Source: an uncultured Nostoc sp.
Lineage (GTDB): Bacteria; Cyanobacteriota; Cyanobacteriia; Cyanobacteriales; Nostocaceae
Direction of reading: 5' to 3'
Assembly: GCF_937863485.1 (NCBI RefSeq)
Contig: NZ_CALMFY010000131.1
Location: 1-64,000 of the forward strand
Length of the DNA: 64,000 nt
The translations under genes were made by a program, and so were the position numbers. The notes below the pieces were generated by a model. That model saw only the letters and a program-made list of their open reading frames with translations, was not told where the DNA came from and searched no databases. Of the stretch, positions 1 to 64,000 are shown one piece after another (the first letter of the stretch is position 1; each line of letters starts with the position of its first letter).

Positions 1-52
1 GAGGGATTTAGGGTGAGGGCAAAAACTACGGTTCTCAACATAGATGAGGTTT
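1..52 (-). repeat. MITE-like repeat family A, partial copy at window edge
   Basis: Reverse-oriented end of the same element found at 10575-10750 and 37299-37477. It shares the terminal segment AAACCTCATCTATGTTGAGA and the adjacent ACTACGGTTC and CCCTAAATCCCTC stretches. The rest lies outside the window. Confidence 0.75.
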
Positions 53-161
53 AAGAGGTTGTTTGAGAAGTATTAGGCGAATATAATGGCTTTTCAATGG
101 TCTGCTTATTTACGCCGTGCTGTAGTAGTATGAATTGAGACTTTCCAACCTCTAATATTGG

Positions 162-1391
162 CTACAAATTTGCTTTCGAGATTTTTTCAATTTGCCCAGT
201 AAAGTATGCTTCCTGATGTTTGAGTTGTTGCGCTAGTTCTAAGCCTTTTTGAAAAGCTGTTAGTGCTTGAGGAAACTCTTTACGTTCTAAATACAATTGC
301 CCAATTTGGTCATAAGCTTGCATCAACCCGTAAAAGTTGGCGGCTTCTGCCTCTGTTTGCACAAGAATTTGGCTAGCCTGCAAAGCCTCGTCTGTTTGTC
401 CTTGAGAACGATACAGCGCAATTAATTTCTGCAAAGCTTCACCAGCACGAACGTACTCCCGTAATTGCCAAGCAGTAGTATAAGCTTCTTGATAATTTTT
501 AAAAGCTTCTAGCAGTAAGTTAGGATCTTTCTTTGCTAGAGATTCGTAATCTGAAGCGATCGCTAGCTTTAATTCTGGTATTTCAGTAATATTATTTTCA
601 TTGACGTAAATTTCTGCTAATTTATTAAGTACATTCAATGACTGCTGTGGTTGGTTTGTCTGCTCGTAAATCTCAGCCAACCGTTGCAGATATGTTAGCT
701 CGTTTACACGGTCGCCAACAGAAGTAGCTAAACCCAACAATTCCTCGTAGATTGGCGCAGCTTTGTAATAATCAAACCAACTCAAATTGAGTTCCCCAAC
801 TGTCTTGAGGATTTCTAGTAGGGCTGTTGTATTTTTTTGCTGTCGTACCACTAACAAAACTTGGTCGTAAGCTTCTAGAGCGAGTTTTGGCGATCGCACA
901 TTTTGGTAAGCTTGCCCTAGCGATCGCCACAATTCTAGATCAATTTGGGCAGTTTTTTTCTGAGATTGTACCTGCTTTTGAATTGCTTGCAATCGCTGCG
1001 TAATATATTGTACTTCTTGACTGTCGTTTTGCTTCCAGGCGATCGCCCCGACTCGTGATAGTGCTTGCACCTCTAGTGATGAACCTAAAAAGCGTCGCAA
1101 GCGCAGTTCCCGGTTCCAAATTTCAAACGCCGCCACCTGATCCCCTGCTTGCAGTTTTGCCGCTGCTTCTTGGTTTAAGGCATCCAGTGCTGGTTCTAAC
1201 TTTTGCTGTTCTTCGAGAGTTAACGGCTGTTTATCCTTGGGCAAACGTGGTAACAGTGGATCGGGTGTGGTAATTTCTAGGGGACTAGGAGGAAATTTAT
1301 CCGGTGGTTTGGGCTTTTTGCTGTCTGCCAGCGTCAAGGAGCTACTAAAGAGTGTAGCAGCAGTAACAATCACAATTAAGCGCTTGAGCAT
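162..1391 (-). CDS. Secreted/periplasmic tetratricopeptide repeat protein
   Basis: A 409-residue protein with an N-terminal signal peptide (about residues 1-22, MLKRLIVIVTAATLF then an LADS cleavage region). A short proline-rich stretch follows, then a long helical region. Several TPR-like helix pairs are visible, for example around residues 170-270 (LGQAYQNV, ALEAYDQVL, QSLNVLNKLAEIY) and 355-400 (YDQIGQLYLERKEFPQAL). TPR arrays are protein-interaction scaffolds; the signal peptide places this one outside the cytoplasmic membrane. No catalytic domain is visible. It is followed on the same strand by nothing clear, and it is not obviously in an operon with the coiled-coil gene upstream (gap of about 120 bp). 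The partner is unknown. Confidence 0.8.
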   Translation of the reverse strand: MLKRLIVIVTAATLFSSSLTLADSKKPKPPDKFPPSPLEITTPDPLLPRLPKDKQPLTLEEQQKLEPALDALNQEAAAKLQAGDQVAAFEIWNRELRLRRFLGSSLEVQALSRVGAIAWKQNDSQEVQYITQRLQAIQKQVQSQKKTAQIDLELWRSLGQAYQNVRSPKLALEAYDQVLLVVRQQKNTTALLEILKTVGELNLSWFDYYKAAPIYEELLGLATSVGDRVNELTYLQRLAEIYEQTNQPQQSLNVLNKLAEIYVNENNITEIPELKLAIASDYESLAKKDPNLLLEAFKNYQEAYTTAWQLREYVRAGEALQKLIALYRSQGQTDEALQASQILVQTEAEAANFYGLMQAYDQIGQLYLERKEFPQALTAFQKGLELAQQLKHQEAYFTGQIEKISKANL

Positions 1392-1512
1392 GGGTACTTT
1401 ACCTTCCCTTGAGTTAGTTGCGTGAGATAATTGGTAATTATCACCATGCCCTATTATTTACTAACTATTCCCCAGCTTTACAAGGTTGGGTTGAGGTACG
1501 AAGAGTTAGAAG

Positions 1513-1986
1513 TTAGGAGTTTTTTCCCTTCTCTTCTTCTTTTGATGCTCGTTCGCGTGTCAAGCTATCAATAGCATCACCTAAGGCAGTAGTAAGGCTA
1601 TTGCGGGTTTGGGCGTGGTTATCCTGCTCAGTTTTCAAAGCTTGCAAGAGGCGATCGCGTTCTTTGATCACAGCGATGACTTTAGCTTGTAAGTCCTCCA
1701 CAGATTTTAGTTGTTCTATTTCTTCTTGGATCGCTGTTACTGGTGTCCCAGCAGCCAGTGTCTCGACCTCAAGACCCTGGAGTTTGTACAGGTCTGCCTT
1801 AAGGGATGCGATCGCCTGTTGGGACAGTTGGGCATCTGTGCGGCGTTGTTCTGCTTCTGTGTTGTAAAGCTGACGCCATTTTTGACCACTTTCCCAAGCA
1901 GCATCGCGATCGCCCTGAAGTCCCGCCATCTGCTCTTTGAGTACCTGGATTTCTGTCAACCACTGTTGCGTTAAATCTTGATTCAT
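1513..1986 (-). CDS. Coiled-coil protein of unknown function
   Basis: I place the start at MNQDLTQQW (157 residues) rather than seven codons upstream, because the upstream codons read like leader sequence. The protein is dominated by heptad-like Glu/Gln/Leu/Lys helices: residues about 8-75 (LTEIQVLKEQMAGLQGDR) and 85-150 (EEIEQLKSVEDLQAKVIAVI). It ends in a charged tail (EEEKGKNS). There is no signal peptide, membrane span or enzymatic motif. It belongs to the sort of short soluble coiled-coil protein that is conserved but uncharacterised in cyanobacteria. I cannot assign a function. Confidence 0.7.
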   Translation of the reverse strand: MNQDLTQQWLTEIQVLKEQMAGLQGDRDAAWESGQKWRQLYNTEAEQRRTDAQLSQQAIASLKADLYKLQGLEVETLAAGTPVTAIQEEIEQLKSVEDLQAKVIAVIKERDRLLQALKTEQDNHAQTRNSLTTALGDAIDSLTRERASKEEEKGKNS

Positions 1987-2007
1987 AAATAAATAGTTAT
2001 TAGTCAA

Positions 2008-2491
2008 TGGTCATTAGTCAATCGATTTTAAATTTTGGATTTTGGATTTTGGATTGACCCCGACCACTTTTTGGCTTGGGGCAAGCCGGATTTTAAATTT
2101 TGGATAATGGAATTGTTCCGCCCACGTACTCCTACGGAGAAGCAAGCTACGCGCCCTGTTAGAAGTGCGGAGCGGGGCATGAACCGAAATAATTTTTAAT
2201 TTTTTAATCTAAAATCTAAAATTCGCACGGTCAATGGTTATTAGTCAAGAGTCATTAGTCAGGAACTCTCCTCCTACTCCCCTGGTTACTGAGCGCAGTC
2301 GTAAAGCCTGCGGCATAGCTACGCCCTAAGCGCCAGCCTCTCCTTGGCGCAGCCTCTCGTAGAGAAGAGTTGTATGCTCCTCTACTCTCCCACTCCCGAC
2401 TCGGTATTCTTGCGGTAAAAAGTATAGATGTGATCGCTACCCCAAATTTGGGAAAGTAGTTAACAAACCCAACCAGTTTTAACTCTAAATC
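2008..2491. repeat. Intergenic region with dispersed cyanobacterial repeats
   Basis: No gene seen. It contains reiterated AATTTTGGATTTTGGATT tracts (about 2030-2105 and 2200-2220), AGTCATTAGTCA repeats, and short dispersed repeats of the type GTAAAGCCTGCGGCATAGCT / CTTGGCGCAGCCTCTCGTAG at about 2300-2365. The latter recur at about 5040-5115. Confidence 0.65.
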
Positions 2492-3388
2492 ATGTCAAAA
2501 CCTCGTTTTATCCGCTTCTTTCGCCATTTAAATTGGCACACGCTCAAAAAAACTTTTGCCAGGACAACCGAAAGACGACTTTTGGGACTTGCCTCGGAAA
2601 TCGCCTTCAATGCCATGCTATCGCTGTTTCCAGCAATTCTGGCTCTGATCACAGCCATTGGCTTATTGGCACAATCTTTGCAAGCCACCTTTAAACAATT
2701 GGCAGATCAGCTAAGTCAAGTCCTACCTGAACAAGCCTTGGATCTGATTCGTGATTTTGCTACCACAGAAATTACCAACTCCAAAAACAGTGGTTTATTT
2801 TCTCTGAGCTTTGTATTAGCAATTTGGACTGCTTCTGGGGCGGTGAGTACCGCTATGACAGCTCTCGACCAAATCCATCAGATTCCTCCAGAAAACATTC
2901 GCCCCTTTTGGAAAGCCAAGCTCATCTCTCTGGGATTAACAGTCGGTACTATGTTGCTTTTAGTATTGGCTTCTTTCTTAGTGTTTACCAGCGACTGGCT
3001 ATTGGCAATGGTAGTGCGCGGAAATGGTTCTTTGATCTTCTTATTGCATCTTTGGCAGCTGTTACGCTGGCCTTTAGCTTTAAGTATTGTTGCTTTCGCC
3101 TTTGGCTTCGTCTATCGCTATGGCCCAAGCCAGTGGAACTCAGGCACGCCAATGATGCCTGGAGCAATTTTAGCAGCTGTTTTTTGGGCAATTTTGTCTG
3201 CCCTATTTCGGCTTTATGTGGCGAATTTTGGCAATTATAATAAAGTCTATGGTGCAGTAGGGGCTGTGATAGTTTTAATGCTCTGGCTGTCGATGAGTGC
3301 TGCTGTTCTATTAATCGGCGAGCAGTTAAACGTGACTGTCGGCGAAGATATGCGCCCAAAAGCACAGTCAGAATCTCTCGAAAAATAG
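2492..3388 (+). CDS. YihY/virulence factor BrkB family inner-membrane protein
   Basis: A 298-residue polytopic membrane protein with about six hydrophobic segments (residues about 40-65, 100-125, 148-170, 185-210, 225-245 and 255-280). Hallmarks of the YihY/BrkB (formerly RNase BN) family are present: an N-terminal LASEIAFNAMLSLFPAILAL, a central SLSFVLAIWTASGAVSTAM, and a C-terminal YNKVYGAVGAVIVLMLWL. The molecular function of the family is not settled; older assignment to RNase BN is incorrect. It is first in a collinear plus-strand run with a DUF4112 protein (gap 94 bp) and a hydrolase (gap 19 bp), suggesting co-transcription. Confidence 0.9.
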   Translation: MSKPRFIRFFRHLNWHTLKKTFARTTERRLLGLASEIAFNAMLSLFPAILALITAIGLLAQSLQATFKQLADQLSQVLPEQALDLIRDFATTEITNSKNSGLFSLSFVLAIWTASGAVSTAMTALDQIHQIPPENIRPFWKAKLISLGLTVGTMLLLVLASFLVFTSDWLLAMVVRGNGSLIFLLHLWQLLRWPLALSIVAFAFGFVYRYGPSQWNSGTPMMPGAILAAVFWAILSALFRLYVANFGNYNKVYGAVGAVIVLMLWLSMSAAVLLIGEQLNVTVGEDMRPKAQSESLEK

Positions 3389-3482
3389 AAAATATAGCTG
3401 AAATCTCTGAGGAAATTTTTGCCAAAGCTCAGTAGAAGAGTAAAATACCTAACGATTCAATCCAAAGCTAGCGATCGCCTTT

Positions 3483-3989
3483 ATGCCTGAATCTCCTCCT
3501 CGGTTTTCGATGATTGAACCTGATGCCAAAGCACCCACCTTGAAGCGCTTGCGTCAGTTAAGTCGGCTGATGGATAATGTTATTACCCTTCCTGGTACGA
3601 AAATTGGTTTTGGTCTAGATCCAATTTTAGGACTTATACCTATTGGTGGTGATTTTTTGGGAGTCATGTTTTCTAGCTACATCATCCTAGAAGCAGCGCG
3701 GCTGGGTGTATCTAGAGCCACTTTAGGCAAAATGGTTTTGAATGTGATCATTGATGGCTTGGTAGGTGCTGTCCCAGTTTTGGGAGACTTTTTTGATTTT
3801 GCCTGGACAGCTAACAGCTATAATATCAAGCTCTTGGAAGAGTACTTAAAGTTTCCTAGCCAGCAAAAGAGTGCAGACAGGTGGTTTATCTTTGCCGTTT
3901 TGGCTGGATTGTTGCTAATCTCCATTGTTTTAGTGGCATTACCAGTAATACTAATTAGAATATTGTGGAACGCCTTAACTGGCGGTTAA
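3483..3989 (+). CDS. DUF4112 domain-containing membrane protein
   Basis: A 168-residue protein matching the DUF4112 pattern: LSRLMDNVITLPGTKIGFGL, then DPILGLIPIGGDFLG, then NVIIDGLVGAVPVLGDFFDF (residues about 25-115), then a C-terminal hydrophobic segment (about 138-162). The glycine/proline-rich amphipathic motifs and terminal transmembrane helix indicate membrane association. Function of the family is unknown. It lies 19 bp upstream of the alpha/beta hydrolase gene and 94 bp downstream of the YihY gene, so it is likely part of the same transcript. Confidence 0.88.
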   Translation: MPESPPRFSMIEPDAKAPTLKRLRQLSRLMDNVITLPGTKIGFGLDPILGLIPIGGDFLGVMFSSYIILEAARLGVSRATLGKMVLNVIIDGLVGAVPVLGDFFDFAWTANSYNIKLLEEYLKFPSQQKSADRWFIFAVLAGLLLISIVLVALPVILIRILWNALTGG

Positions 3990-4008
3990 ATTATTTATTG
4001 ATAAAGGA

Positions 4009-4941
4009 ATGAAAGATTGGTGGCAAGCTACTTTTCCTGAAGGGCGGCAAAGTCTAGTTATTACTGATGCTAAAGGGTATCCTGTACAAATTGCTTATGG
4101 CGAAAAAGGTAAAGGTAAACCGCTAATTTTATTACATGGCATGGGTAGTTGGAGCTATAATTGGCGGCACTGTATAGCACCATTATCGAAATATTTTCGG
4201 GTAATCTGTTTTGATGCCAAAAATTTTGGTTTTTCCGAAAAACCATTGTCTCGTAGAGAAGACAACAGTCATCAAGTTATTGAGTTTAAAAGAATTATTC
4301 AGGCATTATGTGATGAACCCGCAGTGATTGTAGCTGAATCTCTGGGGGGATTAGTTGCCCTTGCCCTTGCTCAAGAACATCCGCAGTTAATCGGGCAGCT
4401 TGTAGTAGTAAACGTACCTATTTTTACCGAACATCTACCCCATTGGGCTATGTTGTTACTTGCCCAAATGCCTCTGGAAATAATGCAAACAATTGACTCC
4501 TTACGGCTGGCATATTTGTTGGCACCTCTATTTAGAGAAATTATGGCAATAGAAAGACGTGGGGTATTATTCGATCCATCAATCTTGACACAGGAAGATG
4601 TCTATTGGATAACTTACCCGTTTATTGAACTGCCAGGTACGGTTGCGAAAGTTGCTGAAGAGTTACAAATAGCAGCGCGAGAAATTGAGAATTGGCAAGC
4701 AAATAAGCCCAATATGCTCACTCAAATTCAAAATAATCTGAGTTCAATTAAGTGTCCTACACTAGTTTTGTGGGGTGATCAAGATAGTTGGTTTCCTGCT
4801 AGTCATGGTGAAAAATTGCATCAGCATATTCCCAATTCCAAATTACAAATTTTGTCTAACTGCTGTCATGATGCCTCAACTGGTGCTTTTGAGGTGTTGA
4901 ATGCAGCGATTCTTGAGTTTTTACGGGATAGTGATTTATAA
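4009..4941 (+). CDS. Alpha/beta-fold hydrolase
   Basis: A 310-residue protein with the complete alpha/beta-hydrolase plan. There is an oxyanion-hole HGMGS motif near residue 44, a nucleophile elbow AESLGG near residue 110 (Ser) and an acid in LWGDQDSW near residue 258. The catalytic His is in NCCHDAS near residue 287. The cap region (about 140-235) is helical and hydrophobic. Substrate cannot be deduced. The elbow reads A-E-S-L-G rather than the commoner G-x-S-x-G, a tolerated variant. It starts 19 bp after the DUF4112 stop with an AAAGGA ribosome-binding site just upstream, so it is probably translated from the same mRNA. Confidence 0.88.
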   Translation: MKDWWQATFPEGRQSLVITDAKGYPVQIAYGEKGKGKPLILLHGMGSWSYNWRHCIAPLSKYFRVICFDAKNFGFSEKPLSRREDNSHQVIEFKRIIQALCDEPAVIVAESLGGLVALALAQEHPQLIGQLVVVNVPIFTEHLPHWAMLLLAQMPLEIMQTIDSLRLAYLLAPLFREIMAIERRGVLFDPSILTQEDVYWITYPFIELPGTVAKVAEELQIAAREIENWQANKPNMLTQIQNNLSSIKCPTLVLWGDQDSWFPASHGEKLHQHIPNSKLQILSNCCHDASTGAFEVLNAAILEFLRDSDL

Positions 4942-5383
4942 AAAGAATTTATGTTCTAATTGAGTTGATGATTGTTTTTTTGATTGGCATATCTGAGAGC
5001 GATGCCAGGGGTGGTCACTGAGCTTGCGTTGCCTTAAGCTTTGCCGTAAAGCCTGCGGCATAGCTACGCCCTAAGCGCCAGCCTCTCCTTGGCGTAGCCT
5101 CTTGTAGAGAAGAGCTGGGTCGAAGTGCAGGCTATGCCTACGCTAAATAAAAAGAAGAGTGGGAGGAAGCATATCAGTCAGCTTTCAAACTCCCACTCTG
5201 CCATTTGCCGCTGAAGTGAACAGGAATGTATATAGACGTTGCCCGTTATTTGGGGGCTAATGCGTACTTTAACAACAACGCCTATACATATTTAATATTC
5301 CTGTTGCAGCAAATGCCAAACCTGATTATTGATATTTATCTACTGAGAAAAATCCTCTGCAAATAATTGGTAGAAATAGTTTT
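4942..5383. repeat. Intergenic region: dispersed repeat and large imperfect hairpin
   Basis: No gene seen. About 5035-5115 is a second copy of the GTAAAGCCTGCGGCATAGCT repeat. At 5151-5194 AGAGTGGGAG pairs perfectly with CTCCCACTCT across a 24-nt loop. Beyond it, arms at about 5200-5243 and 5276-5325 (AACAGGAAT...ATATAG.CGTTG against CAACG.CTATA..ATATT..ATTCCTGTT) form a long imperfect inverted repeat. Confidence 0.6.
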
Positions 5384-5578
5384 TTATTTTTGTAAATCAC
5401 TTAGTAGATAGTGTTTTACAAAAGTAATTTGCTTACGTGGTAGTCCCTGATAACAAAACCCTTGAAGTCGTTTATCTTTATACAATTTAACTTGGTTAAT
5501 CAGAATCTGGTTGCCATTTTGGCAGGTTTTTAAATTTCCTAATTGTTCATAAGTAACCTTGATGAACTGGATAACCAT
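5384..5578 (-). CDS. Small hypothetical protein (64 aa)
   Basis: An isolated 64-residue reading frame starting MVIQFIKVTYEQLGN, basic and without recognisable motifs or signal peptide. No strong ribosome-binding site is visible upstream. It is flanked by repeat-rich DNA on one side and gene fragments on the other. It may be a genuine small protein or a chance reading frame; I do not recognise the family. Confidence 0.35.
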   Translation of the reverse strand: MVIQFIKVTYEQLGNLKTCQNGNQILINQVKLYKDKRLQGFCYQGLPRKQITFVKHYLLSDLQK

Positions 5579-5800
5579 CTGATCATTGTCCCAATACTTT
5601 TTGGGAAGTCATAAAAGTGCATCATGCATCCAATCCAATAATTTCAACACACTATCTCCCCAATCTTCTCCAAACCAGCCTGCTTATTAGCGCGATCGCT
5701 GATTTTATTCCTCTTTTTTAGCTGTCACTAGACTGTATTTAATATCACTTGCATTTCTCAGTTAAAAGCATGACAATTTAAATATCCGTATAATAAATCA

Positions 5801-6122
5801 GTCATCACCCCAGAGTCACAAGCCAGACTCAAAATTGACCAACTACTCACCGATACAGGTTCGATTATTCAAGACTACAAACAAATTAATTTTCGCCGTC
5901 GCTACGAAGGAGGAAGAAAGAACTTAATTGAATTATACTTACCTTGTGCGATCGCTGGATTGTTTACGATAACTCTAATCCAATTTTGCAGATAATAGCT
6001 GAACACCCTTTCAATCAAGAGCCTATAATTTATCAACCCCAACTTTGGAAATTGCAGAGGACTTAGGAGCAGCGTTGGAACTCTTCCAAGGTATCACTGA
6101 AAATTTGGAAGTGAAATTATAA
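5801..6122 (+). pseudogene. Composite gene graveyard: HsdR-like, zeta-toxin-like and HsdM-like fragments
   Basis: Three joined remnants read in the plus direction. Bases 5801-5890 read ITPESQARLKIDQLLTDTG then IIQDYKQIN, resembling the extreme N-terminus of type I restriction HsdR subunits. Without a stop this passes into RRRYEGGRKNLIELYLP, resembling the C-terminal part of zeta-toxin/AAA-like kinases. After a one-base deletion near 5943 the same protein continues in another frame (LCDRWIVYDNSNP, then EHPFNQEPIIYQPQLWK). From about 6042 a third frame gives IAEDLGAALELFQGITENL and a stop at 6120-6122, resembling the C-terminus of an HsdM subunit. No intact open frame or start codon exists. The family assignments come from remembered motif patterns. 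Confidence 0.6.
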
Positions 6123-6149
6123 AATAACGCTGTGTAAATAGACCTAGAC

Positions 6150-6245
6150 GAAGACGACAGAGATTACAGCTATTTTCAGGTAAATGAGACCACGCGGGAG
6201 GGGATTTTGGCCTTGCGTCCCTACGACAGATGTGGTTCAAATACT
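6150..6245. repeat. Dispersed repeat related to the 12.7-kb copy
   Basis: The stretch ACAGCTATTTTCAGGTAAAT...GACCACGCG...CTACGACA.ATGTGGTTCAAATACTTGAA is the reverse complement, imperfectly, of 12665-12755. It is a non-coding repeat copy. Confidence 0.6.
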
Positions 6246-6335
6246 TGAAAACTGCTGTAAGCTCACTAGGGATTTCTAATAAACCACTCTTAGGCGATAG
6301 TATAACTGTAGATTATTTCAATTCTCTGATTTACC

Positions 6336-7001
6336 ATGCCAAAACAGTCTATAGGTCTTGATAACCAACTCTATAATTACCTTTTATCCGTTTCGCTGCG
6401 GGAACCGGAGATTCTTTTGAAGTTGCGCCAAGAAACCGCCAGCCATCCCCGAAGTGGAATGCAGATTTCACCAGAACAAGGGCAGTTTATGAGACTACTG
6501 GTGCAGCTCATTGGAGCGAAGAAAACCCTGGAAGTTGGTGTCTTTACAGGTTATAGCTCACTCTCAGTTGCTTTAGCCCTTCCTGAAGATGGCAAGATTA
6601 TCGCTGCTGATGTGAGTGAAGAATTTACTGCGATCGCCCGCCGATATTGGCAAGAAGCTGGAGTTGCTGATAAAATCGATCTGCGATTGGCACCAGCTTT
6701 GGAAACTTTAGATGCATTGTTGGCAACTGGGCAAGCCGAGACATTTGATTTTGCCTTTATTGATGCTGATAAAGAAAATTATGACGGATATTACGAGCGA
6801 TCGCTGCAATTGGTGCGTCCAGGTGGATTGATTGCTATTGATAATGTTTTATGGTCAGGACAAGTTACTGATCCGCAAAATCAAGATGAAAGGACCCAAG
6901 CTATCCGGGCGCTCAACGAAAAGTTACATCATGATGAACGGGTTACCCTCTCCCTTGTCCCCATGGCTGATGGACTTACTTTAGCAATCAAGCGACCTTA
7001 A
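6336..7001 (+). CDS. Class I SAM-dependent O-methyltransferase (CCoAOMT-like)
   Basis: A 221-residue soluble enzyme of the caffeoyl-CoA O-methyltransferase family. Visible elements are the SAM-binding motif TLEVGVFTGYSSLSVALALP (residues about 60-80) and the acidic loop AADVSEEF. A metal/SAM-binding FAFIDADKENYDGYYE follows near 137-152, with GGLIAIDNVLWSGQV near 163-178. The Asp residues in IDADK and the IDN motif are those that coordinate the divalent cation in this family. Homologous cyanobacterial enzymes methylate catecholic hydroxyls in vitro, but the natural substrate here is unknown. It is monocistronic, with repeats on both sides. Confidence 0.9.
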   Translation: MPKQSIGLDNQLYNYLLSVSLREPEILLKLRQETASHPRSGMQISPEQGQFMRLLVQLIGAKKTLEVGVFTGYSSLSVALALPEDGKIIAADVSEEFTAIARRYWQEAGVADKIDLRLAPALETLDALLATGQAETFDFAFIDADKENYDGYYERSLQLVRPGGLIAIDNVLWSGQVTDPQNQDERTQAIRALNEKLHHDERVTLSLVPMADGLTLAIKRP

Positions 7002-7148
7002 TACAACATAAGTTTGATGAACCTCTCCCGGACTTGAACTTTAATTCAAGTCTGTACCTCTACGACTCGCAGAGGGACGGTTTTGCGTAGTAAAACCTCA
7101 TGGTAATGCATACTATGATTAATTTGTACAGTGCGTAAGTCCTAATTA

Positions 7149-7290
7149 GATCATGTCCGGTAAATTACTTATGATTGTTGCGTGACCTCTCAAGAGCAAC
7201 CCCTCCCCTACAAGGGGAGGGGAGCCTGTAGCTTTAGCTATAGGCGGAGTAAGGTTATTTTATTATGGGCAATTCAGCGGACATGATATA
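7149..7290. repeat. MITE-like repeat family C, copy 1
   Basis: About 140 bp bounded by imperfect inverted ends: ATCATGTCCGGTAAATT on the left and AATTCAGCGGACATGAT on the right. It encloses a CCCCTCCCCTACAAGGGGAGGGG hairpin split by a short loop. A second element with the same ends lies at 45296-45435. Confidence 0.65.
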
Positions 7291-7381
7291 GATCCTGGAA
7301 ACGAGGCTTTAAAAGAGTTTTGGCTTAAGTTGACACCAATGACAGATATGCGCCCCTACCGCGTGTTCTACTTCTATTTAC

Positions 7382-9181
7382 TTAGAAGTTATAGCCAACT
7401 CCTAATTGTAGTCCGACATCAGTGTCATCCACAAAAGCAGCATTTACACCACCTGTTAGCGTAAGTTTAGAACCGAGAGGAATGTCTACACCACCAGTTA
7501 ACAGTAATCCAATATCAGTATCAGCGTTAGCTTCAATTGCTATGCCAGCACCTATGTAAGGAGATATAGCAAAGGTTCTTTCACCCACCGAACCTGCTCT
7601 GCGCGGAGAAAAATCCAAAGTTACGGGAACTAGAAATACTGTATCGTCCCCAAAGATCACCGATGGTCGCACTGATAGAAAGTTTGTCAGACCAAATTTG
7701 CTGATTACTGTAAAGTTAGTATCGCTCAGAGCTGTATCGTCGCCGCCCAAACCAATGTTACCACCAACCCCGATGTAGCTTCTGCCACCACGAGTAGCTC
7801 TACCTACCGTAGGTGTCCCATTACTTCCTGTTGGTGGCTGATTTAACTGACTAATGTTAACATCAGGCGGGATCAGGACTTGGTTGACTGCATGGATAAT
7901 ACCATTGCTAGCTTTTACGTCCGCCTGGATAACTCTGGCATTATTCACCTCGACTTGATTGTTAGCGCGATCAATTTTAATATTTACAGGTCTTCCTTCA
8001 TCGGTTGCCAGTTTTCCAGGCGAGAATTGACTAGCAGTTACTGCACCAGGAAGCACATGATATCTCAAAATCTTAATCAATGCTTCTCTGTTTTCTGGTT
8101 GCTGTAACTGCTGTAAGGTAGCAGCAGGTAAAGCCGCAAATGCTTCATCAGTAGGAGCGAAGACTGTATAAGGGCCTGGCTGTTGAAGAATATCAGTTAA
8201 ACCAGCTGTCTTTAATAAAGAAGTCAGAGTTGTCAAAGAACTACTGGATGCAGCAAGAGAAACAATATCGGTACCTCTTTGAGTTCCACCGACAATATAT
8301 TGAGTAGCTGGAAGATTACTAGCAATGGGTTGTACCCTTCCCTGTTTAGCCAAAGCTTGATACAAGAGTGCCGCAGCTTCTGCACGAGTCAGGGACTGTT
8401 GCGGATTGAGTTGTTTTACATCTGGATAATTAACAACAATACTAGATTGTGTTGCTGCTGTCACACTATTTACAGCGTAGTTCGGGATACTTGAGGCGTC
8501 ATTGTAATAGGTGCTGAGGTCACTACTTGTTCCAGTGCTGCTAGGAGTTAAACCTAAACCACTCGCTAAAGCAACGATCCCCTGCACTCTAGGAATTTCT
8601 TGATTTGGTCTAAACACATTCCCAGGATAACCTGCCAGAAATCCAGTTTCATAGGCGCTCTGAATTGCAGAAGCCGCCCAATAGTTAGCAGGAACATCAC
8701 TAAATCCACCTGCGCTTAATTGCCGAACTCGGTTTTGGTTACCGAAAGCTTTTTGAATTAAAGCGGCAAATTCAGCACGAGTCACAGCTTGATTCGGCCT
8801 AAAGGTGCCATCAGGAAAGCCAGCAATCACGTTATTGTCAGCTAGGGCTTGAATGAAAGGACGCGCCCAATAATCTGAGGAAACATCAGACAAGTTAACT
8901 GTTGAAGTAGGTGATGGTGTTGTAAGTGATGGTGTCGCAGGCGATGGTGTGTCAGGCGATGGGGTTGCAGGCGATGGTGTATCGAGCGATGGTGTTGCAG
9001 GCGATGGTGTATCGAGCGATGGTGTCGCAGGCGATGGTGTGTCAGGTGATGGTGTCGTAGATGGAACAGTATTTTGAGATGAAGCTGGGGTAGAAATTAG
9101 GATGGGAGCTATTATAGCAGATGTCATTCCTAGAACTAGTAAAGCAACCCTTGTTGATGACCAACGAAACAAACTAGACAT
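7382..9181 (-). CDS. SLH-domain, fasciclin-domain, outer-membrane beta-barrel protein
   Basis: A 599-residue envelope protein. It has a signal peptide (residues about 1-35), then a low-complexity Pro/Thr/Ser linker built of 8-10 residue repeats (SPATPSLDTP, about 40-92). SLH repeats follow at about 95-290 (DYWARPFIQALADNNVIAGF; YPGNVFRPNQEIPRVQGI; NPQQSLTRAEAAALLYQAL). A fasciclin/BIgH3 domain covers about 297-435 (LKTAGLTDIL, PYTVFAPTDEAFAALP, ILRYHVLPG, NGIIHAVNQVLIPP). The C-terminal 130 residues alternate beta-strand-like and end in GVGYNF, the aromatic terminus typical of outer-membrane barrels. SLH domains anchor to peptidoglycan-linked polymer and fasciclin domains mediate adhesion. 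The combination suggests a wall-to-outer-membrane tether. It is transcribed alone. Confidence 0.85.
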   Translation of the reverse strand: MSSLFRWSSTRVALLVLGMTSAIIAPILISTPASSQNTVPSTTPSPDTPSPATPSLDTPSPATPSLDTPSPATPSPDTPSPATPSLTTPSPTSTVNLSDVSSDYWARPFIQALADNNVIAGFPDGTFRPNQAVTRAEFAALIQKAFGNQNRVRQLSAGGFSDVPANYWAASAIQSAYETGFLAGYPGNVFRPNQEIPRVQGIVALASGLGLTPSSTGTSSDLSTYYNDASSIPNYAVNSVTAATQSSIVVNYPDVKQLNPQQSLTRAEAAALLYQALAKQGRVQPIASNLPATQYIVGGTQRGTDIVSLAASSSSLTTLTSLLKTAGLTDILQQPGPYTVFAPTDEAFAALPAATLQQLQQPENREALIKILRYHVLPGAVTASQFSPGKLATDEGRPVNIKIDRANNQVEVNNARVIQADVKASNGIIHAVNQVLIPPDVNISQLNQPPTGSNGTPTVGRATRGGRSYIGVGGNIGLGGDDTALSDTNFTVISKFGLTNFLSVRPSVIFGDDTVFLVPVTLDFSPRRAGSVGERTFAISPYIGAGIAIEANADTDIGLLLTGGVDIPLGSKLTLTGGVNAAFVDDTDVGLQLGVGYNF

Positions 9182-9930
9182 GGAAATATCCTCTTTTCAA
9201 ATTCTTGGATTGACTATTGGAAAATACTGGATGCAAAGTTAAGTGAATACAAATATCGAGATGATTGTTTGGTTTGCCTCGATATGGAAACCACAAATAC
9301 AACCGTTAACTCTGGAAAATTTAAATGTTGGGCATTATAAGTAGCTGCTCTGACATCTGATCAAATTTATCCAAATGTTCACCACACATAGTATAAGATT
9401 CCTATTTGATTTTTAAAGAACCGCAGATAACACTAATAAGGATAAACAGGCATACTGTGGTAATATGGTATGTTGCAACAATTAAGAGAATAAGTACAAG
9501 TAGGCGATTTTATAACTGATAAAATCGCAGTCAAGCACTAAGAAAATGGGCTTATAATAGCCGTCTCTTTATGATTGCCCAGGAGGGTTAATGCCGTCAA
9601 GCCTAATGTATCATGATCTTTAGCAAGATTAAAGAAATAAAATTTTTCTTGGCGATATGCTGTAGTGTTACATCTTTGATAAAAATTATACAACTAACTA
9701 AGGGCTGGATTCCGAAGAAAAACTTTCACTCTTTAGATAGTTGTCCCTGATGGGCAATTTTAAAATGCTAAACCGGAAATTAGCGATCGCAATCTAAATT
9801 TTCGAGCATGATTGCGCCAAGATTTTTGGCTAGGAATTATTTTTTTGCAAAAGACAATTTTATGAAAATGAACCCACAGATAAACTAGGATTTTCGGAAG
9901 ATGTTTAATCTGCATCAATTTTGCTCATAA
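9182..9930. other. Gene-free intergenic stretch
   Basis: About 750 bp with no convincing reading frame on either strand. It includes the upstream region of the SLH-fasciclin gene, AT-rich sequence, and one HIP1 site near 9784. I see no clear hairpin or repeat shared with the rest of the window. Confidence 0.5.
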
Positions 9931-10445
9931 CTATAACTCCTTTGCCATTGCCTGAATTTCTACTGGTCTGTAGCCCCAACCTTGAGCAATTTCGTAATTA
10001 ACATCAGAATTTCGCTGCTCAATTAGGTGATAAATGTAGAGTATCCCATAGTGCCTGAAATTCATCTGTATCAACTTGTTGAGTATCTTCAGCACAGCTA
10101 CAGTTTTCCTCAAGCTGCGCCAATAGATTCCGAAAAAGTTGTCACGATCGCGTCGGGAGTAGTTCCTCCAGCTTGGAACAGAGGTTGTGAAGACTAACAA
10201 TAGCCCTCCTTGCTCACCATTTGGCTGATAAAGACCACACACCACATTCAAGCAAGGTTTAGCTGTATTCTGGGTAACGATCGCAGAGTAAGTTTCATCT
10301 CCGAAAAAAGAGCCATCTTCATAAATAAAATGCTACCTGGGTCAAGCAAATTTTGCCCCACAAGCTGTTCTGCGGTCAGTCCCAAAATGCGATCGCAAGT
10401 TGCACTGCAAGCCTGGATAGTGTCATCAGCCAACTGAAGCACCAT
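9931..10445 (-). pseudogene. Decayed PAS-domain sensor gene fragment
   Basis: A PAS domain is readable only by changing frame. The first segment (10445 downwards) reads LADDTIQACSATCDRILGL then TAEQLVGQNLLDP. The homologous continuation, YEDGSFFGDETYSAIVTQ then KPCLNVVCGLYQPNGEQ, is in a different frame from about 10340. After about 10200 a third frame gives GGTTPDAIVTTFSE, the expected end of such a PAS domain. At least two frameshifts and a premature stop are therefore present. The kinase or output domain normally following is absent. The tail ending near 9931 is of unknown origin. Confidence 0.65.
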
Positions 10446-10574
10446 TTCCTTTTCTTTCCTGGCTACTGGCGAATAATTTGCTTTTTTACTAACTTGGCGG
10501 TGCAGCAGCTTCTCATTAGCCAGCTGGTTTTAGAGCTTTTTTGCGTCTAGCATTCTAAAAAGTTAAATAGATTT

Positions 10575-10750
10575 AAACCTCATCTATGTTGAGAACTGTA
10601 GTTTTTGCCCTCACCCTAAATCCCTCTCCCAAGTAGGGAGAGGGACTTATTTTTGGCTCCGCTTCTGGCAATATTGGGAGAAGGGGCTGGGGGATGAGGG
10701 TTTTTCTGTTCATACGGAAAGAACTACAGTTTTCAAGGTGGACGCGGTTT
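10575..10750. repeat. MITE-like repeat family A, full copy
   Basis: A 176-bp element with imperfect terminal inverted repeats of about 35 bp: AAACCTCATCTATGTTGAGA at the left against AAACCGCGTCCACCTTGAAA (reverse complement of the right end), both running into ACTGTAGTT. Inside are two hairpins, CCCTCTCCCAAGTAGGGAGAGGG-like and TTGGGAGAAGG. There is no coding capacity. It is nearly identical to 37299-37477. Confidence 0.8.
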
Positions 10751-10829
10751 AAAGTTAATCTAAGATTTTCGGGCAATATCTTCCACCTTTAGGCTGAATA
10801 CAGCTAAATCACGACTTACGCACGGGTCA

Positions 10830-10900
10830 TGGAAAAACGTAGACGCATTGGCGCAGCCTCTCGTAGAGAAGCGGCTTGCCGCAGGCTACCACTCCAGACA
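10830..10900. repeat. Short dispersed repeat (CGCAGCCTCTCGTAGAGAAG type)
   Basis: GCGCAGCCTCTCGTAGAGAAG followed by GCGGCTTGCCGCAGGCTACC, a palindromic short dispersed repeat whose parts recur at 2340, 5100, 21785 and 62320. Confidence 0.55.
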
Positions 10901-10957
10901 CAGAGTACACGGAGGAATGAGAGTTTGAGAGGTTTTTTGCGTAAGTCCTATAAATTT

Positions 10958-11233
10958 ATCCACCTTTAATCCTCGTTCATCCACCTTTAATACTCATTAA
11001 CGAGTCTTTGATCCTCGTTCATCCACCTTTAATACTCATTAACGAGTCTTTGATCCTCGTTCATCCATCTTTGATACTCGTGAACGAGTCTTTGATCCTC
11101 GTTCATCCACCTTTAATACTCGTGAACGAGTCTTTAATCCTCGTTCATCCACCTTTGATACTCGTGAACGAGTCTTTAATCCTCGTTCATCCACCTTTAA
11201 TACTGGTGAACGAGTCTTTAATCCTCGTTCATC
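10958..11233. repeat. 42-bp tandem repeat array
   Basis: About six and a half direct copies of a 42-bp unit made of CTTTAATACTCGTGAACGAG plus TCTTTAATCCTCGTTCATCC. Each unit contains the palindrome CTCGTGAACGAG (CTCATTAACGAG in the first two) and the half-site CTCGTTCATC. The period is divisible by three, so both strands stay open (14-residue periods), but no start or ribosome-binding site supports translation. I treat it as a non-coding minisatellite. Confidence 0.8.
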
Positions 11234-11371
11234 TCCAAACGATGGGAGCAATCGGGAATCATTCCCAACTTGCCGACAATCAGTCCAAGGTACACCCATC
11301 AATAATGCTACCGGAGCCATAAAATAAGATAAAATTCGCTGTTTTTTCCCTTTTGCTATCCAAATACCAAG

Positions 11372-12643
11372 ATGCCTTCTAAGCGAATCCTATTTATCAG
11401 TAACGGCCACGGAGAGGACAACCATACCTCTCATGTTATTCAAACCCTGCGCCAATTGTGTCCTTCTCTTGATATGGCAGCAATGCCGATTGTTGGGGAA
11501 GGAAAAGCTTACCGCAACTTAAACATTCCCATTATTGGCCCGACGCAAAGTATGCCCTCTGGGGGATTCTTTTACATGAAGCGCCTCTATTTGCTCAAAG
11601 ATTTTCAATCGGGATTGATTGGGTTAACGTGGCGACAGTTACAAGCGGTGTTACATTATGCTCCCAATTGCGATTTGATTATGGCTACTGGGGATTTTGT
11701 CTCTCAGACATTTGCTTACTTAACAAAGCGCCCCTTCGTCTCCTTTATCTCTTGTCTTTCTGCCCTCTACGAAGGGCAGTTACGACTCAATCCGCTTCTG
11801 TGGCACGACCTTAATTCTTCTAGATGTCTGGCAGTTTTCACCAAGGATCCCTATACGGCTTATGACCTCCAACGCCAAGGTTTAACTAAAGCTCAGTTTG
11901 CTGGCATTCCGGCTTTAGATTGGCTCGTCCCTGCTGGCAAAGACTTGCACCTGAAACCGGACGGGAGAGCGATCGCTCTCCTACCAGGGTCACGGATGCC
12001 TGAAGCCACGCGAAATTTTTGTTTGCAGTTGCAACTAGTGGTAGAAATCGCCAAGGTGATGCCTGAGTCAGGATTACAGTTTCGTGCAGCCTTGATACCG
12101 GATTTGATGGAACAACTAGACGACATTGCCAAAAGTCAAGGTTGGCAGCTGACTCAAGGTATACTTACTTATTCTCTTCCAGGAAATTCTGCTGACAAAT
12201 CACCGATTGTGGAAGTGAGATGTTATTCAGATGCCTTCAGTGACATTGTATGTTACTCTACTCTCGTCATTGGTATGGCAGGGTTGGCAGTGGAGCAAGC
12301 TGTAGCGATCGGCAAACCAATCATCCAGATTCCTGGAGAGGGTCCTCAATTTACCTATCAATTTGCAGAGGCGCAAACACGGCTGTTGGGCATTTCTGCC
12401 CAAACCATCGGCACTAAGCCAGCAACCCCTGATATTCTCAAGCAAGCGGCTCGACGAGTAGTTGAGACTTTACAAGATTCAGACTACCTCGCTAAGTGCA
12501 AAGAAAATGGCCCTGAGCGATTTGGCCCGCCTGGCGCATCTGAGAGAATTGCCCGCTTTCTGCTAACCTATCTAGGAGAAACTGAGGAGAAATTACCGTT
12601 GCTGCCAAATTTTAATAATGAAGGTAAGGATAACAGAATGTAG
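11372..12643 (+). CDS. Lipid-A-disaccharide synthase-related glycosyltransferase
   Basis: A 423-residue protein of the cyanobacterial lipid-A-disaccharide-synthase-related family (LpxB-like). It has an N-terminal Rossmann-like segment ILFISNGHGEDNHTSHVI, a central ATGDFVSQTFAYLTKRPFVS, and a C-terminal nucleotide-binding segment: AIALLPGSRMPEA near 210 and GMAGLAVEQAVAIGKPIIQI near 312-331. The LPGSR and the AVA(I)GKP motifs are shared with LpxB and MurG-like GT-B enzymes. It probably transfers a sugar in envelope glycolipid synthesis. Many cyanobacteria lack Kdo2-lipid A proper, so the acceptor is uncertain. It stands alone, with tandem repeats upstream and a palindromic repeat downstream. 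Confidence 0.85.
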   Translation: MPSKRILFISNGHGEDNHTSHVIQTLRQLCPSLDMAAMPIVGEGKAYRNLNIPIIGPTQSMPSGGFFYMKRLYLLKDFQSGLIGLTWRQLQAVLHYAPNCDLIMATGDFVSQTFAYLTKRPFVSFISCLSALYEGQLRLNPLLWHDLNSSRCLAVFTKDPYTAYDLQRQGLTKAQFAGIPALDWLVPAGKDLHLKPDGRAIALLPGSRMPEATRNFCLQLQLVVEIAKVMPESGLQFRAALIPDLMEQLDDIAKSQGWQLTQGILTYSLPGNSADKSPIVEVRCYSDAFSDIVCYSTLVIGMAGLAVEQAVAIGKPIIQIPGEGPQFTYQFAEAQTRLLGISAQTIGTKPATPDILKQAARRVVETLQDSDYLAKCKENGPERFGPPGASERIARFLLTYLGETEEKLPLLPNFNNEGKDNRM

Positions 12644-13063
12644 GTAAAACAGCGAGTTATTACCGCAGAATTCAAGTATTTGAACCACATTTGTCGTAGG
12701 GGCGCAAGGCCTTGCGCCCCTACCGCGTGGTCTATTTACCTGAAAATAGCTGTAAGTTGACACCAATGAGCTTTTTCTATGCCCAAGAGGATGTGGTTTA
12801 TTTAGCTGAAAATAGCTAAATAAATCATCCGGCATGAGAGCAAAAAGATGTTATGTGTGGAAAGCTGCTAATTATTGCATTCGACAATTTTTTATCTATG
12901 GTCATAGTGCCATCTTCCAATCAGATGGATAAGTTAATGCAGCCAATTAAAGAGGACAATAGTTTATCTGCCAAGGTTACACAATAAATTTTGAGATTGT
13001 TGGATAAATCATGGAAGGGATACTTTGCGGCGCTGGCAGAATATAAGCATACAGAATTGAACT
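12644..13063. repeat. Intergenic region with 28-bp perfect palindrome
   Basis: No gene. At about 12695-12722 GTAGGGGCGCAAGG is followed directly by its reverse complement CCTTGCGCCCCTAC. The surrounding GTATTTGAACCACATTTGTC and GTTGACACCAATGAG are repeat ends also seen near 6160-6240, 7328, 19585 and 59600. The remaining sequence up to the ABC transporter start is featureless. Confidence 0.65.
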
Positions 13064-14800
13064 ATGAAAGTCCGCTCTAGCTACTGGCAACTGTTGCCTT
13101 ATCTGTGGCCCCAATGGCCGCTGTTAATTCGGGGATTGGCTTGTATCTTAGGATTTGTGTTGTTCACCCTAGCAATACCCTATTTAGCAGGTAAGGTCGC
13201 TTTTTTTCTTGGTCAGGGAAATGTTAACCAGATTGCCTACTGGCTCGGACTAGCCACTTTAGTATTTTTGGTTCGAGGGTTTTGTCAATACGGGCAGAAT
13301 GTCTTTATGATCGCTGCTGCTCTGGAAATGGCTTTAAACTTGCGTAAGCGAGTTTACGCTCACCTGCACAAACTCGGATTGGATTACTTTGAAACCACAC
13401 AGACGGGAGACCTCACTTATCGCCTAACTGAAGATATCGACCGGGTAGGCGAGATTATTGATAAGTTATCCCATCAGTTTCTTTCCAATCTGTTGCAGTT
13501 AATTGTGATTCCCATTTACATGCTCTACCTGAATTGGCCGCTCACGCTTACGGGTTTGATTTTGGCTCCCCTGATGGCTTGGTTGATCGGAGAATTTGGT
13601 CAGCGATTACTCGTGCTATCTCGCCAGAGTCAAAATCAGGTTTCCAACTTGTCTGCGCTGCTAACTGAAGTATTTAGCGGGATTCGCGTCGTTCAGGCTT
13701 TTGCAGCACAAGAGTATGAAGTGAAGCGATTCAATCAGGAAGCAGAACGCAATCGTCAGGCTCAGTATCGCACTCAACAACTCAAATCCATTCAGTTTCC
13801 CGTTGTCGGTTTTTTGGAAGCAGTTAGTATTATGCTGCTATTTTTATTGGGAGGATGGCAGATTTCTCAGAATCAGCTAACATCTCAAGGGTTTATCAGT
13901 TTCTTAGCTGCTGTGGCTTTACTGATTCAGCCAATCGACATGATGATTAGCAATTACAACGAGTACAAACAGACCGAAGCTTCCGTCGAACGCATCTTTG
14001 AACTGATGGCGAAGCAGCCTAGCCTCAGCGAAAAATCGAATGCTCAGGAAATGCCACGAGTTATTGGCAAGGTAGAGTATCGTCATGTCAATTTCGCCTA
14101 CAATCCCAACGAGCCAGTGCTAAAGGATCTTTGCCTGCACGCTTCTCCGGGTGATGTGATGGCTTTGGTTGGTTCTTCTGGAGCAGGAAAATCGACGTTA
14201 ATTAGCCTTTTACTTCGCTTTTATGACCCTCAGGCGGGTCAAATTCTGATTGATAATATTGATATCCGTGACGTTACACTCACCAGCCTGCGCCGTCAAA
14301 TTGGGATTGTTCCCCAAGATATTACCCTTTTTTCGGGAACGATCGCCGAAAACATCGGTTACGGTCAGGAAAAATTAGATTTAGCAGCGATTCAAGAAGC
14401 GGCAAAGATTGCCAACGCTCACTCCTTTATCACCCAGTTTTCTCAGGGTTATCATACCTGGGTGGGTGAACGGGGAGTTAACCTATCTGGAGGACAACGC
14501 CAAAGATTAGCGATCGCCAGAGCGATCGCCAACGATCCGCGAATTCTCATCCTGGATGAGGCCACCTCTGCTTTGGATTCGGAATCAGAAGCACTAGTTC
14601 AAGAAGCGCTGGAGCGAGTCATGCAAAACCGTACCGTGTTTATTATTGCCCATCGCTTGAGCAGCGTTCGTCGTGCTGACTGCATTCTCGTACTAGAACA
14701 AGGACAGGTGGTTGAAGCTGGTACCCACGCCTCCCTATTATCTCAGGAAGGACGGTATGCCCGTTTTTACGCCCAACAGTTCTACTCTACAGATAAGTAG
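13064..14800 (+). CDS. ABC exporter, fused permease and ATPase (type I exporter half-transporter)
   Basis: A 578-residue half-transporter. Residues about 20-310 form a six-helix transmembrane domain (helices near 20-40, 55-75, 130-175 and 245-290). The nucleotide-binding domain follows: Walker A GSSGAGKST near 371, Q-loop IGIVPQDITLF near 410, signature LSGGQRQRLAIARAIA near 474, Walker B ILILDEATSALDSESE near 494, and H-loop IIAHRLSS near 528. All catalytic elements are intact. It would act as a homodimer or with another half-transporter to export a lipid, peptide or drug; the substrate is not deducible. It is monocistronic. Confidence 0.92.
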   Translation: MKVRSSYWQLLPYLWPQWPLLIRGLACILGFVLFTLAIPYLAGKVAFFLGQGNVNQIAYWLGLATLVFLVRGFCQYGQNVFMIAAALEMALNLRKRVYAHLHKLGLDYFETTQTGDLTYRLTEDIDRVGEIIDKLSHQFLSNLLQLIVIPIYMLYLNWPLTLTGLILAPLMAWLIGEFGQRLLVLSRQSQNQVSNLSALLTEVFSGIRVVQAFAAQEYEVKRFNQEAERNRQAQYRTQQLKSIQFPVVGFLEAVSIMLLFLLGGWQISQNQLTSQGFISFLAAVALLIQPIDMMISNYNEYKQTEASVERIFELMAKQPSLSEKSNAQEMPRVIGKVEYRHVNFAYNPNEPVLKDLCLHASPGDVMALVGSSGAGKSTLISLLLRFYDPQAGQILIDNIDIRDVTLTSLRRQIGIVPQDITLFSGTIAENIGYGQEKLDLAAIQEAAKIANAHSFITQFSQGYHTWVGERGVNLSGGQRQRLAIARAIANDPRILILDEATSALDSESEALVQEALERVMQNRTVFIIAHRLSSVRRADCILVLEQGQVVEAGTHASLLSQEGRYARFYAQQFYSTDK

Positions 14801-14807
14801 GGCATTG

Positions 14808-15011
14808 TCATCCTAAAAATTGGCTGACAATATTTCCTAGAGATTTAAACACATTCAAACCCCAAGGAGTTTTAAGAATCACTAGCGCCAATGCAAACTC
14901 TAATCCCAAACCCCACGCCACTCGCCAACACACTGCACGACGATTAACAGAGAAGGCGTAGGATATACCGATAAAAACTAAAATTCCCAACGCAGAAATG
15001 GCGCGTTCCAT
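14808..15011 (-). pseudogene. Truncated Na+/nucleoside cotransporter (CNT/NupC family), N-terminal fragment
   Basis: Sixty-seven residues from MERAISALGILVFIG. This matches the conserved N-terminal helices of concentrative nucleoside transporters (ISYAFSVNRRAVCWR, then FALALVILKTPWG, then SLGNIVSQFL). Intact family members are about 400 residues; here a stop follows directly after SQFLG and only 7 bp separate it from the ABC transporter gene. The other transmembrane helices and the substrate site are missing, so it is non-functional as a transporter. It was possibly truncated by a deletion that joined this locus to the exporter. Confidence 0.65.
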
Positions 15012-15046
15012 ATTGACTCCGCGATACATTTCCCAGAGGCACTTGG

Positions 15047-15193
15047 TCACAAAGCATACATATCTATGCCAGTGCCGATTACTTGTAGATTGGGGGCAAT
15101 GGCAGCGATTTTACCATCTACAACCTGTACATCTACCGTTGCATAATCATCACTGACGGCAATCAAAACATTATGGATGGTAAAATTTAGCAT
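15047..15193 (-). pseudogene. Truncated amidohydrolase/deaminase N-terminal fragment
   Basis: Forty-eight residues starting MLNFTIHNVLIAV and continuing VDVQVVDGKIAAIAPNLQVI. This is the typical N-terminal beta-sandwich strand pattern of cytosine-deaminase-like metal-dependent amidohydrolases. It stops just where the PGF-x-N-x-H-x-H metal-binding motif should follow. The fragment sits immediately upstream of the truncated nucleoside transporter on the same strand. This suggests that a nucleoside or nucleobase salvage operon once stood here. The exact enzyme class cannot be recovered from so short a piece. Confidence 0.5.
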
Positions 15194-15274
15194 ATTTAAC
15201 CTTGATTAAGTAATCGTCTTCTCAACTAAATTTCAAGTTACAAGATAGAAAATGGTATTCTCTATTGCAATCTT

Positions 15275-16039
15275 ATGAATTTGCCTTTTCGGACATTGGG
15301 AGTTCCACCAAATGCGTGGACAGTAAATGATGCGATCGCAGATATTACTCGTCCTCAAAAGACCCCACAACCCGTTATTTTATCAACAGAAACTAAAACC
15401 CTGCATTTAGACTTGGCAAAAGCTGCTATCCTCGTCATTGATATGCAAAACGACTTCTGTCACCCTGATGGCTGGTTAGCGCATATTGGTGTGGATGTAA
15501 CTCCAGCGCGTCAGCCTATTGAACCTTTAAACAACTTACTTCCAGAACTTCGTGAGGCTGGTGTTCCAGTCATTTGGGTAAATTGGGGGAATCGTCCCGA
15601 CTTGCTCAATATTAGTGCTGGTTCGCGTCACGTCTATAATCCCACAGGGGGAGGTGTGGGATTGGGCGATCCACTGCCAAGCAATGGTGCTAGAGTACTC
15701 ATGGCAGGTAGTTGGGCAGCGGCAATAGTAGACGAACTAGAACAGATTCCGGAAGATATTCGTGTGGATAAATACCGCATGAGTGGTTTTTGGGATACGC
15801 CCTTAGATAGTATCTTGCGGAATCTGGGAAGGACAACACTATTTTTTGCTGGTGTTAATGCTGATCAATGTGTGCTAATGACCTTATGTGATGCCAACTT
15901 TTTAGGATATGACTGTGTGTTAGTTAAAGACTGTACCGCTACTACTTCTCCTGAATATTGTTGGCTGGCGACATTGTATAATGTCAAACAATGCTTCGGT
16001 TTTGTCACTGACTCGCAAGCAATTTTAACAGCGCTGTAA
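15275..16039 (+). CDS. Isochorismatase-like cysteine hydrolase
   Basis: A 254-residue enzyme of the cysteine hydrolase superfamily. The catalytic triad residues are visible: Asp in ILVIDMQNDFCHP near residue 61, Lys in IRVDKYRMSGFWDT near residue 167, and Cys in AGVNADQCVLMTLCDANF near residue 205. A DMQNDF..G pattern and these spacings resemble ureidoacrylate, biuret and N-carbamoylsarcosine amidases more than true isochorismatases. It would hydrolyse an amide or carbamoyl bond. The neighbouring nucleobase-related fragments on the other strand fit a role in pyrimidine or purine nitrogen recovery, but that is only context. Confidence 0.85.
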   Translation: MNLPFRTLGVPPNAWTVNDAIADITRPQKTPQPVILSTETKTLHLDLAKAAILVIDMQNDFCHPDGWLAHIGVDVTPARQPIEPLNNLLPELREAGVPVIWVNWGNRPDLLNISAGSRHVYNPTGGGVGLGDPLPSNGARVLMAGSWAAAIVDELEQIPEDIRVDKYRMSGFWDTPLDSILRNLGRTTLFFAGVNADQCVLMTLCDANFLGYDCVLVKDCTATTSPEYCWLATLYNVKQCFGFVTDSQAILTAL

Positions 16040-16398
16040 AAGAGTGAGGAGTAATTCGATTTGAGATTTGAGATTTGAGATTGATTTCATGTATGAATGC
16101 TCTTTATTTGCTCAATAATTTGAGATTTTAGATTTGTTCTTGCGTTTAAATTAGCTTGAACTCAAACTTTTTAAATTTTGGACTTTCCTGCGGAACGCTA
16201 CGCGTAGCAAGATCCCCGTAGGAGTACGGCGTGAGCGCTTAGGCGAACGCTTTTGAATTATTTAATCCCAAAATCCAAAATTTGAAATCTAAAATCTAAA
16301 ATTGGGTGATTTAGACATACAACTTAAACAACTCAATATTCAGGACTTGGATTTTAGGAATTTTCATACCCAACAATCACTTCCGAGGGGATAAATAA
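16040..16398. repeat. Intergenic dispersed repeats
   Basis: No gene. It contains GATTTGAGATTTGAGATTTG triplets (16060-16081), a GCGGAACGCTACGCGTAGCA / CCCCGTAGGAGTACGGCGTG short dispersed repeat (16192-16232), and AAATCCAAAATTTGAAATCT tracts. These resemble the tracts at 2030-2220 and 26370-26405. Confidence 0.55.
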
Positions 16399-16854
16399 AT
16401 GAATGCTACTCGTTGTGTAATTCCGGTTATCAAATCTACCAAAGATTACCAGGTATATCGCATCAGTCCCAACGACTCTAATCGATTAGCAATTATCTTC
16501 GATTCGACAAATGCTAATATTTCCTTAACTTGCTGCATTGAAATTTTTGATGTTGGTGGACAAACACCGCCAAATCGCCATCAGTGGGCGGTGGAATTGT
16601 TTTTCGTCCTCAAAGGGGAAGCGATCGCCATGTGTGACGGCAAGACTACCACGATCAAAGCTGGAGATAGTTTATTGGTGCCTCCCACTGGGACTCATTT
16701 AATTAAAAATACTGGTTCTACTCGCTTGTACACGTTGACTGTTATGGTTCCTAATGAAAACTTTTCGGAATTGATTCGCAGTGGTATTCCGACGGAGTTA
16801 GATGCAGAAGATATGGCAGTACTGGGGAGATTAGATGCTTTGATGCCCTGTTAA
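16399..16854 (+). CDS. Cupin domain protein
   Basis: A 151-residue single-domain cupin. Motif 1 is degenerate (PPNRHQWAVELFFVLKGEA, residues about 55-75, with His and Glu ligands in H-Q-W-A-V-E). Motif 2 is near 90-102 (GDSLLVPPTGTHLIKNTG, with the His ligand in THL). The metal-binding residues appear largely present, so it could bind a metal and act as an enzyme or a small-molecule sensor. It lies on the plus strand facing the minus-strand phosphonate cluster; no functional link is evident. Confidence 0.8.
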   Translation: MNATRCVIPVIKSTKDYQVYRISPNDSNRLAIIFDSTNANISLTCCIEIFDVGGQTPPNRHQWAVELFFVLKGEAIAMCDGKTTTIKAGDSLLVPPTGTHLIKNTGSTRLYTLTVMVPNENFSELIRSGIPTELDAEDMAVLGRLDALMPC

Positions 16855-16969
16855 AATAATTCGGATTTCGTAAGTCATTACACCCCCACTACTGCTCGGT
16901 TAAGAAATTTATCTGTCCAGCAAGCAGTTCTTGAGTAGTTCTTAAGCAGGGCAAGAAAAAACGCTTATT

Positions 16970-17095
16970 CCTCCTATGCCCCGTTCCCATGTTCCACATG
17001 GGAATGCATTCATTGAGGCTCTGACTCCATGTCTAATTGGAGGCAGAGCCTCTAATTAGCCATTCCCATGCAGAGCATGGGAACGAGAGAATCGA
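16970..17095. repeat. GTTCCCAT...ATGGGAAC dispersed palindromic repeat
   Basis: GTTCCCATGTTCCACATGGGAA, AGGCTCTGACTCC/GGAGGCAGAGCCT and CATTCCCATGCAGAGCATGGGAACG form nested hairpins. Relatives are at 19475-19565, 54430-54485 and 59425-59560. Confidence 0.65.
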
Positions 17096-17106
17096 ACTCA
17101 CGTTAA

Positions 17107-18186
17107 TTACGAGTTATTAATAATTTGTTTAACAACAGTAACAAAGCGTTCCATGTCAGCGTGGGTTATCGCTCCCATTGTCGAGACTCGGAAAATAGAT
17201 TGAGCTAAATTTCCCTGTCCAGAATAAATTATATAGTCTCGTGCTTTGAGTTGGTCGTGAAATTCCTCATAGCTGAAACCCTCTGGCAAATAGTAGGCAT
17301 TCAAGACAACGGATGAACTGCCAAGAGGAAGTAGGGGTTTAATTCCGATTGAGGCTAACCCGTCTCTAACTAAGCTAGCAAGTTGGTTGTAATGGCTGTG
17401 TCTGGCACTCCAACCCCCTGCTTCTGCCATTTCTTGCAAAGCTTCCGTTAAGGCATAAAATGTCTGTACTGATTGCGTAAAAGGTGTGCCGCCTCGGTCT
17501 TGCTGCTGGCAATAGGTTCCTAAATCTAAATATAAGGTGCGGGGGATTGTGGCTACTGACGGCAGTGCATCTCGTCGCAGGATGACAAAGGAGGTTCCGG
17601 GGACACCATGCAGACATTTATTGGCTGTTGCAGCGCAAGCGGTGATTCCCCAATCTGCAAAATTCAGTTCCTCGCCACCAAAACTGCTGACACCATCCAC
17701 TAGTAATTGAATATGGCGTTCTTGACAAATTAACGCAAGTTCCACCAAATTATTTAGGCGACCGGTAGTAGTTTCGTGATGGACAACAGCAAGATGGGTG
17801 ATATCGGCGTTTTCATTTAAAAGTTTGACTAAACCGTTGATATCTATTTCGGCATCCCAAGCATGGGAAAGTGTTATGTAATCAATGCTGTGGATTTTGG
17901 CGATTTTGGATAGTCGTTCGCCATATACACCGTTTTCAATCACCAGCAATTTCCCGTCTTTGGGGACTAGACTGCTGATCATAGCTTCCATCGCTGCGGT
18001 ACCAGAACCTGTGAGGAGAACTGCTGCCCAGCGATCGCTTTCAAGACCATAAACTTGAAGTAATTGTTCGCGGATTTTGCTTTGAAGTTGGGAAAATTCT
18101 ACTTCACGATGACACAAATCGGGACGCAACAGGGCGTTTCTGACGCGATCGCTCAAATTTACGGGGCCGGGATTTAGTAAAATCAT
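17107..18186 (-). CDS. phnW: 2-aminoethylphosphonate--pyruvate transaminase-like class V aminotransferase
   Basis: A 359-residue PLP enzyme of the PhnW/alanine-glyoxylate aminotransferase family. It opens with ILLNPGPVNLSDRVRNAL and the DLCHREVEF motif. LLTGSGTAAMEAMISSLVP (residues about 57-75) forms the cofactor phosphate site. The Asp contacting the pyridine nitrogen is in LLVDGVSSFGGE near 166, and the Schiff-base Lys is in ATANKCLHGVPGTSF near 191. The family interconverts phosphonoacetaldehyde and 2-aminoethylphosphonate. Here it lies 44 bp downstream of phosphonopyruvate decarboxylase, in biosynthetic context. The predicted direction is therefore amination to aminoethylphosphonate rather than degradation. 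A GACGCGATTAATCGCGTC palindrome occupies the gap. Confidence 0.85.
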   Translation of the reverse strand: MILLNPGPVNLSDRVRNALLRPDLCHREVEFSQLQSKIREQLLQVYGLESDRWAAVLLTGSGTAAMEAMISSLVPKDGKLLVIENGVYGERLSKIAKIHSIDYITLSHAWDAEIDINGLVKLLNENADITHLAVVHHETTTGRLNNLVELALICQERHIQLLVDGVSSFGGEELNFADWGITACAATANKCLHGVPGTSFVILRRDALPSVATIPRTLYLDLGTYCQQQDRGGTPFTQSVQTFYALTEALQEMAEAGGWSARHSHYNQLASLVRDGLASIGIKPLLPLGSSSVVLNAYYLPEGFSYEEFHDQLKARDYIIYSGQGNLAQSIFRVSTMGAITHADMERFVTVVKQIINNS

Positions 18187-18222
18187 TACAAAGAGACGCG
18201 ATTAATCGCGTCTGTACAGGAG
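18187..18222. repeat. GACGCGATTAATCGCGTC palindrome
   Basis: AGACGCGATTAATCGCGTCT followed by GTACAGG. This is a perfect palindrome between ppd and the transaminase gene. The same palindrome is at 19904-19925, 19943-19963 and 56626-56646; the variant GACGCGATGAATCGCGTC is at about 29653-29671. Confidence 0.8.
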
Positions 18223-18230
18223 TTAGAATT

Positions 18231-19397
18231 TTATTGCCAGTCTGAACCAATATGTTTCATGAAGCGTTGCAAAACTGCTTCCGGGGTGAGGTTGGGTCGA
18301 GGTAGCTTTTCTAAAGTTCCGGGACGGATTTTCAGATGCGCGAATTTCGGTCTAATGTTGGTATCTGCGGTAAATAAGGCATCTAAAAGCGCTGGGTCAT
18401 CTCCGGCTAATGTAACGCCATAACCGCACCCTTCGGCAATCTTGGCAAAGGAGATACCCGCAGAGACGGTAGCTTGTGCGCCTGTGGAATCATGGACTTC
18501 ATTATCTAAGAGAATATGGATTAAATTAGCACCGCCATAAGTGCCGATGGTAGCAAAATTACCCATTCGCATTAGTGCTGCTCCATCGCCATCAATTACT
18601 ACTACCTTCAGGTCTGGACGTGCTAAGGATAGCCCCAATCCCATTGAGGAAGCGCAGCCCATCGACCCGACCATATAAAGATGATTGGCGCTGTCTTTGC
18701 TGGCGAAGAGTTCCCGTCCAGTGTATCCGGTGGTGGCAATTACTACAGTGTTTTCTGGATCGGTAAGTTCAACAATCCGAGCCAAGGCTTCGCTGCGAGA
18801 AACGCGTTGTTCTTTGTGATCCCGAAAAAAGCTTTGCTGAATATGAGCGCTACTACTATTTTCTCGTTCGGGGATAGAAGAACGGGTGAGTGCATGGGGG
18901 GCGATCGCTCCTTTACGCATAATTAGAGCATAAGGACAGCGCTCTTGTCTCATGTAGGCTGTGGCTCTTTGCAGAACGGGTTCTATTTCTGCTGCGTTTG
19001 TGGGAAAAAATTCCCAAGGTATAGTCATTGTTTGCAGTAATTTATCTGTGATTTGCCCCATTAATTGATGTTGTGGTTCATCTTGCAACAGGCGATCGCC
19101 TCGCAAGGTACAAATCAGCAGCAGTGGAATCCGAAAGATATAAGTGAGGGACGTTAGCGGGTTAACAGCATTTCCCAAACCAGAGTTTTGCATCATCACC
19201 ACCGCTGGTTTACCAGCAATTGCTGCTCCCGCTGCGATCGCTACAGCATCTCCCTCATTGGCTGCGGAGATATATCTAAGTTGAACGTCATTGATGACGT
19301 AGTTAATAAAAGGCGTGAGAAAAGAACAGGGTACGCCAGTGTACCAGCCAAAGCCAAGATTACGCGAAGCTTCTACAAATTCCTCTGCCTGAATCAT
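18231..19397 (-). CDS. ppd: Phosphonopyruvate decarboxylase (thiamine diphosphate dependent)
   Basis: A 388-residue ThDP enzyme, the usual length for Ppd. The N-terminal PYR-like domain has the cofactor-activating Glu in AANEGDAVAIAAGAAIAGK (about 41-59) and QNSGLGNAVNPLTSL (about 70-85). The C-terminal PP domain has the ThDP/Mg motif GDGAALMRMGNFATIG, then LLDNEVHDSTGAQ (about 250-302). Ppd drives the thermodynamically unfavourable PEP mutase reaction by decarboxylating phosphonopyruvate to phosphonoacetaldehyde. It sits between pepM (568 bp upstream, repeat-filled gap) and the transaminase gene (44 bp downstream), in reaction order. Confidence 0.92.
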   Translation of the reverse strand: MIQAEEFVEASRNLGFGWYTGVPCSFLTPFINYVINDVQLRYISAANEGDAVAIAAGAAIAGKPAVVMMQNSGLGNAVNPLTSLTYIFRIPLLLICTLRGDRLLQDEPQHQLMGQITDKLLQTMTIPWEFFPTNAAEIEPVLQRATAYMRQERCPYALIMRKGAIAPHALTRSSIPERENSSSAHIQQSFFRDHKEQRVSRSEALARIVELTDPENTVVIATTGYTGRELFASKDSANHLYMVGSMGCASSMGLGLSLARPDLKVVVIDGDGAALMRMGNFATIGTYGGANLIHILLDNEVHDSTGAQATVSAGISFAKIAEGCGYGVTLAGDDPALLDALFTADTNIRPKFAHLKIRPGTLEKLPRPNLTPEAVLQRFMKHIGSDWQ

Positions 19398-19474
19398 AAT
19401 TAAAAATTTACAGTAATTTTCAGGTATTTAGACGATTGAGATCGGGAGTGGGGAGTCGTCTTGAAAAGAAGTAT

Positions 19475-19568
19475 CTGACTGGGAATGCCTAATGGGAGGC
19501 TTTGCCTCAAGATTTGCGGCAGAGCCGCAATGAAGGGCATTTCCAGCCTCTGGCTGGAAACGAGGTTT
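19475..19568. repeat. Dispersed palindromic repeat
   Basis: GGGAGGCTTTGCCTC, GCGGCAGAGCCGC and TTTCCAGCCTCTGGCTGGAAA hairpins. This is the same family as 16970-17095 and 59425-59460, inside the pepM-ppd gap. Confidence 0.6.
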
Positions 19569-19640
19569 TAATGGGGTTTGGGCTTAAGTTGACACCAAAG
19601 TAGTAATGTTTCCTACCAACGTATTTGTATCATTAAAGTC

Positions 19641-19868
19641 AACTCGGAACTTCGACCTTTGAAATCGGAACTCTGACCTTTGAACTCGGAAGTTCGACCT
19701 TTGAACTTGGAACTCCGACCTTTGAACTCGGAAGTTCAACCTTTTAGCTCGGAAGTTTGACCTTTTAACTCGGAGTTCCGACCTTTTAACTCGGAGTTCC
19801 GACCTTTTAGCTCGGAACTTCGACCTCAGAACTCGAAACCTCAACTTCAAAACTCAAAATTTTAACCT
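19641..19868. repeat. 21-bp tandem repeat array inside the phosphonate cluster
   Basis: About ten imperfect copies of GAACTCGGAAGTTCGACCTTT. The minus strand stays open and would give a basic heptad (consensus VQRSEFR), but there is no credible start site. I regard it as a non-coding minisatellite. The period is exactly half that of the 10958-11233 array and equal to that at 35249-35316. Confidence 0.8.
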
Positions 19869-19965
19869 CACAATACAAAGCGTCAAGCTTAGAACTCTTG
19901 TACAGACGCGATTAATCGCGTCTCTACTCCTAACTCCTGTACAGACGCGATTAATCGCGTCTCCC

Positions 19966-21621
19966 CTATTGCTTTAATTGAAAAGCAAGGTCAAGATCAT
20001 CCAAAGAATTAACATCTAACCAGTTACCGCGAATATAAAGCACCTTGATTGGTTTTCCTTGCTCAATTAAATAATTGCATAATTCTGGCAAACCCAAACT
20101 GTTGAATTCCGGTCGTTTTTGTAATTCATCGAGTGCTTCACTCAGCCACTGTCTACCTTGACTCCGCAGACGCAGCATCCCAATCCAGCGTCCGCTAGAT
20201 TTCCCCAATTGCGTTTGTGTTGTTTTAGAAATGTCCAACAGGTTGACATCCTGTCCAAAGAGAGAAAGATCGTCTGGAATTGAGCAATAAGCGTAGTCAG
20301 GTGAACCGCTAACAGACTTGCTGTTCGCCACAGAATCAACCACAGCCACAATTTCTCCGGGACATTCTAATAAATCCCGCAGGATGTAGCTTCTAAATAG
20401 TAAATCGCCGTAAAGCACCAGCATCTCGTCGCTGAAGTTGGTTTGAGCTACGGCTAAGGATGCTAATTCTCCCGTTGTTTCATAATCTGGGTTGCGGATG
20501 ACTTTAGTCCCCGGAACATTAATAGTTTCTGCTTTGTAACCCGCGACAACAGTAATATCGTTGATGGCAAGTTTCTTAAATTTGTCCACCAACAACCTGA
20601 GTAGGGGTTTACCTCCAAGGGGTAACATCACTTTCGGTTTATCTTGCGTCAATGCTGCTAATTCTTGGCCTCTGCTAGCAGCCAAAACGATCGCTTGGGT
20701 ATCGTGGCGTCCATTGTTAAAGTAGCGTTTTTCAGCTTCTATGAGTTCATCCGCCCCCTGTAGCCGGAAAATTTCTTTTACAGGCGCAATCTCATCTTCA
20801 ATGTTGATTAAAGTTTCGCTGGCTTTGACTTCACGAGCGATCGCTTGCATACTTGCAACAGCAGCTCGAATCAGATGATTTGCCCAGATGACCAAATTCA
20901 CTTCAGCTTTGCGAAAGACATCGGTGGGAGTACTGTAATATTTAGTCGGTATAATTACTAACGGGGAACGACCCGCCCACTCTTTGGCAAAGGCTAGCAC
21001 TTGATCAGGACGCGATGATTTACTGTGAATCAGGATGGCGTTGGCTCCTGCGGCGTGGTAAGCTTCAGCTCGGCGCATTGCCTCTGAAAGATCCCACCCG
21101 GCAATCAAAGCTTCGAGTCGGGCGACGATGCAAAAATCTGGATCTGTCTGACTATCCTTACCTGCCTTAATTTTGCCGGAGAATTCATCAATATCAGCCA
21201 AAGCTTGGCGACTTCCATTGATGAAACTATTGGTTTTGGGAAAAAGCTTATCTTCAATACAGACTCCAGCAATACCCCGCTGTTCTAACTTCTTAACCAG
21301 CCGACGCATATTATTAAAGTTGCCATAACCAGTATCCCCGTCTAACAAAATAGGGATGCTGGTAACATCAGACATGAACTCCAGCATTTCCACAACTTGA
21401 GTCCAACTGGCTTCATTATTATCTCGAACGCCATATTGAGCCGAAAGGGCTAATCCACTCGCCCAAATTCCTTTAAATCCAGCCTCTTCCACAATGCGGG
21501 CGCTAATCCCATTGTGAGCTTCCATGATGAAGTCGAGTTGAGGCGATTCTAATAATACCCGTAGCTGGGCACACTTACTTAATTTGGCAGCGTTGACAAT
21601 GGGTGCAAATATTTGATGCAT
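19966..21621 (-). CDS. pepM: Phosphoenolpyruvate mutase fused to a nucleotidyltransferase domain
   Basis: A 551-residue fusion. Residues about 1-290 are PEP mutase of the isocitrate-lyase superfamily: the metal/phosphate loop [10 protein letters not shown] (93-101) and the diagnostic EDK-x5-NS signature ([10 protein letters not shown], 123-132), which separates true PEP mutases from other family members. Residues about 308-551 are a nucleotidyltransferase fold ([12 protein letters not shown], then [34 protein letters not shown]). In that domain the glycine/arginine loop is altered to SRGQE, as I recall from other PepM fusions. The enzyme forms the C-P bond, converting PEP to phosphonopyruvate. 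The fused domain may activate a phosphonate with CTP. It is the committed gene of the cluster. Confidence 0.93.
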
Positions 21622-21840
21622 CTATTCTGCTTTTTTCAACCTATATAATATAGCGGTTCTCAATTGCATGGAATACAGACCTAACAAGAACAGCCCCTTA
21701 AGAGCTAGCGTTGGGGAGTAAACCTCAAAGCCTCTCTCCTTTTAGGAGAGAGGAATGGAAGTAAGGTCAGACTTTAATACATCCATAGACGCGTAGCGGC
21801 TTCCCGCAGGGTACGATAACTGCTACAAATTAAAATATTT
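21622..21840. repeat. Intergenic region with partial family D repeat
   Basis: TATAGCGGTTCTCAATTGCA then TGGAATACAGACC at 21649-21681 matches 28973-29005. It is followed by CTCTCTCCTTTTAGGAGAGAG (hairpin, about 21734-21754) and a CGCGTAGCGGCTTCCCGCAG short dispersed repeat near 21790. Confidence 0.6.
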
Positions 21841-22602
21841 TCAGACATTCTCTACAACTTCTATCTGAGGTAAAATATCATTTTGGGCACGTTGAATATC
21901 CTGGGGAAAATCGATTTCGAGCCAAGGTAAACCAGTGATGTCTTCGTAGCCAAATTTTTCGGGAGTTTCTAATAGTAGATCCCGAATTACTTCTTCATAA
22001 GGCTCATCATGTCGTCCGTCAGCAACATATTGTTCTGTGTGAGTAGCAATCCGGTGAGCAGTAATACTTCCAAAACGAAAGAATCCCACTGACTCGCCGG
22101 CAAAATCATAAGCCAAACCAGGAGCTATTTGTTTACGAAACTCCACTAGATAATTATCTCTGACGCAAAGCTTCACGGGTTCATCTCCCGGTTCAAAATC
22201 TCGATCCAGTAAAAAGCAGTCGGGGATATTTGTCTTTACCAGTCGTTCGATGATGCGGCGATCGTACAAAACATCTGCATCCATTAATAATATGTCATCG
22301 CCAGCGACTAGATGCTGACGAACAGTCCAAAGGCTGATTACACTACCTTTAGTGTAGTCAGGATTATAAACTGTACTGACCCAATTTTCGGCTCCCAATG
22401 CTTTGATTTCCTCCTGAATTCTTTCTGCTTGGTAACCCACAGCAATCACTACTTCGTCAATCTGGTAATGACGGAGATAGTTCAAATGGCGCTCTAATAG
22501 AGATTTGCCGTTAAATTTCAGTAAGCATTTGGGTTGGATTTGCCCATCTTTACCTAAGCGTCGTCCAACGCCAGCAGCTAATATAATTGCCTTCATTGTC
22601 AA
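21841..22602 (-). CDS. Cytidylyltransferase-like NTP transferase (phosphocholine/phosphonoalkyl cytidylyltransferase family)
   Basis: A 253-residue single-domain nucleotidyltransferase. The canonical loop is intact: AIILAAGVGRRLG followed by PKCLLKFNGKSLLERHLNYL (residues about 4-42). MDADVLYD (about 107-114) supplies a metal-binding Asp, and PWLEIDFPQDIQRA (about 226-239) supplies the second. This pattern is that of CTP:phosphocholine and the PntC-type CTP:2-aminoethylphosphonate cytidylyltransferases. In this cluster the simplest role is making CMP-2-aminoethylphosphonate for the CDP-alcohol phosphatidyltransferase at 24716-25357. Substrate preference (AEP or phosphocholine) cannot be told from the sequence. 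MKAIILAAG two codons in is an equally good start. Confidence 0.85.
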   Translation of the reverse strand: MTMKAIILAAGVGRRLGKDGQIQPKCLLKFNGKSLLERHLNYLRHYQIDEVVIAVGYQAERIQEEIKALGAENWVSTVYNPDYTKGSVISLWTVRQHLVAGDDILLMDADVLYDRRIIERLVKTNIPDCFLLDRDFEPGDEPVKLCVRDNYLVEFRKQIAPGLAYDFAGESVGFFRFGSITAHRIATHTEQYVADGRHDEPYEEVIRDLLLETPEKFGYEDITGLPWLEIDFPQDIQRAQNDILPQIEVVENV

Positions 22603-22730
22603 GTCACCAACAAAGCTATAACACCAGAAAATCTGGAAATTTTCCCGTATTTTATAATGACTGTTTTTTGCTCAAGACAATATTTGTTAATTAATTCTTA
22701 ACATGGAAGAAAGATTAACTCTGTACCGCC

Positions 22731-23444
22731 TCAATTGCGAAACACCTGGCGAAAACCAAAATAGGCGATCGCATCTTTCATATTCGAGACAAAACGTTTT
22801 AACATACCCATGTTGGTGTCGGTGACGTACTCCAAAGTTAAGACAATGCGCTGTTCATTTTCACCCAAAGGAGTAACTCTGTGGTAAAGTTTGTCACCAT
22901 TGAATAAGACTATAGTACCAGGGGTTAAGGAGAGCGATCGCGTTTGTGTCTCCCGTTCAGGAATATCCTTGTAAAGTTGATATTCCAGCTTACTGGATGA
23001 ATTATCAACTAAACCAAGCAACACTGTATAGCGTTTCCCGCGATAGTAAGAGGTATCGTAATGATACTGAATATGGTCTCCAGGCTCAGTGTAATAGTAC
23101 AGCGCGTAAGTATGGGGATCAGCATTAGGACAGGGAAGTAGTTTTTCTGCCGTAATTTTGTTGAGGAACTCAAAAAAAACATTGAGTTGATAAAACTCTC
23201 CGAAAATCGGAGCAAGGCTGTCTAAACTATAGCGGCTGATACTACCGCCCTTTTTATGATTGGGAATATAGTTGCGATTTATAGCAGGTTGCAAAGATGG
23301 CAAAAGCGCCAAAAACTTCTCGATGATGGAGTTAGGGAGAAAGTTTTCAACCACCAAAAATTCATTTTGAGCCTGAAACTCAGCTTGAAATTTCTGGTAA
23401 TCAACAGCTGCTATAGCTTTATCAATTTCAGTTTGAAGCTCCAT
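22731..23444 (-). CDS. 2-oxoglutarate/Fe(II)-dependent oxygenase
   Basis: I prefer the start at MELQTEIDKA (237 residues); fifteen in-frame codons upstream are hydrophobic leader-like sequence without conservation features. The jelly-roll 2OG-Fe(II) signature is visible: iron ligands in QYHYDTSYY (HxD, about residues 127-135) and in DKLYHRVTP (His, about 188-196). The 2OG-binding Arg is in EQRIVLTLEY. It resembles prolyl-4-hydroxylase-like oxygenases. In the phosphonate gene block it could hydroxylate aminoethylphosphonate or the finished lipid headgroup, as PhnY-type enzymes hydroxylate C1 of AEP. This is inferred only from location, 128 bp upstream of the NTP transferase gene. Confidence 0.8.
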   Translation of the reverse strand: MELQTEIDKAIAAVDYQKFQAEFQAQNEFLVVENFLPNSIIEKFLALLPSLQPAINRNYIPNHKKGGSISRYSLDSLAPIFGEFYQLNVFFEFLNKITAEKLLPCPNADPHTYALYYYTEPGDHIQYHYDTSYYRGKRYTVLLGLVDNSSSKLEYQLYKDIPERETQTRSLSLTPGTIVLFNGDKLYHRVTPLGENEQRIVLTLEYVTDTNMGMLKRFVSNMKDAIAYFGFRQVFRN

Positions 23445-23792
23445 TGATAATTTGATACTAATACAAGATTGCAAAAATAAACATACCATTCACTCAACAA
23501 ATTGTCCCACAATACCCACAACCTTAACATTTGCGTCTTTGCTTGATATTTGCTATTACACATATCATAATCTCTGCTTATATATGAAAAAGCCGCTTGC
23601 TTACTCTATCAAGGGGTTTTCAGGCTGCATGGATTCGTTTTACTTATCTGAGGAGTGTAACTCTATCCTTCATTCTTTACGCTGATTATAATTTCACTCT
23701 AAACTTGCTAACATGTTTAATAAATGCGATCGCACTTTTAAACTCAACATAATTTCTTCTTTTTACAAAAAGTTTTTTAGAAAACATCGCAA

Positions 23793-24422
23793 CTACACAT
23801 CGTTATTGTCTGGGGTTACTGACGTGTTAATAATCTTTATGTCAGGGGTTACATTAAAACCTTTTGGTTTTAATTGTTGAGATGATTTTTCAAATAACTG
23901 ATTAATTCTATATCTAAGGTCTTTTTTTGAAAAGTTTATTATTACTTGAGTAACCGATTCAAGTAAGTCAGTCCATAAAGGATTATCAGAATATATTTTA
24001 AAAGTTTCAGTAACTACTTTTTCTTCTTTTATCGATGGTGCTATAACAATAAAAATATCATCCTCTTGTTTAATAGAGATATACATAGCAATTCCTGAAG
24101 GTGGCACTAAATTTTTATTAAAAAAGCTTTTACCACAACTACTAATATTAAAACCTATATTGGGTGCAGAAATCACTAATTTAAAACTAAAAAAACATTC
24201 ATTATCTACAATAATAGCATCTTGAATAAAATTATAAGGAGCAATTTTAGAGCCTTTTTCATCAACAATATATATATCTTTTCCTGGACTACATTCAATA
24301 TGTAAAGCGATTTTATCAATCAGTTCGCGGATAAAATCAAAATTTCTACCTACATATGCATAGGTATCCTCATAATCTTTGTTCACACTATCGACCAGAT
24401 GTTGAAATATTGATTTGGGCAT
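23793..24422 (-). CDS. Hypothetical protein, 209 aa, within the phosphonate gene block
   Basis: I do not recognise this protein. It is soluble, AT-rich in coding sequence, starts MPKSIFQHLVDSVNKDYED, and shows a predicted alpha segment followed by mixed beta strands (VDNECFFSFKLVISAP, DDIFIVIAPSIKEEKV) and a helical C-terminal part. There is no signal peptide, membrane span, metal motif or nucleotide-binding loop. It lies on the same strand between the CDP-alcohol transferase (293 bp upstream) and the oxygenase (about 350 bp downstream). It might belong to the cluster or be a passenger. Its codon composition is noticeably more A/T-rich than that of pepM or ppd. Confidence 0.6.
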   Translation of the reverse strand: MPKSIFQHLVDSVNKDYEDTYAYVGRNFDFIRELIDKIALHIECSPGKDIYIVDEKGSKIAPYNFIQDAIIVDNECFFSFKLVISAPNIGFNISSCGKSFFNKNLVPPSGIAMYISIKQEDDIFIVIAPSIKEEKVVTETFKIYSDNPLWTDLLESVTQVIINFSKKDLRYRINQLFEKSSQQLKPKGFNVTPDIKIINTSVTPDNNDV

Positions 24423-24715
24423 AATGATAAAACTTTTAGGAAAAAAATCATAGTATCATGTTGAAATGACACTTTGCAAGTAAGTACTAAGTTTAGGAGT
24501 GCGATCGCACTTTTACAATCAACCACTAACGAGTTATTCAAGAGAATTTGGGAAGAAAGCAGCAGGTAAAATCTGCAAAAATAAGTAATCAGGCGATACT
24601 TATTTTTTTAATATTAAAAACTGTAAGTTAGCAAGTGCGATCGCAAAATTTGATTATGCATTCAAGAAAGCTAAAAAGCCTGTTTTATTAGCTTTCTGCC
24701 CCATGCCCCGTTATA

Positions 24716-25357
24716 CTAGTTTGATTCCGGCTGCGGGAGTGCCCAAAATTGCCAAATTACCCATATAGCAAAAGTTGGTGCCCCAATTGTAGCTGCCATT
24801 AGTAACGGCTCTAGTCCATGCAGTAAGGTAACTATGGGAAACAAATACAGCACGTCTTCAATGTCAAACCCGGCAAAATTTGGTTGACGGCTGGCGTCTT
24901 TACCTAAACGCTGTTCCATTTGGTTTCGCAAATGAAATATGCAAGCAACAGATACACCAGATACTATCCCCATTAGTAACGCCCACCAACCAAATTTTCC
25001 CTCCTTAAGACCATATCCAATACATACAAACAAAAGAATGTGGATGATGGCGTCACTAGCGAGATCATACTGATGTCCCCATTTGCTGCTTTTCCCACTC
25101 AAACGAGCTAATTCACCGTCCGTGTGATCTAGAAAGTTGGATAAAGCAAACAGCCCTGCCCCAATATTAGCCCAGATGGCATCGCCAACTGCGATCGCTA
25201 CGGCAGCTGCCAACCCTGTCACAAGTCGCACTGTGGTGAGATGATTAGGGTTTACCCAACTGTCTTTTAGAGGTTTAACTAGCCAGTAAGCAAGTTGAGC
25301 ATCCCAAGGCTTGGTAATCATAGATGAACTTGAATTTGATATGGTCTTTGAATACAT
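24716..25357 (-). CDS. CDP-alcohol phosphatidyltransferase family protein
   Basis: A 213-residue membrane enzyme with about five to six hydrophobic helices. The catalytic CDP-alcohol phosphotransferase signature is intact in the form D-G-x2-A-R-x8-G-x3-D-x3-D: TDGELARLSGK followed by GHQYDLASD (residues about 78-101). This family transfers a phosphoalcohol between CMP and an alcohol. In bacteria it makes phosphatidylglycerol phosphate, phosphatidylserine or aminoalcohol lipids. Located upstream of a cytidylyltransferase, PepM, Ppd and an AEP transaminase, it is the expected last step: joining CMP-aminoethylphosphonate to diacylglycerol or another lipid alcohol. It could instead be an unrelated phospholipid synthase. 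Confidence 0.85.
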   Translation of the reverse strand: MYSKTISNSSSSMITKPWDAQLAYWLVKPLKDSWVNPNHLTTVRLVTGLAAAVAIAVGDAIWANIGAGLFALSNFLDHTDGELARLSGKSSKWGHQYDLASDAIIHILLFVCIGYGLKEGKFGWWALLMGIVSGVSVACIFHLRNQMEQRLGKDASRQPNFAGFDIEDVLYLFPIVTLLHGLEPLLMAATIGAPTFAIWVIWQFWALPQPESN

Positions 25358-25449
25358 ATAACATTTACGATTACCACATCTAGCTAGAGATACAGATTTT
25401 TGTTTAATAACTGGTAGTTTTAGGATGTAGCGGTTCTTAGTTGAGTGAA

Positions 25450-26091
25450 TTATTGAATGCTTTTAGCGAAGTCGTATTTACCTCCACGTTCAAGGGCGCG
25501 TTCGTAAGCAGGTCGTGCATGGATGCGCTCAGTAAATTGCTTAATCTTTGGTCGGCTTGAGATGAGTTCGGCTTGCATAGCGACTATTTCCAGAGGAAAG
25601 CTCATTTGGATATCGGCGGCAGTAAATTCTTCGCCTACAAACCATGTACTCTTATTAAGTTCACCTTCTATGTAGTCAAAGTGAAGCTTGATCTGGGGTG
25701 CGATAAATTCGTCGTTTACGCTGCTGTCTCCTATACCAAAATTATTGAAGACGAGGTTCATCACCAGAGGTGGCATTGCAGAGCCTTCGGCGTAATGCAG
25801 CCAATACGTATAGCGCAGACGCTCTGGCGTACCAGATGGCGGGATTAGCCGACCATTGCCGTAGCGATCCAGTATATATTCGATGATAGCGCCCGACTCT
25901 GCAACAGTGAGGTCTGCATCTGTGATCACTGGTGACTTGCCGAGCGGATGGATTTCACGCAGCGATGTTGGTGCCAGCATCGTTTTCTGGTCGCGTTCGT
26001 AGAACTTAATCTCGTATTCGATACCTAATTCTTCAAGTAGCCATAGCACGCGCTGCGATCGCGAGTTGTTGAGATGATGGACAACGATCAT
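25450..26091 (-). CDS. Glutathione S-transferase family protein
   Basis: The start is taken at MIVVHHLNNSRSQRVLWLLE (213 residues); the 15 upstream codons do not fit the thioredoxin-fold strand. The N-terminal domain is thioredoxin-like, with the catalytic-site Asn/Ser region at HHLNNSRSQR, cis-Pro in GKSPVITD and the glutathione gamma-glutamyl site VAESGAIIEYIL (residues about 50-75). The C-terminal helical domain includes FVGEEFTAADIQMSFPL (about 148-164), the conserved N-capping box. It conjugates or reduces electrophiles with glutathione. It reads on the same strand as the phosphonate block, about 90 bp upstream of the CDP-alcohol transferase, but belongs to a general detoxification family. 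Confidence 0.85.
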   Translation of the reverse strand: MIVVHHLNNSRSQRVLWLLEELGIEYEIKFYERDQKTMLAPTSLREIHPLGKSPVITDADLTVAESGAIIEYILDRYGNGRLIPPSGTPERLRYTYWLHYAEGSAMPPLVMNLVFNNFGIGDSSVNDEFIAPQIKLHFDYIEGELNKSTWFVGEEFTAADIQMSFPLEIVAMQAELISSRPKIKQFTERIHARPAYERALERGGKYDFAKSIQ

Positions 26092-26226
26092 AATTGCTAC
26101 TTTTTGATAATGGGATTGATAGGAGCTTTTGCTCATCTCAACGTATCATCAGTTCCCCCACTCTTCATCTATCTGCTGGTTTGTCTTGAGTCTTGTGGTG
26201 ATCGCACCAAAGGCAGCTTTAGAAAC

Positions 26227-26415
26227 GTGACCGAGACAATTTTAGATTTACGATGTTTGGATAATGGAATTAAAATCTAAAATCTAACTCATGTTACAAG
26301 CCTTTCCGTTCACGGAGATAAAAACAAAAAATCATCATTACAAGCGTCTTCTTTATAAGGAGAGGTTAATTCCAGAATCTAAAATTCAAAATCCAAAATC
26401 CAAAATTAGGTGACC
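26227..26415. repeat. About 185-bp dispersed repeat, copy 1 (family E)
   Basis: It runs from GACCGAGACAATTT through ACGATGTTTGGATAATGGAA, CTAACTCATGTTACAAGCC, TTCCGTTCACGGAG and CTTTATAAGGAGAGGTTAAT to CCAAAATTAGGTGAC. It is nearly identical, in reverse orientation, to 42531-42717. The rest of the 26137-26640 gap contains no gene. Confidence 0.85.
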
Positions 26416-26640
26416 GAGGAGTAATTTAGCCTAGTTTGTGCCTATTCCTCTTGCCATTATTGCTGCCAATAACGGAATCAAACCAAAAAGTGACCAATAA
26501 TTCAGATTTTCATTGACTACGAACCCACAATCATTAGCAGGGAATGCAATAGCAATCCCTGGTGATTCCAGCTTTGACTCAGAAGAATTGGCTGGTATCA
26601 GCTTTGTTGTGGCCTTTGTTTTAAAGTTTGATGGTTGTAG

Positions 26641-26913
26641 ATGAATATAGGAATAATCGAGCCTTACAGTAACGGGTTTTTAGAAGTTATACCAGAGGGT
26701 GAAGACAGCGATTATTGGCAGATTGCAGCTATACACATCAATGGCCAAGCTTACTGCCCTACCCCTCGGCTTTATCGTTCAGAAAGAGTGGCATTAGCAA
26801 AAGCTACGCAAATTTATGATTGGATAGCTGACCACGAAGGAGAAATTAGTAATGGGGCTTGCAACTGCCCTGAATTGAAACTTATCCTATGGCAGCAACC
26901 AAAAGTATCTTAG
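26641..26913 (+). CDS. Small conserved-looking hypothetical protein (90 aa)
   Basis: A 90-residue acidic soluble protein (MNIGIIEPYSNGFLEVIPEG). It has the pattern of a short alpha/beta protein: a beta segment DYWQIAAIHINGQAYC, a helix SERVALAKATQIYDWIADHE, then a GACNCPELKLILW tail. It contains three Cys residues that could bind a metal. I know of no function. The start is an ATG at the end of a 500-bp gap and has no overlapping competitor. Codon use resembles neighbouring genes. Confidence 0.6.
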   Translation: MNIGIIEPYSNGFLEVIPEGEDSDYWQIAAIHINGQAYCPTPRLYRSERVALAKATQIYDWIADHEGEISNGACNCPELKLILWQQPKVS

Positions 26914-27426
26914 TTGCGCTGCGTTTTCGAGATTGTCCAGAAATGCTTTATTGATCAGTTAGTTGATTCGCTAATTCTAGTGTGGACGGCGATCGCTCCT
27001 CACCCCATCAGTATAATTTGTGCAGCTGTATGAGGAATTGAAGAAGTTTTGCTTGTAGCGATCGCCTCATCACCCTAAGCATCCAGCCAAAAGGTTTTTT
27101 GTTTGGGGTAGGATACGGGGGAGGGATTAGAAGTGGGGGGTTAATTCGCGGCGACAAATTGGCGAAAGAAAAGTTGCTGCTAGGGAGAGCGATCGCTTCT
27201 TACGTGCAACTCGCTTGTATTTTCTAAAAGCGATTTTTCCTCAGTAATAACCTTAACAGTCTTTTACCGTATTTTTTACAAAGCAATTGTATAAATTTTG
27301 ATTTTTATACTGAACTATAAAATCACACTTTTCACTGAATATGAATTCAAGTTGAGCTAAGTAAACGCTAAAAAATCAGTGTATTTACTTACAAATAGTA
27401 ATTAATTATATTATAAATTTAAAATT
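26914..27426. other. Gene-free upstream region of the flavoprotein gene
   Basis: About 510 bp with no convincing reading frame. The proximal half has several HIP1-type GCGATCGC sites; the last 200 bp before the flavoprotein gene are strongly AT-rich, consistent with a promoter region. No obvious operator palindrome was seen. Confidence 0.45.
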
Positions 27427-28890
27427 ATGGGACAAAACACTTCACATCGCTCAGTTTTACAAGGTTTGATTACCAGTGCAATTGTTATCGGGTTTGATTT
27501 AACTACTCGTTCCTGGGTAACATCTGCCAGTGCCACATCTGTTTTTGAAAGTTTACCTTCCTTAGATGGAGTGCTTTACACCGATAATATGACACTTGCT
27601 GATGCCAGTATTGACTTTGGTAATATCGTGCATCGTCAACCGATAGCAGTACTTAAACCAGGCTCAATAGAGGATATTATTCAAGTTATTCAATTTGCTC
27701 GGACTCACAAGCTCAAGGTTGCCCCACGCGGTCAGGGTCACTCTACCTACGGTCAGTCACAAGTAGAAGCAGGCATCGTCATTGATTTAAGTCCGCTCAA
27801 CAAGATTCATTTCATTGGTACAGACCGAGCAATTGTTGATGCTGGAGTGGTATGGAGTCAGTTATTGCAACAAACGCTTGCTATGGGATTAACACCGCCC
27901 GTTCTCACTGATTACATCGAGCTTTCTATCGGCGGTACTTTATCAGTGGGGGGTATTGGCGGTGCAACTCATCGCTATGGTGTGCAAGTTGACAATGTTT
28001 TAGAACTGAAGGTGATAACTGGTACTGGTGATCTCGAAACTTGCTCACTGTTGTACAATCGCAATCTATTTACAGCAGTACTAGCAGGGCTAGGTCAATG
28101 TGGAATTATTGTACAGGCAACTGTTAAGCTAATTCCCGCCACTACCAATGCCCGTGTATTTCAGTTGTATTATGACGATTTGGCTAGCTTTACTCGTGAC
28201 CAATGCGAAATCATAAATGATCAGCGCTTCAACTATGTAGAAGGTCAGTTAGTTTCTAATAATGCTGGTGGATGGCGTTATCTGCTAGAAGTGGCTAGCT
28301 TTTACAGTCCTCCAAGCATACCTAATAACAGTTTGTTACTTGCGGGGTTAAACTATACTCGCGGTACAGAACAAATAGAGGATAAAACTTACTTTGATTT
28401 TCTCAACCGTTTAGCTCCTACAGTTGCCCTTTTCAAATCTATTGGTGTTTGGTCAAATCCTCATCCTTGGTTAAATCTGTTTGTACCCAGTAGTGCAGTT
28501 AACAGTTTTGTTGGTGAAGTCGCTGCCACCTTAACCCTAGCTGACACTGGTCAAGGGCCAATTCTGCTGTATCCAGTTAAAACTAAACGCTTCGGGCTAC
28601 CCAATTTCCGGGTTCCGAACCAAAAGGTTGTGTTTCTGTTTGCCCTATTGCGAACAGTAGTACCACCAGATGATTCTGTAATTACAAAAATGCTCAATGA
28701 TAATCGTAGACTCTTTGAGAAAAATCGTGATTTGGGTGGTTATCAATATCCTGTAAACACCCTGTCCTTCTCCCATCATGATTGGCAGCAGCATTTTCGT
28801 CCGGTTTGGGGAAATTTGGTAAGTGCAAAGCGACGTTACGATCCAGATAATTTACTAACGCCAAGTCAGGGCATTTTTGCAAACTGTTAG
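27427..28890 (+). CDS. Cytokinin dehydrogenase-like FAD-dependent oxidoreductase
   Basis: A 487-residue PCMH/BBE-type flavoprotein with a hydrophobic N-terminal leader (residues about 10-38), suggesting export. The FAD-binding region has VAPRGQGHSTYGQSQ (about 97-112), where the His of GHS is the covalent FAD attachment residue in cytokinin dehydrogenases. ELSIGGTLSVGGIGGATHRY follows at about 171-190. The C-terminal lobe ends in a W-x2-HF-x2-VW stretch and YDPDNLLTPSQGIF, as in plant CKX. The likely reaction is oxidative side-chain removal from isopentenyl-type cytokinins or a similar amine or alcohol. A cyanobacterial CKX homologue has been described in Nostoc. It is monocistronic. Confidence 0.75.
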   Translation: MGQNTSHRSVLQGLITSAIVIGFDLTTRSWVTSASATSVFESLPSLDGVLYTDNMTLADASIDFGNIVHRQPIAVLKPGSIEDIIQVIQFARTHKLKVAPRGQGHSTYGQSQVEAGIVIDLSPLNKIHFIGTDRAIVDAGVVWSQLLQQTLAMGLTPPVLTDYIELSIGGTLSVGGIGGATHRYGVQVDNVLELKVITGTGDLETCSLLYNRNLFTAVLAGLGQCGIIVQATVKLIPATTNARVFQLYYDDLASFTRDQCEIINDQRFNYVEGQLVSNNAGGWRYLLEVASFYSPPSIPNNSLLLAGLNYTRGTEQIEDKTYFDFLNRLAPTVALFKSIGVWSNPHPWLNLFVPSSAVNSFVGEVAATLTLADTGQGPILLYPVKTKRFGLPNFRVPNQKVVFLFALLRTVVPPDDSVITKMLNDNRRLFEKNRDLGGYQYPVNTLSFSHHDWQQHFRPVWGNLVSAKRRYDPDNLLTPSQGIFANC

Positions 28891-28972
28891 CCCAAACTTT
28901 TCTCTATATGAGACGCTGAACGCGAACGCTTGTATATTTTTAGCTGAGATACTCAGTCTTAGTGAGGAGCAA

Positions 28973-29085
28973 TATAGTGGTTCTCAATTGCATGGAATAC
29001 AGACTACAGACCACTCGTAAGGGCACAGCAATGCTGTGCCCCTACCATGTGTTGCATCCAAACGAGAATTGCAATAGAAGTGAAA
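28973..29085. repeat. MITE-like repeat family D
   Basis: About 110 bp with imperfect inverted ends: TATAGTGGTTCTCAATTGCA then TGGAATAC on the left, and GTTGCATCCAAACGAGAATTG then CAATA on the right. The core is GGGCACAGCAATGCTGTGCCC, a perfect palindrome. The left end recurs at 21649-21681. Confidence 0.6.
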
Positions 29086-29257
29086 TAATAAATTAGTATG
29101 CCTTGCTAAGAGATACAGCCATGACCTACACCATGCACGACGGTCTAGAAGTAGCAAAGCTTGCTGCTAGTGACATGGAGACAAGGCTTTGCTCCAAACC
29201 AGATTGAGATTCTAACTGACTTGTAAAATGTCAACCGCAAAAAATCCCTCCATCCTT

Positions 29258-29422
29258 ATGACTGTAAAAATCCAGACCGAAAAAGACTTTTTTACTGTAA
29301 GCACTAATATAAATATCAATCAAGAAACAGAAAACGAAAAAGTTTTATGTTCTCATTGCCAGCGCACAGCTACGAACGGTATTAAATGTAAAGGAATTTG
29401 TGTGGCTGACAATGACTATTAA
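29258..29422 (+). CDS. Small Cys-rich cyanobacterial protein (54-64 aa)
   Basis: Two in-frame starts: 29228 (64 residues) or MTVKIQTEKDFF at 29258 (54 residues). I favour the latter because the upstream codons are unremarkable. The C-terminal part carries VLCSHCQRTATNGIKCKGIC followed by VADNDY, a CxxC...CxxxC arrangement that could bind Zn or an Fe-S centre. The N-terminal part looks beta-rich. A perfect stem-loop terminator follows about 95 bp downstream. I recall similar small cyanobacterial proteins with this C-terminus but know no function. Confidence 0.6.
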   Translation: MTVKIQTEKDFFTVSTNININQETENEKVLCSHCQRTATNGIKCKGICVADNDY

Positions 29423-29515
29423 GGGATGATTTTCTGACAACGCATAGGCTCGTGGATTGTGTGAACGGATTGCGAGGCTTGATCACTAAGCTGAAAATTT
29501 TCCCTCATATTACGT

Positions 29516-29545
29516 TAGGAGAGTATTGCTACTCTCCTTTTTTTC
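29516..29545 (+). terminator. Rho-independent terminator
   Basis: AGGAGAGTA, loop TTGC, TACTCTCCT: a perfect 9-bp stem followed by TTTTTTT. Oriented to end transcription from the small Cys-rich gene. Confidence 0.85.
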
Positions 29546-29639
29546 ACTGGGCTTGATACAGAAAAATAAATATTAAAGCTTCAGATAACATATAAAATAT
29601 GTAGTGTTATACCAATTTAAAAAAAGAATGCGACAAATA

Positions 29640-29715
29640 GACCATTTGTAGAGACGCGATGAATCGCGTCTTCACTCAAGGATGTGTTGCAATCATTAAT
29701 TGAATTGGTATTAAA
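29640..29715. repeat. GACGCGATGAATCGCGTC palindrome with flanking repeat
   Basis: GTAGAGACGCGATGAATCGC then GTCTTCACTC, an imperfect member of the GACGCGATTAATCGCGTC family. AATTGAATTGGTATT follows and lies upstream of the decarboxylase gene. Confidence 0.65.
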
Positions 29716-29741
29716 TAAAATTTTTTATCCAGGATAAAAAT

Positions 29742-31163
29742 ATGGAAAACAATCAAGAATACCATATGTCCTCAGATGAATTTCGTCATTGGGGATATAA
29801 AACTATTGATTGGATAGCTAATTATTTAGAAACAGTAGAGCAACTGCCTGTTTTATCTCAAGTAGAACCTGGAGACATTAGAGCCAAACTACCAGAAACA
29901 GCCCCGGTAAAAGGAGAGTCTTTTGCAGACATTTTACAAGATTTAGATGAAATCATCGTACCAGGATTGACTAATTGGCAGTCTCCAAACTTTTTTGCTT
30001 TCTTTCCTACAGGTATTTCTGCACCATCAATTTTAGGAGAATTAGTCAGTGCGGGACTTGGAGTTCAGGGGATGTTGTGGGCAACTTCTCCAGCTTGCAC
30101 TGAGTTAGAAACTCATGTTTTAGATTGGTTGGTAGATATGTTGGAACTTCCCTCGCAGTTTAAATCTTCGACCACAGGAGGAGGAGTAATTCAAGACTCA
30201 GCCAGTAGTGCTTCTTTAGTAGCTTTGATAGCAGCTAGAGAACAGTTAAAAGCAGATATTAATCAACTGGTTGTCTACACTTCTATTCAAGCACACTCTT
30301 CAATTGAGAAAGCTGCCATTGTAGCGGGAATTAAGCGAGACAATCTCCGTTTAATTGAGGTTGATGCTGATTATAGAATGCGTCCAGAATTACTACAACA
30401 GCAGATTATTTCAGATATTGAATCTGGGTTAATCCCTTTTTATATTGCTGCTACTGTGGGGACAACCTCATCTCATGCCATAGATCCATTAACAGAAATA
30501 GGTGCGATCGCTCAAATACATAACATTTGGCTCCATGTTGATGGCGCAATGAGCGGTACAGCAGCTATATGTCCTGAGTATCGGTGGATTCATCAAGGAT
30601 TAGAACTAGCAGACAGCTATTGTTTTAATCCTCACAAATGGATGCTAACTAATTTTGATTGTACCTGTTTTTATGTGAAAGACCGAGCCAAACTAATTCA
30701 TGCATTATCTATCATGCCTGAATTTCTCAAAAATCAAGCTAGCACGTCTGGTAAAGTTATTGACTATCGAGATTGGCAGATTTCTTTAGGACGTAGATTT
30801 AGAAGTCTTAAACTGTGGTTTGTAATTCGGCACTATGGTATAGAAGGCTTACAGCATTATATTCGCAAGCATATTGCTTTAGCACAACAATTTGCTGAAT
30901 GTGTAAAATCTCATCCTAGTTTTGAACTGGTTGTAAATCCCCCGTTAAATTTGGTATGTTTTCGCCATAAATTGGGTAATGCAATTAACCAAGAAATCAT
31001 TAACAATATCAACTCTTCGGGTAAAATCTATCTTACTTCCACTAAGCTTGAGCAAAAATTAACTTTAAGAATGTCAATTGGACAAGCAACCACAGATAAA
31101 ATACACGTACAGCACGCTTGGCAATTAATTTGTGAAACTGCTGAGAATATAGAAAATCATTAA
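29742..31163 (+). CDS. Pyridoxal-dependent aromatic L-amino acid decarboxylase
   Basis: A 473-residue group II PLP decarboxylase. Conserved elements are the N-terminal WGYKTIDWIANYLETVE, SPNFFAFFPTG (residues about 83-93) and the cofactor stacking His in IQAHSSIEKAA near 185. The Asp binding the pyridine nitrogen is in WLHVDGAMSGTAA near 266, and the Schiff-base Lys is in FNPHKWMLTNFDCT near 299. Length and pattern fit aromatic amino acid decarboxylases (DOPA, tryptophan or phenylalanine) rather than glutamate decarboxylase. The product would be an aromatic amine. It stands alone between repeats; no partner oxidase or transporter is adjacent. Confidence 0.9.
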   Translation: MENNQEYHMSSDEFRHWGYKTIDWIANYLETVEQLPVLSQVEPGDIRAKLPETAPVKGESFADILQDLDEIIVPGLTNWQSPNFFAFFPTGISAPSILGELVSAGLGVQGMLWATSPACTELETHVLDWLVDMLELPSQFKSSTTGGGVIQDSASSASLVALIAAREQLKADINQLVVYTSIQAHSSIEKAAIVAGIKRDNLRLIEVDADYRMRPELLQQQIISDIESGLIPFYIAATVGTTSSHAIDPLTEIGAIAQIHNIWLHVDGAMSGTAAICPEYRWIHQGLELADSYCFNPHKWMLTNFDCTCFYVKDRAKLIHALSIMPEFLKNQASTSGKVIDYRDWQISLGRRFRSLKLWFVIRHYGIEGLQHYIRKHIALAQQFAECVKSHPSFELVVNPPLNLVCFRHKLGNAINQEIINNINSSGKIYLTSTKLEQKLTLRMSIGQATTDKIHVQHAWQLICETAENIENH

Positions 31164-31194
31164 CTCATTTTTGGCCACATACGCTCAACAGCTG

Positions 31195-31492
31195 TAGCAA
31201 TCCGATTTGATTGCGTGAAAAAATCTAAGTATATATTAGGGGAGCCAGCCGTCTGGTGTTAGCGCAGCGTTAGCGACGTAGGAGCGTCGGCAGTCCGGTC
31301 TTCTCCCAAAGGGAGACGCCAAGGGCGATGGGGGTTTCCCCCAGGAGGAACTGCCGTGCATGGTTTCCCGACTTGAGCGGACTGGCGTTGTGTTATCGCC
31401 CTTGAGTACGGCACCTAGAATCAGAGGTGGTGCGTTAGCCTTTGGCATAACGCACCCTACGTATATTTCAAAAATCAAATATCAGTCCTATA
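31195..31492. repeat. MITE-like repeat family B with nested insertion, copy 1
   Basis: The ends match 52142-52291: CAATCCGATTTGATT at the left and TATTTCAAAAATCAAATATC at the right, imperfect inverted repeats. Relative to that copy, about 150 bp (about 31238-31390, starting GGGGAGCCAGCCGTCTGG) are inserted inside. The insert carries its own hairpins (GGGGGTTTCCCCC and CTTCTCCCAAAGGGAGA). Confidence 0.7.
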
Positions 31493-31606
31493 AACCATTA
31501 AGTATACGTTGAGCGTGCAGCTTGTCTGTTGGCTGCTAGCGTGTAGAAGACAAGCACGGAATACAGCATTAACGTGCTTGTTTTTCAGAAATTTTCCGTA
31601 TTTACC

Positions 31607-32794
31607 TTACAAGGTTTCGGTGGACTCACCAGGCTTGAGTACAATCTTGATACAGTTGTCCTGCTTGTCCTTGAAAATTTGGTAGCCGTGCGCTGCTTGA
31701 TCTAGCGGCAGACGATGGGTAATCACGAACGATGGATCGATATCGCCATTTTGAACGTGATCGAGCAACGGACGCAAGTACCGATGAACGTGTGTTTGTC
31801 CCGTTTTCATCGTCAAGCCTTTATTCATGAAAGCCCCCATAGGAATCTTGTCTACAAAACCAGTGTAAACACCGGGAACGGACACAGTGCCGCCTTTGCG
31901 ACAGGCAACGATCGCTTGACGCAGCACATTGGGGCGATCAGTCTCTAGACGTACTGCTTGCTTGGCCTTGTCATAAAAGCCTTCCAAACCCAAACCGTGA
32001 GCTTCCATGCCCACCGCATCCATTACCGAGTCGGGGCCACGCCCACCCGTCATTTCTTTCAGGGCTTCACCCACCTCGACTTCTTCATAGTTGAGGATTT
32101 CTGCCCCACCTTCTTTTGCCATCTGGAGGCGTTCGGGAACGCGATCAATTGCAATCACCCGCTCTGCACCTAGAAGAAAGGCGCTTCTAATCGCAAATTG
32201 CCCTACTGGGCCACAGCCCCAGATCGCCACCGTATCTCCAGGCTGGATGTCACAGTTCTCCGCAGCCATGTATCCGGTGGGGTAGATATCAGTCAGAAAC
32301 AAAACCTGTTCGTCTGTCAGCCCATCTGGAATTTTGAACAAACCAACATCGGCAAAGGGAACGCGGGCATATTCAGCTTGACCTCCTGCGTAGCCACCTG
32401 TCAAATGAGAGTAGCCGAAAAGACCCGATGGGGAATGACCCAGCATTTTTTCTGCCATCCAAGCGTTGGGATTGGAGTTATCGCACAGCGACCATAAATC
32501 TCGATTGCAGAAGAAACATGATCCGCAGGAAATAGTAAAGGGGACAACAACGCGATCGCCTATTTTTACATTCTTGACAGCCCTCCCCAACTCAACGACT
32601 TCTCCCATGAATTCATGACCCAGGATGTCGCCCTTTTGCATTGTAGGATTGTAGCCGTCATAAAGATGTAAATCAGAACCACAAATCGCCGTTGACGTGA
32701 TTTTAACAATAGCATCACGCGGATTAATAATTTTGGGATCGGGTACGGTTTCGACCTGCACATTATGGGTACCTTGCCAGCAAACTGCTTTCAT
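31607..32794 (-). CDS. Zinc-dependent alcohol dehydrogenase, formaldehyde-dehydrogenase-like
   Basis: The start is chosen at [15 protein letters not shown] (395 residues), since the 16 upstream codons are non-homologous leader. It is a medium-chain dehydrogenase: catalytic zinc ligands in [11 protein letters not shown] and [13 protein letters not shown], and structural zinc Cys cluster [16 protein letters not shown] (residues about 95-110). The Rossmann loop is [15 protein letters not shown] near 188-202. The overall pattern resembles the glutathione-independent formaldehyde dehydrogenase-like branch, which has a long insertion around residues 255-295. It may oxidise formaldehyde or another short aldehyde or alcohol. 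A short reading frame and a lactonase gene lie upstream on the same strand. Confidence 0.88.
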
Positions 32795-32883
32795 ATGTTG
32801 AAATTTCCTGAAGTTAAGTTGTTTGTTAATAGTGAAATGCATCTACCAGGACTTTTGTCAATTACCTTTCGGTGAAGCCGGGT

Positions 32884-33036
32884 TCACCGCAGTAGAACTG
32901 GTTGAGCGTCAATGCGGATGCGGAATAGCGTATAGGGCTTCTGACGCAGGTCTTTTCCTTTTTGGTATTTAGCCTGACGATGCAACTGGTTTGCAGTAAC
33001 GTCATCTGTGGGCAACTTCTGTAACTGAATAACCAT
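32884..33036 (-). CDS. Small hypothetical protein (50 aa)
   Basis: A short reading frame starting MVIQLQKLPTDDVTANQL and ending in a basic tail (LFRIRIDAQPVLLR). A plausible ribosome-binding site, AGGAAA, lies about 8 bases upstream. It lies between the Zn-ADH and lactonase genes on the same strand. It may be a small protein of the same transcript or a remnant of a longer gene. No family recognised. Confidence 0.35.
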   Translation of the reverse strand: MVIQLQKLPTDDVTANQLHRQAKYQKGKDLRQKPYTLFRIRIDAQPVLLR

Positions 33037-33122
33037 GAGTAATATTTCCTAAATAAGGCTAGGATTTGCCTGAAAGGTCAGCAGCATGAATCAGTTTTGC
33101 TTCGGACATAATGATCAAATTT

Positions 33123-33965
33123 CTAGTTTTGAGATCCGCTAAATTGGTCAGCGAACGCTTTGAACTCGACAGCATCGTGACTACAGAACAGGCGCACGCC
33201 CTTATTGCGATCGCTCGATAACGCGTGTAGCCGATCTTGATTGAACAACCGAGCCTGGCGATCCACCTCCATCATCCACTGGTAAGCACGCAAACCTGGC
33301 GTACAGCGTCTTTTGGATGAATCCATCTCGTGCCGATAAAAGTAGGCGTCGCCTGCATGTAGAAGCCAACCCTCTGGTGTATCAATGGCGATACCAGCAT
33401 GACCCCGCGTGTGACCAACAAGCGGGATAAAGAGAATCTCAGGCGGTAGTCCGTCGAGGTCACGTACTGCTTCAAAGCCGAACCAAGGTTCGCCTCCCGC
33501 CGAATAATACTTCCAGTGCTTAACCTCGTCCCACTGTTCTGGACGATAGCGCCTTTTGGCGATGAAGCCGCGCCGATCCTGCGCGGTTTCAATCTCTGTC
33601 TGCATTACATGCACAGTTGCTTCCGGGAAATCTTCTAGACCACCAGCATGATCGAAATCGAGGTGAGTAAGCACAATATGACGCACATCTCGTGCGGAAA
33701 ATCCCAGCCGCTCAACTTGCTCAAGTGCGGTATATTTTTTATCAAACTGGATGCCATTGAAATGAATGAAGAACGGACTGAGGCGGGAGTAAGGGGACTT
33801 GATATCGCGCAGTCCGAAACCAGTATCAATCAGAACAAGTCCCTGCTCTGTCTCGACAAGCAAACAGTGGCAGACGAGGTGAGCCGTTGGGCCCCGACTG
33901 AAGCCATCGAAGAAAGCCCCACCAATCGGGCACATGCAGCCGCAATTGAGATGATGAATTTGCAT
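33123..33965 (-). CDS. MBL-fold hydrolase, N-acyl homoserine lactonase-like
   Basis: A 280-residue metallo-beta-lactamase-fold enzyme. The dinuclear metal motif HLDFDHAGG (residues about 109-117) is followed by a metal His in VGHTRGHAGI near 186-195, a bridging Asp in LLHAGDAYFY near 205-214, and a late His in FCSHDAVEF near 263. N-terminal VLIDTGFGLRD is also typical. This is the AHL-lactonase/quorum-quenching type pattern, although related members hydrolyse other lactones. It is relatively G+C-rich compared with flanking genes (a 60-base stretch at 33541 is 37/60 G+C). It reads with the SDR gene upstream and the ADH downstream. Confidence 0.85.
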   Translation of the reverse strand: MQIHHLNCGCMCPIGGAFFDGFSRGPTAHLVCHCLLVETEQGLVLIDTGFGLRDIKSPYSRLSPFFIHFNGIQFDKKYTALEQVERLGFSARDVRHIVLTHLDFDHAGGLEDFPEATVHVMQTEIETAQDRRGFIAKRRYRPEQWDEVKHWKYYSAGGEPWFGFEAVRDLDGLPPEILFIPLVGHTRGHAGIAIDTPEGWLLHAGDAYFYRHEMDSSKRRCTPGLRAYQWMMEVDRQARLFNQDRLHALSSDRNKGVRLFCSHDAVEFKAFADQFSGSQN

Positions 33966-34139
33966 GAATCCTCCGTTACGACTCTGATTCCTCAGAACCA
34001 GCCTAAATGTGTGAGATTGCCGACTGCACGATTAACTTCGCTGATGCTGTTAGCCCAAGCGATGCCTACGACGGGCTGCGCCAACGCCCTCTATTTCAAA
34101 ACAGTGCCAACTGAGCATATTCGATTGATTACGTGTAAA

Positions 34140-34943
34140 TTACTCGTTGCCTGATCCCGGCTCAGTGAGCTTGCGATGCAGTTCAGCACTTACGGTATCA
34201 GGTAAGACCTTGCTCACTGTGCCCAGAATCTTCGTCTTCAGTGAACCTGCGATGATCTCATGCTTACCTGCCATCAAGGCATCGAAACCCTGCTTGGCGA
34301 CCTCAGCTGGATCGTCCTTTTGATCTGCGCCTACCTTGGTGTCGTCCATATCCGCACGCTGGAAGAAGTTGGTATCGGTGGGTCCAGGCATAAGCGCGGT
34401 GACAGTCACGCCCGTATCCTTCAACTCGCTGCGTAGCCCCTCTGAAAAAGAATGCACAAACGCCTTTGAGGCAGCGTAGACTGTCTCAAACGGGCCAGGC
34501 ATCAGGGCGACGATCGACGATGTGAAAAGGATTCGACCCTTGCCAAGCTCAACCATATCCTTTACAACTAATTTGGCAAGATGGACAGAGGACACAACGT
34601 TCAAATTAATCAGATTGAGTTCTTCCTTCAGGTCGGTTTCACGAGCGAAGTCGCCGCTAACACCGACACCCGCGTTGATGGCGATCGCATCCACTGGTCG
34701 GCCAGTCGCTTTAATCTGATTGTAGAGCGTCTCAACACCATCATAGGTAGCCAGATCAGCCTGCACCGTCTCAACCTGAGCACCTAGATCCTTGAAAGCT
34801 TGAGCAGCTTCATTGATACTCGATCCGGTGGCTGTGACTAGAAGATCAAAGCCGTTTTGGGCAAACTGTTTGGCAAGTTCGTAGCCAATACCGTTTGAGG
34901 CACCCGTCACGACAGCAAGCGGTCGGGTCAAAGAACTGTTCAT
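34140..34943 (-). CDS. Short-chain dehydrogenase/reductase
   Basis: A 267-residue classical SDR. Cofactor motif TGASNGIGYELAKQF (residues about 14-28), NAG motif AIAINAGVGVSGD near 88-100, and catalytic Ser in ILFTSSIVALMPG near 138-150. The YxxxK is in VYAASKAFVHSF near 155-166, followed by the PG motif ALMPGPTDTNFF. NADP preference is not obvious. The substrate is unknown. Coding G+C is raised relative to the window (33/60 in the line at 34261), and codon choice ends more in G/C, a sign of acquisition from another lineage. Upstream of the lactonase gene with a 174-bp gap. Confidence 0.88.
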   Translation of the reverse strand: MNSSLTRPLAVVTGASNGIGYELAKQFAQNGFDLLVTATGSSINEAAQAFKDLGAQVETVQADLATYDGVETLYNQIKATGRPVDAIAINAGVGVSGDFARETDLKEELNLINLNVVSSVHLAKLVVKDMVELGKGRILFTSSIVALMPGPFETVYAASKAFVHSFSEGLRSELKDTGVTVTALMPGPTDTNFFQRADMDDTKVGADQKDDPAEVAKQGFDALMAGKHEIIAGSLKTKILGTVSKVLPDTVSAELHRKLTEPGSGNE

Positions 34944-35583
34944 AACCGTTTGTTCAAACTCCTATATAACTGCTCCACGCTCGTAAGTCTTGGCAAGCTT
35001 CTATCTCACTACCAGACCGTCTGCGTGGACTGTAGGCTTTCAATTCTTATAATTTTAGGGCGGCCGCAGTGTAGTTACGTCTTTCGCAGGAAATATCGCT
35101 CCTGTGTCTTTAAGGTTACTTTTATAGAGTTTTGGATATATTTTTAACCTTCATTTAGTCGAACAGACTGTGCTTTACTTCTACCTCTGGCAAACCTCAG
35201 ATTTTAAGGGACTAAGTACGGTTTTGCATAAAATCGTATCGTTTTTAAATGCAGAGGGACACATTGCCATTGTAGAGGGATGCATTGGCATTGCAGAGGG
35301 ACGCATTGCCATTGCCAAATTTAATTCGCTACGAATTAATGAAATGCTGTACTAATAACATTTTTTTGTGAGGCTGCGCCAAATTTTCTTGGCTTCTTAT
35401 TTCTTTCTTTCTTTCTTTGCGTTCTTTGCGTTCTTTGCGGTTCGTTCCTCATATATGGCGCATCTTCATACAGAATTGGTATTAGCCCTATTTGCAACAA
35501 ACTCCAACTCTGTATTATGCGTGAGCTATCAAATTTAGATGTAGCACTTGTAGCAACCGATGGTTAGTACCTAATATTGACAG
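34944..35583. repeat. Intergenic region with 21-bp triplicate and T/C simple repeats
   Basis: No convincing gene. At 35249-35316 three copies of GCAGAGGGACGCATTGCCATT occur (21-bp period). About 35398-35445 holds CTTTCTTTCTTTCTTTGCG and GTTCTTTGCGTTCTTTGCG. The remaining sequence is AT-rich. Confidence 0.65.
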
Positions 35584-37251
35584 TTAACTACGAACTTTGG
35601 TGAGGATTTTTTGAGAATAAAAGGAAGCTGATTCTTCATTTTTGGCACAATCTTGGGCAAACTTAATCAAATGGTGTCCCACAAGTCCAACGTGAATCAA
35701 GTTTTCAATATCACCCGCTTTCAGGGCTGGCTTAGCCATTTTCCAAAAAGTCTGACGATAGTTACTAAATATGCCTATCCGCAGCAAAATATTCCCTAAA
35801 TAAGTTAAACCTTTGCGAATATTAGCCCCAGAAGTGCGAGCTGGGCTGTTTGGTACTTCGATGCGGTTTGGGTAGGTGTGTTCCATATTGTAGGCGAACC
35901 GCTGATATAAAAATTCTGGCTCATAAGCTGTTGTAATGCAGCGCCGCCACATCTCAATAACTTGCTCGTAGGGCATCAAAAATTCAACATTTGATTCGCG
36001 GCTTTCATCAAAGACAATTCGTCCTTCTGCTTCTAACCTCCGCCATAAAGGAGTTCTAGGTAAAGCATGAAGGAGGTTAATTGTCAACATGGGAATTTGG
36101 GATGCCCGGATAAATTCGATAATTCGGTCTGCTGTTTCTGGTGTATCTGTATCTAACCCGATGATGATTCCTGATACTACTTCCATGCCATAGCTATTTA
36201 AAATCTGAATCGCTTTTAAAATCGGTAGACTCAGATTTTGGTCTTTGGAAATAGCATGGAGAGCATTTGGTTCAGGTGTTTCAATGCCGCAAAAGACTGT
36301 GCAGAAATAAGCTTCGCGCATCATTTCTAGCAATTTTGGACTTTGAGCTAGGTTGAGCGTTGCTTCACAGGCAAACTGGATGGGATAACCATTGCGTTTT
36401 TGCCAGTCAATCAGGTGAGGAAGCAACTTCATGGCGGCGCGGCGATCGCCAACAAAGTTATCATCGACAAAATACACTGCCCCCAAATTCCCAGATTGTC
36501 GCATTGCATCTAGCTCCGCAACTACTTGCTCTGGTGTTTTCATCCGGGGACTGTTGCCGTAGAGTTCTGGAATATCACAAAACTCGCAGCGATAAGGGCA
36601 ACCACTGGAAAACTGGACATTTGCCAGGAAATAATCATTGATATTCAGCAAATGATAAGCTGGAGTGGGAAACTCTGTGAGGGGCAAACGTTCCTTGGTT
36701 TCAAAGCGAATTTGCGCTTGGGGACGTTCCAGGTTTTGGTCGAGATATTCGATCATCCGATCGTTTGCATCTCCTAATTCACCCAAACTTAAAATGTCAA
36801 ACTCAGGATAATATTCTGGACACCCAGATACCGAGGGGCCACCCACAACTGTGATTTTGCCGGCTCGATGGGCAAGTTCATTAATTTGATTAATCTGTGG
36901 TTTCTGGATATGCATTCCACTGACAATCACCACATCAGCCCATTGGTAATCAGCCCTAGTTGCTGATTTGACATTCTCATCAATAAACCGCACTTCCCAT
37001 TCTTTAGGTAAGTAGGCAGCCACAATTAAAATACCTTGGGGTGGCATAAAAGCCCGGACATTACCCATAAGTGGGTAGGCGTGATGAAAAGTACCAAAAG
37101 AGCGGCTGTATTTAGGAAAGATACACAGAATGCGTCGATGGTGCAAAGGAACGTAGCGGGTTCCTTGATTGACAGGAGCGGTTTTTGAATTGGCCGCGAC
37201 ATTAATTTGTTGATCCAAAGACTTCATATTCACAGTCATCGCAAATTTCAC
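35584..37251 (-). CDS. B12-binding domain radical SAM protein
   Basis: A 555-residue protein with an N-terminal cobalamin-binding-like Rossmann domain (ILCIFPKYSRSFG; PPQGILIVAAYLP; VVGGPSVSGCPEYYPEF; residues about 40-165). The radical SAM core (about 185-410) has the 4Fe-4S cluster motif SSGCPYRCEFCDIPE near 215-229 (Cx3Cx2C) and a glycine-rich SAM-binding VVSGIIIGLDTDTP near 344. A C-terminal DUF4070-like helical region follows. Relatives include HpnJ/HpnP-type and other B12-radical SAM methylases and carbon-skeleton enzymes; the actual reaction is unknown. MKSLDQQ eight codons in is an alternative start. It stands alone, divergent in spirit from the exporter at 37740. Confidence 0.85.
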   Translation of the reverse strand: MKFAMTVNMKSLDQQINVAANSKTAPVNQGTRYVPLHHRRILCIFPKYSRSFGTFHHAYPLMGNVRAFMPPQGILIVAAYLPKEWEVRFIDENVKSATRADYQWADVVIVSGMHIQKPQINQINELAHRAGKITVVGGPSVSGCPEYYPEFDILSLGELGDANDRMIEYLDQNLERPQAQIRFETKERLPLTEFPTPAYHLLNINDYFLANVQFSSGCPYRCEFCDIPELYGNSPRMKTPEQVVAELDAMRQSGNLGAVYFVDDNFVGDRRAAMKLLPHLIDWQKRNGYPIQFACEATLNLAQSPKLLEMMREAYFCTVFCGIETPEPNALHAISKDQNLSLPILKAIQILNSYGMEVVSGIIIGLDTDTPETADRIIEFIRASQIPMLTINLLHALPRTPLWRRLEAEGRIVFDESRESNVEFLMPYEQVIEMWRRCITTAYEPEFLYQRFAYNMEHTYPNRIEVPNSPARTSGANIRKGLTYLGNILLRIGIFSNYRQTFWKMAKPALKAGDIENLIHVGLVGHHLIKFAQDCAKNEESASFYSQKILTKVRS

Positions 37252-37298
37252 CCCGGAAAACTGAGCAGCTAAGACAATCTACTGGCAGAATCAGTTGT

Positions 37299-37477
37299 AA
37301 ACCTTATCTATGTTGAGAACCGTAGTTTTTGTCCTCACCCTAAATCCCTCTCCCAAGTAGGGGGAGAGGGACTTCTTTCCGGCTCCCCTTCTCCCAATAT
37401 TGGGAGAAGGGGCTAGGGGATGAGGGTTTTTTCTTTTCATACGGAAAGAACTACAGTTTTCAAGGTGGACGCGGTTT
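37299..37477. repeat. MITE-like repeat family A, full copy
   Basis: 179 bp, nearly identical to 10575-10750. Same inverted ends (AAACCTTATCTATGTTGAGA and TTTTCAAGGTGGACGCGGTTT) and the same internal CCCTCTCCC and TTGGGAGAAGG hairpins. Located between the radical SAM gene and the exporter. The following 37500-37739 holds further short repeats and no gene. Confidence 0.8.
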
Positions 37478-37739
37478 AATTGCAACTAGCTTACCGTGAT
37501 ATTTCAGAAGTTTTTAACTGTAAAATATAAAATCTCCCCTAAAAGCGCAAACTGAATTGGTTTACAAGCTACTGTGATGGAAATGGGGCATTGGGGAGCC
37601 ACTACTGAACGCGAATGTGTCTCCCTTAGGAGTAGACGGATTTCGCTTATCTAGTTGGCGTTCGGGCAATGCCCAACTTGTACTCCTTTGGAGAACCCGT
37701 AGTGTAGCAACTGGCGTCATGGGGGTATGAGCGTTTGTT

Positions 37740-39359
37740 ATGAATTTGATTTACTTTGTTTTGCGTTCTTCTTGGGGGATGGTAGTGATCGCGATCGCTA
37801 CCGGATTTCTGAGTGGCGGTAGTAGTGCTGGCTTGATTGCCCTAATTAGCCGTACTGCTAGTAGCAGTTCCGCTTCCCGGCTGACATCCATAACTTGGGG
37901 TTTTGCGGGGCTGGCAATAGTTGCACTGATTACCAGTATCATTTCCCAAGTGATGCTGATTCGCCTTTCTCAGAATGCTGTTTTGCAATTACGGATGCGT
38001 TTGAGTCGCCAAATTCTCGCTTCTGAGTTGAGTCATCTAGAACGCTTAGGGAATCCTCGATTATTGGCAACTCTAACAGAAGATATTCAGGCGGTTGCCA
38101 ATGCTGTTTATCAGCTGCCTTTCATCTTTATTAATCTAGCGATCGTCTTGGGTTGCATAGCGTATATAACTTGGCTCTCTTGGTTAGTACTGCTGATGGT
38201 TTGTGGTGTTACAGTAGTAGCAATCACTAGTTGTCAGTGGCTACTCAACAGAGGCGGGAAATTGCTAGCCCTAGCTCGTGAAGATGAAGACCATCTGTTT
38301 AAACATTTTCGCACCATTACCGAAGGAGTCAAGGAACTCAAGCTAAATTATCGGCGGCGTCAAGACTTTTTAGAAGAAAAACTGCAATCAACTGCTAACG
38401 AATTTCGTGATCACAACGTTAACGGTCTAACACTTTTTGCCATAACTTCAAGCTGGGGTCAACTCGTATTCTTTTTTGCCCTTGGTTTTGTCCTGTTCGC
38501 GTTACCCCATCTGCTTACCATCAATCCCCAAACTCTCTCTGGTTACATTTTGACCTTGACTTATTTGGTGTTACCAATGGATAACATCATCAGCAAACTT
38601 CCTCTATTAAGCAAAGCCAGCATTGCCTTGCAAAAAATAGAGTCACTGGGTTTATCTCTAGCTAGTCGAACTGAAATATCGACTGTTCCACCTGCCCTTA
38701 AATCGGACTGGCACAGCTTAAAATTTAAAAGTGTTACCCACACTTACTACACAGATCAAGAAGACAATAGCTTTATCTTTGGCCCCATCGACTTGACATT
38801 TTATCCTGAAGAATTAGTCTTTATTGTTGGCGGGAATGGTAGTGGTAAATCTACATTAGCGAAACTAATTACTGGACTTTACATCCCTGAAAACGGCGAA
38901 ATTTGGTTTGATAGTGAGTTAATTAGCGAACAAAACCGAGAATGGTATCGCCAGCATTTTTCCGTGGTATTTTCCGACTTTTATTTATTTGAAGAACTTT
39001 TAGGATTAAAAAATTCTAACTTAGATACTCAAGCAACACAATATTTAAAACAACTACAACTAGACCATAAAGTTAAAGTTGAAAATGGGCAACTTTCCAC
39101 CACTGCACTTTCTCAAGGACAACGGAAACGACTAGCCTTACTCACAGCCTACTTGGAAGATCGACCAATTTATCTATTTGATGAGTGGGCAGCTGATCAA
39201 GATCCAATATTCAAAGAAATATTTTATACTAAACTACTCCCAGAACTGCGATCGCGGGGTAAAACAGTGCTGGTGATTAGCCACGACGATCGCTATTTTC
39301 ATTTAGCAAACCGAATTATCAAACTTGATTATGGACAGATAGAGTACGACAAAACTTAA
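37740..39359 (+). CDS. Cyclic peptide/siderophore ABC exporter (SyrD/PvdE-type), fused permease-ATPase
   Basis: A 539-residue exporter. About six membrane helices occupy residues 1-285, opening with SSWGMVVIAIATGFLSGGSS, characteristic of the cyclic-peptide export family. The NBD has Walker A VGGNGSGKSTLAKL near 362, signature ALSQGQRKRLALLTA near 458, Walker B IYLFDEWAADQDP near 478, and H-loop LVISHDDRYFHLA near 514. The LSQGQ signature and DEWAADQDP Walker B are those of PvdE/SyrD/YojI-like half-transporters that secrete nonribosomal or ribosomal peptides and siderophores. No peptide synthetase, precursor peptide or maturation gene is recognisable beside it, so the cargo is unknown. Confidence 0.9.
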   Translation: MNLIYFVLRSSWGMVVIAIATGFLSGGSSAGLIALISRTASSSSASRLTSITWGFAGLAIVALITSIISQVMLIRLSQNAVLQLRMRLSRQILASELSHLERLGNPRLLATLTEDIQAVANAVYQLPFIFINLAIVLGCIAYITWLSWLVLLMVCGVTVVAITSCQWLLNRGGKLLALAREDEDHLFKHFRTITEGVKELKLNYRRRQDFLEEKLQSTANEFRDHNVNGLTLFAITSSWGQLVFFFALGFVLFALPHLLTINPQTLSGYILTLTYLVLPMDNIISKLPLLSKASIALQKIESLGLSLASRTEISTVPPALKSDWHSLKFKSVTHTYYTDQEDNSFIFGPIDLTFYPEELVFIVGGNGSGKSTLAKLITGLYIPENGEIWFDSELISEQNREWYRQHFSVVFSDFYLFEELLGLKNSNLDTQATQYLKQLQLDHKVKVENGQLSTTALSQGQRKRLALLTAYLEDRPIYLFDEWAADQDPIFKEIFYTKLLPELRSRGKTVLVISHDDRYFHLANRIIKLDYGQIEYDKT

Positions 39360-39492
39360 CCCAAGCGGATTGGGGTAAACGACTTACTTATTTGATTTAT
39401 GAGAATTGCAACTTCAAGCTCCCCAACAACTTTTAATAAGTCGGAGAGCTTCTTTCTCACGAATGATTTAGAATTGCTATAGTTTTTTCAAG

Positions 39493-41313
39493 TTAAAATC
39501 TGAAGGTAGTCCGGAGCCAAGCAACTACACTATCAGGATTGTCAGCATCAAAGTCTGGTGCAGTAATCCATATTACACCGGGCGTGATCGCAATATTGTC
39601 ACTAAGTTGATATTGGTAAAAGCCCTCAATATGTAAGGAGGTATCTTTGTCTACTTGACCAAGGCCCGCTCCTAAATTGATGTTCCTACTTAGAGTAGTC
39701 AACTTTGGCTCCATGCCCACAAAAATGCCTCCCAAACTACCTTTGCTAAATAAATCGGGAAACGATAGTCCGGCACCCCAGTCCCAGACTTCTGCATCAC
39801 CCCTCCCTAAGTAACGGTGCGCGGAATAACCTACCCATCCATTTACTGCCACAGATGGACTAATCCGATAAAACGCTTCTGCACCATAAGTATTCGCTAA
39901 AGTTCCTGTTCCAGCCACTGTGCTGTTTGCTAAGTTACTGCCGATGACTGGGCCGAAGTTTGTGCCACTTAGACCTGTAGTGTTTGGTGGACTATAAGTA
40001 TTGGCGTAAGTCAAAGCTATCCGGAAATTATTCTTGGCGCCGCTGTATAGTAATTGTCCTAGAGCTACATACCTGCCTGCAAATAAGCCATTATTCTCTG
40101 TAGGATTGTTACCGTTAATCGAGGTGTACTCCAATCCTAATTGAAATTGTTTACTAAAATCATGGAGAATGGCAATTCCGGCTCCGGTATCTCCGTAGTC
40201 ATAGACCATATTTCGCCGCGAATATCGTGAGATCCCATTCGCTGCTGACCCCTCAAAATACGGGTTGATGGTTCCACTCAAGCCTAGTTCAAAGGCTCCA
40301 TCAGATTGAGCAAAAACATTAATTGCAGTATTACTACCAGCTAAAAAACGATAGCGCAGTCCAGAGAGGAAAAATTGATTGTTGGGGAAAAGTGGACTGG
40401 CGTAATCAGAAGTTTTACCATCATTAGTTCCAAGTGTTCCACTTCTTGTTCCTCCGGAAGCGGTAATATTTCCTCCTGTGAGTGCTATCCGCAGTTGATC
40501 TGTACCGGTGAAACTGGTGTTTAAGCGCAAAATAAGCCGGTCTTGAAATGTGAAGATGTGAGGTGCGGGTTGCTTGGTGACGACGTTATTGCCTGCTACA
40601 ATTCCTCCAATCACAGTCTCAAGTTCACCAACAAGTTTAGTTGTAGTGGAAAACTGCTGTGCTTGAAGAGTCGCTGTTCTTGCTTCCAACGAATCCACTT
40701 TCCCCCGCAGTTCGGCCAGTTCTGGCCCAAATTGACTTTGGAGTTTTTGCAATGTTTCTAAATCTTCTTTTCTCAGCAGATCGCTAGTTCCTGCACTTAC
40801 CAACTCATTGATTCGATCCAGCGCTGCATTTAGTCCAGCCGCAAACTCGTAACGAGTCATTGCCCGATCACCTTGAAAGGTTTGATTGGGGTAGCCTGCA
40901 ATTACCCCATACCGTTCCACTAAAGATTGCAAGGCTTGAAACGCCCAATCAGTAGGTTTGACATCTGATAACTGCGAAACAGAAGTTACCTGTTCTTTTG
41001 CTGTATTATCATCTGGCGATCGCACTTGATGTCTGCTGACTGTGGGATCGGTAGTCTTAAAAGTAGGTAATGGTTTAGGTGAGAGTAATTGTGAAAGAGG
41101 TGTAACCTTCTCAACCACATAATTGTTGCGATCACGAAAAAATACAGGTGATTGCCCAGAAGCAGGAACAAGGGTGGTATCACTCACAGTAGATGCAACA
41201 GATTCAGGTATATTAGCCTGACTTTTTGCAGGATTAATAACTGAGATAATTGAAATATTTACCAACAAAAGTAAGCACAATCTAAACTTTGAATTCCAGC
41301 AAACAATCGACAT
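39493..41313 (-). CDS. SLH-domain outer-membrane porin (cyanobacterial OprB/iron-uptake porin type)
   Basis: A 606-residue porin with a signal peptide (residues about 1-32). A linker is followed by one SLH domain (VKPTDWAFQALQSLVERYGV then AGYPNQTFQGDRAMTRYEFA, about 120-170) and a short coiled coil (LRGKVDSLEARTATLQAQQF). The carbohydrate-selective OprB-like barrel (about 225-606) ends in the aromatic VVAWLRTTFRF. These are the major cyanobacterial porins; the SLH domain binds the wall while the barrel passes small solutes and inorganic ions, iron included. The next 1.6 kb upstream is gene-poor, giving it a long promoter region. Confidence 0.9.
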   Translation of the reverse strand: MSIVCWNSKFRLCLLLLVNISIISVINPAKSQANIPESVASTVSDTTLVPASGQSPVFFRDRNNYVVEKVTPLSQLLSPKPLPTFKTTDPTVSRHQVRSPDDNTAKEQVTSVSQLSDVKPTDWAFQALQSLVERYGVIAGYPNQTFQGDRAMTRYEFAAGLNAALDRINELVSAGTSDLLRKEDLETLQKLQSQFGPELAELRGKVDSLEARTATLQAQQFSTTTKLVGELETVIGGIVAGNNVVTKQPAPHIFTFQDRLILRLNTSFTGTDQLRIALTGGNITASGGTRSGTLGTNDGKTSDYASPLFPNNQFFLSGLRYRFLAGSNTAINVFAQSDGAFELGLSGTINPYFEGSAANGISRYSRRNMVYDYGDTGAGIAILHDFSKQFQLGLEYTSINGNNPTENNGLFAGRYVALGQLLYSGAKNNFRIALTYANTYSPPNTTGLSGTNFGPVIGSNLANSTVAGTGTLANTYGAEAFYRISPSVAVNGWVGYSAHRYLGRGDAEVWDWGAGLSFPDLFSKGSLGGIFVGMEPKLTTLSRNINLGAGLGQVDKDTSLHIEGFYQYQLSDNIAITPGVIWITAPDFDADNPDSVVAWLRTTFRF

Positions 41314-42905
41314 GACTCCTCAACCTTAAAAGTGAAATAACTGACTAAAAATTGAACAGCAAAAGCCGCAGAAATATTTATCACAATACTTCTACTTAAA
41401 TGCCAGATTATTTACTAGCAAATATCTAGCTGGCTATATATCTGAAATTTCAGAGTCTCAAACCAGCAATCCAGTGATTGAATATGAAAGGAAAGAAAAT
41501 CGCATCCGATTATTTTTTATTTAAATACTGTAACCCGATAGGCTTACGGTACTTTAGCAACCTATTTTTGCATAGAGATTTATAAAATGCAAGTATCGTC
41601 ACTTTAGAACAGTAAATTTTAATTCAAGATTTGCCATGCCCAAATTGCCAGGATCGTGCTTGTAAAAAGGTGCGTTGCCTGATATTACACAGCACTATTT
41701 TGCGATCATTCTGGCAGCAAACAAGACTAAGGTGGTTACTTTGCGTCTGAAAGGTAAATAACACTAGTACCGCAAGGCGGAAGTCAAAAGTCAAAAGTAT
41801 TATGGAAGGGCTTTTTAGGGTTTTTAAATGGTTGCTCTATTTACGCCGTGTTGTATTAGTAGCTGTAACCCGCAAAATAATCGCTTTCCCTAACAACACA
41901 GACATTGTTAATAGTGATGTTTATAATGTCAATTGCTGTTTAAAAGTTAACTGTATACCTTATCTCTATGTCATTCTTGTGTCATTCTTGTGTCATTCTT
42001 ATGTCAGAATAATTCTCTTCTGTAACAGCAAAAAATTGTCAGGCTTTTATCAAGTCATATCTTCTGCCGCGCTAGTCGCCAAAAATTAAAAAAAATTAAC
42101 TCAACTTTAAAGGCCAGCAGAACAGAGTTATTCCACTTCGCTGATTACAGAAAATCAGGTAATCGCTTTGAGGCTTGGAAAATAAATCAAACCAGAATGC
42201 TGATTTTTTGGTTGGTCCTTAACCTTGGTTTTGGTCAAAACTAATTTAGATGCGATCGCCCTGCTTGTCTCTCCCATCAGGACAATCGTCTTTACTAGCA
42301 AGCGCATTCACATTTTTGACACAATTATGTAATAGGTTTGTCAAAACCATGTGTTATACATAGTGAACACAATATCAATTAATTATATAAGGCAGGTAAT
42401 TCCTGTCTTTTCTTATAAATACTTTGGGTACAATCAAGTAATATTGTCACATTTTTGACATTAGCTCATCATAGTGCCAAGACAAAGTGCAGTTTTTAAT
42501 TTATTAACTGGGGTTTTTGTCAAGAGTCACCTAATTTTGGATTTTGGATTTTGGATTTTAGATTCTGGAATTAACCTCTCCTTATAAAGAAGAGGCTTGT
42601 AATGATGATTTTTTGTTTTTATCTCCGTGAACGGAGAGGCTTGTAACATGAGTTAGATTCTAGATTTTAATTCCATTATCCAAACATCGTAACATCGTAA
42701 ATTGTCTCGGTCATTTATATGCGCTTCCCCTGAGCCGAGCAACACCATTACAAGTGTCTATAGCAAAAATTCAACATTTCAACAGTCATCGATTAAGAAG
42801 TTTATACAGCAATCTGGAATCAAACGCGCAGAAAATTTTGAGCGTTTTTCTTGAGTGAATAGCAAAGCGATCGCTAAAGTAATTATTCAGAGACATCACC
42901 ACAGC
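41314..42905. other. 1.6-kb gene-poor region
   Basis: No convincing gene. Contents: an AT-rich leader for the porin; GCTCTATTTACGCCGTGTTG near 41832 (also near 103-120); three direct copies of TGTCATTCTTG at about 41968-42003; and the inverted 185-bp repeat at 42531-42717. The sequence GTCAAAAACCCC is not duplicated. The 95-residue reading frame near 41802 overlaps the repeat and looks fortuitous. Confidence 0.55.
42531..42717. repeat. About 185-bp dispersed repeat, copy 2 (family E, inverted)
   Basis: Begins GTCACCTAATTTTGGATT, continues through GGAATTAACCTCTCCTTATA and CTCCGTGAACGGAGAGGC, and ends at TTGTCTCGGTC. It is the reverse complement of 26227-26415 with only a handful of differences. 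It contains a small hairpin TCTCCGTGAACGGAGA. Confidence 0.85.
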
Positions 42906-43349
42906 CTATTCTCTGGCAATAACTATATCGTTGGACTTAATAACGGCATAAGCCTCTTTCCCCTCAGACAAATCCAACTCTTCTACCGATACTCTGGTGA
43001 TAATCGAAGTTAACTCAACTTTGTGAACAATCTCCAGCGTCACCTCACTATTAACGGCTCCAGTGACAACTCGTTTAACAATACCCTTGAGAATATTGCG
43101 GGAGCTAACTTTGAGTGGTTTCTTTTGAATACTAATTTCTATCTCAGGCTGTTGAGCGTAGATATCTTCCTCTTTTGTGTTTATGGTAGGTTGCGAGTTG
43201 GATGATGAAGAGTGTTGATTAAGACCACGTACCAGTTCCCGGAGAATCTCAGTCTTAGTTCGCTGAGACTGGCCGCAGAACTCTTCCAAAATCTTCCGCT
43301 CCTCTTCTGAGGTTTGGAATGTGACCCACCCTTGTTCTTTTTTAGGCAT
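42906..43349 (-). CDS. RHH-like N-terminus fused to a TOBE/Mop (molybdate-binding) domain
   Basis: 147 residues. Residues about 6-40 (WVTFQTSEEERKILEEFC then RTKTEILRELVRGL) look like a ribbon-helix-helix DNA-binding segment. A polar linker (about 45-78) follows. Residues about 80-147 are a Mop/TOBE domain: SSRNILKGIVKRVVTGAVNS, LEIVHKVELTSIITRVS and EGKEAYAVIKSNDIVI. TOBE domains bind molybdate or tungstate oligomerically. The gene is divergent from modA with only 90 bp between starts. The natural hypothesis is a molybdate-sensing regulator of modA that uses an RHH rather than the winged-helix of ModE. It could also be a Mo-storage protein. Confidence 0.8.
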   Translation of the reverse strand: MPKKEQGWVTFQTSEEERKILEEFCGQSQRTKTEILRELVRGLNQHSSSSNSQPTINTKEEDIYAQQPEIEISIQKKPLKVSSRNILKGIVKRVVTGAVNSEVTLEIVHKVELTSIITRVSVEELDLSEGKEAYAVIKSNDIVIARE

Positions 43350-43439
43350 AAATTTACTGATATAGTTGGGAAAATATTGGTATTATTGTTATTCTATCTA
43401 GCATCAATTTTAGAAAAAAACCACTCTAGCACCTTTTTT
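43350..43439. promoter_or_regulatory. Bidirectional promoter region of the RHH-TOBE gene and modA
   Basis: Ninety bases between divergent starts. It is AT-rich and includes AAAATATTGGTATTATTG and TTATTCTATCTAG. The near-symmetric AATATTGGTATTATT could be an operator, but I cannot place -10/-35 boxes with certainty. Confidence 0.45.
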
Positions 43440-44234
43440 ATGAAAAGAAGACAAATTCTTGGCTTGCTGGGTATGGCAGTTGCAGGCTTGCTTCTGGCAA
43501 TTGGCTTACCATTGGTTACTCCTTCTCCTGTAATAGCACAGTCAAACACCAGCATACTCGTGTCCGCAGCCGCCAGCTTAAAAGAGACACTAGAAGAAAT
43601 TAAGCCTCTATACCAACAAACTAAATCAAATATCAACATTACTTATAATTTTGGGGCTTCTGGTGCCTTACAGCAACAGATTGAGCAAGGTGCGCCAGCA
43701 GATATCTTTATTTCTGCTGGCAAAAAACAAGTGGATGCTTTAGAAGAAAAAGGACTTTTAGTACCAGGTAGCCGTACTAACCTGGCAAATAACCGTCTAG
43801 TCTTGATTGTGGCTCAGGATGTTGTTGGCATCAGCAGCTTCTACAATTTAACAGATAGTAAGATTAAAAAAATTGCGATCGGTGAACCCAGGAGTGTACC
43901 TGCTGGGCAATATGGAGAGCAAGTCTTAAAGAAATTGAAACTTTATGATCGAGTCAAGTCCAAATTGGTCTTTGCTAACAATGTGCGGCAAGTCTTGGCA
44001 GCAGTAGAAAGTGGTAACGCCGAAGCTGGTTTAGTTTATGCCACTGACGCCAAAATCTCCAACAAAGTAAAAGTTGTAGTCGCTGCTGACGATAAGTTTC
44101 ACTCACCGATTGTCTATCCAATGGCAGTAATTAAAGGCAGTAAAAATATTCCCGCAGCCAAAGAGTTTATCGAGTTTTTATCTGGCAGTGAAGTCAAGAC
44201 TGTACTCAAAAAACATGGGTTTATTGTAAGTTAG
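43440..44234 (+). CDS. modA: Molybdate ABC transporter periplasmic substrate-binding protein
   Basis: The start is set at MKRRQILGLLGMAVAG (264 residues); it gives a clean signal peptide (cleavage near PSPVIAQS), whereas upstream codons do not. The mature protein has the ModA pattern: LVSAAASLKETLEEIKPLY, YNFGASGALQQQIEQGAPAD (oxyanion-binding Ser/Gly), IFISAGKKQVDALEEKGLL, YGEQVLKKL, GNAEAGLVYATDA and a C-terminal AKEFIEFLSGSE. It binds molybdate or tungstate in the periplasm for uptake. No modB/modC permease-ATPase gene follows in the window; the next gene is convergent. The partner must be encoded elsewhere. Confidence 0.92.
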   Translation: MKRRQILGLLGMAVAGLLLAIGLPLVTPSPVIAQSNTSILVSAAASLKETLEEIKPLYQQTKSNINITYNFGASGALQQQIEQGAPADIFISAGKKQVDALEEKGLLVPGSRTNLANNRLVLIVAQDVVGISSFYNLTDSKIKKIAIGEPRSVPAGQYGEQVLKKLKLYDRVKSKLVFANNVRQVLAAVESGNAEAGLVYATDAKISNKVKVVVAADDKFHSPIVYPMAVIKGSKNIPAAKEFIEFLSGSEVKTVLKKHGFIVS

Positions 44235-44269
44235 TTAAAAGTCAAAAACCCTTTTATTCTGAGTAGAAA

Positions 44270-44355
44270 ATGTGTAGGGTGTGTTAGCGATCGCGTAACA
44301 CACCGAAAGCATCCTTAATAGTACGTTAGGAATGTAACGCACCCTACAAAAGTTA
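44270..44355. repeat. Hairpin repeat between convergent modA and peroxiredoxin genes
   Basis: TAGGGTGTGTTAGCGATCGC ... TAACGCACCCTA. The inverted arms are related to the GTAGGGTGTGTTATCGCG core of family B at 52182. It could fold as a bidirectional terminator, although no long T run is seen. Confidence 0.5.
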
Positions 44356-44411
44356 CACTTTATTGAAAAATCCATTAGAGGACTTTTCAAATATCCTCTT
44401 AGGCTAATCGT

Positions 44412-44966
44412 CTAAGAAGCTGCGGACTGTAATTTTTCTAGTCGTGCCAGCACTTCTGAACTGTGAATGCTTGGGTTGACTTTCACAAAAGTCTCGCGCA
44501 AGATGCCCTGAGGATCGATGAGAAAACTGTGGCGCATCGATAAGAAACCGAGCCACGAACCGTAAGCTTTACTCACTGATCCATCAGTGTCAGCCAACAG
44601 CGGGAATTTTAGTCCCTCTGAATCACAAAATTTGGCGTGAGAATCAATGTCATCAGCACTTACGCCAATAATCTGGGCGTTTTTTTCGAGGTATTGCGGT
44701 AAGTCTTGCTGAAAACGACGAGCCTCTATAGTACAACCAGACGTAAAGTCTTTAGGATAAAAGTAGAGGACTAACCACTTACCGCGCAAGTCAGAGAGGG
44801 AAATTTTGCCATCCCCTGTATTGGTTGGCAAAGTAAACTCTGGTGCGGATTGATTAATTGCAGGAAGTTTACCACCAAGAGCATCAGCAGCAGGGGTAAA
44901 ATTCAGCCAGCTGATCACAGAAATACAGCTGACAAATAATATGCTTAAAAAAGTGCGGCGGGAAAT
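44412..44966 (-). CDS. Exported peroxiredoxin, BCP/PrxQ type
   Basis: The start is chosen at MISRRTFLSILFVSC (184 residues). It carries an SRRTFL twin-arginine-like motif and hydrophobic core, so export to the periplasm or thylakoid lumen is likely. The peroxidase domain (about 40-180) has the active site FYPKDFTSGCTIEARRFQQD with peroxidatic Cys. A nearby second Cys (DSHAKFCDSEGL) is a candidate resolving residue. PrxQ enzymes reduce H2O2 and lipid hydroperoxides using thioredoxin. The usual FYPKDxTPGC is present with Ser for Pro. It lies 50 bp downstream of the SipA-like gene on the same strand. Confidence 0.88.
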   Translation of the reverse strand: MSRRTFLSILFVSCISVISWLNFTPAADALGGKLPAINQSAPEFTLPTNTGDGKISLSDLRGKWLVLYFYPKDFTSGCTIEARRFQQDLPQYLEKNAQIIGVSADDIDSHAKFCDSEGLKFPLLADTDGSVSKAYGSWLGFLSMRHSFLIDPQGILRETFVKVNPSIHSSEVLARLEKLQSAAS

Positions 44967-45020
44967 CATAGTGCAAACCAGAATTACAACTTTACACAAG
45001 TTTACAATTCTTGGTTGCTA

Positions 45021-45269
45021 TTAGTCTCGCTCTGAGTGAGATTCGGAAGGAGTATCTGTACTTTCGATGTATTGGCTATCTAGGAGAAAGGCTCCCTTAG
45101 CGAAGCGAATACCCCAATATCCACCGGGACGGCGGTCAATGACTATACCTTCCTCGCCAATGTGAATCACATCGGGGGGGCGCAGCATGGGCATAGGTTC
45201 AGCAGTTTTGACGTAGGACGGTAGTGCCACAACCCGGACTTTACTACCAATAGGGAATTCTTTAGACAT
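45021..45269 (-). CDS. sipA: SipA-like regulatory protein (NblS/Hik33 partner, DUF3148)
   Basis: An 82-residue beta-rich small protein matching the cyanobacterial SipA pattern: FPIGSKVRVVALPSYVKTAE, PMPMLRPPDVIHIGEEGIV and GGYWGIRFAKGAFLLDSQYI (residues about 5-68). A variable polar tail follows. In Synechococcus, SipA binds the ATP-binding domain of the NblS histidine kinase and stimulates its autophosphorylation in high-light and nutrient-stress signalling. The SH3-like fold has no catalytic residues. It precedes the peroxiredoxin gene on the same strand (start-to-stop gap about 50 bp), an arrangement that makes sense for a stress response. Confidence 0.85.
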   Translation of the reverse strand: MSKEFPIGSKVRVVALPSYVKTAEPMPMLRPPDVIHIGEEGIVIDRRPGGYWGIRFAKGAFLLDSQYIESTDTPSESHSERD

Positions 45270-45295
45270 TTTGAAACAGCTAGGAGTTATGAGTT

Positions 45296-45435
45296 ATATG
45301 ATGTCCGGCAAATCACCCGTAATATGTCATTGCGACTGAAACGACGCAATCACAGGGTTTTTGGGATTGCTTCCCTTCTCTATGAGACGCTCCTCGAACG
45401 CTCGCAATGACGGTTATTTAAGCGGACTTGATATT
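45296..45435. repeat. MITE-like repeat family C, copy 2
   Basis: Ends TATGATGTCCGGCAAATCA and TTAAGCGGACTTGATATT are imperfect inverted repeats like those of 7149-7290. The interior is different (GACTGAAACGACGCAATCAC; CGCAATGACGG), including an inverted TCATTGCGA / CGCAATGA pair. Confidence 0.6.
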
Positions 45436-45681
45436 AATCAAAACTCATAACTCCTAACTTTTACTAGAGGTTATCCAATTTTCTATTTTGGTGTGAAGAA
45501 AGAGGGAAAGGAAAAGGGGAAAAAATTTCATCCCTTTTCCTGATCTTCTGCAAGAAGTCTATTAATTTTTGATTATGGAAAACAATGCCTAGACATCAGT
45601 CAAGGCTACGGCCACAGTAATTATGGTTACTAAGTATCTGGGTCAAAGCCCCAGACTTATTAACTATTTTTTGAAAGATTA

Positions 45682-46206
45682 TTATTGAGGATTGCCTTGT
45701 TGACGGCGCGAAGGGGCATTTTGACGGAATTGCTCTATTTTTTGCTGCTGTTCAGGGGTTAAGACTGCTTGAATTTGTTGTTTCTCAGACTCCCGGATTT
45801 GTCGGATTTGGGTTTTCTGTATTTCACTCAGATTTAAGTCAGCAAAATCACCTTTTCCACGACCATGATGCTGACCTGGTTGCCGTTGACCTTGACCAGT
45901 TTGTCCCTGAGCCTTACGCGCTTGCCACTCAGCCCGACGCGCTTGTTTCGCTGCCTCTAACTTGGCCTTTTGTTCTGGGGTGAAAACTGCCTCCATTTTG
46001 GTACGGCTATCGCGGCGAATTGCCTGAATTTGGGTTTTTTGGGCATCTGTTAGATTCAAGTCTTTCCAAGGGCCCCTTTCTTTTTGTGGACTTTGTGCAA
46101 GTAACACGGGTGAAGGAGAGGCTGTTTGAGCATCAACAGCAAAGGAGGTTGCAGTTAAAGTTAAGGCGATCGCTCCAGCGACTAGCGATAATGCTTTGAG
46201 TTTCAT
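45682..46206 (-). CDS. Spy/CpxP-like periplasmic LTxxQ-motif protein
   Basis: 174 residues with a signal peptide (about 1-26, ending VDAQTAS). The mature protein is helical and basic, with two repeats of the Spy/CpxP motif: DLNLTDAQKTQIQAIRRD (about 48-65) with EAVFTPEQKAKLEAA, and DLNLSEIQKTQIRQIRES (about 122-139) with QAVLTPEQQQKIEQF. A Gln/Gly/Arg-rich hinge lies between them. Such proteins act as periplasmic chaperones or as stress sensors that inhibit sensor kinases, and some bind metals. It is divergent from a NarL-type sensor kinase gene (371-bp intergenic with a perfect hairpin), which is compatible with control by that system. Confidence 0.82.
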   Translation of the reverse strand: MKLKALSLVAGAIALTLTATSFAVDAQTASPSPVLLAQSPQKERGPWKDLNLTDAQKTQIQAIRRDSRTKMEAVFTPEQKAKLEAAKQARRAEWQARKAQGQTGQGQRQPGQHHGRGKGDFADLNLSEIQKTQIRQIRESEKQQIQAVLTPEQQQKIEQFRQNAPSRRQQGNPQ

Positions 46207-46576
46207 TACTTATTTGGTGGTTTTTTCCTGGTTGGATGTCACCATCATAAGAACTTATCTTCAGTAGTCACATGAGGAGAAAGTCATGGTTTTACCCATG
46301 ACTTTAGTCATGATGGAATTTTAACAAATTTGACTGACAATAAATAATTAGGGGTTAAGAGTTAGAAGTGAGAAGTTATGAATAATGCAGATTTTGATTA
46401 TGATTAATTTATAAATCCTTATTTAGCGTATTATATAATTTTTTAGACATTGCACTTACACTTAATTGCTCATTCAGCGATAGATTTGAGCATCTGCTGA
46501 AGTTTTAATCGTCGGATGCCGCTCAAAAGTTCTGAACTCCTAACTCCTAATTCATAACTCATCTTTCATAACTTGA
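46207..46576. promoter_or_regulatory. Divergent intergenic region with a perfect 10-bp inverted repeat
   Basis: At 46280-46305 AAAGTCATGG and CCATGACTTT are exact inverted repeats around a 6-bp spacer, followed by AGTCATGATGG. It lies about 75-100 bp upstream of the Spy-like start. It is a candidate operator for the adjacent response regulator or an mRNA hairpin. The rest is AT-rich with no gene. Confidence 0.5.
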
Positions 46577-47854
46577 ATGAAGCGACTAATGAATCGTCCA
46601 ATTGAAATTAAGAAACATCCTTTTCCATCTCTGCTTTATCTGGAGTGGATACTACTAGCAATCACTGCATTGACAGCAGTTATACCACCTCCGTTACGGC
46701 GATTTCCTCACAAACCTCCAGAACTATCAATTTGTGATATATTTCCAGACTTATCAATTTGCAATCTCTTGCCAGAACTGTCAATTTATAGTTTGATTAT
46801 TTTTGCCTTAATGGGCTTAAGATTACCCAAAAATAACCAGATAACTAAGGTAATCTACACAGTAATTGAAATTTTATTGATTTTAACAACTGGACTTTTT
46901 GGTGAAAGATTTGCTCGCCTTTTCCCCGTTCTTTACATAATTTTAGTTACTCGCAGTTGCTTAATTTTTAAGTTACCTGGACGTTTATTCATTACAACTT
47001 TATCATTTACCTTATTTTTAGTTACTACACAGCTAAAATACCAGTTATTCAATTATCAAGCATCACCACAAGCACAAGAACGAGATCGTTTTTTTAGCTG
47101 GAATTGGTCGCTAACATTTGGCTTAAGTTTAGTTTTTGTGTTGTTGATGATGAATGCAGTATTATCTGAACGGCACAGTCGAGAAAAGCTAGCGATCGCT
47201 AATGAAAAACTCCGTCAATATGCCATGCAAATTGAAAATCAAGCTACCTTGGAAGAACGTAACCGCATTGCTCGTGAAATTCATGATTCATTAGGACATT
47301 CTCTAACTGCTTTAAATCTGCAATTAGAAACTGCTTTAAAATTGTGGCAATCTAATCCAGGTAAGGCAGAAACATTTCTAGCAACAGCAAAAGAATTAGG
47401 TTCAAAAGCGTTAAAAGATGTCCGTCAATCTGTTTCTACTATGCGTTTTAATCCCTTACAAGAGCAATCTTTAGAACGTGCGATCGCTAATCTTTCAGAA
47501 AGTTTTCATCGCTCCAATGGCATTTTACCAATTTATCAAATCAATCTGGAATCTTCTCTCCCACCTGAAATCAATACCGCTATTTACCGAATTACTCAAG
47601 AATCGTTGACAAATATATCTAAATATGCATTAGCAACAGAGGTGAAACTAGAACTTACTGAAATCAGAGGAAATTTACGATTGATAATTCAGGATAATGG
47701 TAGAGGTTTTGATTTAAGGCAAAATACTACTGGTTATGGACTTCATAGTATGCGCGATCGCACTTTAGCACTTGGAGGTGAGTTTAATATTAATAGCGTT
47801 CCTGGTTCTGGTTGCAAAATTACAGTTAATATTCCTTTAACAAGGTTGACATGA
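46577..47854 (+). CDS. NarL-family sensor histidine kinase
   Basis: A 425-residue membrane kinase. The N-terminal half holds about five hydrophobic segments and an odd triple Leu-Ser-Ile repeat ([20 protein letters not shown], residues about 51-75). A short coiled coil ([20 protein letters not shown]) leads to the HisKA_3 dimerisation domain with phospho-acceptor His in [20 protein letters not shown] (about 225-244). The HATPase_c domain follows (N box [19 protein letters not shown]1 [12 protein letters not shown]2 [16 protein letters not shown]). The gene overlaps the response regulator by 4 bp. No separate periplasmic sensor domain is visible, so the signal may be sensed in the membrane or through the Spy-like protein. 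Confidence 0.92.
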
Positions 47855-48516
47855 TGATTAAAGTGTTGTTGGTAGATGACCAAGGTTTAATTCGTCAAGG
47901 ATTAAGAGTGTTATTAGAATTAGAACCAGATTTAGAGATAGTGGGAGAAGCAGAAAACGGTGAACAGGCGATTAATTTGGTTGCTAAATTTCAGCCAGAT
48001 GTAGTATTGCTGGATATCAGAATGCCAATTATGGATGGAGTTGCAGCTACGCGAGAAATTCAAAAACGTTTTGCAAAAACTAAAATTTTAGTATTGACGA
48101 CTTTTGATGATGATGAATATGTGTCAGCAGCCTTACAAAATGGGGCAATGGGTTATTTATTAAAAGATACGCCCTCAGAAGAATTAGCTGTTGCTATTCG
48201 TGCCGTTTATAAAGGATATACTCAATTGGGCCCAGGTATAGTTAAAAAACTATTGACTCAGTTTTCTCATGTTGCACTAACCCAATCACCGCCTGTACCA
48301 TCTAGTTTAGCTGAACTTACTCCTAGAGAAAAAGAGGTTTTGCGGTTAATTGCTACAGGCGCTAGTAACCGAGAAATTGCCCAGCAACTCTACATTTCTG
48401 AGGGGACTGTGAAAAATCATGTTACAAATATTTTAAACAGGTTAAATTTGCGCGATCGCACTCAAGCTGCGATTTGGGCAAATACATATTTATCCTATTT
48501 GAATGAACCAAGTTAA
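47851..48516 (+). CDS. NarL/LuxR-family response regulator
   Basis: 221 residues. Receiver domain (about 3-120) with phospho-acceptor Asp in [17 protein letters not shown] near 55, an acidic pair in [13 protein letters not shown], the conserved Thr in [12 protein letters not shown] and Lys in [11 protein letters not shown]. The LuxR-type DNA-binding domain is at about 150-212 ([20 protein letters not shown] then [18 protein letters not shown]). It overlaps the sensor kinase by ATGA, so translation is coupled. Likely targets are its own promoter and the divergent Spy-like gene. Confidence 0.93.
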
Positions 48517-48775
48517 ATAATTCGTAATGATGTTCCTACGTTACTAACGCTGCGCTAACGTAATTCTTCACCGAGCTACTTATACAACTGAAAAATCATA
48601 ACTTACGTATTGATAAAACAGATAAAAAATGCATTGAATAAATCAGGAAAAAGCAGGCGATCACTCATCACCTTAAGCAGACTGCTCGTTAAGCTTGAAG
48701 CTAAAACTGTGTGGTGGACAGAAACATAATACAAGCGTAGTATAAAGATTAGTCTTGATTACGCTTAATTGTTTT

Positions 48776-49279
48776 ATGGAAGTGATTTTGGGTGATATCA
48801 CAAAGCTAGAAGTTGATGCCATCGTCAATGCTGCAAATACTAGTCTGCTTGGGGGTAGTGGTGTAGATGGAGCGATACACAAGGCATCTGGATCAGACCT
48901 AGTTGATGAGTGTAGGTCACTTAGAGGATGTAAGATTGGCGATGCTAAACTAACCAAAGGATATCGCTTGCCTGCAAGCTTCATCATTCATACCGTAGGC
49001 CCAGTATGGCGAGGAGGTAATTACGGAGAACCTGAACTTCTAGCTCAGTGTTACTATAAATGTATGCAAATTGCCGCAGATAAAGAGTTTAATAGTTTGG
49101 CATTTCCTTGCATTAGTACTGGCATTTATAAATATCCTAAAGCTTTAGCAGCTGAGGTGGCAGTGAAAATATGCGATGAACAACTACAAAAGAATGGTCG
49201 TCCACAAAGAATAATTTTTTGCTGCTATGACCCAGAAAACTATGGAATATATACAAATATTTTAGGATTTACGCATTGA
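48776..49279 (+). CDS. Macrodomain protein (O-acetyl-ADP-ribose deacetylase type)
   Basis: The start is placed at MEVILGDITKLEVDAIVNAA (167 residues), the canonical N-terminus of MacroD-type macrodomains; the seven upstream codons are ignored. Motifs: NAANTSLLGGSGVDGAIHKA with the ADP-ribose-binding Asn and Gly-rich loop (about 18-37), TKGYRLPASFIIHTVGPVW, and the diphosphate loop FPCISTGIYKYP near 120. The family removes ADP-ribose from acidic residues or hydrolyses O-acetyl-ADP-ribose. It is not adjacent to an ADP-ribosyltransferase in this window. Confidence 0.9.
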   Translation: MEVILGDITKLEVDAIVNAANTSLLGGSGVDGAIHKASGSDLVDECRSLRGCKIGDAKLTKGYRLPASFIIHTVGPVWRGGNYGEPELLAQCYYKCMQIAADKEFNSLAFPCISTGIYKYPKALAAEVAVKICDEQLQKNGRPQRIIFCCYDPENYGIYTNILGFTH

Positions 49280-49561
49280 CATAAGTAAATTAATATTGGT
49301 TAGATAAATTACTTTGACGTCGCAAATTCACTAAGGATAACACTTACTTTGGAAGATTTTCCGACTTAAGCAAAGTGTCAGTGGTACAGAGAGAAAAAAC
49401 GATATATTTGGAGTTACTTTGAAAAGACTATTCCTATAAGTTTTTTGATAGGCATAAAATCTTCTGAGTTTCTATAAGCTGAGGTTAACATAAGGATAAT
49501 GATTAATAATATCGTATTTCTAATGCTATAACTGGGAATTAAGATTAGTTAATGGTCGAAT

Positions 49562-50353
49562 ATGTTACTGAGCAGACAAGAAACAGAATTTTACTTAACA
49601 GACCTGGAAACACCATTAGGGAAAGCGATTAATTTAACACTTGCTGCGATGGTGCTATTATCATCAGGAATTTTTGTAGCAGAAACTTATAATATTCCTG
49701 ATTCTGTGCGGTTTCAATTGCATGTAGCCGATACTGCGATCGTTATCATCTTTGCGGTGGAATATTCACTCCGTCTGTGGAGTGCAGAAAATAAAATTAA
49801 GTATATTTTTAGCTTTTATTCGATTATTGACTTAATGGCGATTTTGCCATTCTTTCTAAGAATGGTGGATATCAGCTTTATCCGCCTACTACGATGGTTT
49901 CGGATTTTACGATTAATCAGATTTATAGATAGAAAATTTTTATTCGCCACTATCAGCACCGAAGATGGCATGATTTTTGTGCGAATCTTATTTACATTAT
50001 TTGCAATTGTTTTTATTTATTCTGGCTTAATTTATCAAGTAGAACATCCGGTTAATCCTCAAAATTACAGGACATTTTTTGATGCATTTTATTTCTCTGT
50101 TGTCACAATGACAACTGTGGGATTTGGCGATGTTATTCCAATTTCTGAATTAGGGCGTTTGCTAACAGTACTGATGATTTTCACAGGAATTGCGCTGATT
50201 CCTTGGCAAGTGGGAGATTTAATTAAGCGAGTGGTGAAAACCGCTAATCAAGTAGAAACAGTTTGTTCAGGTTGTGGTTTGGCTTTCCACGATGTAGATG
50301 CTGGGTTTTGTAAAAGGTGCGGTACTAAGTTACCTAGTCGCAGGGTTGATTGA
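49562..50353 (+). CDS. Voltage-gated-type potassium channel with C-terminal zinc ribbon
   Basis: 263 residues. A six-helix ion channel: S1 about 26-46, S2 about 55-78, S3 about 84-100, S4 with repeated Arg (FIRLLRWFRILRLIRFIDRK, about 104-123), S5 about 138-158. The pore loop has a K+ selectivity filter TTVGFGD near 187-193, then S6 about 203-222. Unusually the cytoplasmic tail ends in a CxxC...CxxC zinc ribbon (CSGCGLAFHD then GFCKRCGTKLP, about 237-258). It probably forms a homotetramer in the plasma or thylakoid membrane. The ribbon might sense metal or redox state. There is a downstream short gap before S-formylglutathione hydrolase. Confidence 0.88.
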   Translation: MLLSRQETEFYLTDLETPLGKAINLTLAAMVLLSSGIFVAETYNIPDSVRFQLHVADTAIVIIFAVEYSLRLWSAENKIKYIFSFYSIIDLMAILPFFLRMVDISFIRLLRWFRILRLIRFIDRKFLFATISTEDGMIFVRILFTLFAIVFIYSGLIYQVEHPVNPQNYRTFFDAFYFSVVTMTTVGFGDVIPISELGRLLTVLMIFTGIALIPWQVGDLIKRVVKTANQVETVCSGCGLAFHDVDAGFCKRCGTKLPSRRVD

Positions 50354-50518
50354 GAGAGTAAGTGGTGGCGCTGACGGCGCGTAATTTTAGTGTGTGCTAC
50401 AAAGTTCAGACGCGATGAATCGCCAAGCAGCGATCGCAATTTGGTTTCGGTTATCAGAGCGAAACTCACGCTAAAATAATCATTCTCCGGTAGCCGCTCA
50501 GGAAAGAGAATATAACCA

Positions 50519-51358
50519 ATGCCTAACCTCAACCTTATTTCAGAATATAAAAGCTTTGGTGGCAAACTCGGCTTTTATAGTCATCCCTCCTCAACCTGTA
50601 ACGGTGAAATGCGCTTTGCTGTTTATCAACCACCACAAGCAACTCAACAACCTGTGCCGATTCTCTATTTCCTCTCTGGTTTAACTTGCACTGAAGAAAA
50701 TTTTATGGTGAAGGCGGGGGCGCAGCGCTACGCAGCTGAGTATGGTTTGATGCTGGTTGTGCCAGATACTAGTCCTCGGAACACAGGTATTCCTGGTGAA
50801 GATGATGATTGGGACTTTGGTACAGGTGCGGGCTTTTATGTTGATGCTACAGAAGAACCGTGGGATCAGCATTACCAAATGTATAGTTATATCGTCCAGG
50901 AATTACCTGCTTTAATTACCGCAAACTTCCCCACGCAACCGGAGAGACAAGGTATTTTCGGTCATTCAATGGGGGGACACGGGGCGCTTGTCTGTGCGAT
51001 GAAAAACCCAGAACTCTACAAATCAGTATCAGCCTTTGCACCTATCACTGCACCCATGCGTTGTCCTTGGGGACAAAAAGCGTTCAGTCGTTATCTTGGC
51101 AGCAATCAAGAAAGTTGGCGTGCTTATGATGCTAGCGAATTAGTCAAACAAGTAGGATATCACAGTCCAATTTTTATTGACCAAGGAACTGCTGATAAAT
51201 TTTTAGTTGAGCAATTACTACCAGAGGTGTTTGAACAAGCTTGTGCAGATGTTAACCAGCCGCTAAATTTGCGTTACCAAGAAGGCTATGACCACAGTTT
51301 TTATTTCATAGCCAGTTTTATTGAAGATCATATGCGCCACCATGCGATCGCTTTATGA
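50519..51358 (+). CDS. fghA: S-formylglutathione hydrolase
   Basis: A 279-residue esterase-D-family enzyme. Nucleophile motif [19 protein letters not shown] near 147-165 (Ser), acid in [12 protein letters not shown] near 221, and catalytic His in [15 protein letters not shown] near 258. N-terminal [38 protein letters not shown] and [15 protein letters not shown] are hallmark stretches. It hydrolyses S-formylglutathione to formate and glutathione, the second step of glutathione-dependent formaldehyde detoxification. The first-step enzyme is encoded at 58224-59333 in the same window. It is transcribed with the channel gene orientation but has its own 165-bp upstream region. Confidence 0.93.
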
Positions 51359-51469
51359 ATTACAGCAGTTTTCATCTATTTCAACTACCTTCAGCATATC
51401 TGCTTATTGACATTAGTAGTGCTATCTTAAATTACTACGAATGTATTTATTACTAAAGGAGAAGAACTT

Positions 51470-52129
51470 ATGAAACTTGGCTCGCTCACTTTATCGTTCA
51501 TACCAGTAGCATTGCTGAGTTTGGGGTTAGATATGACAAAGGCAAATGCTCAAATTACTTTTCCTTTTGAGGCTACTTACAACACACAAAGCGTTTTTGA
51601 ACCGATTCAAGATGCTGTGTTTAAGTCAACTGTAATAGGTGAAAGTACTGATGCGCCTTATGGTTTGACTAATTTTATAAGAATGGATTATATCCAAAGG
51701 AATGATAATACAGGAGTGGAATCAATAGTTAAAGATGCTACAGAGTTTGGTATAAAAGGATTACCAATTCTTATTGAGACATTTTTTGGTAGCGGTAACG
51801 ATAAATTATTTGCAAGCACTAGTAGTACTGCTATACGTAACGTTAAAGATTTTACGGCATTGATTTCCGGCACTACAACTATTGTCGGTGGAGTAGGCAA
51901 TTTTCAAGGTGCAACAGGGACTTTAACGCTTTCGGAGAACGTGACTTTCAATCCGAATGCAACAACGGAACCTCGCACTACAGGTACAGCCGTCTTAAGT
52001 GGTTCCTTTACAGTTCCTCAAAGAGTTCCGGAAGCCGGAAATACTACAACATTGGTAGGTATAGGAATAATTGGTGCTAGTTTATTGTTGCGTCAACGCT
52101 GGAAAATAATTTCAAGACTTACGCATTGA
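51470..52129 (+). CDS. PEP-CTERM-sorted exported protein
   Basis: 219 residues with a signal peptide (about 1-26, ending ANAQ). A beta-rich, Thr/Asn-rich body follows with no enzymatic motif (FEATYNTQSVFEPIQD; SGTTTIVGGVGNFQGATGTL). A C-terminal sorting region consists of VPEAGNTTTLVGIGI, a hydrophobic helix and a basic end (RQRWK, residues about 188-213). PEP-CTERM proteins are processed by exosortase and attached to the cell surface or extracellular matrix. Here the motif is V-P-E-A. A good AAAGGAGAAG ribosome-binding site precedes the start. The exosortase is not in the window. Confidence 0.85.
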   Translation: MKLGSLTLSFIPVALLSLGLDMTKANAQITFPFEATYNTQSVFEPIQDAVFKSTVIGESTDAPYGLTNFIRMDYIQRNDNTGVESIVKDATEFGIKGLPILIETFFGSGNDKLFASTSSTAIRNVKDFTALISGTTTIVGGVGNFQGATGTLTLSENVTFNPNATTEPRTTGTAVLSGSFTVPQRVPEAGNTTTLVGIGIIGASLLLRQRWKIISRLTH

Positions 52130-52141
52130 CAGTAATCTGAC

Positions 52142-52291
52142 TATAGCAATCCGATTTGATTTTTGAAAAAATCTAAATATATGTAGGGTGTGTTATCGCG
52201 TAGCGTAACGCACCTAGAATCAGAGGTGGTGCGTTAGCCTTTGGCATAACGCACCCTACGTATATTTCAAAAATCAAATATCAGTCCTATA
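52142..52291. repeat. MITE-like repeat family B, uninterrupted copy 2
   Basis: 150 bp with TATAGCAATCCGATTTGATT at the left and AATCAAATATCAGTCCTATA at the right (imperfect inverted repeats of about 40 bp including GTAGGGTG / CACCCTAC). The right 65 bp are identical to 31428-31492. The rest of the 52130-52606 gap has no gene. Confidence 0.75.
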
Positions 52292-52606
52292 TATGCATTC
52301 AAGTCCATCTTTTGTTCAAAGTGATTAGGAATAAGAATTAAATAACATACAATTTTTGTCCCTGACTTACCTCACCCTCAATTCCTCTCCTATATATTGG
52401 AGAGGGAAGCAAGATACAGGATGAAGTTTTGCATTTTATCTAATCCACGTTCCTTAGCGATCGCATATTTTTTCTGGTTTACCCTACTTCACTTGTTGTC
52501 TAATTTGTCAATGCGTAAGTTCTGAATTTATAAGTAGTCTAAACTTCAGTCATGAATTGCTTTTACAAAAATCATCCGATTTTGCTAAAACAAACTATTT
52601 TGTCAA

Positions 52607-54217
52607 TTAAGCAGTCACAATATCAGGCGAGTCAATCGCTGCTACACTGCCAGCATCTACCAAGGCTTGGTATACCATCGCCGCTACCTCAGCGCGTGTA
52701 GCATCGCGGGTAGGATTAAGTTGTTTGAGGTTCGGGTGATTGACGATAATCCCCTTGTTTATAGCTTTTACTACCTCATCCTTGGCATATTCAGGAATCT
52801 TTGCTTGGTCATCAAAAGCTTTGATAGTTGCTGTACTATCACCAGATAACTTCAATCCATTCACCAGTGAGACAATCACTTGCACACGCTGGATATTTTT
52901 GTTGGGGCCAAAGGTATTGTCAGGAAAACCAGAGAGAAATAAACCTTGATATGCCTGCTGAATTACCTTGGATGCCCAGAAGTCTGCTGGTACATCTTTG
53001 AATTTGTTTATGGTGCGGTTTGGCGATGGGTTGAAAGCTTTTACCAATAATGCCGCGTATTGCGCCCGTGTCATCGTCGCATCGGGTTTAAATGTGCGAT
53101 CGGGAAAACCATTAACTATCCCCAATTTGACTAATTCCCGAATAAACCCACCTGCCCAATGATTACTAATATCGGTTAATTCGATACTAGGAGTGGGCGT
53201 GGGTGTTGGCACAGGAGTAGGGGTAGGCGTGGGCACAGGAGTAGGCGTGGGCGTGGGCACAGGAGTGGGCGTGGGCACAGGAGTGGGCGTCGTGGGCACA
53301 GGAGTGGGCGTGGGTGTGGGTGTTGGCACAGGAGTAGGTGTAGGAACTGAACTATCTGCAAACTCTACGTTTCCCGTAACTTTAGACGCATTTATTTTAT
53401 TTCCCACAGAAACCAGCTTGTTGGAACTGGCATTTTGCAAATCAAATTTACCGTTATTTTGTAGAGTATTGCCGCCTGGATTATTAGTACTGCCGATATC
53501 CGGTAGGGCACTTCCAATTACTGTGATCCCATCGTCAGTGTTATTCTCACTGACATTGTTACGCAATACAGGACGAGTACTGCCAGAGATCACAATTCCA
53601 GAACGGTTTTCGGAAATTTTGTTATCTCGAAGGGTGGGTGATGCAGTATCACTAATAGCAATGCCAAAACCTGTTTTGAAGAAGGTATTACCCTGAATTT
53701 GACCTTTGGAATTTTTAGCGATCGCAATTCCATTGGCTGCATTTTCACTGAACACATTACTTAGAATAACTGGGTTAGCATCGCCTGTAGCAAATACTCC
53801 CTCCCGCTTACAGTTAGTGAAGGTGCTATTAGCAACAGTAGGGGCAGTTGATTCAATCCAGACACCACTACCACGGCTAGCCAGATTTGTTACAGTTATC
53901 CCCCTGAGTTCAGCTTTATCCAGCAGCACAAATGTGACATTCTGAGCAGCAAAAGTACGGCTTAGATAGCTACCACTCCCTTCAATCAAAATGCCATTTC
54001 CTTTATTGGTTTCATTACCCACAACTGTCACCCCAGATGCAACCGTTAGCGGAAAGACTTCCCCGCTAGCTGCATTATAATTTCCATCTGCCAGTTGAAT
54101 TTTAGTATTATCTGTAGCTACCTTGAGGGCTTGGGTAATAGTTTTGAACGGGGCTTGTTGGCTACCAAGGTTGGTATTGCTACCTGATACTGGATTTACG
54201 TAAAAAATCTGAGCCAT
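52607..54217 (-). CDS. Parallel beta-helix (DUF1565) and SLH-domain surface protein
   Basis: 536 residues. The N-terminal half is a right-handed parallel beta-helix: [20 protein letters not shown] (DUF1565 start), then repeated short coils ([59 protein letters not shown]; about 90-290). A Pro-Thr-Val linker of [10 protein letters not shown] repeats spans about 292-345. The C-terminal half has three SLH-like units ([58 protein letters not shown]). Beta-helix domains bind or cleave polysaccharide; SLH anchors to the wall. No clear N-terminal signal peptide ([11 protein letters not shown]) is seen. Confidence 0.85.
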
Positions 54218-54429
54218 ATTTATACTTCCAAAAAATACATAGCTATCTTAGCGCTAACCATGAAAGTGAGTAGCAGTTGATGCATTAAGTTACTTAAAGT
54301 ACTTGTCACTGCAAAGTTAAAAAATTATGCCAGTGCTTTTGGTTTTATTAGTACTCGACAACTCAAAATTGCTGGGTGAGGGTGGAGAATAGTGAATGTT
54401 GAGTGAGGAGTAGCCCTGCCAAGGTGACA

Positions 54430-54500
54430 TGATCTCGTTCCCATGCAGAGCATGGCAATGCCCATCTAGAGGCTCTGCCTGGCATCTTCAGGTCGCATCC
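54430..54500. repeat. GTTCCCATGCAGAGCATGG-type dispersed repeat
   Basis: CTCGTTCCCATGCAGAGCAT then GGCAATGCCCATCTAGAGGC, a short palindromic repeat of the 16970-17095 family. The rest of 54218-54608 shows no gene. Confidence 0.6.
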
Positions 54501-54608
54501 AACTCCTCATGGCTAATCTGTGCCAGTGTCGTTGGGTTGGCAATTTTATACCCATGTTCAACGTTTCTGAATTGTTTGCAAATAATGTGTTCTCAATTCG
54601 GAAGTGGT

Positions 54609-55947
54609 TTACAGGTTGCTACAGCTATTAATTGATTGTGGCACTCCCCAAATTTTAATTGTTCTATCAATGCTATAACTAGCAATGAACTCACGATCGC
54701 TACTCATGGCAACATAACCAATTGGTGCTGTATGCCCCTGCAATGTGCATAATTTTCTGTTCATTGCCAAATCCCAAACAACTATTTCGTAATTGTCTGT
54801 ACAGTAGATTAAAACTCTACCATCTAAACTCATAAGGCAAGGAGCAACACCCGAAGATGTATAGAGAATGCGATCACTGATCAATTCCCATACACACACT
54901 TCGTCTTGCCGGATTCCGCAAGCCAAAATTTGCCCATCAAGGCGATTTGCAAGTGAATTCACTGTCAGAGCAGGTAAATTATCTAATGTTTGAAAAAGTT
55001 CTCCTGTTTCGGTATTCCAGAGTTGTAGCTTATTCTGCAATCTCTGCTTGAAACGTGCAACCAAGAACTTTCCATCAGGGGTGAAAAAAAGGGGTGTAGT
55101 TAACCAAAGGTTTAGCTTTGATTGATTCCATGAATTATCATAAGGAATCAAAACTACATCTTGAAATTGATGATAGAGGCGACGAGTATATGTTTCATAA
55201 TCCCAAATCTCTAACTCTCCTGTTCTGCCTTGAGTATACCCAGTAGCAACTAATGGCTTTTTAGTTGGGCAGACAGCCAAGCAATGAGGATGGGGTAGAA
55301 CAGTATGAATAAGGTTATCGGGAAAAGTTCCAATATTTTCTTGTGTTTCTGTATCTAGTGCCCAAAGTACGTCCTGAAAGCTAATGATACTCACCCTGCC
55401 GCTTTTTCCTAAAGCAAATTCATGAGCCATACCCAACCCAAAATCTTTCTTGCTTTGTCCTATTTCTAAATGCCAGATATTAACGAAAGATCCCTTATAA
55501 TATATATCCCAATAGCAAATTAGGGTATTATTGTAGTCTGCGATCGCAAAATAATATGGATGATGTTGTTCAGGATTGTAGCAATCAAGATTAAATTCCT
55601 TTAATGTATGCAGGCATTGCATTTTTGCAAAGGGTAGATGATTCCATAGCGCTTGTCCGGCAGTAACTTCACTGCTATCAGACAATAGGAGCAAAGCTGA
55701 TTGTCGAACTTCTCTGATTTCATTATCTAATGCTTGTACAACTAACTCAATTCCTTTGTGCCCAGATTGGAATGCTTCTAAAAGAGCATCTACCTTTTGT
55801 TTTGTAGAAACTACCTTGCAAACGATATCTAATGCTATCTAAGCCATTTATTAGTTGACTGGAAGAAGAGAGCAGTTCATTTTCTCTGATAATGTTACTG
55901 TTTTCTTTGGGATTTTCAGGAATCATCTTGTAAACACTAAATGGCAA
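54609..55947 (-). pseudogene. WD40-repeat protein gene with a frameshift
   Basis: The 3' part (54609-55694, 361 codons) encodes WD40-like blades (WDIYYKGSFVNIWHLEIG; TPDGKFLVARFKQRLQNKLQ; MNRKLCTLQGHTAPIGYVAM then SYSIDRTIKIWGVPQ). In the same frame, upstream of the first ATG, lies an open helical stretch: TKQKVDALLEAFQSGHKGIE then VVQALDNEIREVRQSALLLL. It is reminiscent of the HEAT-like N-terminus often preceding these beta-propellers. The likely true start (MPFSVYKMIPENPKE, 55947) is in another frame and runs through SSSQLINGLDSIRYRLQ. A one- or two-base shift near 55825 would join them. It may be a real pseudogene or a sequencing error. Function unknown. Confidence 0.65.
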
Positions 55948-56027
55948 GGAGTATCTGGAGTTTTTATAGCAAAGGAAAAAACTATAACTTTCTCATAATA
56001 ATTAATATTTAATTAATGACCTAATTA

Positions 56028-56582
56028 TTAGATTTCCAACAACCCAGGCGGTGGTGTAATTTCAATGCGACCAGATGGCAAGTCTACCACTGGTGCGATC
56101 GCTTCCACAAATGGAATCAAAACAGTCTTTTGCTTTTTGTCAGTAGCAAATGATTCATGCAACTTCACTTCTAACAAATCATTCCCCGCAGGAATGATAT
56201 CTACCACCGTACCAACGAGTTCGCCAGATGCTTGCATGAAGACTTCCAACCCAATCAAATCGAGGACATGATATTCATCTTCGCCTAATTGGGGGCGATC
56301 GCTTGCTGGCACCATTAACTTACAACCGCGCAACGCCTCCGCCTGATCGCAATTTTCCACACCAGCTAATTTGAGCACATATAAGTTTTTATTACTTATA
56401 TAACGTCCTGTCAATAATTCGATTGGTTGTGGTTCTGTGTCACCTGAACGCAACAACCAACGTTTTCCTGGCACCTCAAATCTTTCGGGGAAGTCAGATA
56501 CAGGATAAACCCGTAATTCTCCAGATAATCCTTGAGGGGCAACAATCTTACCAATTTCTAGCCAATCATCTGATTTGGGCAT
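56028..56582 (-). CDS. rimM: Ribosome maturation factor RimM
   Basis: 184 residues. The N-terminal RimM domain (about 5-92) has [20 protein letters not shown] and [15 protein letters not shown], and the PRC-barrel-like C-terminal domain (about 100-184) has [32 protein letters not shown] and [20 protein letters not shown]. RimM binds ribosomal protein S19 and assists maturation of the 16S rRNA head domain. It is a core housekeeping gene with all typical motifs. Separated from avtA upstream by a palindrome repeat (56622-56650). Confidence 0.95.
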
Positions 56583-56619
56583 GGGGCATGGGGCATTGAG
56601 GAAAGAATTCTTATAACTC

Positions 56620-56650
56620 CTGTACAGACGCGATTAATCGCGTCTCTACC
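56620..56650. repeat. GACGCGATTAATCGCGTC palindrome
   Basis: TGTACAGACGCGATTAATCG then CGTCTCTAC, between avtA and rimM. Same sequence as 18187-18222 and 19904-19963. Confidence 0.8.
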
Positions 56651-56655
56651 CCTAA

Positions 56656-57939
56656 TCAGGCACTCACAACTGCACGCTGATAAGCTTCTTCAGCGACTTT
56701 TGCTAAACGTTGCATACCAGTGGCAATCTCCTCATCGCTGCCTGTAAGGCTGATGCGGACGCATTGTTGCTTATGTGCCCACTCTTCCTCTAAACCGGGG
56801 AAGAAGGTACTTCCAGGGACAACAATCACACCTACTTGCTTGAGGCGTTGATAAAATTCCCAGTCAGTGATGGGTAGATCCTCTAACCACAACCAAGCAA
56901 AAATTGCTCCTTCACCACGATGCAGGAACCAAGGTAAATTCTTGGGCATCGCTTGTTCTAAGCTGGTTTCTAAAACGGTAAATTTATTTTGATAAAAGGG
57001 ACGGATGACAGTGTGAGAAATTTCCACTAATGCACCAGAATTGATTGCAAAAGCAGCGATCGCTTGGCCGTAACGTGAAGAATGGAGACTCATATTTGCT
57101 TGGAAACACTCCAACGCCTCAATCCACTTTTCATTTCCAATGGCAATACCAATCCTTTCTCCTGGTAATCCCGCTTTTGATAAACTCATGCAGTGTAAGA
57201 TATTATCACCAAACACTGGTGTCATTTCGGTAAAGTTCAATGCTGGGAAGGGAGGCGCATAAGCCGAGTCAATTAACACGGGCAGATTGTAAGGTGCAGC
57301 CAGGGCAACAATCTTTTTCACCTCATCATCAGTGAGGACATTGCCAGTGGGATTACAGGGGCGAGAGAAGAGGACACAACCCGTGTTTTCTGTAATCGAC
57401 AGTTGGCTGAAGTCGGGGCGATATTTAAATCGGTGATTAGCTGCATCAATATCAAGAGTCGGTTTGTGGGCGATTAGGGCTTTTGGAACTAAGCAGATAC
57501 CACCGTAACCTGTGTAGTCAGGACAGAGGGGCAAAACAATTTGTTTTAACTCGCCGCTGGGAGTGTAGCCAGCGAAGGCATTCGCAGCGTAGAAGTAGAG
57601 GGTTTGACTGCCGGGGGTAATCAGGATATTGCGATCGCTCAAGTTTAACCCGTAGCGTTTGTTAAAATCATTGACGATCGCTTCAACAAATGGTCCATAG
57701 CCCTGACTTGACCCGTAGCGACAAACTACCTCACCATATTCTGGGCTAGCGAGAAGCTGTGCAGTACAATCCCGCCATAACTGCTCTACCTCTGGCAAAA
57801 TCAACGGATTACCAGCACTCAAATTAATAAACTCCTGCCCTGCACCCGCTTGTAATGTCTCGATAATATCTTTCATGATTGCTCTTACGCCAGTCAGGTT
57901 GGACATTTGAGCGCCAATTTGAGTTAGGTCAGGATTCAT
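56656..57939 (-). CDS. avtA: Valine--pyruvate aminotransferase
   Basis: The start is taken at MNPDLTQIGAQMSNLTGVRA (427 residues). It is a fold-type I class I/II aminotransferase: NLSAGNPLILPEVEQLW near 39-55, and YGSSQGYGPFVEAIVNDFN near 77-95. CVLFSRPCNPTGNVLTDDEV (about 184-203) holds the conserved Asn, LPVLIDSAYAPPFP near 215 the Asp, and CMSLSKAGLPGERIGIAIG near 250-268 the Schiff-base Lys. It transaminates between valine/2-oxoisovalerate and alanine/pyruvate. The PGERIG pattern and length fit AvtA well. It ends 73 bp upstream of the rimM start. Confidence 0.88.
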   Translation of the reverse strand: MNPDLTQIGAQMSNLTGVRAIMKDIIETLQAGAGQEFINLSAGNPLILPEVEQLWRDCTAQLLASPEYGEVVCRYGSSQGYGPFVEAIVNDFNKRYGLNLSDRNILITPGSQTLYFYAANAFAGYTPSGELKQIVLPLCPDYTGYGGICLVPKALIAHKPTLDIDAANHRFKYRPDFSQLSITENTGCVLFSRPCNPTGNVLTDDEVKKIVALAAPYNLPVLIDSAYAPPFPALNFTEMTPVFGDNILHCMSLSKAGLPGERIGIAIGNEKWIEALECFQANMSLHSSRYGQAIAAFAINSGALVEISHTVIRPFYQNKFTVLETSLEQAMPKNLPWFLHRGEGAIFAWLWLEDLPITDWEFYQRLKQVGVIVVPGSTFFPGLEEEWAHKQQCVRISLTGSDEEIATGMQRLAKVAEEAYQRAVVSA

Positions 57940-58223
57940 AAGCTGTGACAAAATATATTAATTGAGGGGTGGACAAAATATTTGGGGGTTGCTGCTGACA
58001 TCAAGTTTACATCGTTGTCAAAACAGCTGTTGCCGCCTTTAACCAATTTAGCTACAGAATGATATTTTAACAAAGTGATATTTATCGTTATAGCGGCGAT
58101 CATGCTTACTAAATACGATGAAGTGATGCAAAAGTGGATCATGCGCTCAATATATTTAAGTGAAATAATCGCCGTGCTTCAGTACTCGGAAGAAAGTCAA
58201 AAAACTATATAGGAGGGCTGACG

Positions 58224-59333
58224 TTGCAAGTTAAAGCAGCAGTAGCTTACAGCGCAGGTAAGCCGTTGACAATTGAAACCGTTCAACTATCAAGGCCACA
58301 AGCCGGCGAAGTGTTAGTTGAGGTTAAAGCCAGCGGAGTTTGCCACACCGACGCCTTTACCTTATCTGGTAACGATCCCGAAGGTTTGTTTCCGGCAATT
58401 TTGGGACATGAAGGTGCTGGTGTGGTAGTAGAGGTAGGCGCTGGTGTCACTAGCCTCAAACCAGGGGATCACGTGATTCCCCTCTACACTCCCGAATGCC
58501 GTCAGTGCGAATATTGCCTGAGTTTCAAAACAAATCTTTGTCAAGCTATTCGCCTAACTCAAGCCCGCGGTGTCATGCCCGATGGCACCAGTCGCTTTAG
58601 TATCGATGGGCAGATGATTCATCATTACATGGGTACATCCACTTTTGCCAACTATACAGTGCTGCCGGAAATAGCCCTAGCAAAAATTCGGGAAGACGCC
58701 CCATTTGATAAAGTTTGTTACATTGGCTGTGGTGTGACTACTGGTGTTGGTGCAGTCATTAATACTGCCAAGGTGGAACCGGGAGCAAATGTCGTGGTTT
58801 TCGGCTTGGGTGGTATTGGCTTAAATGTCATCCAAGCGGCGCGGATGGTGGGAGCGAATATGATTGTCGGGGTGGATCTTAATCCCAGCAAATGCGCCTT
58901 GGCAGAAAAGTTTGGCATGACGCACTTTGTCAATCCCCAGGAAGTAGAGGGTGATTTAGTTCCCTATCTGGTTGATTTAACAAAAGGCGGTGCTGATTAC
59001 AGTTTTGAATGTATCGGTAATGTCAAAGTTATGCGTCAAGCATTAGAATGTTGCCATAAAGGTTGGGGCGTCAGCGTGGTTATTGGTGTTGCTGGTGCTG
59101 GACAGGAAATTAGTACTCGTCCTTTTCAATTAGTAACTGGGCGTGTTTGGAAAGGTTCGGCATTCGGTGGCGCTAGAGGACGTACAGATGTGCCGAAAAT
59201 TGTTGATTGGTATATGGAAGGTAAGATAAACATTGATGATTTGATTACCCATGTGATGCCCATTGAGCAAATTAATGATGCTTTTGAATTGATGCATAAA
59301 GGTGAATCAATTCGCAGTGTGGTGACTTTTTAG
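58224..59333 (+). CDS. frmA: S-(hydroxymethyl)glutathione dehydrogenase / class III alcohol dehydrogenase
   Basis: 369 residues, start codon TTG at 58224 fixed by a strong AGGAGGG ribosome-binding site 7-13 bases upstream; no in-frame ATG is suitable. Class III ADH features: catalytic zinc ligands in [14 protein letters not shown] and [14 protein letters not shown], and structural zinc Cys cluster [20 protein letters not shown] (about 92-111). The arginine-rich glutathione-binding MQVK and [13 protein letters not shown] segments follow, then the Rossmann loop [19 protein letters not shown] (about 193-211). It oxidises the formaldehyde-glutathione adduct to S-formylglutathione. Its downstream hydrolase is at 50519-51358. 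Confidence 0.95.
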
Positions 59334-59399
59334 CTGTTAGATTCAACGCTTTTTCTCAAAACAGAATTAACTGTAAGAGCGAACAGATGTAATTCATGT

Positions 59400-59570
59400 C
59401 AACTTCTGCCAGAACACGAGAGAAAATTCTCGTTTCCAGCCTCTGGCTGGAAATGCATTAAGAGCGGTGCCGTCAATTCATGAGGCAAAGCCTCACAACA
59501 CGCATTCCCAGCCAGAGTCTGGGAACGAAAGAAATTCTCCGAGTTTGGGAACGAGAGAAATTATCAAATG
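59400..59570. repeat. Clustered palindromic dispersed repeats
   Basis: Contains TTTCCAGCCTCTGGCTGGAAA, GAGGCAAAGCCTC, and ATTCCCAGCCAGAGTCTGGGAA palindromes separated by GAGAGAAATT spacers. It is a compound of the repeat family at 16970 and 19475. No gene between 59334 and 59616. Confidence 0.65.
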
Positions 59571-59664
59571 CTTATCAGACTAGGCTTTAACCTGAAGTTG
59601 ACACCAATCCACATCTATGCACTTTACTATAATTAGGGAAAGTTCACCAGGTTTTGAACCCACT

Positions 59665-60162
59665 ATGCAGACACCACAAACCGGACAACCTGCGGTAAAC
59701 CTGATGCCAAACCTTTACGAAAATGATTTTTATACTTGGACTCAAGAACAGGCTAACCTTCTGCGTCATCAACAATGGAACCAGCTTGACTTGCCCAATT
59801 TAATTGAGGAAATCGAATCTTTGGGAAGAAAGGAACGCCAAGAATTGAGAAATCGTCTTAGTATATTAGTTGGACATTTGCTCAAATGGGAATATCAACT
59901 AAAGCAACGGAGTCGTAGTTGGTTAGCGACAATTAGAGTCCAACGACGGGAAATTCTCAAGTTGATAAGCGAAAATCTTAGCCTAAAGCCTTGCCTTGAA
60001 GAAGCACTCCAGGAATCCTATGAAAACGGTAGGGATTTAGCATCGGGAGAAACAAATCTACCACTCTCAACTTTTCCCAAGCAATGCTTATATCCTTTTG
60101 AGGAAATTCTGAGCGATCGCTTTTATCCGGGTGAGCCTGCGACAAATGATTTAATGGATTGA
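59665..60162 (+). CDS. DUF29 domain-containing protein
   Basis: I prefer MQTPQTGQPAVNLMPNLYEN (165 residues) over the ATG at 59617; MPNLYENDFY is another possible start. The body is a classic DUF29: YENDFYTWTQEQANLLRHQQ, LDLPNLIEEIESLGRKER, HLLKWEYQLKQRSRSWLATI and FPKQCLYPFEEILSDRFYPG. DUF29 proteins are abundant, often multi-copy small helical proteins in cyanobacteria with no known function. It stands alone after a repeat cluster. Confidence 0.85.
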   Translation: MQTPQTGQPAVNLMPNLYENDFYTWTQEQANLLRHQQWNQLDLPNLIEEIESLGRKERQELRNRLSILVGHLLKWEYQLKQRSRSWLATIRVQRREILKLISENLSLKPCLEEALQESYENGRDLASGETNLPLSTFPKQCLYPFEEILSDRFYPGEPATNDLMD

Positions 60163-60199
60163 CTTTTCTCCGGTTTTACGACGCAAGTAGCAAAATTTC

Positions 60200-61879
60200 T
60201 TAACTTGATAATACTTCATCAAAGTATCGATCAATTTCTGCCGTAAGTCTGTCAAAGTCCACTGGCTTGGTCAAGTGGCATTTAAAACCAGCCTGAAGCG
60301 CAAGTTCCCTATCCTCTTGGCTACCGTAGCCGGTGAGCGCAATCAGAATTGAGCGAGTAAATTTGGAGTCTTTACTCAGTTCCTGTGCAACGGCGAATCC
60401 ATCCATCTCAGGAAGTCCGATATCACAAATAATCACATGAGGCTCAAACTCTCTTGCAGTTTGTACCCCTGAAATTCCATTGTTGGCAATGGAAACTTCA
60501 TGCCCGAAGTACTCAAGCACTGCTTTTAATGTTACGGCTGAATCGTCATTATCTTCGATGACTAAAATCTTTAACGATTTATTAGCTGCCTCTATAATCT
60601 CTAGGTCATTGTCCAAGGCTGTAATCTCTTCGCATACAGGGAGAGTGACTTTGAATTCTGCTCCCAAATTGATCCCTCTACTTGAGGCTTCAACATGACC
60701 ACCATGAAGTTCGACAAGACTTTTGACTACCGATAGTCCCAAACCTAGCCCGCCCCTCGAACGGTCTAAGCTGCGATCGGCCTGGGTAAACGGCTCGAAG
60801 AGTTCTGGTAAGATTGTCGGGTCTATCCCTATGCCTGAGTCTCTTACAGATAAGACCGCTATACTACCTGAGCCATTCTCACCTGGAATCAATGAGAGAT
60901 CCACCCAGATCGTCCCATCTGGCTTTGAAAACTTTAAGGCGTTCTCAAGAAGGTTCCGAAAGACTTGGAAGAAGCGGGTGGAGTCAACATCAGCCCACAC
61001 AGGCGTGTTTGGCAGGTCTTGTACTACGGTAAGGTTGGATCTCTTTATTACTTGTGCATGGTCATTGAGACTCTGGCGAACCAAATCTACCAGATTAAAC
61101 TTCTCAAGATTTAATGAAATCTTCCCGTAAGTGATGGACGATACGTCGAGCAGCTCATCGATCAACTTCGAGAGGTGCTTAATCTGGTGTTGCATCATTA
61201 AGACTGTTTCCCCGACTGCGCCAGTCTCGCCCAGCTTCAACTTAAGAAGCTGAACCCCGTTCGAGATCGGGGCAACAGGATTTCTCAGCTCGTGAGCTAG
61301 CATCGCAATGAATTTGTCTTTAAGCGCGTTTTGGTTCGTAAGTTTCTGGATAAGTTGAACGTTCGATATCGCAACTGCCGTAGTGTCGGTCAAAATCTCA
61401 AGCAGTTCTATTTCTTCGGGCGTGGCTCGGTGTCGTGTACTCCAGTAGGCTCCGATCGCACCCAGTGGATCAGAAATCCGTATGGGAACCATCACTAAAC
61501 TATTGACAAAAGTCACTTTATAGGCATCAAGAGGAATTCGAGCATCCTGGTAAATGTCCTCAATCACGGCTGCTTGTTTATTGAGCATTGCCCAACCGGA
61601 GATGCAAGATTTGAGTGGAAAACGCATACCTTTCCAAAGTGGGCCGATGGCGTTTTCATCAACATAGTGGCAACATTCACCATCCCGCAGTACAAAAGTT
61701 ACTCCATCAGCATTCGTGAGATCCCGAGCCGCCAAACGCACAATCTCAATAATTTCCTCAATAGTCCGCACACTAGCCAAATCCTTCACAACCGAAAGTA
61801 GCCTATTGTAAGACGAAATGCTATAGCTCTGATGCGAATTCTGTTCTTGAGAGATGGAGGTTTGTAATATATTTTTCAT
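60200..61879 (-). CDS. Hybrid histidine kinase: GAF, HisKA-HATPase, receiver
   Basis: 559 residues, cytoplasmic. GAF domain about 40-185 (ADGVTFVLRDGECCHYVDEN; ISGWAMLNKQAAVIEDIYQD). HisKA about 187-255 with phospho-acceptor His in FIAMLAHELRNPVAPISNG. HATPase_c about 298-415 (N box FRNLLENALKFSKPDG, G1 VRDSGIGIDP, G2 SRGGLGLGLSVVKSLVE). C-terminal receiver about 434-550 with Asp in VIICDIGLPEMDGF and Lys in CHLTKPVDFDRL. It lacks a DNA-binding output, so it probably phosphorelays to another protein. The GAF ligand is unknown; no Cys typical of bilin lyase motifs is obvious. G+C is above the neighbours. Confidence 0.92.
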   Translation of the reverse strand: MKNILQTSISQEQNSHQSYSISSYNRLLSVVKDLASVRTIEEIIEIVRLAARDLTNADGVTFVLRDGECCHYVDENAIGPLWKGMRFPLKSCISGWAMLNKQAAVIEDIYQDARIPLDAYKVTFVNSLVMVPIRISDPLGAIGAYWSTRHRATPEEIELLEILTDTTAVAISNVQLIQKLTNQNALKDKFIAMLAHELRNPVAPISNGVQLLKLKLGETGAVGETVLMMQHQIKHLSKLIDELLDVSSITYGKISLNLEKFNLVDLVRQSLNDHAQVIKRSNLTVVQDLPNTPVWADVDSTRFFQVFRNLLENALKFSKPDGTIWVDLSLIPGENGSGSIAVLSVRDSGIGIDPTILPELFEPFTQADRSLDRSRGGLGLGLSVVKSLVELHGGHVEASSRGINLGAEFKVTLPVCEEITALDNDLEIIEAANKSLKILVIEDNDDSAVTLKAVLEYFGHEVSIANNGISGVQTAREFEPHVIICDIGLPEMDGFAVAQELSKDSKFTRSILIALTGYGSQEDRELALQAGFKCHLTKPVDFDRLTAEIDRYFDEVLSS

Positions 61880-62404
61880 AAAGAACTCCGAACAAAAGGG
61901 AAGTCTGGGTAAAAACTTAGGTAAAGCGGGTAGGTTTCAGCAGACACATAATCTTAATCGTAATCTTAACTTTGATGTTAAAAGTACGACCTGTTACCGC
62001 ATTTTTTGTTCTCCTCTTTATGAGTATAAATATCTTTAAGGCTGCTGGGTAAATATTCAGTATTTACGTAGGAATAATCCAACTTCTACTGTTTAATATA
62101 GCGAGTGAATGTAGTTAGTAAACTCGTTATTTAAACGTATCATTTGCGAGAAAATGCAACATGTGTCATCGATAGCGTTTGCGTAGTGTTTCCAAGAGTT
62201 GCTCTCAACTCTTGGAGAGGCTGCGCCAACGAGTCTTGGAGCGTCACAGTCCTTCTTAGATATCGCTTATGGACATTAATAGAACTTACGCACCATAATA
62301 AAATTACATCATTGCAAGCGAAGCGTCTCGTAGAGAAGCAATCTCAAACCTTGATTTTACATTCTCAGTGCGTAAGTCCTAATTATTTCCTCAACGTAGA
62401 CAAA
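61880..62404. repeat. Intergenic region with short dispersed repeats
   Basis: No gene seen. Near 62190-62225 AAGAGTTGCTCTCAACTCTT is a perfect-type palindrome followed by GGAGAGGCTGCGCCAACGAG. GAAGCGTCTCGTAGAGAAGC at about 62320 is a short dispersed repeat, flanked by two copies of ACTTACGCA / TGCGTAAGT (62284 and 62371) in inverted orientation. Confidence 0.5.
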
Positions 62405-64000
62405 TTATTTGGCAATCGATAGATAATACTCAAATCGCTCCCGAAGTTGTTTAATTGTCAAATTTTGAGTCCAGTACTCCACTAGAGCGTGACCAAATGC
62501 CCAGGCGTTGCGATCGGGTGAAGCGGAGTTTTCCAGTAGTAGCGGCCAGAGGGATACCAATTCAAAGTTGAGCGAGTTAGAGTTGCTTGTATTCAAGAGC
62601 GAGAAAAGCTCATATCCCATTTGGAGTTTGCCAATCACAATCGGCAACTGTTCCACGGGAATTTGCTCTGCCAACATATAGGCTAGGGCTGGAGATCCGG
62701 TTGAGAGGGTAGAAACAAACTGGAGAACGGGACTTTTGAGTAATGCCGTTAGTCCCTGTGTTGTCGTCATCTGGAAAGTGTAGTGGTCGATGATTTTGGC
62801 TGCGGCGATGGTGCGGGCTTCAAGGTTACGCAAAAAGCGGGCGAGACGGAGTTGCTTGGTAGGTGCGATCGCATCCACTAATCCTAACGATAGCGCCTCC
62901 ACTCCCCAAGCAATTCTACTTGTTTTGCTGTCAGCTGTAACCACAGGTAGAACTAGATTACAGAAGTTTCCTAGCAGTTTGGCGCGATACTCAGTGGCTT
63001 CGCGAATCGCAATTTCCTTGGAGCGATCGCCCCATTCCCAATCATAAGGCGGTTGCCATTCGCGGATGGGACGCAGACGATCTACCTGGGTAACGATCGC
63101 GATCGCAGGTAAATCTGCAACTTCTGCTTTCATATCTTGCAGAAAGTCTACATCCATTTGTAGTGCAGGATCGAGAGCAGGGGTAACTAACAGCAGCAAA
63201 TCTGCATCGGTGGCATAATCAAGCACTAAGTCTCGGAGAGACGCACGGTTGACTTGTTCGTAACCAGGTGTATCCCAAAGCGTCAGGGTTTCCCCACTTT
63301 GAGTTTGCCATTGATAATTCTGAATGCGATCGGTACTGGGTAAAACATCTACCTCTGCTAAATCCGCCTGAAATAGTGTGTTAATCAGGCTACTTTTTCC
63401 CGATCCTGTGCGCCCCACCAGCAGAATATTGACAGGTTTTTGCTCAACTGCCTCGGCTGGTTGAGCTTGAGTCAGGATTTCTCGGAGTGTTTGGGTTTTT
63501 ACCTTGGGTAGAGTTGGGGTGGAAACAGCAGTTGCTGAAGCTGGTAATGTCCCACGTCCGTAGAGAGCGATCGCCTGTCGGCATAAGTTCCTCAGGGCAG
63601 CTTCCCGGAATAACTGGCTCAAATTCCCTAATAATTGCTGAGTTGCCTGGTTACTAGAACCCTGACTGACTTGTTTTGCTACCGCCGCCACCGGATTTAA
63701 AACCCACTGTGCCCAGTTCCAAGCTTTCCAGAATTTCCGAGCCGATGGTTCCAACTTCCGGTAGACTTCGTATCCTTGGTATGCTTGTCCAACCGTCACC
63801 TGATAAAGGACAGGAGATAACTTTTGCATCCACTGATCCATGTCATCCACCGTTCCCCGAATCAGCCCATAAGCTTGGGGGACGTAAATGTTCAGCAGGG
63901 GATATTGAATTTGAGGATTGTAGATACGAGCGATCGCTACAACCAAATCCTGGCATCGTGTCCAAAAGGTTTGCCAGTCTTCCCAAATCGGGCGATCGCT
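62405..64000 (-). CDS. GTPase with P-loop G domain (dynamin/Era-like), 5' end outside window
   Basis: The frame is open to the window edge, past the TTG at 63946, so at least 531 residues are present and the start lies outside. The N-terminal helical region is followed by the G domain (about residues 195-340 counted from the edge): G1 ILLVGRTGSGKSSLINTLFQ, G3 LTLWDTPGYEQVNR, G4 AIVTQVDRLRP. The C-terminal part is helical with small hydrophobic patches (LAYMLAEQIPVEQLP), suggesting membrane association. Cyanobacteria carry several such YcjX/Era-like or DUF697-linked GTPases of unknown role. The G4 T-Q-x-D replaces the common N/T-K-x-D, so guanine specificity may be relaxed. Confidence 0.85.
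   Translation of the reverse strand, partial: SDRPIWEDWQTFWTRCQDLVVAIARIYNPQIQYPLLNIYVPQAYGLIRGTVDDMDQWMQKLSPVLYQVTVGQAYQGYEVYRKLEPSARKFWKAWNWAQWVLNPVAAVAKQVSQGSSNQATQQLLGNLSQLFREAALRNLCRQAIALYGRGTLPASATAVSTPTLPKVKTQTLREILTQAQPAEAVEQKPVNILLVGRTGSGKSSLINTLFQADLAEVDVLPSTDRIQNYQWQTQSGETLTLWDTPGYEQVNRASLRDLVLDYATDADLLLLVTPALDPALQMDVDFLQDMKAEVADLPAIAIVTQVDRLRPIREWQPPYDWEWGDRSKEIAIREATEYRAKLLGNFCNLVLPVVTADSKTSRIAWGVEALSLGLVDAIAPTKQLRLARFLRNLEARTIAAAKIIDHYTFQMTTTQGLTALLKSPVLQFVSTLSTGSPALAYMLAEQIPVEQLPIVIGKLQMGYELFSLLNTSNSNSLNFELVSLWPLLLENSASPDRNAWAFGHALVEYWTQNLTIKQLRERFEYYLSIAK

Follow-up and report, generated by a model that had tools for sequence, protein, structure and literature searches.

We analyzed a stretch of 64,000 nt (hereafter the window) from an uncultured Nostoc sp. 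(GCF_937863485.1, contig NZ_CALMFY010000131.1, positions 1 to 64,000 of the forward strand). A phosphonate gene cluster spans positions 17107..25357 on the minus strand, and the six genes that a first-pass annotation had named there are all uninterrupted frames. The intergenic gaps within it range from 44 to 568 bp, so the genes form a cluster and not a tight operon. The relevant features are as follows:

17107..18186, minus strand: AEPT, 2-aminoethylphosphonate (AEP) aminotransferase (TIGR03301 above cut-off)
18231..19397, minus strand: Ppd, phosphonopyruvate decarboxylase (TIGR03297 above cut-off)
19966..21621, minus strand: PEP mutase (EDK-x5-NS) with a C-terminal nucleotidyltransferase domain (TIGR02320 above cut-off, PF12804)
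21841..22602, minus strand: NTPT, standalone LicC/PntC/IPCT-like nucleotidyltransferase (PF12804; solved relatives)
22731..23489, minus strand: 2OG-Fe(II) oxygenase of the hydroxylase type, HxD...H...R, probable start Met16
23793..24422, minus strand: 209-aa ORF, an accessory insert common to one close relative (L067)
24716..25357, minus strand: CDP-alcohol phosphotransferase, the proposed AEP-lipid (hopanoid) transferase (PF01066, AlphaFold model, Foldseek)
35584..37251, minus strand: B12-binding radical SAM DUF4070 protein, HpnP or HpnP-like (a candidate methylase for hopanoid C-2), located 10.2 kb upstream of the transferase gene

AEPT scored 421.7 bits against TIGR03301 (curated NCBIfam cut-off 360.8), Ppd 443.7 bits against TIGR03297 (cut-off 312.5), and PEP mutase 385.5 bits against TIGR02320 (cut-off 319.55). 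The PEP mutase motif EDK-x5-NS, already noted in the first-pass annotation, is present in the translation, and all 70 aligned loci retain it. Judged by these assignments, this Nostoc carries the full gene set for AEP synthesis, and PEP mutase, decarboxylase, and transaminase would convert phosphoenolpyruvate to AEP. The PEP mutase is a 551-aa fusion with a second nucleotidyltransferase domain from about residue 308, and the cluster thus has two nucleotidyltransferases; the earlier gene list was right in its six entries but had overlooked this fused domain.

The standalone NTPT, whose translation probably starts at an in-frame ATG two codons downstream of the annotated start, has an NTP_transf_3 domain with a conserved lysine and metal-binding acids, and its nearest solved structures are 1jyk, 6pd1, 2xme, and 4mnd. 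The residues that we take to fill these roles (K25, D108, D110, E229, and D231) are conserved in 74 of 74 aligned loci, and the likely catalytic residues are intact in both NTPT and the fused domain. NTPT and the CDP-alcohol transferase align to the two halves of NF041135 (IPCT-DIPPS), with scores of 77.5 and 36.7 bits that lie far under its cut-off of 580 bits. An NTP_transf_3 domain, either standalone or fused to PEP mutase, is shared with the PntC cytidylyltransferases (PMC6697681), and a PF12804 fusion was found in 32.9% of 1485 PEP mutases in that study. Unlike the PntC systems in the available part of that source, the Nostoc cluster has the standalone and the fused domain together, and its putative substrate is AEP. 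A PntC-kind nucleotidyltransferase, i.e., NTPT, the fused domain, or both, would join AEP to CMP.

The HxD...H...R motif of the oxygenase is conserved in 56 of 56 aligned loci; the gene is broken or was not found in several relatives. In the halogenases HalD/BesD, glycine or alanine replaces the acidic iron ligand, and as all iron ligands are present here, assignment as a halogenase was rejected. The enzyme may act as an optional hydroxylase on AEP or the lipid. The 209-aa ORF, which interrupts the cluster, had no Pfam or NCBIfam match and was found among other genomes' loci only in L067, both in a 34-locus and in an 80-locus search.

The transferase matches PF01066 with 59.5 bits (cut-off 22) and combines the pattern DG-x2-AR-x8-G-x3-D-x3-D with a predicted membrane helix bundle. 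Its motif, DGELARLSGKSSKWGHQYDLASD, is intact, as the first-pass annotation had claimed, and translating the window in all six frames gives no second copy. The real start is probably Met13 (25321), since in 3 of 30 relatives stop codons separate Met13 from the annotated start. The phosphotransferases AF2299 (4o6m) and IPCT-DIPPS (4mnd) have the same fold as the transferase model (Foldseek TM-scores of 0.71–0.77); the Nostoc protein is only 17–18% identical to them in the Foldseek alignments and has no fused nucleotidyltransferase half. CEPT1 and cholinephosphotransferase also have this fold, with a weak sequence match for CEPT1, and PIP synthases, which use CDP-DAG, match the model to much the same degree as CEPT1 does. 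Identity with housekeeping PgsA, against which a check had been proposed, was rejected by score (TIGR00560 23.9 bits, cut-off 109.1) and by a separate clade in a tree whose outgroup branches are long and whose forks often have weak support; the tree serves here only to distinguish this clade from PgsA and from the L088 type. Another PF01066 protein (141.5 bits), encoded on contig C46 of the genome, was taken as PgsA.

Within the genus, pepM and the transferase gene were each found in 31 of 53 genomes and both in 30 (Fisher p = 1.5e-12, not corrected for kinship). Only two genomes are unpaired, G278 with a truncated pepM and G421 with a fragment of the transferase gene, so that the proposed co-occurrence of the two genes holds; in G391 (72% complete), a contig end cuts pepM. 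Nine genomes have both genes even where these are 844 kb apart or on different contigs; NTPT remains next to PEP mutase in all nine. In a plasmid collection, the records carrying the transferase and those whose PEP mutase match covers at least 80% of the fusion form one and the same set of 15. AEP synthesis and its link to the CDP-alcohol transferase, as read in the first-pass annotation, are therefore backed by the family assignments, by co-occurrence, and by the order of the genes. For the comparison of loci, three of 83 were dropped and 80 were used (23 Nostoc, 10 other cyanobacterial, and 47 non-cyanobacterial). Nostoc punctiforme NIES-2108 and Nitrococcus mobilis Nb-231 each carry PEP mutase, NTPT, decarboxylase, transaminase, oxygenase, and transferase together in a single stretch, and for Chlorogloeopsis fritschii PCC 6912 the transferase alone was seen. 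Of the 28 non-cyanobacterial loci that extend at least 7 kb downstream, 8 lack PEP mutase in the fetched DNA. NTPT adjoins the transferase at six of them (L147, L154, L165, L167, L170, and L172), and two (L140 and L176) show no partner gene; the head group at such loci may thus differ.

Hopanoids are steroid-like lipids, the bacterial counterparts of sterols, and among the best-known molecular fossils; their polar heads help to set their position in the envelope. The transferase adjoins curated hopanoid genes in several lineages, which constitutes a conserved neighborhood: HpnI and HpnJ in Nostocales, and HpnA, HpnG, HpnH, HpnL, and squalene-hopene cyclase (SHC) in proteobacteria. Of the 12 genus genomes with both HpnI and the transferase, 8 have an above-cut-off HpnI no more than 5 kb from it (in one of the 8, the transferase is a fragment), and HpnJ scored above cut-off in the same stretch in L080 and L084. 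HpnH lies 1.7–5.4 kb from AEPT in G386, G396, G401, and G406, and 2.5 kb from it in HT-58-2. Among the 47 non-cyanobacterial loci, 41 contain at least one match to Hpn or SHC proteins (E 1e-25), and HpnA is located within 1 kb in 30. For 117 neighbor ORFs from 11 hand-chosen loci, the listed families include HpnA, SHC, HpnH, HpnL, HpnN, dxs, and squalene/phytoene synthase, with counts that are lower bounds because ORF calling missed some real genes; squalene synthase-type neighbors score under the curated squalene synthase cut-offs. Apart from the transferase's own, no glycerolipid synthesis family was among those listed for these ORFs (25 of 73 Pfam and 25 of 56 NCBIfam families).

Of the 47 non-cyanobacterial carrier genomes, 43 have an SHC above cut-off. 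In a class sample the figure was 26 of 185, or 23 of 182 after removal of three known carriers (Fisher p = 5e-25 for the latter comparison, not corrected for kinship). The test was run on 47 of the 80 loci, with all 33 cyanobacterial ones set aside, as an order-wide cyanobacterial sample had too few carriers (7/368). Within the genus, SHC (52/53 genomes) and HpnH (51/53) are nearly universal, and their presence is therefore uninformative. No Hpn or SHC gene was found in the fetched DNA of 16/23 Nostoc, 4/10 other cyanobacterial, and 6/47 non-cyanobacterial loci, and an HpnL-like gene is the sole Hpn-type gene at three of four plasmid loci. In the window, the gene at 35584–37251 is the only hopanoid-type gene within about 10 kb; at 25 of the 33 cyanobacterial loci, its orthologue and the transferase are 0–5.1 kb apart. 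The encoded protein is a candidate for HpnP or an HpnP-like protein, which have the same three domains (PMC10697835), and the genome encodes a second intact DUF4070 protein with 33.5% identity to it. HpnH and SHC of this genome lie on other contigs than the phosphonate cluster, and HpnI was not found (E 1e-40). At the same threshold, HpnI is also missing in 18 of the 29 other genomes with both pepM and transferase, which disfavors BHT-glucosamine or a cyclitol ether as an obligatory acceptor.

Based on gene content, AEP is probably attached to a membrane lipid in this Nostoc. The first-pass annotation had proposed such a decoration, of a lipid or a lipid-linked polymer, and left the kind of lipid open; AEP synthesis and the transferase link stand, while the transfer to lipid is a step that we infer. 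Because the transferase adjoins hopanoid genes in many other bacteria, the neighborhoods of its relatives suggest a hopanoid, not an ordinary fat, as the lipid. With moderate confidence, we lean towards a phosphonate-headed hopanoid ("phosphonohopanoid") as the cluster product. The membrane-embedded transferase would move the phosphonyl group from CMP to a bacteriohopanepolyol hydroxyl, with bacteriohopanetetrol as the likeliest acceptor, and release CMP. All substrates and products are predictions from gene content, motifs, co-occurrence, and hopanoid-gene linkage in several lineages. The linkage might instead reflect a common outer-membrane lipid program and not a common molecule. Furthermore, a published cyanobacterial co-occurrence module of hopanoid genes (HpnA, HpnB, SHC, HpnH, and a phosphorylase) lacks the transferase in the part of the source available (PMC5862535), which counts against a phosphonohopanoid, as does the similarity of the transferase model to the CDP-DAG-using PIP synthases.

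A less likely alternative is a phosphonoglycerolipid, in which AEP would pass from CMP-AEP to diacylglycerol or alkyl-acylglycerol in the manner of CEPT1 and CDP-choline. It agrees with the fold shared with CEPT1 and cholinephosphotransferase, with the weak CEPT1 match, and with the published phosphonolipid reading, whose abbreviation list contains both acceptors (PMC5987646). Against it, hopanoid and squalene genes recur around the transferase with no glycerolipid synthesis family other than its own among those listed, and, judged by their genes, almost all non-cyanobacterial carriers make hopanoids (43/47). Less probable still, NTPT and the transferase might build another head group, e.g., from a phospho-alcohol as the two IPCT-DIPPS halves do, perhaps on a hopanoid, with the fused domain activating AEP for other use. 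The six loci at which NTPT adjoins the transferase without PEP mutase raise this possibility and lower the phosphonohopanoid, glycerolipid, and glycan readings; the likeness to the two NF041135 halves fits as well, and with likely catalytic residues in both nucleotidyltransferases, one may take a different substrate. Conversely, NTPT stays with PEP mutase in the nine genomes whose transferase has moved, the transferase tracks pepM across the genus, and the scores are far beneath the IPCT-DIPPS cut-off. A surface glycan or lipid-linked polymer as the destination of AEP is improbable: most bacterial phosphonate clusters have been attributed to lipids and glycans of the cell surface (PMC6697681), and in the order relative L087 some ORFs past PEP mutase resemble glycosyltransferases and cytidylyltransferases (named by eye), but that stretch is without this transferase clade, no LicD family is among the Pfam matches of the cluster genes, and the sole transferase in the cluster is predicted to be a CDP-alcohol enzyme of the membrane.

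In 2018, Gagunashvili and Andresson described the same set of genes in a lichen Nostoc as the phosphonolipid cluster of the Nostoc II clade (PMC5987646), and the view that phosphonolipids are poorly documented in cyanobacteria is therefore partly out of date. That study cites Yu et al. 2013 for the pathway and compares a Burkholderia cluster, and Burkholderia clusters were recovered here too. Its main text, as far as available, reads the genes as phosphonolipid synthesis with no link to hopanoids, and hpnL is named in a figure legend; the new element here is the likely lipid, a hopanoid. A 2021 survey linked pepM to hopene cyclase in Roseomonas and proposed an "undiscovered terpene-phosphonate" (PMC8776678), and L186 is such a cluster in Roseomonas marmotae. 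In the part of it available, the survey covers Acetobacteraceae only, without a transferase or cytidylyl mechanism and without cyanobacteria. Three other papers mention hopanoid and phosphonate clusters separately in the parts available (PMC5472815, PMC9765116, and PMC8692599), and no description of a phosphonate hopanoid was found among the open-licence PMC papers searched. Whether one enzyme clade caps bacteriohopanepolyols with AEP, sometimes hydroxylated, in Nostoc and related cyanobacteria, a range of gammaproteobacteria, Burkholderia, Mycetohabitans, and Roseomonas is, in our judgment, evenly balanced.

If true, this would be a lipid class that combines a C-P head group with a hopanoid. 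Its head would be expected to withstand phosphatases and phospholipases, and might vanish in routine hopanoid work-ups, so the lipid could be widespread yet overlooked. It would also suggest a destination of phosphonate in lichen-forming Nostoc and fungus-dwelling Mycetohabitans.

The seven genes of the phosphonate cluster are transcribed in the order CDP-alcohol phosphotransferase (hereafter transferase), 209-aa orphan ORF, 2OG-Fe(II) oxygenase, standalone nucleotidyltransferase (NTPT), PEP mutase (pepM), phosphonopyruvate decarboxylase (Ppd), and 2-aminoethylphosphonate (AEP) aminotransferase (AEPT). The following features of the window are considered:

25357-17107, minus strand: phosphonate cluster, 7 genes
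23793-24422, minus strand: 209-aa ORF, no Pfam or NCBIfam match
27427-28890, plus strand: FAD oxidase with cytokinin dehydrogenase-type FAD/cytokinin-binding domain (PF09265)
35584-37251, minus strand: B12-radical-SAM-DUF4070 protein of HpnP/HpnP-like type

All three AEP-making enzymes exceeded curated NCBIfam cut-offs. PEP mutase also carries a fused second nucleotidyltransferase domain, which is absent from the first-pass annotation. Catalytic motifs were retained in alignments that include some second copies of one genome region, i.e., the PEP mutase motif in 70/70 aligned loci, oxygenase HxD...H...R in 56/56, and NTPT K25, D108, D110, E229, and D231 in 74/74; the fused domain kept K330 and D406 in 68/68, D536 in 60/68, and N538 in 66/68. 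The 209-aa ORF was, among the loci examined, common only to the nearest relative (locus L067). Regarding deviations in gene content, loci L070/L107 have a piece of AEPT (residues 237-304, 68 percent) lying in reverse orientation between the PEP mutase and Ppd genes, which is a trace of within-cluster duplication and rearrangement, and no AEPT gene was found beside the cluster of genome G405 (L075). Outside the cluster, the FAD oxidase lies near a PLP decarboxylase (29742-31163) and is possibly plant-hormone related.

pepM was detected in 31 of 53 genus genomes versus 6 of 386 genomes sampled from the phylum, where one copy was truncated and two lay in other genera with different neighbours. 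The genus-wide search thus agrees with a patchy but common phosphonate cluster. The transferase was likewise found in 31 of the same 53 genomes, and the first-pass expectation that it accompanies pepM was borne out, as 30 genomes hold both. The exceptions are G278, with a truncated pepM only, and G421, with a transferase fragment only. Both clusters are decayed: the former (L089) keeps truncated PEP mutase and NTPT remnants, the latter (L090/L182) the fragment beside HpnI and HpnJ matches. In G391, pepM is cut by a contig end; its separation from the transferase on two contigs is probably an assembly break, because NTPT adjoins the transferase there. The transferase lies away from pepM in nine genomes, on a different contig in all except G409 (844 kb). 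NTPT remains beside pepM in all nine, and the oxygenase accompanies the transferase in five (G386, G396, G401, G407, and G430) or pepM in two (G409 and G419), and was not found in G406 and G411. Within a plasmid collection, the transferase occurred in 15 records, and these were exactly the records whose PEP mutase match spanned 80 percent or more of the fusion; the transferase and PEP mutase-fusion unit recurs outside cyanobacteria. A further cyanobacterial PEP mutase-fusion cluster (L088 in G360, 1174-10855) encodes a CDP-alcohol transferase of another kind, an only distantly related NTPT (28 percent), and ORFs judged by eye to resemble methyltransferases and dehydrogenases, and is apparently a second phosphonate tailoring set.

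A housekeeping PgsA was ruled out for the transferase (23.9 bits against a cut-off of 109.1). As the reading in the first-pass annotation required, it formed a clade separate from ordinary PgsA, in a tree with long deep branches and many weak inner forks. The one other PF01066 protein of the window genome was taken as PgsA. The AlphaFold model, a helix bundle predicted with confidence (pLDDT 94.9), most closely resembles the solved structures of AF2299 and IPCT-DIPPS, with PIP synthases and CEPT1 next in rank, so the acceptor cannot be read from the fold.

Genomic context points to hopanoids. Scanning genome contigs with 15 orthologues yielded 80 loci, 33 cyanobacterial and 47 non-cyanobacterial. 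At the latter, counted at E 1e-25, HpnA matches occurred in 31 loci (30 of them with the match no more than 1 kb from the transferase), squalene/phytoene synthase in 26, HpnL in 20, HpnG in 12, HpnH in 10, and squalene-hopene cyclase (SHC) in 7; one or more of the Hpn and SHC genes were present in 41/47, or 33/47 without counting HpnL. Curated cut-offs were passed by HpnH, SHC, HpnA, and HpnL at L155 (HpnG slightly below, 186.9 against 187.1 bits), HpnA at L165, and HpnH at L174. In Roseomonas marmotae, the cluster is flanked by hpnC/D/E, shc, an hpnG-type gene, hpnH, and ispH on one side and a polyprenyl synthetase on the other. The Mycetohabitans cluster includes an LPG-synthase-type membrane protein, whose L155 counterpart exceeds the HpnL cut-off. 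Among 117 ORFs from 11 loci of our choice, with 25 of 73 and 25 of 56 matched families listed for two libraries, families beside the phosphonate genes included HpnA, SHC, HpnH, HpnL, the hopanoid transporter HpnN, dxs, and squalene/phytoene synthase; besides the transferase's own, no glycerolipid synthesis family was among the 25 listed per library. Three MAG records titled Klebsiella pneumoniae (L151, L161, and L162) bear gammaproteobacterial hopanoid-type genes, and these titles look wrong.

SHC exceeded its curated cut-off in 43 of the 47 non-cyanobacterial carrier genomes (any match in 45), compared to 26 of 185 genomes sampled from the class of the carrier Nitrococcus, three of the 26 being carriers themselves. 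The remainder comprises G439 (full-length match below cut-off), G456 (short fragment), and G457 and G477 without a match; the G477 locus (L179) nevertheless has HpnA and HpnH. SHC is near-universal in the genus (52/53), and its presence is therefore uninformative there.

In several Nostocales, HpnI, HpnJ, and a DUF4070 protein are encoded upstream of the transferase, with curated cut-offs passed by HpnI (L080, L084, and L123) and HpnJ (L080 and L084). At 25 of 33 cyanobacterial loci, the transferase has a DUF4070 orthologue 0-5.1 kb away; HpnI is within 5 kb of it in 8 of 12 genus genomes holding both HpnI and the transferase, counting the G421 transferase fragment. HpnH is 1.7-5.4 kb from AEPT in G386, G396, G401, and G406, and 2.5 kb in HT-58-2 (L122). 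The window has this DUF4070 orthologue (91 percent identical) 10 kb upstream of the transferase, and it encodes a candidate hopanoid C-2 methylase; a second DUF4070 protein of this genome (contig C46) is 33.5 percent identical to it. Neither HpnH nor SHC was found near the window cluster, and the fetched DNA lacked a curated-type Hpn gene at 16/23 Nostoc and 4/10 other cyanobacterial loci. Brasilonema (L126) has a second transferase (15590-16243, 48 percent identical) directly before NTPT and PEP mutase, and its other copy adjoins HpnI and a DUF4070 gene.

One result cuts the other way. Of the non-cyanobacterial loci, 28 extend for 7 kb or more beyond the transferase on its downstream side, and eight of these 28 lack PEP mutase in the fetched DNA, which counts against an AEP-hopanoid product. 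At six of the eight, NTPT still adjoins the transferase, and four of those six also retain the oxygenase; no partner was seen at the other two. The six sit among hopanoid genes, in the order transferase-oxygenase-HpnL-NTPT (L147, L154, L167, and L172) or NTPT-transferase-HpnA (L165 and L170). Either a different activated head group is the substrate of the transferase at these loci, or pepM sits elsewhere in the genome, as in the nine Nostoc genomes.

For the AEP-hopanoid, the transferase would convert CMP-AEP and bacteriohopanepolyol to aminoethylphosphono-hopanoid and CMP. No HpnI match was found in the window genome, which makes bacteriohopanetetrol itself a likelier acceptor than a glucosamine or cyclitol-ether hopanoid, neither of which would then be required. 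Hydroxylation by the oxygenase would be optional; in several Nostoc, its gene is disrupted or was not detected. A phosphonolipid was already predicted for Nostoc in 2018 (PMC5987646), and the pepM-hopanoid linkage likewise occurs in known Roseomonas clusters, described as an undiscovered terpene-phosphonate (PMC8776678). Within open-licence literature, covered mostly at search-listing level, neither the transferase-clade link nor the mechanism was found in print. We propose as new that one transferase clade ties phosphonate and hopanoid genes together across cyanobacteria and proteobacteria, along with the mechanism that results.
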